This document shows positions 1 to 33,783 of a DNA stretch of 33,783 nucleotides, piece by piece. Origin of the DNA: a virus. Each line of letters opens with the position of its first letter. Positions within the stretch are counted from its first letter, which is position 1. The translations under genes and the position numbers were made by a program. The notes beneath the pieces are model-generated. The model did not search any database. It was not told where the DNA came from and saw only the letters and a list, made by a program, of their open reading frames with translations. The stretch spans positions 1 to 33,783 of the IMG/VR virus record IMGVR_UViG_3300042402_002313; one strand, given 5' to 3'.

Positions 1-2168
1 AAGAAATAGCGTCCGCAACAACAGAAACAACAGATATAAGTGTTACAAATGCTCAAGGTGGTAATGTTTTAAGTGCTAGTGTTGATTGTACTAAAAATAT
101 AACACAGACTCCTGTAACAAATACTGCATCAGGAGATAGTCCTGACTCAAATCCTGCTCAATGGTATAGTATACCCGCAATGTCATGTAGAAGAGTTGCA
201 ATCCAAAGAATCAAAGCTGAGATTCCAAAAGAACCTACAACAACAGACACAACAACACAACCACAAACACCTGACCCAAATAGGAATGTTAATGTTTTAA
301 CGGGTACGACACAAAGTATTAAACCTCAAGCTAAATTGACGGTTGAACAAAAAATCAAAGAAGGGATCTCAAAGAAAATTTTAAGAAACCTTTTTACTGA
401 ATGCGACTACTTCCAAGTGATTAAGGAGACAGACCCTATGGTTTATGAAACAATTAAGGATAAAATTAAATTCTTTTCACCTGCGTTCCACTCAATGACA
501 CCTGAAGGATTAAACGCAAGACTAACATTCCTTAATCAATGTACTAGACCTGGTCAATCACTACCGGTTATTGGGCCGGATGGAAGACCAAAATATAATG
601 ACGCTCTTAATACCGCATTTGGAGCACCACCAATTTTAGTTTTAAGAGTTGGTGACTTTTACCATACTAAAATAGTACCTACATCAATGGGTATTACCTA
701 TGACCCAATCCAACTTGACATGAATCCTGAAGGAATTGGGGTACAACCAATGATGGCAAATATAACTTTAAGTTTTAATATTATTGGTGGTATGGGACTT
801 AAAGAACCAGTACAAGAATTACAAAATGCTTTGTCATTTAATTTTTATGCTAACACTGAAATTTATGATGAAAGAGCAACCGCAACAGAAGATACAAGTG
901 AGTTGGATAAATATGTTGTTGAAAAAATTACAGGAGGATTACCTCCTGTTACTTCAGAACAAGCGGCACAAGTAAATAACGTACAACCAAAAAAAGGTGG
1001 GTCTACTATTGGTATAATTGCAAACACAACAGAAATGGATTACGCACCATTGTTTACAACTCTACAGGAGTCAATGCAAGGATACTTTAAAACATATTTT
1101 GATTCTTTAAGTAAGATAAATACGGATTATAATTATGGGGTTCTTCAGTTAACTCTTAAAGATAGAAACTATACAAAAGGATTAGTTTCTGAATATACTA
1201 ACGAAAAAGTTGAAACTACTTTGTTTGGTAAATCTAATACTTATCAAGATTATGTTGAGAATTTAATTACAAAAGTTAAAAAAGATATTGAACAAAATGA
1301 TGACCCAATAATGTTTTTCTTAAAAACACCAAGTGGTTTAATAACTAATAAAATTAAAAGGGAATTAGAAGATAAGTTAAAATCAATTGCCAATGAAAGA
1401 CAAGGTGCGATTTTAGATGTTATAACTAATAACACCGCAAACATTACCAAATCAATTACTGATTTGAATTTTATATTCAGACAGTTAGATGTTGTCTCAT
1501 CTAAGTTAGATGGTGAGTTAGGGTCTAATAATGAGCCGGTACTTTATGATTTAAGTGGCGATACTTTCTTTGGGGCCGCAACATCTGAAGGTACTATTGG
1601 TAATTTATACACTAAAAAAATACCTGAGGTTATAAAGAAATTTGATGACCTATTAGTTCAAAATAAAATTGTTACCGACATATTCCAAAAAAATACATCG
1701 ACTATAGATAATGGTTCAGGATGTGAATTTTTAGTTAATAATCAAAGTTATTTTACAACATGTCCTTATAACCGTTTTTATATTGCTATGTCCCCTCTAT
1801 TTACTAAATCAAATTTATTGACACAATTAAAGAACGATCTTACTAGTGGTCCTGAAATAAAAACAAATCAAAATGCAATTAACGCAGTGATTACCGTATG
1901 TGATCAATTGGCAAAAGATTATACCGTACTACAAGATTATTGGAAAAACATTTTTGAAACCCTACCAACACCAAGTAATAGTGGGAAACAAATTTATACT
2001 GAATGTACCACATTTAAGATACCTGATAATCAAGTTAAAAAATGTAACTATGTTACACCTGCGGTAGGAGACTTAGATCAAAAAAATAAAAGAATTAAAG
2101 ATCTTTATTCAAATCAAAATTTGAATGATAAAAAAGACACCTTTAATGGAAAAGTAACTTTTAATTAA
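1..2168 (+). CDS. Tail/baseplate-region structural protein, 5' end cut by window edge
   Basis: The reading frame is open from base 3 with no stop, so the gene starts before the window. The first in-window ATG, at 180, lies mid-frame and is not a convincing start. About 721 residues are visible. The visible N-terminal part is Thr/Ser/Asn-rich and ends in a Thr/Pro linker. A compact region at about bases 520-880 follows, containing FGAPPILVLRVGDFYH and NPEGIGVQPMMANITLSF. That pattern (a G-x-PP strand, then a 'v.ptsm..tydp' strand pair) loosely recalls the tube/baseplate adaptor proteins found next to LysM-type gp53/XkdP proteins, but this is only a resemblance. The rest is helical, polar and unrecognised. 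It ends 2 bases before the gp53-like gene, which supports a baseplate or tail-tube role. No enzyme motif was seen. The family is not identified. Confidence 0.72.
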   Translation, partial: EIASATTETTDISVTNAQGGNVLSASVDCTKNITQTPVTNTASGDSPDSNPAQWYSIPAMSCRRVAIQRIKAEIPKEPTTTDTTTQPQTPDPNRNVNVLTGTTQSIKPQAKLTVEQKIKEGISKKILRNLFTECDYFQVIKETDPMVYETIKDKIKFFSPAFHSMTPEGLNARLTFLNQCTRPGQSLPVIGPDGRPKYNDALNTAFGAPPILVLRVGDFYHTKIVPTSMGITYDPIQLDMNPEGIGVQPMMANITLSFNIIGGMGLKEPVQELQNALSFNFYANTEIYDERATATEDTSELDKYVVEKITGGLPPVTSEQAAQVNNVQPKKGGSTIGIIANTTEMDYAPLFTTLQESMQGYFKTYFDSLSKINTDYNYGVLQLTLKDRNYTKGLVSEYTNEKVETTLFGKSNTYQDYVENLITKVKKDIEQNDDPIMFFLKTPSGLITNKIKRELEDKLKSIANERQGAILDVITNNTANITKSITDLNFIFRQLDVVSSKLDGELGSNNEPVLYDLSGDTFFGAATSEGTIGNLYTKKIPEVIKKFDDLLVQNKIVTDIFQKNTSTIDNGSGCEFLVNNQSYFTTCPYNRFYIAMSPLFTKSNLLTQLKNDLTSGPEIKTNQNAINAVITVCDQLAKDYTVLQDYWKNIFETLPTPSNSGKQIYTECTTFKIPDNQVKKCNYVTPAVGDLDQKNKRIKDLYSNQNLNDKKDTFNGKVTFN

Positions 2169-2170
2169 AA

Positions 2171-2494
2171 ATGGCTTTACAATATTGGAACAGATATACT
2201 GATTTCTTAATTAACGGACAACAAGATGTTGTACCATACGTGGTTCTACCGTCAAAAAGTTCTGACAAAAATTATATCTACAAAGTCAGTCAATCAAGGT
2301 TGGATAAAGTATCACAACAATATTATAACACACCTTATTTTGGTTGGTTAATAATGGCCGCGAATCCACAATATTCAGGTTATGAATATTCAATACCTGA
2401 TGGTGCGGTATTGACAATTCCATTTCCGTTAGTAGCTTCTCTACAAGACTATAAAAACTCATTAGATAACTACTTCTTCTACTATGGCAGATAA
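2171..2494 (+). CDS. 53: gp53-like baseplate wedge protein (LysM-type)
   Basis: A 107-residue protein matching the T4 gp53 family of baseplate wedge components. These are structural proteins that help join wedges around the tail hub. The diagnostic stretch is a LysM-like segment at about residues 45-88: DKVSQQYYNTPYFGWLIMAA, then N-P-x-Y-S-G-Y, then PDGAVLTIPFP. This is the usual 'D-x-[IV]-S-x-x-Y-Y-x-t-p-x-x-w-W-l-I-x-x-x-N ... G-x-x-L-x-I-P' pattern, with Phe-Gly at the position just before the conserved Trp. It is shorter than T4 gp53. The ATG lies 2 bases after the previous stop and has no Shine-Dalgarno sequence. Its last 11 bases overlap the start of the giant gene downstream, so the two are probably translationally coupled. 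The assignment is from motif and context; a generic LysM tail protein is the alternative. Confidence 0.82.
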   Translation: MALQYWNRYTDFLINGQQDVVPYVVLPSKSSDKNYIYKVSQSRLDKVSQQYYNTPYFGWLIMAANPQYSGYEYSIPDGAVLTIPFPLVASLQDYKNSLDNYFFYYGR

Positions 2495-5400
2495 CGGGGA
2501 AAACATACTTGTAGAATTTGATTACGATAACATTACACTTATAGACCCAAACAAATTAGTAGATCAAGAAGGTAATGTTAAAGATCGTTTGGTAAAACAA
2601 GAGGATCTTGTAATGTACGCCAATTTAGAATGTAACGTACTACCAAGAACCAAGTTGGCGGTAGGTACCGCGATGAACGATTCCCAAAGAACAATATCTG
2701 TTGGAAAAATAAATTTCCTAAACCCTGGTAATAAAACTTTTTTAGATACAGGTTGGTCAGATGAATTAACAGGGAAATATACCGTCCAAGGAAACGGAGT
2801 AAATCAACAAAGACAAACTGCAGTAAAAAACCCAAACAAGTCTGACGATTTTTATATTACACAAAATTTAAATTCTAACGGTACTCCTGGTGCGGTTGAT
2901 AATGGTTTTTTGGGTATAAAATCAATTAGTGTTAGTGTTGGTACAGACTTCTTACCTGTTATTGATATTGAAATGGAAGACATTAAAGGGCGAGGTTTAT
3001 TTGAGGGAGGAAATAATTCACCATATGCGGCATTTTTCCAATTACCATATCCGCAATTTACTTTAACATTAAAAGGGTTTTATGGTAAAGCGGTTAAGTT
3101 TCCAATAATGTTACAATCGTTCACTTCCAAATTTAATAATAGTACTCACAATTATGATATAACTTTAAAATTTTACGGGTACAAATACACATTATTATCA
3201 TACGTAAATTTTGGGACTTTAATGGCGGTACCACACATGTATAATAATGTTGTAAATCAAAATACAACAACCGCAGTTCAAGGTACTAATACAAATCAAA
3301 CATCGTTACAAACACCAACAATAGTAAGTAGGGGTTATCAGAAGATGAAAGAGATTTATTCTGACTATAAATCTAAAGGACTTATTCCTGATAACTTTCC
3401 TGAAATAACATTAAATCAATTAAACTATAGGTTACAGACTTTTATTGACAAAGTATTGGAAGATTTCTCTAAAGAAAATTTAGGGGTTTTAACCGAAATG
3501 ACCAACTATACAAATACTCTTACCGCATATCAACAAGCGGTATTTGTTTATTTAAGTTCATGGTATAATACTTATATGGATGTTAAAAATCCTGTGGTTC
3601 TAAAAAACGGATCTAATGTTTATAGATTCCAAAAAAAATACGACCCTCAAAAAAGAGAAACCGCTTTAACAGAGTTAGATGGTATTCTTAAAGATTATAA
3701 CGCAAAATTAAATGAAAATAGTGTTTTAGGTGCTAATGGTAGTTATACCATAGGAACAAAAACGGTACAACCAAAAATACCATTCAAAATCGACTTAGCA
3801 ACTTTTGTCAAACAAATACCAACTGAAAACGATATTGATTTAGAAAAAACTTTTAGAGCACAAGAAACAGCACCAAAAGGAACTCTGTCACCCACAAATA
3901 CTGTCCCAAGTGGGTTGACTCAAACTGATTTGGCGTATAATACATTCAAAACAAATTTTACAACCGAATTCAACAATTTAAAAGGAAATTATTATTTTTT
4001 TGAAGGTGAAAAATCATACATGAGTATAGTAGAAACTATGGCTAAAGAAGCGGGAAGAATCCGTACTCAAATTGAACAACAAATCACAGAAAGTTTAGCT
4101 TTAAAATTTAACTCACAAGGTGAAGGTGGGTTAGGGTTCACACCTTCAGTTAGAAATATTTTGGCGGTCTTCTATTGTCAAGGAGAAGCATTTTTAAGAT
4201 TGATGGATGAGGTCCATAAAAAGGCTTGGGAACAAAGAGAGAATCCATATAGAAGAGCTGCAATATTTGGTAATCAAACAACAGCGCCAAGTGTTGATAT
4301 AAAAACATCAACACAAAATAATGAACCAATTTATCCTTGGCCGCAAGTTATACAAGAAACCGTTAGTGACGACAATACTGAAAAATTCCAAGTGATTTAT
4401 CCGGGAGCTCAAAATGTTGCAACATCATATCGAGCATTCAACCCCGAAATTTGGCCTGAAGTTGAGTTTGTTGAACAATTCATTAAAGGATATACCCAAA
4501 GACAGAATGATGCCGACAAAAGAGGTGCTGAATTTAATGATATTGACATACAACCCTCAAGAGCATCTTTAAATGCGATTGACTTCCCCGTATCAAACGA
4601 GGTTTTCCAAAACAAAGAGGAATCTAAATACTTCTTTGAAATATACGAAAGACTAATGTTGAACGCATATTACAGTAGACTTAACAGAATGTCAGGATAT
4701 AACTTGAGTATTTATCAAGCAGAGGCGGATGACGAAGCGGTAAATATCCTAAAAAGTTTAGGACAAGACAATCCTTATTTATCAAAAACAATTAAAGAGT
4801 ACTTGTTAGATGGTGCTAATTATTTACCGTTTCTTAGACACATATCAAATCAAGGACAAGGAGATAGTTGGCAAGGTTTTATCAGAGGTGAGTTTGTTAC
4901 ACCGTATATTAAGAATGATGTTGCAAACCCAAATTTACTATTTAACGGAGACATTATAGTATCAACAAAATCACAACCAAATGTTTCATTAAGTGAAGCT
5001 AGAAATGTGACTAATTTAGAAAAGTATTTAACCTCATCTTCATCAACAAATGAATTTGAATTTGGGGATGTTTACCCAATTACAAACTTAAATTGGGATA
5101 AAAAGAATTTGGCAAATGGAAATAGTTTAAATAATGCCAATGAAGCTTACGATACTAAAGATGTGTTAGAATATAACGACACTCAGAAGACAATAACTAA
5201 TTTTGAAAATGACGATAATTTTAACACTAAAAAACCATTCACACACTTCAACTTTTTAAATTTAAATGTAACACCAAACACTTCTGATTTAAAAGTATTC
5301 TACAATACTAGAGAGTACAAAAATCAATTGGTTACTGAAGGTAATATAAGTTATGAAAACTATTCAGGAAATTTAGTTGCTGATCAAACAACTTCTATGT

Positions 5401-8400
5401 TGAATACACCTTATTTTATTAACGCAATACAACAAGGTGTTTATAACTTTAGATACAAACAAAAAGATCCATATCCTTATAAAAACGCGGCTTACTTATT
5501 TTTGAACAGTTTACCTTTAGGGACTCTAAGAGAAAAATATAAAAACAATGACGGTACTTCCACCACAGATCTTAGTTATATATTATCAACACTTAAAAAA
5601 TTTGGTGCAGTACACAAGTTACCTTACGCTTGGATTTTAAAGTACGGTTCTATTTGGCACAGATACAAAACTTATAATGAAACAGGAAATGATATGTTGG
5701 ACCCAATTTGGACCAATTTCAATTATTTAGAAAATTGGGATCCTGGGTTTTCGTCAAATACCAAAACATATGATCTTACAATCGATGGAACACCAAGAAG
5801 TTTAGTATTGGATACTACAAGTACAGGATCAAACCCTTTTACTGATATTACAACAGGATTTTATCCACAACTTATTGATGACTTTAATGTGTTTTTACAA
5901 GGATTAAAACTTTTTAGTGGGCAAACACAAGTAACAGGTAATTGTACAATACAGAACGTTTCTGGTAATTGTTCTACTTTTGTATTATCGGGAAATTGTA
6001 CTCCTTCAGGATCGACAATAACAATAAATAATATTACAAATACTTTATTAAAAACTGGATATACAATAAATCTACCTCAATTTAATATAAACTTAGTAAT
6101 AACAGGTCAATTGAATGGTGTGAATGGAGGTACAGGTACTTATACCATAACACCAAGTTTTAGTTCAGTCACTCAAAATTTTACAGGACCAAGTTTTGTT
6201 AACATAACCCAAACAAGTTTAAATTCAATTTCCAACGGATTGATATTAACAGGGTCTTCGTTACCTAACCCAATTACAATATTAAATCAAATTAGCGGTA
6301 CTACAAATGGAATTGGTTTATATAATATAACAGCGTCATCGGCAACAACATCTAATTTTATTGCTTTAAATCCTTTATTACAGGTTAATAGTGTGGACAC
6401 AAATGTAATTTCAAGTGGAAGTATTTTAAACGGTTTGTCATTAAATGGTAACGTAAATGTTATTAGTCAAGTTTCAGGTACTACAGGTGGTATAGGGTTG
6501 TATATAATAGGATCAGGTCAAACTTCTACGACATCACCTTTTGTTGTACAAAATGCGTTCATTGCGGGTATTGGATCTTCTTCAATACAACCACTTTTAG
6601 ACGATAAAAAGTTAATCATGTTTAATACAACTAACTCAACTATCTTTGAAACACCTGGATTTGACTCAAATAATAGTCAGAGAAGTATGAGGGTTTCTCC
6701 GTGGTCAGTTGTTGTTAGGACTACTGATAATACGGGGTATTATGTTTTACCGTCATTTGGATCAAACATCAATCAAGCTAAAGGTGAAGCATTTAAAAAT
6801 GGAAATATGAAAGTTGAACTTTCAAACAACCCATCAATGTTCAACGGGACTGTAAGATTGTTTTGGAATGTACCCCAATACGGGTGGTTTAACAATTCGG
6901 AACTGAAAAAAAATGACCCAAAAACTTATTTCAAAAAAATACTTAACGAACAGAAGGAACAACAAAATTTTTTAATTTCAGGTAAGTTAACTGATTATAC
7001 TAATTTTGAAGAATTATTTACGACTTTTAATACTCAAACTTTAGATTACTTTGAATCGGAATTTTTAAATTTTAGTAGGTCAATATATGATTATGTTGAT
7101 ACATTACCGCCTACAACAACAACTGAAGCCACAACAAATGTTTTAAATACCGCAACAAATCCTGATGGAAGTGTAGGTTTATTAAGTGATAAAATGTCTA
7201 AGAATTTTCATTACTTAATGAGAGAGTTAATGAAAATAAAACCACCAACAGGAACATCCCCTGAAACTAAGTTGTCTGAAATTATAACTAATCAAAACCA
7301 AACCTTCCAACAAATATTAACGGCATTTATGAATTATGATGTTGTTTTCAAATACGGAAATCCTACAGAATTTAATAAAAGATTGTTCTTTACATTCTCA
7401 AAAAGATATTTAGAAGAACCATACATTTATGGGCCATACGAACAAGGTACATTGCCAACACAAGGAGGATCGGTTACATTGGCGGCGTCTAAACAACAAA
7501 GTCCTGAAACTTGGAAAGCTTTAGAATATTATGTTGGTTATTCTACGATTCCAGAACTCGCATATAAAAACAATGGTTCGTATATTACAGACTTTTTTGT
7601 TAATTTGAATGTGCAGTTTAATGAAAAGAATGTAAAAGATTTTGCACCTATTATTAAGATATATGCTACTGAAAAATTAAAAAATAATAATTTAAATTTA
7701 TCATCTTTTTATACTTTAATGGACAATTATATAGTTGAATCTGAAAACTATATAAACAATGTTATAAATGTGATGTTACCTGCGGTTAGAAAACAGCTAC
7801 CAAATGTGTTTATCACACAAGATGATCCCCAAGTCAAGGCAAATCTTGAGGCCGGATTTACAGAACAAACAAGAACTGAACTATGGGAAACATTTAAGGC
7901 ATTAAATGATACTTGGATTGCAGGATTTGATTTCCAAAACAAAACATTATTTGAAGACGTGTTGTTAGTGGACAGGGCTAGTAGAAATGTTGGAGATAAA
8001 ATCATTGTGGACATCTTCCAAATAAAAGATTTGATACAAGATTCAAGTTATAAAAATAATTTACTAGACATTGTTACAACAATTTTAGTTCAAAACAATT
8101 TCCAACACTTCATGTTACCGGCATTTGTTAATTTTTACAATGTTCAAGATGCTCAAAAAAACCCAACCCCAAGGCCTGATGGTTCTTTAGAATTTGCTAA
8201 TACTTTATTTGGTACATTTTTAAATGTTGATTACAGACAAAGTGCACCTAAGTTCCTTTGTTATTATGTTAACAAACCTAGTGAACACTTGTCGATGAAA
8301 GATAATATTGATTATAGATATAGAGACGATGCGTTTGATTTAAGAAGAGCTAGCGACAATCCACTACAAGAGAATCAAGCGGAAAAGGTGGATTGGGACA

Positions 8401-9557
8401 AATCAAATAAAGTTGTAGGGTTCAATATTGACATTGGAAGACAAAACCAACAAATATTTAAAAGCTTTAGCGTTTCACAAACACCAGGAAAACCAACTTC
8501 AGAATCTTTAGAAATGTTAAATCAAATGGCTAACTTGGGAGGAAATAGAAGATCGACAACACAATCAGTTTCTTTATATAACTTATATAAAAATAGAAGT
8601 TATGAATGTAGTGTTGATATGATGGGGTGTGCGTTAATCCAACCTTTAATGTATTTTAACATAAGGAATGTCCCTATGTTCTCAGGACCTTATATGATTA
8701 CTAAGGTCACTCATCAAATTTCGGATAATGATTTTAATACAAGTTTTACAGGGACTAGACAACCTTTCTATAGTTTACCAAAAATTGATAATTTCTTACA
8801 GACATTGAATATAAAAATTTTATCAACAATACAAACTAAAATACAACAGAGAGAACAACAAAATCGTCAAAGTCCTGATAATATCAAGTTACAACAACAG
8901 AATGTGATTGCTAATTTACAATCTCAAGACACTTTAACAAAGAGTCAGGATTGTCTTACTCAGATAAATCCACGTTACAGAGATTATAATGGTATTGATG
9001 TTCCACAACAAACTTCAGTAACGACAAAACAATTATTTGAAACAATTAAAGATGTTTTAGTTGCGAGAGGTTACTCGGTAACAGGATCTACAACATATCT
9101 TTTAGCCGACCTTGCTTTTTCTTTTATATACGTTGATTCAGGTAATAACACAGGAATAACAGGATATGAAAACAATTACTCGACTATAAATCTTACAGAA
9201 GTTTATGGTGATTCATTTATCACTTATATTAAAAGAAATTATTTTTGTGTGAGTAGAGGAGCAAATCCTAATCTACCAGTCGCATCATTCAATAGTATTA
9301 GAACCTTTATAGAATTTGTATTAGATAGAATAGCGGCAATCCCATCAAAGATAGTTGCGGATTCGAATGTATTTGATTTGGGCACAAAACAAGGGGCCGC
9401 AAAGGCATTTGCAAAGCAATATATTTTGAATTATCCATTGGCGCAACAACCAAATGTTTATGACTCTATGGTGGAGCAAGATAAGTTAACAGTACAACAA
9501 GAAATGGAAAGAGCTTCAGACATTTTCAAAACTGTACAAACTTTCAGAACTAATTGA
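2484..9557 (+). CDS. Giant (2357-residue) baseplate hub-like structural protein
   Basis: A single uninterrupted frame of 2357 residues starting at an ATG inside the gp53-like gene. Three parts stand out. (a) Residues ~142-220 hold FLGIKSISVSVGTDFLPVID, then EMEDIKGRGLFEGG and LTLKGFYGKAVKFPI, a beta-rich domain of the kind found in tail-hub proteins. (b) Residues ~1150-1355 hold three GNC motifs and then three repeats of a Gly/Thr beta unit (GGTGTYTI, NGIGLYNI, GGIGLYII). (c) Residues ~1975-2100 hold VVGFNIDIG and later MFSGPYMITKVTHQI, resembling the C-terminal barrel of gp27/gpD-type hubs, where 'G-x-Y-x-I-x-x-V-x-H' is typical. The middle is Asn/Tyr-rich and unrecognised. It is far longer than T4 gp27 (about 390 residues) or gp5 (about 575), so it may fuse hub, wedge and decoration functions. 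No lysozyme or peptidase motif was seen. The structural role is fairly secure from context; the hub assignment is inference. Confidence 0.7.
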   Translation: MADNGENILVEFDYDNITLIDPNKLVDQEGNVKDRLVKQEDLVMYANLECNVLPRTKLAVGTAMNDSQRTISVGKINFLNPGNKTFLDTGWSDELTGKYTVQGNGVNQQRQTAVKNPNKSDDFYITQNLNSNGTPGAVDNGFLGIKSISVSVGTDFLPVIDIEMEDIKGRGLFEGGNNSPYAAFFQLPYPQFTLTLKGFYGKAVKFPIMLQSFTSKFNNSTHNYDITLKFYGYKYTLLSYVNFGTLMAVPHMYNNVVNQNTTTAVQGTNTNQTSLQTPTIVSRGYQKMKEIYSDYKSKGLIPDNFPEITLNQLNYRLQTFIDKVLEDFSKENLGVLTEMTNYTNTLTAYQQAVFVYLSSWYNTYMDVKNPVVLKNGSNVYRFQKKYDPQKRETALTELDGILKDYNAKLNENSVLGANGSYTIGTKTVQPKIPFKIDLATFVKQIPTENDIDLEKTFRAQETAPKGTLSPTNTVPSGLTQTDLAYNTFKTNFTTEFNNLKGNYYFFEGEKSYMSIVETMAKEAGRIRTQIEQQITESLALKFNSQGEGGLGFTPSVRNILAVFYCQGEAFLRLMDEVHKKAWEQRENPYRRAAIFGNQTTAPSVDIKTSTQNNEPIYPWPQVIQETVSDDNTEKFQVIYPGAQNVATSYRAFNPEIWPEVEFVEQFIKGYTQRQNDADKRGAEFNDIDIQPSRASLNAIDFPVSNEVFQNKEESKYFFEIYERLMLNAYYSRLNRMSGYNLSIYQAEADDEAVNILKSLGQDNPYLSKTIKEYLLDGANYLPFLRHISNQGQGDSWQGFIRGEFVTPYIKNDVANPNLLFNGDIIVSTKSQPNVSLSEARNVTNLEKYLTSSSSTNEFEFGDVYPITNLNWDKKNLANGNSLNNANEAYDTKDVLEYNDTQKTITNFENDDNFNTKKPFTHFNFLNLNVTPNTSDLKVFYNTREYKNQLVTEGNISYENYSGNLVADQTTSMLNTPYFINAIQQGVYNFRYKQKDPYPYKNAAYLFLNSLPLGTLREKYKNNDGTSTTDLSYILSTLKKFGAVHKLPYAWILKYGSIWHRYKTYNETGNDMLDPIWTNFNYLENWDPGFSSNTKTYDLTIDGTPRSLVLDTTSTGSNPFTDITTGFYPQLIDDFNVFLQGLKLFSGQTQVTGNCTIQNVSGNCSTFVLSGNCTPSGSTITINNITNTLLKTGYTINLPQFNINLVITGQLNGVNGGTGTYTITPSFSSVTQNFTGPSFVNITQTSLNSISNGLILTGSSLPNPITILNQISGTTNGIGLYNITASSATTSNFIALNPLLQVNSVDTNVISSGSILNGLSLNGNVNVISQVSGTTGGIGLYIIGSGQTSTTSPFVVQNAFIAGIGSSSIQPLLDDKKLIMFNTTNSTIFETPGFDSNNSQRSMRVSPWSVVVRTTDNTGYYVLPSFGSNINQAKGEAFKNGNMKVELSNNPSMFNGTVRLFWNVPQYGWFNNSELKKNDPKTYFKKILNEQKEQQNFLISGKLTDYTNFEELFTTFNTQTLDYFESEFLNFSRSIYDYVDTLPPTTTTEATTNVLNTATNPDGSVGLLSDKMSKNFHYLMRELMKIKPPTGTSPETKLSEIITNQNQTFQQILTAFMNYDVVFKYGNPTEFNKRLFFTFSKRYLEEPYIYGPYEQGTLPTQGGSVTLAASKQQSPETWKALEYYVGYSTIPELAYKNNGSYITDFFVNLNVQFNEKNVKDFAPIIKIYATEKLKNNNLNLSSFYTLMDNYIVESENYINNVINVMLPAVRKQLPNVFITQDDPQVKANLEAGFTEQTRTELWETFKALNDTWIAGFDFQNKTLFEDVLLVDRASRNVGDKIIVDIFQIKDLIQDSSYKNNLLDIVTTILVQNNFQHFMLPAFVNFYNVQDAQKNPTPRPDGSLEFANTLFGTFLNVDYRQSAPKFLCYYVNKPSEHLSMKDNIDYRYRDDAFDLRRASDNPLQENQAEKVDWDKSNKVVGFNIDIGRQNQQIFKSFSVSQTPGKPTSESLEMLNQMANLGGNRRSTTQSVSLYNLYKNRSYECSVDMMGCALIQPLMYFNIRNVPMFSGPYMITKVTHQISDNDFNTSFTGTRQPFYSLPKIDNFLQTLNIKILSTIQTKIQQREQQNRQSPDNIKLQQQNVIANLQSQDTLTKSQDCLTQINPRYRDYNGIDVPQQTSVTTKQLFETIKDVLVARGYSVTGSTTYLLADLAFSFIYVDSGNNTGITGYENNYSTINLTEVYGDSFITYIKRNYFCVSRGANPNLPVASFNSIRTFIEFVLDRIAAIPSKIVADSNVFDLGTKQGAAKAFAKQYILNYPLAQQPNVYDSMVEQDKLTVQQEMERASDIFKTVQTFRTN
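5930..6545 (+). repeat. In-frame triplicated Gly/Thr beta repeat inside the giant hub-like gene
   Basis: Three diverged copies of a roughly 60-residue unit follow one another. Their best-conserved cores are ITGQLNGVNGGTGTYTIT (near 6100-6155), LNQISGTTNGIGLYNITA (near 6280-6336) and ISQVSGTTGGIGLYIIGS (near 6460-6512). Each is followed by a Ser/Thr-rich strand. Three GNC motifs precede them at about 5938-6000. Spacing is about 180 bases. The repeats are clear in protein but only weak in DNA, so this is an old duplication. Similar 'G-GTGTY-x-[IV]' units occur in phage surface proteins. A decoration or glycan-contact role is a guess. Confidence 0.65.
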
Positions 9558-9569
9558 TATTTATAAATA
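9558..9569. promoter_or_regulatory. Palindromic AT box TATTTATAAATA upstream of the 74-residue gene
   Basis: TATTTATAAATA is a perfect 12-base palindrome lying just after the stop of the giant hub-like gene and 8 bases before the ATG at 9578. It contains TATAAATA, the T4 late-promoter sequence, and also TATTTAT as in the CTATTTAT boxes. As a promoter it would leave almost no leader. Activity is not shown, and AT-rich DNA makes chance occurrence plausible. Confidence 0.3.
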
Positions 9570-9577
9570 AAAACGAT

Positions 9578-9802
9578 ATGAGCACAAAGATGTTATTAGA
9601 TAACTACCTCGGAAAAAATACGAGAGTATCTGAAAAAGATATGGGTGATGGTACAAAACAAGTGTGTGATTTAGACACAGGTGACTGCTACACTTTAAGA
9701 ATGAAAGACGGACTTATTGAAAGAGTTGACAACACAATGAAAACATTCAAGAAAATTCAAGTCGAAACCAATCATGGTATAAAAACATTATTAAACGGTT
9801 AA
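9578..9802 (+). CDS. Small hypothetical protein (74 residues)
   Basis: The start taken is the ATG at 9578, giving MSTKMLLDNYLGKNTRVSEK. An in-frame TTG at 9554 would overlap the upstream stop and add eight unlikely residues. The protein is small, charged and without a membrane segment or signal peptide. Two cysteines bracket an acidic turn (C-DLDTGD-C, residues 32-39), and a Lys/Val-rich strand follows. This could be a small beta-fold that binds metal or forms a disulfide, but nothing identifies a family. It sits between the giant hub-like gene (20-base gap holding the palindrome TATTTATAAATA) and the Pro/Ala-repeat gene, which starts 1 base after its stop. The pair is probably co-transcribed and co-translated. 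Function unknown. Confidence 0.7.
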   Translation: MSTKMLLDNYLGKNTRVSEKDMGDGTKQVCDLDTGDCYTLRMKDGLIERVDNTMKTFKKIQVETNHGIKTLLNG

Positions 9803-9803
9803 G

Positions 9804-10526
9804 ATGGCTTTAGATGAAAAAATAATTAAAGAAATTGCAAGATATAATTCTATAAATAGATATATCATGGAACAAGATGTTCCACCACCACCTGCTGATC
9901 CATTAGCGGACCCTGCAGCGGCAGGAGCACCACCTGTAGATCCGGCAGCGGCAGGAGCACCACCTGCAGATCCTTTAGCTGATCCAGCAGCGGCAGGAGC
10001 ACCAACAGACCCTGCAGCACCAGCACCACCTGCGGCACCTGAAGGAGAACCTATTGATACAGAAGCTGATCCTGATGTTGAGGAAGTACCGGCAGAAGGT
10101 GAAGAGGGTGATGAAACTGAAGAATTAGATATTACTGATTTAGTTGATTCCCAAAAAACAATGGCGGATAAACAAGAAGAATATTTTACAAATCTTTTTG
10201 ATCAAATTAAAAACATGGAAACAAAGTTGGCTGAAATGGATTCTATTGTATCAAAATTAGATAGTTTAGAATCTAAAGTTGAAAAATACAGACCTAAAAC
10301 AGCACAAGAAAAATTAGAACTTCGTTCATTAGATTCTGGACCATTTAAACAAAATTTGTCTGACTTCTTTGATGAGAAAAAAGACGAGATGGAACAAACA
10401 GGAAAAAATGAATATGTTCTAACTCAAGATGAGGTTGACAGCTTTAGTCCTTCCGAAATTGAAAAATCATTCAATGAACCAATGGAAGATGAAGACGATA
10501 TTTTATTAAACAGATTTAACTCATAA
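9804..10526 (+). CDS. Pro/Ala-repeat, acidic, coiled-coil protein, probably structural
   Basis: A 240-residue protein with four visible parts. A basic amphipathic N-terminus ends in NSINRYIMEQ (residues 15-24). A Pro/Ala repeat follows at residues 27-79, built on PAAAGAP and ADPLADP units. An acidic stretch covers residues 81-114. A heptad-like coiled coil covers ~125-162, and the C-terminal domain includes VLTQDEVDSFSPSEIEKSF and ends in an acidic tail. The Pro/Ala region is coded by an unusually GC-rich tract with exact DNA repeats. No catalytic motif was seen. The layout of a disordered linker, coiled coil and compact tail fits a scaffold, tether or assembly factor, but no family is recognised. 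It begins 1 base after the small upstream gene and is followed immediately by a strong terminator, so it ends a transcription unit. Confidence 0.75.
   Translation: MALDEKIIKEIARYNSINRYIMEQDVPPPPADPLADPAAAGAPPVDPAAAGAPPADPLADPAAAGAPTDPAAPAPPAAPEGEPIDTEADPDVEEVPAEGEEGDETEELDITDLVDSQKTMADKQEEYFTNLFDQIKNMETKLAEMDSIVSKLDSLESKVEKYRPKTAQEKLELRSLDSGPFKQNLSDFFDEKKDEMEQTGKNEYVLTQDEVDSFSPSEIEKSFNEPMEDEDDILLNRFNS
9915..10004 (+). repeat. Short direct repeats encoding PAAAGAP units
   Basis: The 18-mer GCAGCGGCAGGAGCACCA occurs exactly three times, starting at 9915, 9945 and 9987. The 30- and 42-base spacing is a multiple of three, so the frame is kept. The tract is much richer in G+C than everything around it. 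Copy number could change by slippage or recombination without breaking the gene. Confidence 0.85.
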
Positions 10527-10564
10527 GTTTTAAGGTCGATATTTTCGACCTTAAACTTTTTTTT
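10527..10564 (+). terminator. Rho-independent terminator after the Pro/Ala-repeat gene
   Basis: Directly after the stop codon there is a perfect stem TAAGGTCGA / TCGACCTTA (10531-10539 with 10545-10553). Flanking A/T pairs extend it, the loop is 5 bases (TATTT), and eight T's follow (10557-10564). It closes the upstream structural unit before the gp32 promoter. Confidence 0.9.
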
Positions 10565-10575
10565 GGCGACACAAT

Positions 10576-10604
10576 TTGACTATAACTTTTTATACACCTA
10601 TAAT
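10576..10604 (+). promoter_or_regulatory. Promoter for the gp32 gene
   Basis: TTGACT (10576-10581) and TATAAT (10599-10604) are separated by exactly 17 bases, a near-perfect sigma70-type promoter. The same bases also read as TTTG (10575-10578), 22 bases, then TAATTTTA (10601-10608), close to the TTG-N(17-23)-TAnnTTTG promoters of Flavobacterium. Transcription would start near 10611 and leave a leader of about 25 bases before the ATG at 10637. It lies just after a terminator and before a gene needed in large amounts. The match is seen directly; activity is inferred. Confidence 0.7.
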
Positions 10605-10636
10605 TTTAACATATAAACTTTAATTTTTATTTACAC

Positions 10637-11503
10637 ATGGCGACAAATGTTTTAGATGCAGTACTAGCACAGTACGAACAATCAAATCAAAGTAGTACAA
10701 ACTCTACTTCAAAAATGTCTTCTGAAGACCGAATGAAAAAATATTTCGCGGCAATCTTAAAAGACAACGAAAAACAAGGACAGAAACGAGTTCGTATTCT
10801 ACCTACAACAGATGGATCTTCACCATTCAAAGAAGTATGGTTCCACGAAATCTTTGTGGACGGAAAATGGCAAAAATTTTATGATCCAGGAAAAAACGAC
10901 AACGAGCGTTCACCATTAACTGAAGTTTATGAAGAACTTATGTCAACTGGTAAAGAGTCAGACAAACAATTGGCAACACAATACAGATCTCGTAAGTTCT
11001 ATATTGTTAAGGTAATTGATCGTGACAACGAACAAGACGGTGTAAAATTTTGGAGATTTAAACACAATTACAAACAAGAAGGAATCCTTGATAAAATCAT
11101 TCCAATTTGGAAAGCAAAAGGTGATGTAACCGATCCTGATAAAGGTCGTGACTTAATCCTTGAGTTAACTAAAGCAAAAACACCAAAAGGTGCATTCTAC
11201 ACGGTTATCCAAACCGTTATGTATGATGACCCATCCCCAATTTCTGAAGACGTTAATCAAATGGCCGATTGGGTTGGTGATGAGTTGAAATGGGATGATG
11301 TTTATTCTAAAAAAGCGGTTGAGTATTTAGAGGCAATCGCAAGAGGAGAAACCCCACGTTGGGATTCAGAAAAAGGTGGTTATGTTTACTCTAACACTGA
11401 AACATCTGAAGTTTCTATGGGTGGTACATCAACACCTAAATCAATCAACGAAGTTGCTGATCCACAAGCAAACGACGAGGTTGACGAAGAATTACCATTC
11501 TAA
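10637..11503 (+). CDS. 32: gp32-like single-stranded DNA-binding protein
   Basis: A 288-residue protein of the T4 gp32 family. It coats single-stranded DNA during replication and recombination and contacts helicase, recombinase and polymerase. Evidence includes a polar N-terminal arm (residues 1-30), the family signature KRVRILP (50-56) followed by SSPFKEVWFHEIFVDGKW, an OB-fold-like basic/aromatic core (FYIVKVIDRD, VKFWRFKHNY), and an acidic C-terminus ending DEVDEELPF, the usual tail for partner binding. The length is close to T4 gp32 (301 residues). T4 gp32 binds zinc through three Cys and one His, but this protein has no cysteine, so the zinc site is absent. The gene has its own promoter and terminator and is followed by uvsX, a functional partner. 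There is no Shine-Dalgarno sequence. Confidence 0.88.
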   Translation: MATNVLDAVLAQYEQSNQSSTNSTSKMSSEDRMKKYFAAILKDNEKQGQKRVRILPTTDGSSPFKEVWFHEIFVDGKWQKFYDPGKNDNERSPLTEVYEELMSTGKESDKQLATQYRSRKFYIVKVIDRDNEQDGVKFWRFKHNYKQEGILDKIIPIWKAKGDVTDPDKGRDLILELTKAKTPKGAFYTVIQTVMYDDPSPISEDVNQMADWVGDELKWDDVYSKKAVEYLEAIARGETPRWDSEKGGYVYSNTETSEVSMGGTSTPKSINEVADPQANDEVDEELPF

Positions 11504-11522
11504 TTTATTATCAAATTAAATG

Positions 11523-11553
11523 AACGGGAGCAGTTTATTGTTCCCGTTTTTTT
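11523..11553 (+). terminator. Rho-independent terminator after gp32
   Basis: The stem AACGGGAGCA (11523-11532) pairs with TGTTCCCGTT (11539-11548) through one G-T wobble. The loop is 6 bases (GTTTAT), and the T run continues to 11553. It makes gp32 a monocistronic unit unless read through. Confidence 0.9.
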
Positions 11554-11583
11554 GTTTATATTTTATATAGTAATACAAAAATT

Positions 11584-12591
11584 ATGGCACTTAAAAAAAA
11601 CGACTTTAGTTCACTGAAGAAAAAATTCTCTTCAGATGCAAAATACAAACCACAAAGATTTTTTGATCTTGGTTCCGACTTCTTAGATGCGGTAGGTTTA
11701 CCTGGTCCCGCAATTGGACACCTTAACATGTATTTAGGTCACTCCGATACAGGAAAAACAACGGCATTGGTAAAAACGGCTGTTGATGCTCAAAAGAAAG
11801 GTATACTTCCTGTGTTTATTATTACAGAACAAAAATGGTCTTTTGATCATGCTAAACTTATGGGGTTTGAATGTGAGGAAGTAGTTGATGAAGAAACAGG
11901 TGAATTAACTTGGGACGGATTCTTCCTATTCAATAACAACTTCAGTTACATTGAACAGATCACAGATTATATTAACGAACTATTGGATGCACAACAAAAA
12001 GGTGAGTTAGATTATTCACTTTGTATTATGTGGGATTCAGTTGGATCAGTTCCTTGTAAAATGACTTATGAAGGTAAGGGTGGTAAACAACATAATGCCT
12101 CAACATTGGCAGATAAAATTGGTATGGGTATTAACCAAAGAATTTCAGGTTCACGTAAGTCAGATTCTAAACATGAGAATACCTTAATCATTGTTAATCA
12201 ACCTTGGGTAGAATTACCTGACAATCCATTTGGACAACCAAAGATTAAAGCAAAAGGTGGTGAAGCGATTTGGTTAAACTCATCATTGGTATTCTTATTT
12301 GGTAACCAAAAAGGTGCGGGAACAACAAAGATCACGGCAACAAAAGACAAGAGAACTGTAAAGTTCGCTCAAAGAACAAAAGTGTCGGTTATGAAAAATC
12401 ACATCAATGGTCTTGGATTTGAAGACGGAAGGATTATTGTGACACCACACGGATTTTTGCCAGGTAAAGATACTACTGAAGAAAAAGCATCAATAGAAAA
12501 GTATAAGAAAGAATATGCGGACTATTGGAAAGACATAATCGGAGTTGATGGTGACTTTGATTTGAAAACGGAAAAGGAAGAGGTTGAGTAG
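11584..12591 (+). CDS. uvsX: UvsX/RecA-like recombinase
   Basis: A 335-residue ATP-dependent strand-exchange protein of the RecA/UvsX family. It forms filaments on gp32-covered single strands, pairs them with duplex DNA, and supports recombination-dependent replication and repair. Walker A is GHSDTGKTT (residues 52-60). Walker B is LCIMWDS, with Asp151. The later strand LIIVNQPW (201-208) has the NQ pair at the place of the RecA L2-adjacent sensor. The C-terminus is rich in Glu and Lys. T4 UvsX is somewhat longer (about 390 residues). It follows the gp32 terminator, so it needs its own promoter or read-through. The AT-rich leader 11554-11583 (TATATTTTATATAG) may hold one, but I cannot define it. 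Its stop codon overlaps the next gene. Only the UvsX-versus-RecA naming is open. Confidence 0.88.
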   Translation: MALKKNDFSSLKKKFSSDAKYKPQRFFDLGSDFLDAVGLPGPAIGHLNMYLGHSDTGKTTALVKTAVDAQKKGILPVFIITEQKWSFDHAKLMGFECEEVVDEETGELTWDGFFLFNNNFSYIEQITDYINELLDAQQKGELDYSLCIMWDSVGSVPCKMTYEGKGGKQHNASTLADKIGMGINQRISGSRKSDSKHENTLIIVNQPWVELPDNPFGQPKIKAKGGEAIWLNSSLVFLFGNQKGAGTTKITATKDKRTVKFAQRTKVSVMKNHINGLGFEDGRIIVTPHGFLPGKDTTEEKASIEKYKKEYADYWKDIIGVDGDFDLKTEKEEVE

Positions 12592-13624
12592 AAATCATTC
12601 AAGATTAAAGGAAGTGTCCAAAACATTATTAGTAGACGGAAATAATTTATTGAAAATTGGGTTTCACGGTGTTAGAGAATTCTATCACAATGGGAAACAC
12701 GTTGGTGGTGTTTGGCACTTTCTGAATACTCTTCGTAAATTCTTAGAAGAACACAACTACGATAAGGTTGTGGTATTTTGGGATTCTAAAACCTCATCTT
12801 CACAAAGAAGATTGATTTACCCAAAGTACAAATTGAATCGGAGACCTTCCGAATCAGAACAAAAAGAAGATGCTTTCTTGGAACAAAAACAGAGGGTTAG
12901 ACAATACCTCGAGGAGATGTTTGTGAGACAACTGGAGACAGAACACTCAGAAGCTGATGACTTGATAGCTTATTACTGTCAAGTGTCCTTAGATGAGACA
13001 AAAACTATATTCTCAAGTGATAGGGATTTGACCCAACTTATCTCTGAGAAAGTATCAATTTATTCACCATCCACAAAACAATATTACAAGTTGGGGGACA
13101 AGATTAAATTACATGATATTGAAGTTCCCCACTTTAATGTTAAGACCGTAAAGATACTCACTGGTGATAGTTCCGACAACATTGACGGGATCTTTTATCT
13201 TGGTGAGAAAACTTTAATTAAATTATTTCCTGAGCTACTTGAAGAGTTAATACAAATACCCTATATTTTGAGTACAAGTACTAATTTACTTAAGGAGGAA
13301 AAGGGGAACGTAGCTCTTCAGAACCTATTAAGTGGTAAAACTAAAGAAGGTATTTTTGGTGATGAATTTTTTGTAATCAACCAAAAACTTGTTGACTTAG
13401 ATGAACCACTATTAAGTGATGAGGACAAAGAATTAGTTAGACTATATTATACTGAGTCGATGGATCCCGACGGAAGAGGACATAGAAATCTAATTAGAAT
13501 GATGATGGATGATGGATTTTTTAAATATCTACCTAAGGGTGACGACGCTTGGGTGGGGTTTTTAAAACCATTCCTCAAACTGACAAGAAAAGAAAAACAA
13601 AAATTTAGAAACAAAAAAAATTAA
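12584..13624 (+). CDS. rnh: RNase H/FEN-type 5'-3' nuclease
   Basis: A member of the flap-endonuclease/T4 RNase H family, which removes RNA primers and flaps during lagging-strand synthesis. Counting from the TTG at 12584, the metal-binding acidic residues are all present: LLVDGNN (Asp18), VVFWDSK (Asp67), HSEADDLIAYY (Glu123, Asp125, Asp126), FSSDRDLTQL (Asp146, Asp148) and LTGDSSDNIDGI (Asp195, Asp198), the last leading into the helix-3-turn-helix. The basic arch QRRLIYPKYKLNRRP (75-88) is typical. No in-frame ATG precedes the domain. Candidate starts are the TTG at 12584 (8-base overlap with uvsX) or a GTG at 12614, which would give a start just before KTLLVDGNN. At 336-346 residues it is slightly longer than T4 RNase H (305). 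It forms one unit with uvsX and the helicase. Confidence 0.86.
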   Translation: MSRNHSRLKEVSKTLLVDGNNLLKIGFHGVREFYHNGKHVGGVWHFLNTLRKFLEEHNYDKVVVFWDSKTSSSQRRLIYPKYKLNRRPSESEQKEDAFLEQKQRVRQYLEEMFVRQLETEHSEADDLIAYYCQVSLDETKTIFSSDRDLTQLISEKVSIYSPSTKQYYKLGDKIKLHDIEVPHFNVKTVKILTGDSSDNIDGIFYLGEKTLIKLFPELLEELIQIPYILSTSTNLLKEEKGNVALQNLLSGKTKEGIFGDEFFVINQKLVDLDEPLLSDEDKELVRLYYTESMDPDGRGHRNLIRMMMDDGFFKYLPKGDDAWVGFLKPFLKLTRKEKQKFRNKKN

Positions 13625-13633
13625 ACAAGCAAA

Positions 13634-14083
13634 ATGAAAGAACAGGATATAACAAAAGTAGAATTTTTGTTAATGTGTAACGATAACATCGTAGTTCAAA
13701 GATTCTTCAACGTTAGAAACTTTAATAAGAATGCTCACAAATCGGAGGAGTTTTTCTATTACATTACAAGTCTTTGTGATGAGTTAAAGTATGATTTGAA
13801 AATGAGATCTGTGTCTTATATGTTAGACAATCAATATGAAATTTCTGAAAATCCAGACGTATTAAATACATCAATAACTGATGGACCTGAGAATTTTAAC
13901 TTAATTATTAAGCTCGGAGATATGACAATTTGTCAGCGTGAGTTTAATGCTAAAGCATACCCCCCAAAGGTCAGATATACCGTAGACCTACGCCCAAAGT
14001 TAAAAAGCATACTTGCACAGCTTACTGACATTTTTTCAGGTAGAGATTTTAATTATTTTTACCCTGAATTTATCAAAAACTAA
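13634..14083 (+). CDS. Hypothetical protein within the replication cluster (149 residues)
   Basis: A compact mixed alpha/beta protein with no recognised motif, signal peptide or membrane segment. It starts MKEQDITKVEFLLMCNDNIV, continues with an aromatic/basic region (RFFNVRNFNKNAHKSEEFFY) and ends with a helix and an aromatic tail (FNYFYPEFIKN). It lies 9 bases after the 5' nuclease and 34 bases before the helicase. In T4 the neighbourhood of rnh holds dsbA, 33 and 59, so a replication accessory role (helicase loader, late-transcription co-activator, or dsDNA-binding protein) is possible from position. I see no sequence likeness to support any of these. Real gene: good coding sequence, tight packing, ATG start. 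Function unknown. Confidence 0.75.
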   Translation: MKEQDITKVEFLLMCNDNIVVQRFFNVRNFNKNAHKSEEFFYYITSLCDELKYDLKMRSVSYMLDNQYEISENPDVLNTSITDGPENFNLIIKLGDMTICQREFNAKAYPPKVRYTVDLRPKLKSILAQLTDIFSGRDFNYFYPEFIKN

Positions 14084-14085
14084 TA

Positions 14086-14093
14086 CTATTTAT
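14086..14093 (+). promoter_or_regulatory. CTATTTAT motif upstream of the helicase gene
   Basis: CTATTTAT lies in the 34-base gap, 24 bases before the helicase ATG. The same 8-mer lies in two other intergenic gaps, at 21356 and 30485. It could be the -10-like box of a phage-specific promoter. The spacing is compatible with a short leader, but activity is not shown. Confidence 0.35.
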
Positions 14094-14117
14094 TTTTACT
14101 AAACGAGAGAAAACTAT

Positions 14118-15500
14118 ATGGCGACAGGTAAAAATTTTGAGTATTTAGGTAATACTTTTCAATTACAATTATTAAATCAAATTATTGCAGATAAAGATTT
14201 TTCACATTCAATTATTGATGTGATTGAGAACAATTATTTTGAAAATAAGTATTTTAAAATCATCATTCAGATGATTAGAGAGTATTACACAAAATATGAC
14301 CACACACCGTCGTTTGATACGTTAGAACAAATTACAAAATCTGAATTACAACAAGAGCTAGCATCTAAAATTGTTATGGATACAATTAAGAAAATTAAAG
14401 ATGCACCTATCGATGGAGTAGGTTTTGTACAAGAAAAGGCTTTGAAATTCTGTAAACAACAAGAACTACAAAAGGTGATGGGTAAGGCTCAAAAGATCAT
14501 CGATGGTGGTGAGTTTGAGAACTATGACACACTTGAGGAAATGGTTAAAACCGCTCTTCAAGTTGGGGCAAAAGATACTTCTATGTTAGACGTATTCTCA
14601 AATCTTGATCAAGTCCTTGAGGACGATTACAGACACCCAATCCCAATGGGAATACCAGGTATTGACAGATTGTTAAAGGGAGGTTTGGCAAAAGGAGAAA
14701 TTGGTGTTATATTAGCCCCTACGGGAGTTGGTAAATCAACAGTTCTAACTAAGATGGCAAACCACGCATTTAATCTTGGGTTCAACGTACTTCAGATCTT
14801 TTTTGAGGATAACCCAAAGGTAATCCAAAGAAAACACTTCACCCTATGGACTAAAGTTCATCCTGACGATTTGTCAGAGAAAAAAGATGAGGTAATGAAA
14901 AGAGTTAGAGAGATTGAGGAGTCGATGCCTAATAAATTGATTATGAAAAAATTACCATCGGATACTATGACGATGTTACAAATCAAAAATCAAATTAGAA
15001 AAATGGTTTCTGACGGAATTAAAATTGATATGATTGTTTTAGATTATATTGATTGTATTGTACCTGATAAAAATTTAGGTGATGAATGGAAGAGTGAAGG
15101 ATCGGTAATGAGGGCTTTTGAGGCTATGTGTCACGAAATGAATCTTGTGGGATGGACCGCAACTCAAGGTAACAGATCCTCAATATCTTCAGAAGTTGTA
15201 ACCACAGATCAAATGGGTGGGTCAATTAAGAAAGCACAAGTAGGTCACGTTATTATTTCAGTTGCAAAAACATTACAACAGAAAGAAATGAAATTGGCGA
15301 CTATAGCAATAACTAAATCCCGAATCGGTGATGACGGTGTCGTATTTGAAAACTGTAAGTTTGATAATGCAATGATTGAAATAGACACAGAAAGTTCAAT
15401 GACTTTCTTAGGTCTTGAAGAACAAAAAGAAGAAAGACAAAGACAACGAGTTAAAGAACTCTTAGAAAAGAGAAAACAACGAGAAACACAGTCAAATTAA
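14118..15500 (+). CDS. 41: Replicative DNA helicase, gp41/DnaB family
   Basis: A 460-residue hexameric 5'-3' helicase that unwinds the fork and normally works with a primase. It has the two-part layout of the family. The helical N-terminal domain (residues ~1-150) includes LGNTFQLQLLNQIIADKDFS. The RecA-like motor follows, with Walker A APTGVGKST (200-208), Walker B MIVLDYID (305-312) and the switch strand VGWTATQGNRS (344-354). KSRIGDDG (400-407) is the usual place of the arginine finger, with Arg402. The linker motif MGIPGIDRLLKGGLAKGEIG precedes Walker A, as in T4 gp41 and DnaB. The length is close to T4 gp41 (475). No primase is in this window, so it is presumably elsewhere. It belongs to the same + strand run as uvsX and the 5' nuclease. 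Confidence 0.9.
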   Translation: MATGKNFEYLGNTFQLQLLNQIIADKDFSHSIIDVIENNYFENKYFKIIIQMIREYYTKYDHTPSFDTLEQITKSELQQELASKIVMDTIKKIKDAPIDGVGFVQEKALKFCKQQELQKVMGKAQKIIDGGEFENYDTLEEMVKTALQVGAKDTSMLDVFSNLDQVLEDDYRHPIPMGIPGIDRLLKGGLAKGEIGVILAPTGVGKSTVLTKMANHAFNLGFNVLQIFFEDNPKVIQRKHFTLWTKVHPDDLSEKKDEVMKRVREIEESMPNKLIMKKLPSDTMTMLQIKNQIRKMVSDGIKIDMIVLDYIDCIVPDKNLGDEWKSEGSVMRAFEAMCHEMNLVGWTATQGNRSSISSEVVTTDQMGGSIKKAQVGHVIISVAKTLQQKEMKLATIAITKSRIGDDGVVFENCKFDNAMIEIDTESSMTFLGLEEQKEERQRQRVKELLEKRKQRETQSN

Positions 15501-15522
15501 CAAATAAATAAATTTATAATAA

Positions 15523-16470
15523 ATGGAAAAAATACTAGTAGAAAATCCTAGTCGGTTCGTCATCTTCCCTATTGAACACAATGATATTTGGGAATATTAC
15601 AAACAACACCAAGCGGCTTTTTGGACGGCAGAAGAGGTGGATTTAACTAATGACATCAGAGATTGGGAAAAATTAACAGACAATGAGAAATACTTTGTTA
15701 AAAACGTATTATCATTTTTCGCGGCATCAGACGGAATTGTAAACGAAAACTTAGCGGAAAACTTTTACCGAGAAGTACAATATCCTGAGGCGAAGTTCTT
15801 TTACGGATTCCAATTGGCGATGGAAAATATTCACTCACTTATGTATTCATTATTGATTGACACATACATTAACAACCCAAAAGAAAAAGATGAGTGTTTC
15901 AATGCGATAGATAGATTACCTGCGGTTCAGAAAAAAGCTAAGTGGGCTTTAGAGTGGATTGAAAAATCGTCATTTGCGGAAAGATTAGTTGCATTTGCTG
16001 CTGTTGAAGGTATCTTTTTTTCAGGTTCGTTCTGTTCTATTTTCTGGATGAAATCAAGAGGAATCATGCAAGGTTTATGTAATGCTAACTCACTTATCTT
16101 TAAAGATGAAAACTTACATTGTGATTTCGCAATTCACTTATTAAACAATCACTTAGAGAATAAACCTTCTGAAAAACGAATAAAAGAGATTCTATTGTCA
16201 GCTCTTGAAATTGAAAAAGAGTTCATTACAGAATCACTTCCTGTTTCTTTGATCGGTATGAACTCAAACTTAATGAAACAATATCTTGAGTTTGTTGTTG
16301 ATGGGTTACTAATGAAAATGGGTTGTAGTAAAGAATTTAACGTAGAACAACCATTCAAATTTATGGAACAAATTGCGGTTGAAACTAAAGGTAATTTCTT
16401 TGAATCAAGAACAATGGAATATCAGAAGGCAAAACTGAATGAAACAATAACATTTACAGACGACTTTTAA
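15523..16470 (+). CDS. nrdB: Ribonucleotide reductase class I small subunit (NrdB)
   Basis: The beta subunit of class I ribonucleotide reductase. It holds the di-iron centre and tyrosyl radical used by NrdA to turn ribonucleotides into deoxyribonucleotides. All expected ligands are visible: Asp70 in [13 protein letters not shown], Glu101 and His104 in [10 protein letters not shown] with the radical Tyr108 four residues on, Glu162 in FAAVEGIFF, and Glu196 and His199 in KDENLHCDF. The spacing Asp-31-Glu-3-His-4-Tyr matches eukaryote-type R2 proteins, and the [13 protein letters not shown] stretch is characteristic of them. The C-terminus (TITFTDDF) fits the peptide that docks on NrdA. At 315 residues the length is normal. 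It lies 22 bases after the helicase and 10 before nrdA. Confidence 0.95.
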
Positions 16471-16480
16471 ATATTAGATT

Positions 16481-18910
16481 ATGTCATTAAAAATTATTAA
16501 ACGAGGTGGTGAGGTTGTCTCATTTAATCCACAAAAGATTTACAACAGAGTAAAACGAGCTTCAAAAGGTTTGAATGTTAATTCAGACGAAATCTTTATT
16601 AAAGTTATTACTTCAGTACCAACTGAAGGTGAAGTAACCACAAAAGAACTTGACAAGTTGGTTAATGAGATTGCAGCATCTTACACAGGTAGTCATCACG
16701 ACTATTCAAGATTGGCGGCATCGGTTGCAATTTCTTCATACCATAAAGAAACAAATGATAGTTTTTCACAGACTATGATGCAACTTTATGAGGATGGGAT
16801 TATCAATGAAAAACTTATTGAGACCATTAAAGAATACGGTGAAGATACTATCGATGCTGTAATCAATCACGAAAATGATTACAACTTTGATTATTTCGCT
16901 TGGAGATCATTACAAGAAATGTATCTATTGAAACGACCAAATGGTAGGGTAATTGAAAGACCACAACATATGTACATGAGAGTTGCATTGTGGGTTACTT
17001 CAAACATGGCAGATGCGTTTGAATATTACAGATCTTTATCAGAACAATTGATCTCAAAAGCAACACCAATTATGATCAATTCGGGAACTAAAGTTCCTCA
17101 ATTGGCGTCTTGTGTACTTCATTATAATGATGCGGATTCAAGAAAAGGTTTGTTAGATACTTTAACAGATATTTCTACATTCTCATCAGATGCCGCTGGT
17201 ATTGGACTATCTATGTCTAACATTCGTAGTAAAGAAAGTAGAATTTCTAGTTCAGGTGGATATGCCGGTGGTTTATTAAAATATCTTAAGATTGTAAACG
17301 AATCACTTAGGTTCTTTAATCAACAAGGTCGTAGACCAGGTTCTGCGGCTGTCTATCTTGAGCCTTGGCATAAAGATATTTTTGATCTTTTAGATATTAA
17401 AAAGAACACAGGAGCTGAAGAGTTGAGAGCTCGTGACTTATTTACCGCACTTTGGATTCCTGATAACTTCATGAGAGCGGTAAAAGAAAATACTGATTGG
17501 TATTTGTTCTGTCCTAATGATATTAAGAAGGCTGGTTTAAAACCATTACAAGAATGTTATGGTGATGAATATGAAACTGTGTTTAATACGGCTGTTCAGT
17601 TAGGTTTAGGTAAGAAAGTTAAAGCTCAAGACATTTGGAGTAAGATCGTAGAGTCTCAAGTGGAGACAGGAGTTCCATACCTTTGTTCAAAAGACAATGC
17701 CAATCGTAAAACTAATCATCAAAATATTGGTGTTATTAAACAATCAAATCTTTGTAATGAAATTTATCAATATACTGACGAGGAAACGACGGCAATTTGT
17801 ACACTCTCATCTATGGTGTTGAAAAACTTTATTAAATCAGGTAAGTTTGATTTTGAACTTTTATTTAATGAGGTTAGAAAAGTTGTAAGATCACTTAATA
17901 AAGTTGTGGATATCAATAACTACTCAACAGAAAAAGGTAGAAAAGGTGGGTTAGAACAAAGAGCAATTGCTATTGGAACTCAAGGTTTGGCTGATGTATT
18001 CTATTTGATGGATTATATTTTTACATCTGAAGATGCTAAAAAATTAAATAGAGATATCTTCGAAACTATCTATTATGCGGCGATTTACGAAAGTAATCAG
18101 TTATGTATGAATGGTAAGTACAAACCTTACGATTTCTTTGAAGGATCGCCAATGTCTCAAGGGAGATTCCAATTTGATATGTGGAATGTAGACGAAACAA
18201 AACTTTCAGGAATGTGGGATTGGAACAAATTGAAAGAAAATGTTAAATCTCATGGTGTTTGTAATTCATTGTTCACGGCTCAAATGCCTGTAGCATCTTC
18301 GGCAAAAATCACAGGTTCATATGAAATGACAGAACCAGCACACTCAGCAATCTTTAACAGACGAGTTGTTGGTGGTGAAATTATGATTGTTAACAAATAT
18401 CTAATCAATGATTTTGAAAAGATTGGTATTTGGTCTGAAGACTTAAAAAATGAAATTATATTTAATGAAGGGTCAATTCAAAATATTAACTTCAATAATC
18501 ATTTAGACCCTGAAGATAAAAATTACAATAAGAAAGTTAAACGAATTGAACACTTAATTCCTAAGTATAAAACAATTTGGGAGATCTCACAAAAACAACT
18601 TATTGATATGGCAGCAGATAGAGCACCATTTATTGATCAATCACAATCAATGAATATCTATATGTCTAACCCTACATTATCAAAGATAACTTCATCACAC
18701 TTCCATTCTTGGGAGAGCGGTCTAAAAACACTTTGTTATTATGTTAGAACTAAAGCTATCTCAACAGGGGCAAAACACTTAGCAATGGACATCTCCAAAA
18801 GAGAAAAACCAAAAACTACACCAGAACCCCCTAAAGTAGATTATTCACATTTAAATCTACCGTCAAGACCTGATAATTCTGATTTTGAATGTTTTGGTTG
18901 TTCATCCTAA
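16481..18910 (+). CDS. nrdA: Ribonucleotide reductase class I large subunit (NrdA)
   Basis: The catalytic alpha subunit, 809 residues. An N-terminal ATP-cone (residues ~3-90, starting IIKRGGEVVSFNPQKIYNRV) gives allosteric control. The ten-stranded barrel has the redox pair Cys211 (QLASCVLHYN) and Cys440 (AICTLSSMV). The active-site triad is Asn423, Cys425 and Glu427 (SNLCNEI). The tyrosine radical-transfer pair is Tyr753-Tyr754 (LCYYVRTK). The C-terminal tail ends ECFGCSS, with Cys804 and Cys807 for re-reduction by thioredoxin or glutaredoxin. All key residues are present, so the enzyme should be active. The order nrdB-nrdA is the reverse of T4. No inteins or introns interrupt it. It is the last gene of the replication/nucleotide run and is followed by a terminator. 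Confidence 0.96.
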   Translation: MSLKIIKRGGEVVSFNPQKIYNRVKRASKGLNVNSDEIFIKVITSVPTEGEVTTKELDKLVNEIAASYTGSHHDYSRLAASVAISSYHKETNDSFSQTMMQLYEDGIINEKLIETIKEYGEDTIDAVINHENDYNFDYFAWRSLQEMYLLKRPNGRVIERPQHMYMRVALWVTSNMADAFEYYRSLSEQLISKATPIMINSGTKVPQLASCVLHYNDADSRKGLLDTLTDISTFSSDAAGIGLSMSNIRSKESRISSSGGYAGGLLKYLKIVNESLRFFNQQGRRPGSAAVYLEPWHKDIFDLLDIKKNTGAEELRARDLFTALWIPDNFMRAVKENTDWYLFCPNDIKKAGLKPLQECYGDEYETVFNTAVQLGLGKKVKAQDIWSKIVESQVETGVPYLCSKDNANRKTNHQNIGVIKQSNLCNEIYQYTDEETTAICTLSSMVLKNFIKSGKFDFELLFNEVRKVVRSLNKVVDINNYSTEKGRKGGLEQRAIAIGTQGLADVFYLMDYIFTSEDAKKLNRDIFETIYYAAIYESNQLCMNGKYKPYDFFEGSPMSQGRFQFDMWNVDETKLSGMWDWNKLKENVKSHGVCNSLFTAQMPVASSAKITGSYEMTEPAHSAIFNRRVVGGEIMIVNKYLINDFEKIGIWSEDLKNEIIFNEGSIQNINFNNHLDPEDKNYNKKVKRIEHLIPKYKTIWEISQKQLIDMAADRAPFIDQSQSMNIYMSNPTLSKITSSHFHSWESGLKTLCYYVRTKAISTGAKHLAMDISKREKPKTTPEPPKVDYSHLNLPSRPDNSDFECFGCSS

Positions 18911-18932
18911 AAACGATTAAGTTTAATAAATT

Positions 18933-18963
18933 AAAAATCACGGCTATGTCGTGATTTTTTTTT
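18933..18963 (+). terminator. Rho-independent terminator after nrdA
   Basis: The stem AAAAATCACGGC (18933-18944) pairs with GTCGTGATTTTT (18948-18959) with one G-T wobble and a 3-base loop. Nine T's (18955-18963) follow the GC-containing stem. It separates the replication/nucleotide unit from the baseplate genes. Confidence 0.9.
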
Positions 18964-18998
18964 ACTTAAAAAAAACCTAACTTATATTTATATGTGAT

Positions 18999-19457
18999 AT
19001 GGCAAATGGTATAACTTATGGTATTTCGTTCCCTTTCGTGGATTCATTCACTGGTAGATATTTGGATGTTACTAATTCTACTGAGGGTGAAATTAGATCT
19101 AATCTAGTTCATTTATTATTAACTAGAAAAGGTAGTAGATATTTTTTACCCGATTTTGGTACTAGATTATATGAATTTATCTTCGAACCATTAGATGGAC
19201 CGACGTTTTCTGATATTGAGTCAGAAATAAGAGACACAGTAAGGACTTACATGCCTAATTTACAGATAACTAATATTACCGTTGAACCAGGTTCTGCCGG
19301 TTTAGAAGATAAAGGTTATACTGTAAACCAAGATGGTGAAAGAGAATTTAGAGTTACTAACATTTCTAATTTAGAACATACGGCAAGAATCAAAATTGAT
19401 TACAGAATAACAGATTCGGCTTTTGAATCACAAGATTTTGTGATATTAAATATTTAA
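18999..19457 (+). CDS. 25: gp25-like baseplate wedge protein
   Basis: A 152-residue protein of the GPW/gp25 family, the wedge component that joins the inner baseplate to the first sheath ring in contractile tails and type VI secretion. The hallmark stretch is at residues 31-64: EIRSNLVHLLLTRKGSRYF, then LPDFGTRLYEFIFEP. The second conserved helix and strand are EIRDTVRTYMPNLQITNITVEP (76-97). An extra segment at ~98-126 makes it a little longer than T4 gp25 (132). It starts 35 bases after the nrdA terminator, so a promoter is expected in 18964-18998. That stretch holds TATATTTATAT close to the ATG. It is followed after 6 bases by the gp6-like gene, the standard gp25-gp6 pairing. Confidence 0.93.
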   Translation: MANGITYGISFPFVDSFTGRYLDVTNSTEGEIRSNLVHLLLTRKGSRYFLPDFGTRLYEFIFEPLDGPTFSDIESEIRDTVRTYMPNLQITNITVEPGSAGLEDKGYTVNQDGEREFRVTNISNLEHTARIKIDYRITDSAFESQDFVILNI

Positions 19458-19463
19458 TAATAT

Positions 19464-21305
19464 ATGGCAGAGAAAAAAATATCCTATACGGTTAGGGATT
19501 TCCAAGGAGTAAGAACAGAGCTTATAAATTTTACGAGGACTTACTATCCTGATTTAGTCCAAAATTTTAACGATGCTGGTATTTTCTCAGTCATGTTAGA
19601 TTTGAATGCCGCAGTAACTGACAATTTAAATTATCAAATAGATAGAAGTATTCAAGAAACTGTTTTACAGTTTGCTCAACAAAAAAATTCAGTTTACAAC
19701 ATTGCAAGAACTTATGGTTTAAAAATACCAGGACAAAGACCTTCGGTTGCGTTAGTAGATTTTTCAATCACAGTCCCTGCGTTTGGAGATAGAGAAGATT
19801 TAAGATATTGTGGAATTTTGAGAAGGGGATCGCAAGTAAATGGGGCAGGACAACCTTTTGAAACAGTTTATGATATTGATTTTGCTTCACCAATAAATGC
19901 TGAAGGGTCACCTAATAGAGTTAAAATTCCTAATTTTGACCCAAGTGGTAAGTTAATTAACTACACCATAGTAAAACGTGAAGTAGTAGTTAACGGAATC
20001 ACAAAAGTATTCAAAAGAGTAATTACCCCAAATGATGTAAAACCATATTTTGAATTATTTTTACCTGAAAAAAACATTTTAGGTATCTCAAGTGTATTAT
20101 TAAAATCTGGTACACAATATTCTACCATACCAAACCCACAAGACTTTTTAACTTTAGGACCCGAAAGATGGTTTGAAGTTGATGCATTAGTACAAGATAG
20201 AGTATTTGTGGAGGACCCAACTAAAGTATCTGACCAACCTGGTATTAAAGTAGGTAGATATATTACAACATCCAATAAATTTATTTCTGAATATACACCT
20301 GAAGGATTTTGTAAAATGACATTTGGTGGTGGTAATATTTCGGCTGAAGAACAATTAAGAGAATTTGCTCGTGATGGTAAAGGATTTGATTTGAGTAGAT
20401 ATACCAATAATTATTCTTTGGGCGCCGCTTTAACATCAAACACAACTTTATTTGTACAATACAGGATTGGTGGTGGACTTTCTAGTAATGTTGGTCTAAA
20501 CACTATAAATCAGATAGGTACAGTATCATTTGCGGTCAATGGACCTTCAGAGTCTGTAAACAGAAGTGTAATAAATAGTTTACAGTGTAATAACGTAACG
20601 GCCGCAATTGGAGGATCAAACATACCAACAACTGAAGATGTTAGAAATTTGGTATCATTTAATTTTGCTGCACAAAACAGAGCTGTAACGGTTAACGATT
20701 ATAATTCTTTAATCAGAACAATGCCTTCTCAATTTGGGGCACCTGCAAAAGTTGCAATAACCGAGGAAAATAATAAAATAAGAATAAAAATGTTATCTTA
20801 TGATACAAGTGGTAGTCTTACTAATGTTGTATCTAACACCTTAAAACAAAATGTTGCAAATTATTTATCAAACTATAGAATGATAAATGATTATATTTCA
20901 ATCGAAGCTGCAGAAACTATAGATCTTTCAGTCACTGTTGACGTTGTGTTGGATAATAGTCAAAACCAAGGTGCGATTATTTCTAAAACTATACAAATAG
21001 TTTCTGAGTTCTTTAACCCACTTGTTAGGGAGTTAGGTCAAAATGTTAATATATCTGAATTAAGAAGGTTAATACAATCCGAGAATGGAATTGTTAGTCT
21101 TTCTGACATTTCGTTCTTTAATCAAGTTGGAGGTCAGTATTCATCGGCACAAACATCAATGCCATATTCAAACCCATTAACAAGACAAATCCAACCAACT
21201 GCGGATACTATCTTTGCAACCCCAACACAAATCTATCAAATTAGATATCCAAATAAGGATATAAATGTTAGAGTTCTCAACCTTAAATCGGTTAACTTTT
21301 CATAG
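19464..21305 (+). CDS. 6: gp6-like baseplate wedge protein (baseplate J family)
   Basis: A 613-residue protein matching the gp6/baseplate-J family, which forms the ring-like core of the wedges. The N-terminus is typical: SYTVRDFQGVRTELINFTRT, then a D-A-G-x-x-x-x-x-L-x-x-x-x-x-D-x-L-x-Y helix (residues 37-57) and QKNSVYNIARTYGLKIPG (73-90). The mid-protein signature NRAVTVNDYNSLIRTMPSQFG (about 405-425) is the usual 'n-R-A-V-T-x-x-D-Y' hinge into the C-terminal domain. The length is close to T4 gp6 (660). It forms the conserved gp25-gp6 pair with the upstream gene. The following gap (21306-21380) is 75 bases, contains no terminator that I can see, and holds a CTATTTAT motif. Confidence 0.9.
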   Translation: MAEKKISYTVRDFQGVRTELINFTRTYYPDLVQNFNDAGIFSVMLDLNAAVTDNLNYQIDRSIQETVLQFAQQKNSVYNIARTYGLKIPGQRPSVALVDFSITVPAFGDREDLRYCGILRRGSQVNGAGQPFETVYDIDFASPINAEGSPNRVKIPNFDPSGKLINYTIVKREVVVNGITKVFKRVITPNDVKPYFELFLPEKNILGISSVLLKSGTQYSTIPNPQDFLTLGPERWFEVDALVQDRVFVEDPTKVSDQPGIKVGRYITTSNKFISEYTPEGFCKMTFGGGNISAEEQLREFARDGKGFDLSRYTNNYSLGAALTSNTTLFVQYRIGGGLSSNVGLNTINQIGTVSFAVNGPSESVNRSVINSLQCNNVTAAIGGSNIPTTEDVRNLVSFNFAAQNRAVTVNDYNSLIRTMPSQFGAPAKVAITEENNKIRIKMLSYDTSGSLTNVVSNTLKQNVANYLSNYRMINDYISIEAAETIDLSVTVDVVLDNSQNQGAIISKTIQIVSEFFNPLVRELGQNVNISELRRLIQSENGIVSLSDISFFNQVGGQYSSAQTSMPYSNPLTRQIQPTADTIFATPTQIYQIRYPNKDINVRVLNLKSVNFS

Positions 21306-21355
21306 CGATTTATTTTTATAAAAACAAGTTTATCTTTTCTAAAATAGGAAATAAA

Positions 21356-21363
21356 CTATTTAT
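21356..21363 (+). promoter_or_regulatory. CTATTTAT motif upstream of the 1779-residue gene
   Basis: CTATTTAT lies 17 bases before the ATG at 21381. It is identical to the motifs at 14086 and 30485. A related box, CGATTTATTTTTATA, lies earlier in the same gap (21305-21319). Possible phage promoter element; not demonstrated. Confidence 0.35.
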
Positions 21364-21380
21364 GAAAAAACGAATTTTTA

Positions 21381-24300
21381 ATGCCCAAATCATATAGAAT
21401 TAGGACCGAAGTTGGTGTTGATAAGTATATCAACGTAAACCTCGAACAAGACTGGGAATCTTTAGAGATACTTTCTTTGAAGATTTTAGCCGATGACTTA
21501 TACACACGTTTCTGCGCCGATTATGGTGTTGTTGTTGGTAGAGTTTTTGTAAATAATGGTTTTGGTTTACCAAAGGCAAAAGTATCGGTATTTATTCCGT
21601 TAGAAGACGCTGACGAATTAGATCCGGTAATATCAGAACTATACCCATATAAAACAATTACAGATACTAACGAAGCTGGATATAGATATAATTTATTACC
21701 TAAGTTACCATCATATAATGGTCACCAATCTACAGGATCATTTCCTAATGTTGGTGACGTTTTAATGGATGAGTCGTATATTGAGGTTTATGACAAGTAC
21801 TACAGATATACGGTTACCACAAATGAAAGTGGTGACTTTATGATTTTTGGTGTACCAATTGGAAATCAAACAATTGTCATGGACGTTGACTTATCTGATA
21901 TTGGATGTTTTTCATTATCACCACAAGATTTAATACAACAAGGGTTGGCAACAGAAACTCAAGTTAACGGATCGACTTTTAAGACATCAACTAATTTAAG
22001 AGAATTACCTCAAATTAAAAATTTGGTATTTGATGTAGATGTTAGACCTTTTTGGGGCGATGCTGAACTATGTCAAGTTGGAATAACAAGAGTTGATTTT
22101 GACTTAACTAAACAAGCAAATATCAACATACAACCTACCTCAATTTTTATGGGGTCTATTATTTCAACAACGGATGATGATGCGCTCAAAGTTAGTTGTA
22201 AACCAAAAAATAACACCGGAAACCTTTGCGAATTAGTTGCGGGACCTGGTATTATACAGGCAATAAGACACACTATAAATTCAGATGCGAATGGACTCCC
22301 TATTTTAGAAAGATATGAAGTTGAGGAGGAAGGTAAAATTATAGATCCTGACGGAGTTTTCTTGTTAAACTTACCTATGAATTTAGATTATGTTTTTACT
22401 AATGAATTTGGGGAACAAGTTTTATCAGATGACCCATCAAAAGGGATACCAACAAAAGGTAAATATCGTTTTAGATTTAGATGGCAAAATGAACAAGGGT
22501 TACAAAATAGTTTCATGAGAGCGGATTACTTAGTACCAAACATTAAAGAGTACGGATGGTCTAACTCATCAAATGACCCATTGGACCCAAGTTTAGTTGG
22601 GGTATATACTTACCCGCAGATACCTGTAGGATCAGTTTCAGGAACTCCTGTAACATTTTTAATAAATGAAGGACTTTCACAGGCGGTTACAACAAATATT
22701 GAATCATATCAGATCTATATTAACAACCAACTTTATTTAGGGTCAATAAATTCAATATTTATTAACGCAGGAGACGTATTACGAATCGTTGCAACACCAT
22801 TGGATCCTACACAAGCCCAAATAATAAAATTCACACAGATTCCTCAACAATTATTCGACCTTTATAGGTCCTACGCCTTTAGTACTGATTGGGATGATTA
22901 CGCAAATCAACAAGAAGCTTTAGATTGCGAAGACACATTTTACGAATTTAAGTATAATAAGGTCTATACAACCGCAATGTTTTTGGATAGATATAAAAAA
23001 GGGTTGGGTAGAGCCAAACACTTAGGTATCAAAGAAATTGATAATAGAACTTGTAAATCTACAGTTAACACTTTCCCTGTTAATGATATTATAAGAAATT
23101 TTGATTTTATTTACTTTGTGTTCAACCTCCTACTAAATGTTTTGGCGTTTCCTATAATGTCGTTAATTTTTGTGATACACATTGTTGCGGCAATATGGGA
23201 ACTTATTAGAAAAATAATAAACGCAATAAAAAATATTTTTAATATTGATACCCCAGACATACCTGGTTTCCCAAGAATAGGATTACCTATGATTGCGTAT
23301 CCTGATTGTACAAGTTGTGAATGTGATTGTGGAATCAATGAAGATAATAACGATAGTCAAGAGTTACAAGCGGTAAACGATTATAATAATGGTTCTAATG
23401 ATTTACCTTATACAGCAACTTTAACTACTGTTAATACTTTATTAGCACCTGTAAATAGTGCGAATCTTTATGATATAACTCACCCAAATTTACTAAGATT
23501 AGCGGATGGTAGCGAACCATATGATTGTGGTGTTGGATTTGGGGGAAACTATGAATCATTTGAAACACTTTTAGACAACAACGATGTATCAATAGATGTT
23601 GTTGTTCAGGCAAGTTTAGATTTGAAAAGAACTATTTCAGGTTATGATGTGATTTCATCAACAAACCCAAATAAATTATTTAGTAACGAATTTTATTTAT
23701 TACATGCACCACAACCTTTTTTATGGTCGGCAGAAAAAAAGGGGGCGGCTCCTGATAATAGATATTTTGCGTTTCCATTAACCGATACCTATCCTCAAAA
23801 ATTAAATGAATTTAACACAAGGGATAAGTACTTTACCGGTAAAAATAAAATTACTACATGGGTTAACCCTTCTTTGAATACGGTGCCTGCAAATTCAACA
23901 TTTAACGATGAAGTACTTGTTGTTTTAATGAATTCTGGATCAATAAGTCGTTTAGGTATTGGTAATATATGTACATTCCAAAATCCACAATATACTGATA
24001 GTGGATCTACTAATAGAATGGTAAATCTTACAGGGTTAACACAAAATCAATTTAATAATAATGCGGTAACAGGAACAACCTTAACAGGACAAACCTCAAT
24101 TATTGTTAATTATGCATCACCATCAGACCCAACAGGGCAAACAAATTTACAAAAAAATATATTGGTCAATATACCGCAAGTTTCACAATTACCAGTTCAA
24201 GGAAACAGTAACGTTGAACAGAGTTATTTAAAGTATGCGACTGATGTTGAATATTACCAACTAATAACAGGTATGACAGTGTCGGATTTTGAAGTGGCAT

Positions 24301-26720
24301 CTCAAGGTACCTCGGGATATTATAATTCTGCGTATTTATTCCACAATGTTCAAATCGCAGTTCCTAATTGTAATGTAGTTAATTACGTATCAGGATATAG
24401 TGCATGGACCATTACAGACGTTTTAAGGTTGATACCGGGTTATGAAAGTTTTGAAGTTTGTATTTTCACAAGAGGGGTTGATCCGCATACACCAAAACAA
24501 ACTATAAGATATGACCTTTCTAATATCTTTGGATTTACTACTCCGAATACGGTACAAGTTGAGGGTAGTTATTATTTAAACATACCAATACAAGCGTATA
24601 CTTCAGGTAGTAAACCAAGAAGTCATAATACTACAACCAACAATGATAATTTTTTATATTTTAATTCTTATAGTTTTAATATAACAGGGACAAATTATAC
24701 TCCTTTCTCATCTAATTTACCTTATTACTATTTAAGTACTGACGATACAATCTCTAACTCTTATGTTGCGGCACCTTTCTTGAATTGGCAGACAACAGGA
24801 AGTTTGGTTTTATCAACAGGATATCTTATAAACACACCATATACTCAACCAAGAAGTCAATCAGATTATGTTGGTGGTGGAGCGTTTGCCAGTTGGTCAA
24901 ATAATAATGGTTTTGGTTATAATTTAGACACTGATAGTGGAGGTGGTTGTAATAACTTGTGCCAAGTAAGTCAATATTATAAATCTCAATCAACGGGTAA
25001 TAATTTTGGATCAAGTTCTGCTGGGGGTAACTTAGCTGCACTATATTCATCGGCATATTATAGATACTCTTTATCACCAATAAATTTCTTGAATCCATCA
25101 AGGATTGTAATGAGAAGTGATCGACTACCAACATCCACAGGTGTGGAAAATGGAGCGGCAACCAGAACAGGATATGGTTTACATCAAAATAATAATTTTA
25201 GTTTATATACTGATACAGGTTTAGCATCACCACCGACAATTTATGCTGGTGGAGAACCAAGTTCAGGAGAGGATAATGATTCTGATGATGTGATTTCAGG
25301 TTTAACCTCGACCTTAACTTGTGAGGGTATGGTCCCATTGGCATGTTATAGTGGTTCTGGTAATAGTGTTGGAGTCTTACCCTCAGGACAATGTGATGTA
25401 CCACAAGATAGAATGGTAAACGGATGTTACTGTTTAATTAACAGACCCTACATTATCCAAATATTTGACGACATAAGACTGTTCTTAGAATGGAAAGTAA
25501 GATTTACTATGAATTTGGCGGCTTGTAAAGGAATTTTTGCTCAAGTGTTTCAGAATAATTGGATAAATGGAACTTTGTATATGTTTAGCTTTAACAAAAG
25601 GAGAACTTTGTCAACATCAAATGTATTGACAGAATATAGATATTGTGAAGATGTTTTAGTTTTCAATCAGTTAACAAACACATTCTATTATAGATCCTCA
25701 CCTTGGGATGGAAATGATTTTATAGGTAAGGATTCACCGTCAACTTCTTTTAATAATTTAGATTATGGTTATAATACTAAACAAATACAATTCCCAACCA
25801 CAATTGTTGATTTAGGACCCAGAGATTATTTTATAAACGAAATATGTTGTTCACCAAGTAATTCAGATGGTTTTGGTTCATACTATGCAGGACAAATAAA
25901 ATCTACTTCTTATCAAGACAACTCAGACATCATCCAACTAGGGTTCCTATCAAGAATTTTAAATCAAGGAACTAGAAGTAGAATGTTACCGATTGGTGTT
26001 GGTAATAGCTCAGGTGAAGGTAGAGGAATAATTCAATTCTTTAACAGCAGTCGTGGTGGTGATAGAATTGATGGCGATTGGGCTCAAATGTTGTCTATAA
26101 ACTCTGAGTGGAAAGTATTACCATTTATCACTGAAAATATACCAAGTAATCAATATATCTATTTCGGTGATAATATGAATGGTGGAAGTGGATTGAATAA
26201 TGATGAAATTGTACCAATAATGGGTCTATTTTTTACTGCAGACACCGCATATAGAAAGATTGAATCTCCGGGGATAGAAACTTTTAGTTTTAATCCATTA
26301 CTGGAAGAAAATTTTGGATACCCAAAATCACAAGAAGTACCACACTATAAATGGCAAATAAAAACACCTTCAGTATTTCTAGGTACGCCAAATATATTTG
26401 GATCGGAAGATAATAATTGGTACACTACAACTTATAGTAATACTTTTTTTAGTAAAAAGTATCAAGACTTGAATTTTACAAGTTTAAATGAAAAATATAT
26501 AACGACTCAAACAAAACTTGGTTTTATTGCTAGTTACAATATAAACGGTAATCCATTACCAATTACACCATTAAATAGTATAACACAAGGAGACCCAAGT
26601 ACCGATCCGAATGAGGCTGTTGTTGTTGGGGCTCCATACCATTTTTATTTTGGTTTGAACAATGGAAAAACCGCAATAAACAGATTTTATAAATTATACG
26701 TGGGAGTAGAAGAAGAATGA
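21381..26720 (+). CDS. Giant (1779-residue) baseplate-region protein with Cys cluster and hydrophobic helix
   Basis: One frame of 1779 residues. It starts MPKSYRIRTEVGVDKYINVN and continues into a beta-sandwich resembling carboxypeptidase regulatory-like domains (residues ~48-170): VVVGRVFVNNGFGLPKAKVS, TITDTNEAGYRYNLLP, then YRYTVTTNESGDFMIFGVPI. A strongly hydrophobic segment at 576-605 (FIYFVFNLLLNVLAFPIMSL onward) is followed by an amphipathic helix WELIRKIINAIKNIF and a cysteine cluster C643-x2-C646-x-C648-x-C650. The remainder is Asn/Ser/Gly/Tyr-rich beta-type sequence with further cysteines near 1320-1400. It follows gp6, where T4 has gp7 (1032 residues), so a peripheral wedge or tail-tip role is inferred. 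No T4 homology is visible. It overlaps the next gene by 4 bases (ATGA). Structural protein likely; exact role unknown. Confidence 0.72.
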   Translation: MPKSYRIRTEVGVDKYINVNLEQDWESLEILSLKILADDLYTRFCADYGVVVGRVFVNNGFGLPKAKVSVFIPLEDADELDPVISELYPYKTITDTNEAGYRYNLLPKLPSYNGHQSTGSFPNVGDVLMDESYIEVYDKYYRYTVTTNESGDFMIFGVPIGNQTIVMDVDLSDIGCFSLSPQDLIQQGLATETQVNGSTFKTSTNLRELPQIKNLVFDVDVRPFWGDAELCQVGITRVDFDLTKQANINIQPTSIFMGSIISTTDDDALKVSCKPKNNTGNLCELVAGPGIIQAIRHTINSDANGLPILERYEVEEEGKIIDPDGVFLLNLPMNLDYVFTNEFGEQVLSDDPSKGIPTKGKYRFRFRWQNEQGLQNSFMRADYLVPNIKEYGWSNSSNDPLDPSLVGVYTYPQIPVGSVSGTPVTFLINEGLSQAVTTNIESYQIYINNQLYLGSINSIFINAGDVLRIVATPLDPTQAQIIKFTQIPQQLFDLYRSYAFSTDWDDYANQQEALDCEDTFYEFKYNKVYTTAMFLDRYKKGLGRAKHLGIKEIDNRTCKSTVNTFPVNDIIRNFDFIYFVFNLLLNVLAFPIMSLIFVIHIVAAIWELIRKIINAIKNIFNIDTPDIPGFPRIGLPMIAYPDCTSCECDCGINEDNNDSQELQAVNDYNNGSNDLPYTATLTTVNTLLAPVNSANLYDITHPNLLRLADGSEPYDCGVGFGGNYESFETLLDNNDVSIDVVVQASLDLKRTISGYDVISSTNPNKLFSNEFYLLHAPQPFLWSAEKKGAAPDNRYFAFPLTDTYPQKLNEFNTRDKYFTGKNKITTWVNPSLNTVPANSTFNDEVLVVLMNSGSISRLGIGNICTFQNPQYTDSGSTNRMVNLTGLTQNQFNNNAVTGTTLTGQTSIIVNYASPSDPTGQTNLQKNILVNIPQVSQLPVQGNSNVEQSYLKYATDVEYYQLITGMTVSDFEVASQGTSGYYNSAYLFHNVQIAVPNCNVVNYVSGYSAWTITDVLRLIPGYESFEVCIFTRGVDPHTPKQTIRYDLSNIFGFTTPNTVQVEGSYYLNIPIQAYTSGSKPRSHNTTTNNDNFLYFNSYSFNITGTNYTPFSSNLPYYYLSTDDTISNSYVAAPFLNWQTTGSLVLSTGYLINTPYTQPRSQSDYVGGGAFASWSNNNGFGYNLDTDSGGGCNNLCQVSQYYKSQSTGNNFGSSSAGGNLAALYSSAYYRYSLSPINFLNPSRIVMRSDRLPTSTGVENGAATRTGYGLHQNNNFSLYTDTGLASPPTIYAGGEPSSGEDNDSDDVISGLTSTLTCEGMVPLACYSGSGNSVGVLPSGQCDVPQDRMVNGCYCLINRPYIIQIFDDIRLFLEWKVRFTMNLAACKGIFAQVFQNNWINGTLYMFSFNKRRTLSTSNVLTEYRYCEDVLVFNQLTNTFYYRSSPWDGNDFIGKDSPSTSFNNLDYGYNTKQIQFPTTIVDLGPRDYFINEICCSPSNSDGFGSYYAGQIKSTSYQDNSDIIQLGFLSRILNQGTRSRMLPIGVGNSSGEGRGIIQFFNSSRGGDRIDGDWAQMLSINSEWKVLPFITENIPSNQYIYFGDNMNGGSGLNNDEIVPIMGLFFTADTAYRKIESPGIETFSFNPLLEENFGYPKSQEVPHYKWQIKTPSVFLGTPNIFGSEDNNWYTTTYSNTFFSKKYQDLNFTSLNEKYITTQTKLGFIASYNINGNPLPITPLNSITQGDPSTDPNEAVVVGAPYHFYFGLNNGKTAINRFYKLYVGVEEE

Positions 26721-28513
26721 TAGTTGACCCAACATATAGAATAATTTTATCAACAGAAAGATACAAATCCGCACCTAGAACGGATCAATCCGTGAATTTA
26801 CCTTTCAGTCAATCGATGAAAGAAATAATTGAGTTTGATAGATCTGTAGATTTAAATTTGGTTGATGTTTTTGACCAAGAAAGACAATCTTGTACTATAT
26901 TTAGACCTGTGACTAAATTCACAATACTTTTTGAAAATGCTTTTACAGGATCAACAAAGTATTCCCCTTTTAGAGATAATTTATATTATACTGATCCGGT
27001 TAAAAATGCTAAATCATACTATCCGTCAGGAAATGTACCACTTGGGTCGACCCCAACAAATCAAGCAATTCCTTGGGATGGATTTCCTCAGTATGTTGAG
27101 TTTGATTTTATTAGGACTGATAATGATAATGTTGGGTATACTTATCCCCCAAACAATCACCTTAATTTTAAAAATGTAAGTGCGTCAACATACAACTGGT
27201 CTCATTATATTAGTTATCCATATGCTAACGTATATAATAAAACTTTATTTGCGGTAGAACCTGATAGTAGTGTAAATTGGACTTGGGTTGCGTCTGATGG
27301 TATACCATTTTACATTGTAGAAGGTAGTGATAAATTGTTAACTAACATAACATTCAAATGTCCGGTTGAGCATGGTTTAACGGTTGGAGAATTTGTTTAT
27401 ATGTCAATTAACTATAATGGAAATCAGATGTTTCAGGTCTCAAGTTTAGGAGATCCTGCTTATGGATCAGACTTATACATATTTAACCTAAGAAATGTTG
27501 GTTATACAGGAACTACTTTTGTTACAAATACCCAAGGGACATTCAAAAGAGTTATAAATGCCGCTAATTCTGCAGACACAGTAAGTGAATATTACATTAG
27601 AAAACATAAAATAATGACAACACCTGATTGTATGGTATTGTCTAATGCGGGATTTGAAAGAAATATCTATGGGGATAAAACAAAATGTGAAATAAGATCT
27701 TTAACACCTAATCAGAGACAAAGAACATCTGTAAAGGAAGGATCTAGATCATATACTTTGGCTTTCAATTGTGATATTGATATTGAAGGGTTAAAAGATA
27801 ATCAAGGGAGACCAATAACGGAATTATTTTTTACGTCTATTTGGCGAGGATATTTTGGGTGGACAAGGAATTTGAAACAAGGTTGGTATTTTAATACTTA
27901 TTTAGAAAACAAAAAACCACAGACATGGTGGGATAATAGTAATGCAAATTCAAATGTTACGATACCACAAAATTCTTACAATTCATTATTAAATAATGGA
28001 CCTTTCTTTTATAATTCATTTTTAACTTCAGGTGATACTATTGACGGTGATTTTTGTGAGTGGAATAATTACAACCAACTTGAAAGAGTTATATCAATTT
28101 ATCAACATAAAATAAAATATAACGAAAATTGGTTTAGGTTAGACAATCCATTACCATCATCTAATCAACCTGGATATTTTTACAGACCACATAACCCAAT
28201 ACAGATAGGTGCATTTTCTGAATATATTGAAGAAGGGAGTTCATCAAACGTGGTAGGGATACCTGATTATGCTTATTATTCTACATTATCCGCACTTTTT
28301 AGATGGAGAGACAAATATCCATATGGTTATGTTGATACGGACGGTGTAGGAGTTGATTTCCCATATTTGAATAATGCTCATTATCCGTTTATTGATACTA
28401 TTTTCAGAATTACACCTGAAGATTATAACATACCTAGTGACTATGCGTCAATAGGATCAGTTCCTGCGAACATAACCACTATATCTGACCCTGCGGCTGA
28501 TGAATGCGAATAA
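26717..28513 (+). CDS. Probable structural protein, baseplate region (598 residues)
   Basis: A 598-residue protein starting at an ATG that overlaps the previous stop (ATGA), so it is translationally coupled to the giant gene. It is rich in Asn, Tyr, Ser and Trp with alternating short strands, typical of beta-rich virion proteins. The start MIVDPTYRIILSTERYKSAP is followed by SVNLPFSQSMKEIIEFDRSV. Later there is a Trp-rich stretch TSIWRGYFGWTRNLKQGWYF and a final segment rich in Pro/Tyr. No signal peptide, membrane helix or catalytic motif was seen. By position after gp25, gp6 and the giant protein, it could fill the role of a wedge or peripheral protein such as gp8 or gp10, but I see no sequence support for a specific match. 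Confidence 0.7.
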   Translation: MIVDPTYRIILSTERYKSAPRTDQSVNLPFSQSMKEIIEFDRSVDLNLVDVFDQERQSCTIFRPVTKFTILFENAFTGSTKYSPFRDNLYYTDPVKNAKSYYPSGNVPLGSTPTNQAIPWDGFPQYVEFDFIRTDNDNVGYTYPPNNHLNFKNVSASTYNWSHYISYPYANVYNKTLFAVEPDSSVNWTWVASDGIPFYIVEGSDKLLTNITFKCPVEHGLTVGEFVYMSINYNGNQMFQVSSLGDPAYGSDLYIFNLRNVGYTGTTFVTNTQGTFKRVINAANSADTVSEYYIRKHKIMTTPDCMVLSNAGFERNIYGDKTKCEIRSLTPNQRQRTSVKEGSRSYTLAFNCDIDIEGLKDNQGRPITELFFTSIWRGYFGWTRNLKQGWYFNTYLENKKPQTWWDNSNANSNVTIPQNSYNSLLNNGPFFYNSFLTSGDTIDGDFCEWNNYNQLERVISIYQHKIKYNENWFRLDNPLPSSNQPGYFYRPHNPIQIGAFSEYIEEGSSSNVVGIPDYAYYSTLSALFRWRDKYPYGYVDTDGVGVDFPYLNNAHYPFIDTIFRITPEDYNIPSDYASIGSVPANITTISDPAADECE

Positions 28514-29309
28514 AATTAAATTATTAAAAACAGAACTTGATCAGTTCGTTAATATTCCTGTAAATATGCAATGGGATTTTACAGGTCGAGATGATAGTAT
28601 TTCTGAATATGAAACAGATGTTTTAAGAAGAGTTATTGGTTTACCTATTGATTTTGAAATTGCAAAATTCGATCATAACGTATTTCCAAATATGGATTCG
28701 GCAATCAACTACGAATTTTATTTCTACGATGATTTACAATCAATAACCGCAAATACAATTCCTCTGACCGCTTGGACAGTTTCATATTTAAATAATGGGT
28801 TTAGTGCTGAAGAAGTGTATTATTATGCAAAACCATTCACCAAATCATTTTTCAAATTAGATTTATATGACACTACTGAAGAAAGAACACAACAAATTTA
28901 TTTATCCATAATATTACCCGTCCAACAAGGACAAACTCAAACAGTAAGCTTATCACCATTTACTCCACCTGTCGAAATCAAAAAACCAAAGATGAAATTA
29001 GACTATATTGGAGATAAAGAGGGGTTTGCCATTTATTGGTTAAGATATAGAGATTTTATTGATATAGACACTTTTTTTATGACCGCAAAATTTTTTGACG
29101 CAAGATTAGGAGTTTTTAAACAAATGACAAATAAGGTCCAATCAACAATAACACCAAATAAATTTAACTTTAATAATGCCGATTATTTTTATTATAGGGT
29201 TGATCTAAATTATAACAATAAAACATACGAAGTGTTTTCAACATCAACAAATCAAAGAGTTGGGGATTCATTAACACCGATAAAATTTTTCGAATATGTT
29301 AACCCATAA
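28500..29309 (+). CDS. Probable structural protein, baseplate region (269 residues)
   Basis: The ATG at 28500 lies 14 bases inside the previous gene. The helical, charged N-terminus (NKIKLLKTELDQFVNIPVNM) is followed by a beta-rich, aromatic body including YEFYFYDDLQSI, PLTAWTVSYLNNGFS and FAIYWLRYRDFIDIDTFFMT. A short Gln/Ser/Pro linker near residues 147-162 (QGQTQTVSLSPFTPPVEIKK) separates two domains of similar size. No recognised motif. Tight packing on both sides (the stop shares a base with the next ATG, TAATG) indicates it belongs to the same baseplate operon. Function unknown beyond probable virion component. Confidence 0.7.
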   Translation: MNANKIKLLKTELDQFVNIPVNMQWDFTGRDDSISEYETDVLRRVIGLPIDFEIAKFDHNVFPNMDSAINYEFYFYDDLQSITANTIPLTAWTVSYLNNGFSAEEVYYYAKPFTKSFFKLDLYDTTEERTQQIYLSIILPVQQGQTQTVSLSPFTPPVEIKKPKMKLDYIGDKEGFAIYWLRYRDFIDIDTFFMTAKFFDARLGVFKQMTNKVQSTITPNKFNFNNADYFYYRVDLNYNNKTYEVFSTSTNQRVGDSLTPIKFFEYVNP

Positions 29310-30484
29310 TGGAATTACAGGAATATAAATTTATAGTTTCACCCGAAAATATTAAAAGTGATATTATTTTCGTAACTTATACAGGAGATACTGATATTAC
29401 GACTATTATAGATCCTTGTTGTCTTACGGCATCTACTTTTAGTGCGACTACCACAGGGACCACAGGTGTGTACCTCCCAATGGACTATCTTTTATCAGGA
29501 AATACTGGTGGAACATCGTTTTTAACAGGTTTATCTGTTAATATTATGATCACCGAATCTGCGGTTGATATTGGTTGGTACACACCAACCGATGGGTTAA
29601 TTTTACAGGCTGACGTTTTAAATAACTTCATTGTAACTGCCAACACTTTAAATCCTTACACATTTACATTTTATAATACATCAGATTTAGAACTAATAAA
29701 ATTTTTACAACTTGTCACATATACTTTGGATTGGGGGGATGGATCGCCACAACAATCTGTTTTAGGTATTACCCCAATAATACACACTTACCCAACAGCA
29801 CCAAATAACTATACTGTTACATTAACCGCTAATTCACCATGGGGAATTTCAAAAGTACAAAAAATTGTTAATGTTCCATATGTCGATGCGGTTATACCAA
29901 ACCCTCAAGGATCTATAACATTTTTTCCTGCTGGTGGAAATTGGACAGGAACTCCGATTAGTTATGATTATATTTTTACGGGAGATTCTAACACAGATAT
30001 CAATGATTACTATTCCTACAATTATACATCTGTACCTTTTGTTGTTTCTGGTTACACACAATCAACATTAAATGATATTGCGCAATTTGGACCAAAAATA
30101 AATTTAGCGGGAGGTAAATATAAATTAGGAATACAAGTTACAGGTACAACAGGTGCTATAGGAACATATTGGGGAGTTGACCCAACTAACACATATTCGG
30201 CTTATACCATAAATGGTATAAACTATTTTGATTACGAAGATTTCACAATTTATGTTACAGATTCTTATGGTCTTGTACCTGGAGAAATTGTGTTGAGTGC
30301 TATCACAAAAAATGAAGCTTTATTAAATGTCATTGACCAACCAGAAATTATAACTAATGTTTATATTGAAAGAGGTAAGTACACACCTTTAGAAAATGTA
30401 ATGAGAATAGGGGAAGTCGATACTGTTGGAGACTTAGAAAAATACGGATACAAATATTTCAATGTAGAAAAAGTGTCGACATAA
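29309..30484 (+). CDS. PKD-domain virion protein (391 residues)
   Basis: The start overlaps the previous stop by one base (TAATG). A PKD/Ig-like domain is recognisable at residues ~105-190. It has YTLDWGDGSPQQ, the PKD 'W-x-F-G-D-G' turn with Leu-Asp-Trp-Gly-Asp-Gly-Ser at 140-146. HTYPTAPNNYTVTLTANSPW (159-178) is the PKD 'H-x-Y-x-x-x-G-x-Y-x-V-x-L-x-v' strand pair. It closes with KVQKIVNVPY. PKD domains are beta-sandwiches common in Bacteroidota surface proteins, where they act as spacers or bind proteins and glycans. The flanking regions, with a Thr/Gly-rich N-terminal part and a beta-rich C-terminal part, are not recognised. As part of the baseplate operon it may be a peripheral or fibre-attachment protein that contacts the host surface. 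The domain call is fairly sure; the role is inferred. Confidence 0.72.
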   Translation: MELQEYKFIVSPENIKSDIIFVTYTGDTDITTIIDPCCLTASTFSATTTGTTGVYLPMDYLLSGNTGGTSFLTGLSVNIMITESAVDIGWYTPTDGLILQADVLNNFIVTANTLNPYTFTFYNTSDLELIKFLQLVTYTLDWGDGSPQQSVLGITPIIHTYPTAPNNYTVTLTANSPWGISKVQKIVNVPYVDAVIPNPQGSITFFPAGGNWTGTPISYDYIFTGDSNTDINDYYSYNYTSVPFVVSGYTQSTLNDIAQFGPKINLAGGKYKLGIQVTGTTGAIGTYWGVDPTNTYSAYTINGINYFDYEDFTIYVTDSYGLVPGEIVLSAITKNEALLNVIDQPEIITNVYIERGKYTPLENVMRIGEVDTVGDLEKYGYKYFNVEKVST

Positions 30485-30492
30485 CTATTTAT
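30485..30492 (+). promoter_or_regulatory. CTATTTAT motif upstream of the 301-residue gene
   Basis: CTATTTAT starts at the base after the previous stop codon and ends 19 bases before the ATG at 30512. An A-rich leader (AAAAAAAAGAAAAAACAAA) follows it. Third exact copy of this 8-mer in an intergenic gap. Possible promoter element; not demonstrated. Confidence 0.35.
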
Positions 30493-30511
30493 AAAAAAAA
30501 GAAAAAACAAA

Positions 30512-31417
30512 ATGGCTACAGGTAATTACGGAACAATAAGACCATCAGATGTTAGTCCTGAAGATGTAGAAATCGTTATGGTTTATACTGAATCAAGAGA
30601 CGACACACAAAATTTTACACTCACAACTTTGAACGCTCAAGACGTTCTTAGACCATATTTTAATAATGATGCTACGGGAGGTGATACTGTTGAGGTTTTA
30701 GGTGGTTTGTACAATTTAAAATTACCCGCAGACCAATTCAATAAATTAGGTATATATACCCTTATGATAAGACCCGCACAAATTAGGACTTTAATAACTG
30801 ATTGTGGTGTTTTATCATCTTTACCAAATGTTAAAGGTATAGTTATTGATTTAAATAATGTCCCAACACAATATAAAAATAAATTTGTTAATCAAGGACT
30901 TGTTGGATTTAGAGTTGAGTATTTGAATCCTGATGGGACTAAAATCCCTAATTTTTTTAGAATAATAACATCTTCATTTTACTGTGAACCAGTTATCCAA
31001 AACTTAACTAACACAATTCAAAAATCTATCAGATATAGATATGTGGAAGGAGCAACTAATTTATTATTTTGTACTTTGTCCCCATCTTCATCACCCACTA
31101 ATAAACCTAGTGCTACACCATATATAGGACAACCAAATCAAAATATTATAATTACAAATACATATTTTAATCCTATATCAACTGAAATTGAAATTGTTGA
31201 TCAAGACATCTCAACACTTGCAATTGCGCTTTACGGTAATCAAACTAAGTCTATTGAAGATGGTATTTACACAATCTACGATTCTGATAACAACATCTAC
31301 AAACAATACAACTTGTATGAAATTAAAGATCAGTTTAATACATTACTTTATGAGGTTAGACAAGATCGTGGTGAGAATATTGATTTCTCTAAAGCCTTTA
31401 ATAATATCACAGCTTAA
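30512..31417 (+). CDS. Probable structural protein, baseplate region (301 residues)
   Basis: A 301-residue protein beginning MATGNYGTIRPSDVSPEDVE after an A-rich leader with no Shine-Dalgarno sequence. The first two thirds look like a compact alpha/beta domain (IVMVYTESRDDTQNFTLTTL, YTLMIRPAQIRTLITDCGVL). Ser/Thr/Pro-rich residues (LSPSSSPTNKPSATPYIGQP, about 189-208) form a hinge, and a C-terminal beta domain ends with a charged helix. No known motif. The previous gap (27 bases) suggests a fresh translation start or a promoter, whereas its stop overlaps the next ATG (TAATG). Likely a virion component of the tail/baseplate set; family unrecognised. Confidence 0.7.
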   Translation: MATGNYGTIRPSDVSPEDVEIVMVYTESRDDTQNFTLTTLNAQDVLRPYFNNDATGGDTVEVLGGLYNLKLPADQFNKLGIYTLMIRPAQIRTLITDCGVLSSLPNVKGIVIDLNNVPTQYKNKFVNQGLVGFRVEYLNPDGTKIPNFFRIITSSFYCEPVIQNLTNTIQKSIRYRYVEGATNLLFCTLSPSSSPTNKPSATPYIGQPNQNIIITNTYFNPISTEIEIVDQDISTLAIALYGNQTKSIEDGIYTIYDSDNNIYKQYNLYEIKDQFNTLLYEVRQDRGENIDFSKAFNNITA

Positions 31418-33783
31418 TGGCAACAAATAAATTTACTTGTCCACCTCAGAGTAGTGCGGCCAATCAATTCTCAAATAATTTGGTTGGAGTTCAGTTAGTG
31501 ACTGGCGGTGGTTTAACGCAAGCAAATTTTAACTTTACTACAAATATTACTGAAAAACAGAACCGAACTTTTACTATCGGTACATTTTCAGACCCAATAA
31601 ATCTTGAGTCAATAAATATTGAGAACAATATTGAGGCTGCAGATATATTAGCAAACAACTATAGGGTTTATCCTAATTATGATCTTTCACAAGTAACTAA
31701 CTTCACACAATACGGATCATTAACAAAAAGATTTTCAGTATCTATTACAAAAATAATAAATTATTTTCCAGCGGCTTTAGAGGTATCACCTCAAACTGCT
31801 GGTTTTATAACACAAGAAACCGCGATCAATATTTCTTATGATCCTGTGGAAGACGATACAACTTTTGAAATCACACTGTCCTCAATAAGAAACCCGTTTG
31901 ATATTGACTACTCAATAAACGCCGATACAAATTCATTATTTAATGAAAACGAAGTTTCTCCATTGAGAAACATGAAACAACAATTCAAAAAATACGCATT
32001 AGTTATTGGTGGTAATGAATACCCTGTAAACTATATTTACCCAACTGATAGTTCATCAACAACATTCAAACTTATTGTTGATGGTAATCCATTTGGTGGT
32101 AACCAAATATCTTATGATTATTTAGTCATAAGACCAAACAACTATGAGGTTAATAGAGTTTTTAATTTGAATTTTGATGCGGTTGAAAACTTTTTGTTGA
32201 ATAGACAAATAACACCGGCTTACACCGCAACTTTAAAAGTGCCAAAAGAACAGGACAATGGTACATACAAAATTACAACAGAATTAGTTACATTCCCAAG
32301 AGCGGGTTTATGGAATTTAGATATTATTAGTGCGAGTTTCGATAATTATTTAACTCAATTAAATGATTTTGCAACAAGTTTAGATGAGTATACTACAAAT
32401 ATAGTGTCTAGATTTTTAACCACAGGTGCTTTGAAAGAATTTGACACTCCTGACCAAAGATTCGAAAAATTATTACAAATTTACGGAAGAAGTTTTGACG
32501 AAACAAAAACATTCATATCTGCATTAGGTAATATGAATAGTGTTCATTATACAGTAAAAAATGACATACCTTCTCAACTCTTAAAAAATTTAGCTCAAAC
32601 TTTAGGGTGGGTCACTAATTTCTCACCAATATCAAATGAAGAACTTTTACAGGCAGTATTCACAACTCAACCAAATAGATTTCCTGGTTTACAAATAGGA
32701 CCAACACCTGAAGAATTAAATTACCAATTTTATCGTAATTTGATTTTGAATTCTGCGTACCTATTCAAATCCAAAGGAACTAGAAAATCTATTGAGTGTC
32801 TTTTAAGAATGGTTGGAGCACCTGAAGCTTTAATAGATTTTAATGAACACATTTATGTTGCCGATCAAAGAATCAACATGAGTGAGTTTACTAAACAATA
32901 TTATCAAATTACTGGAGGTACGTATATAGAACAATTACCTGTTTTACAAGGTGATAACACATTCTCAATTCAGGGAATTCAATACACTGGTTTTACAACA
33001 ACATCAACTAATATCAATGTATTAACTACAAGGACTGACTACCCTGTTGATGATTTAGGTTGTCCAAAAATGCCAACACCAACAGAAGAGTACTTCTTCC
33101 AAATTGGAGGAGGTTGGTATGAATCAACACCTGATCACAGAATGCCTGAATTCGCAGTACCAACGAATATTGTGTTTACAGGTAATAACCCAAATTTCCA
33201 AACTCAACTTTTACCTTTTAATTATGGTGAAGAATATCTTAGTAGATATAGAAACTTTCCATACATGAATTTAGGGTTCAAATTAAGAAGAATACAAGAT
33301 AACAAAAAAAGTTGGGTAGATACTGATCCAACATTAAGAGTTAGTTCGGATGGTGGTTTTACTGCTTATTATGAGGTAGGTGAGGAATGTTTAACATTGA
33401 ATGTTAAAAATGTTGACATAATGATGAATCCTGCCCAAGGTTTGGTTTACGATGTTTGGTCAATGTCTCGACAATATAATTTCCCTATCCCTGAACAAGG
33501 TTTATTTTATACACCACCATCTCCTTGCGACATACCTAATCCATATCCAAAATTAGGTGGAGTTGATTGGACAACCATAGTCCCAAAACCAAAACAAAAA
33601 ACTTTCTTTGAGTTTGCGCAAACTTTTTGGAGAAACATGGTTAATACAAGAAATCGTCAATTTATTACCGATGGTAAGACAGGAGGTTACCCAACATTAC
33701 AATCAATATATTGGAGATATTTGGAATCTCAAAATTTAGCCGGAATACAAAATGATAATTTTACATATCAAACTATGATAGAT
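31417..33783 (+). CDS. Large baseplate-region protein with P2 gpI-like motif, 3' end cut by window edge
   Basis: An ATG at 31417 (TAATG overlap with the previous stop) opens a frame that runs without a stop to the last base, giving 789 codons so far. It begins MATNKFTCPPQSSAANQFSN. The N-terminal ~250 residues are beta-rich. A helical section follows (residues ~300-470) with DIPSQLLKNLAQTLGW (383-398) and YLFKSKGTRKSIECLLRMVG (about 448-467). The second matches the 'K-G-T-x-x-[AS]-[IL]-x-x-x-L-x-x-x-G' helix of P2 gpI-type tail proteins, which share a role with the gp7-type wedge of other contractile systems. The rest is Pro/Tyr-rich. A wedge or fibre-attachment protein is the likely role. 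The gpI link rests on one motif, so it is tentative. Confidence 0.7.
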   Translation, partial: MATNKFTCPPQSSAANQFSNNLVGVQLVTGGGLTQANFNFTTNITEKQNRTFTIGTFSDPINLESINIENNIEAADILANNYRVYPNYDLSQVTNFTQYGSLTKRFSVSITKIINYFPAALEVSPQTAGFITQETAINISYDPVEDDTTFEITLSSIRNPFDIDYSINADTNSLFNENEVSPLRNMKQQFKKYALVIGGNEYPVNYIYPTDSSSTTFKLIVDGNPFGGNQISYDYLVIRPNNYEVNRVFNLNFDAVENFLLNRQITPAYTATLKVPKEQDNGTYKITTELVTFPRAGLWNLDIISASFDNYLTQLNDFATSLDEYTTNIVSRFLTTGALKEFDTPDQRFEKLLQIYGRSFDETKTFISALGNMNSVHYTVKNDIPSQLLKNLAQTLGWVTNFSPISNEELLQAVFTTQPNRFPGLQIGPTPEELNYQFYRNLILNSAYLFKSKGTRKSIECLLRMVGAPEALIDFNEHIYVADQRINMSEFTKQYYQITGGTYIEQLPVLQGDNTFSIQGIQYTGFTTTSTNINVLTTRTDYPVDDLGCPKMPTPTEEYFFQIGGGWYESTPDHRMPEFAVPTNIVFTGNNPNFQTQLLPFNYGEEYLSRYRNFPYMNLGFKLRRIQDNKKSWVDTDPTLRVSSDGGFTAYYEVGEECLTLNVKNVDIMMNPAQGLVYDVWSMSRQYNFPIPEQGLFYTPPSPCDIPNPYPKLGGVDWTTIVPKPKQKTFFEFAQTFWRNMVNTRNRQFITDGKTGGYPTLQSIYWRYLESQNLAGIQNDNFTYQTMID

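Follow-up and report, generated by a model that had tools for sequence, protein, structure and literature searches.

A giant baseplate-operon protein of contractile phages carries a conserved membrane-type helix and a cysteine motif within an exchangeable central cassette

The window, by which we mean the whole stretch of 33,783 nucleotides that was analysed (IMG/VR record IMGVR_UViG_3300042402_002313), derives from an uncultured freshwater-type contractile phage. It encodes, in this order, a gp25-like protein, a gp6-like protein and a giant protein of 1779 amino acids, the subject of this analysis (Table 1). The adjoining upstream gp25 and gp6 genes suggest that the giant protein is part of the virion. 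The reading frame beginning at 31417 matches three gp7-position proteins by profile, among them those from Microcystis phage Mel-JY01 (E 1.4e-6) and from Flavobacterium phage immuto (6e-5), and it has a full-length counterpart at L210:6036-9023. With this frame as a gp7/gpI-like candidate, the 1779-aa protein is probably not the one that fills the gp7 role. The product of the 31417 frame also holds a stretch, KGTRKSIECLLRMVG, that resembles tail protein I.

Table 1. Features of the window, with positions in nucleotides of the window
Feature	Position	Strand	Basis
gp25-like baseplate wedge / sheath initiator	18999..19457	+	PF04965 E 1.5e-12
gp6 / Baseplate_J-like wedge protein	19464..21305	+	PF04865 E 3e-5, phrog_219 E 3e-20
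1779-aa giant baseplate-module family protein	21381..26720	+	ORF, ATG to stop
N-terminal part (aa 1 to ~390), conserved	21381..22550	+	identity in relatives, AF2
Exchangeable central cassette, aa about 390-1755	22548..26645	+	L001/L036, L007/L035, window/L059, L019/L025 comparisons
TM-type helix 1, aa 576-606	23106..23198	+	conserved polar stripe N582/N586/H600
Short amphipathic helix, aa 607-620	23199..23240	+	
C-x2-C-x-C-x-C (C643-C646-C648-C650), aa 643-650	23307..23330	+	invariant in relatives
Beta-rich domain, aa about 677-1284	23409..25232	+	pLDDT mostly 80-97
Extreme C-terminus, aa 1757-1779, conserved	26649..26717	+	near-invariant FGLNNGKTA..
Candidate gp7/gpI-like wedge protein	31417..33783, runs off window	+	profile matches

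The T4-type sheath family was matched in all seven long relatives (G001 to G007), two of which passed the curated cut-off. The sheath frames of these relatives, at 1110-1125 amino acids, are much longer than the T4 sheath, which has 659. One relative, G002, also carries gp19-like tube and T4-baseplate-hub-like genes, and the presence of sheath, tube and hub genes indicates that these are contractile phages. Among GenBank phages, only Flavobacterium phage immuto has a match to the window's UvsX protein (42%), which suggests a host among the Bacteroidota.

The 1779-aa protein belongs to a large family, with relatives encoded by at least 252 stretches in IMG/VR. PHROGs, NCBIfam, PDB and the GenBank phage records contain no match to the family, no relatives were found in GTDB genomes, and a search of PDB with profiles of 30 and 76 sequences returned one marginal permease and nothing else. 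Conservation was assessed in two sets, of 49 non-redundant and 76 diverse relatives. The protein is less conserved (62%) than gp25, gp6 and most of the replication genes (88-97%), which points to faster evolution.

The conserved N-terminal part, which is common at 97-100% DNA identity to phages with different centres, is the probable docking part. The mean identity of aa 1-300 is 81-89% among the 49 relatives, and in the AlphaFold2 model the N-terminal part is predicted to be beta-sandwich-like. The earlier note had called this N-terminus carboxypeptidase-regulatory-like; although the model is beta-sandwich-like, that assignment is not secure, as the matches to CarboxypepD_reg (PF13620; E 0.003-0.11) always fall below the cut-off, with a best score of 18.3 bits compared to the 32.3 set by Pfam. 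A fold search with the N-terminal half yielded generic beta-sandwich matches only, with TM-scores <0.15 on the query. Farther along the protein, the fast-evolving domain at aa 677-1284 is rich in beta structure, and no Foldseek match at E<0.001 was obtained in PDB or BFVD for the C-terminal half that includes it. The last residues (aa 1757-1779) are 83-100% identical in most pairs that differ in their cassettes, and 74% identical between the window and L012.

The hydrophobic run that the earlier note had described at residues 576-605 is real and of transmembrane grade, nearly uninterrupted except at the conserved N582, N586 and H600. The mean Kyte-Doolittle value of this 30-mer is 2.34, which was equalled in 0.03% of 20,000 composition-preserving shuffles of the same protein, and its best 19-mer scores 2.63 compared to 1.28 for the next separate 19-mer. 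The apparent insertion free energy of segment 576-606 was computed as -3.0 kcal/mol, using a position-dependent function with published parameters, checked on poly-Ala/Leu test peptides only; no segment in any other reading frame of the window has an energy below 0. Similarly, in G002 (first 60 kb, coding strand), strong TM-like segments occur in only one large reading frame, which encodes the relative of the 1779-aa protein. The one other peak is marginal and lies in NrdB, and a tape-measure-sized frame of 1705 amino acids has no TM segment.

The helix is present in all 76 diverse relatives, and positions 576-606 are essentially apolar in these sequences except for N582 (97%), N586 (87%, otherwise mainly S/T) and H600 (100%), which lie within 40 degrees of each other on a helical wheel and thus form one face. 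P591, which may kink the helix, is conserved, as is R/K610 in the flank (99%), and D575 and R572 lie ahead of the helix. AlphaFold2 models a single helix over 576-620 with a pLDDT of about 70-79. The dN/dS ratio over aa 565-625 was 0.01-0.19 where dS was unsaturated, consistent with purifying selection on this region where it is measurable. A chance hydrophobic stretch is excluded by the shuffles and the conservation.

The C-x2-C-x-C-x-C motif lies exactly at the residues given in the earlier note, and was found in none of 20,000 shuffles. Its four cysteines are invariant in 49 of 49 relatives and in 76 of 76, although part of the larger set entered by way of a scan of IMG/VR DNA for the motif itself, and for those members its presence is by construction. 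The invariance among the 49 is not a product of the search method, because only one of the six query peptides in the first search held the motif, in the form CECDCGIN, which most relatives lack. An ordinary buried element combined with non-conserved cysteines would have spoken against the earlier note; the cysteines are invariant and a long modelled helix is always present, so that the segment may be a membrane-inserting or an oligomerising one. The four cysteines do not stand out as a singular feature of the protein: all 11 cysteines in the N-terminal half are invariant, as are several in the C-terminal half, and high cysteine conservation is thus a property of the whole protein. We considered the motif as a general phage module and rejected this, since the frames with YP[DE]CxxC[DE]CxC in IMG/VR DNA, among the matches listed, all belong to this family. 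AlphaFold2 leaves segment 643-650 unresolved (pLDDT about 30). A second cluster of invariant cysteines (1314, 1322, 1338, 1349, 1351, 1382, 1422 and 1489) lies at 25320-25847 of the window, in a region, aa 1314-1489, that AlphaFold2 also models poorly; it may provide further metal sites.

In the window, the hydrophobic run is followed by the amphipathic helix that had been claimed, at aa 607-620, but most relatives carry three TM-like segments rather than one. In these long forms, aa 607-620 are replaced by about 60-75 more residues, usually with two extra TM-like segments. The two forms are separated by the distance from FLDRY to the last cysteine of the motif, which is 103-117 residues in the short forms (the window, L001-L011, L169, L181 and L200) and 172-192 in all others. 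One TM segment was predicted in 11 of 11 short forms and three in 54-56 of 65 long forms, depending on the threshold, with 9-11 of the 65 giving some other number. The parity of spans thus appears to be kept in most forms, as expected for a true membrane crossing, a suggestive result that is sensitive to threshold.

The short forms are scattered among the long forms in a tree of aa 1-555, such that six changes of state are needed, and comparison of the DNA attributes this scatter to recombination of the central block. In the clearest pair, L001 (short) and L036 (long), the DNA is mostly 96-100% identical before codon ~390 and again from codon ~1755, and this identity reaches at least 2 kb downstream through unchanged genes; inside the cassette, DNA identity is 40-97% per 25-codon bin and the proteins are about 50% identical. 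The pairs L007/L035 and window/L059 show a like mosaic with different and less sharp boundaries. In L019 and L025, both long forms, the switch occurs at codon ~590-600, which is the end of helix 1, and the sequences reconverge from codon ~1500. The boundaries thus differ by pair, with starts at about aa 283-600 and ends at about 1500-1755. Cassette identity is 70-100% among short forms, compared to 34-58% between short and long forms, while helix 1 (aa 500-606) keeps about 80% conservation from one cassette type to another. An assembly chimera is an unlikely source of the mosaic, because each cassette type is found again in many independent metagenomes and four pairs show the mosaic. The membrane module, the cysteine linker and most of the C-terminal half thus recombine as one allele.

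Exchange of the cassette beside unchanged downstream genes implies that no allele-matched neighbour is needed in that operon, which fits an outward-facing part. By analogy with other tail proteins, in which parts swapped beside identical flanking genes usually face the host, the cassette suggests a host-facing part, and if so, the conserved N-terminus and the extreme C-terminus would be the anchors. One explanation of this pattern is that the protein is a peripheral component of the tail-fibre network or a receptor-binding protein, in which the C-terminal beta domain of the cassette would confer receptor specificity and the hydrophobic module would be only the core of a homotrimeric hinge or stalk. 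We consider this improbable. The extreme C-terminus of a fibre is usually its variable tip, but here it is conserved, and no match to a fibre or adhesin family or fold was found. The beta-rich, fast-evolving region at aa 677-1284 is as this explanation would have it, and when near-identical phages differ by the swap of a central block, the protein concerned is usually a receptor-binding or other tail protein (PMC10684548, on domain shuffling in tail proteins).

The position of the gene and a GenBank note of a membrane domain in T4 gp7 led us to consider that the 1779-aa protein is itself gp7, and this identity was rejected for want of profile similarity and because the 31417 frame matches gp7-position proteins. 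Comparison of the N- and C-terminal halves by hhalign with T4 gp5-gp11 and with proteins of immuto, Mel-JY01 and LR756508 gave nothing above the reporting limit, and the helix/Cys module was not found in the post-gp6 proteins of immuto, Mel-JY01 and the huge phage LR756508. T4 gp7 resembles the 1779-aa protein in being large and encoded directly after gp6, and in having one TM-like segment (879-906, the 'predicted integral membrane domain' of GenBank; computed dG -1.0), but it lacks a cysteine cluster.

T4 gp7 nevertheless carries this segment as a component of a solved, soluble baseplate, and this precedent is a reason to regard as a real possibility, second in our ranking, that the helix of the 1779-aa protein is permanently buried, packing within a core bundle or a trimer or hexamer core without ever meeting a membrane, with the cysteines forming a structural knot of zinc or Fe-S type beside it. 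Helices do make up the (gp6)2-gp7 core bundle in wedges of the T4 type (PMC10457771), the N/N/H face is suited to helix-helix contacts, helix 1 is kept across cassettes, and threading a folded two-domain protein across a membrane is not easy. Several observations do not sit well with a buried helix: the segment is far more apolar in this family than in gp7 (dG -2 to -5 over 31 residues with no charge), the two further segments of the long forms exceed what a core needs, and the region after helix 1 swaps freely beside unchanged neighbours. In addition, the protein is not detectably gp7, and it is the frame at 31417 that matches gp7-position proteins.

The closest working analogue, though not detectably related, appears to be the megatron of RcGTA and roseophage R4C, a giant baseplate protein (1304-1447 aa) with a TM-capable segment, comparable to segment 576-606 here. 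Its helices are proposed to enter the outer membrane and to form a pore at the host surface, and the protein works next to a hub with a four-cysteine Fe-S site in the same baseplate (RcGTA, PMC7296036; R4C, PMC10276861). The megatrons differ in that the RcGTA and R4C tails are non-contractile, the TM part is N-terminal (aa 1-46) rather than in the middle of the protein, and the Fe-S site belongs to another protein. The family showed no homology to the megatron chains, nor did it match any PDB chain at a meaningful E-value. Tail-tip Fe-S proteins of the lambda gpL type likewise have four conserved cysteines (PMC7296036, PMC10276861), but the ion-binding domain of the hub is built from two separate segments, compared to the compact motif beside a TM helix here, and the 1779-aa protein matches no sequence in PDB. 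The R4C tape measure protein has mid-protein TM segments (277-303 and 309-327) and is thought to reach the host membrane, but tape measures form one long coiled helix, whereas the 1779-aa protein models mainly as beta, is encoded in the wedge operon after gp6 and is swapped in blocks.

The explanation to which we tentatively incline is that this is a baseplate-anchored protein with an exchangeable, host-facing and membrane-active centre, megatron-like in action. The conserved N-terminal part, and probably also the extreme C-terminus, would anchor the protein near the gp25/gp6 wedge, and the centre would project outward as the tail portion exchanged between phages. In the free virion, helix 1 (with, in long forms, usually two more spans) would be shielded, most simply if several copies associated with one another through the N582/N586/H600 face, and rearrangement of the baseplate on the cell would expose the helix, which would then enter or perturb the host membrane. 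The cysteine cluster could be a metal or iron-sulphur knot, or a redox-sensitive clamp, and would secure the point where the membrane segment joins the large C-terminal domain.

Indirect support for host-membrane insertion comes from the one- and three-span forms together with the exchange of cassettes. The invariable presence of a TM-grade helix, apolar save for a stripe on one face, and the restriction of strong TM segments to this one frame of the tail module, both in the window and in the 60 kb of G002, also count in favour of membrane action. However, if the spans are odd in number, the two large folded halves would come to lie on different sides of the membrane, which a preassembled protein could hardly achieve unless the segment formed a re-entrant hairpin around P591 or inserted peripherally. 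Moreover, it is normally the tube and hub, rather than parts of the wedge, with which contractile phages pass through the envelope, and the conservation of helix 1 from cassette to cassette is what one would expect of an internal structural element. The gp7 precedent, which is the strongest counter-argument, and the problem of the folded halves are the reasons that we hold membrane action only tentatively, with the buried helix ranked behind it.

A membrane role without any part in entry is also conceivable: the hydrophobic module might serve, during assembly or lysis, to attach baseplates or tails to the producing cell's inner membrane. The one or three spans, with R/K610 and D575/R572 at the flanks, do resemble a true integral membrane segment, one that might insert cotranslationally, but here too the large halves would end on opposite sides of the membrane, and a recombining, diversifying cassette is not expected of a generic tether. 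We think such a tether quite unlikely.

Returning to a membrane-active centre, a more specific proposal, which we regard as doubtful, is that in contractile phages, probably of Bacteroidota, this baseplate protein itself inserts a cysteine-knotted bundle of helices into the host membrane as contraction takes place, and that the one- and three-span forms are swapped as one cassette with most of the C-terminal domain, presumably to match host envelopes or to escape membrane defence. Each of these elements is known already, namely membrane helices in tail proteins, four-cysteine metal sites at tail tips and mosaicism of tail proteins. A giant protein of a contractile-phage wedge operon that unites all three, and whose one- and three-span alleles are exchangeable, was not found in the literature, libraries or phage records searched. 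Membrane-active tail parts have been proposed mainly for tape measures and non-contractile tips, and to our knowledge it is poorly understood how contractile phages handle the membrane once their tube is through the envelope. Here, a widespread and unnamed family has a strictly conserved membrane-type module, in one- and three-span alleles, that is swapped between otherwise near-identical phages, and the natural pairs L001/L036 and L019/L025 offer a ready comparison for the role of this module.

Several neighbouring genes deserve mention. A block of replication and nucleotide genes (SSB, UvsX, exonuclease, DnaB-like helicase, NrdB and NrdA; 10637-18910) lies inside the tail module and is 90-97% identical in G002, conserved far beyond the baseplate protein. 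Between the tail and replication genes, positions 9804-10526 encode a 240-aa protein with a long Pro/Ala/Asp repeat (DPLADPAAAGAPP). The frame at 2484-9557 encodes a 2357-aa hub-type protein, with a weak C-terminal match to the tail family phrog_52 and none among GenBank phages. Directly after the sheath gene of G002 (L208:3504-7067) lies a gene for a protein of 1188 amino acids with 19 DUF5122 propeller repeats, and in the baseplate operon of the window (29309-30484) a 391-aa protein has a PKD-like domain at aa 134-182.
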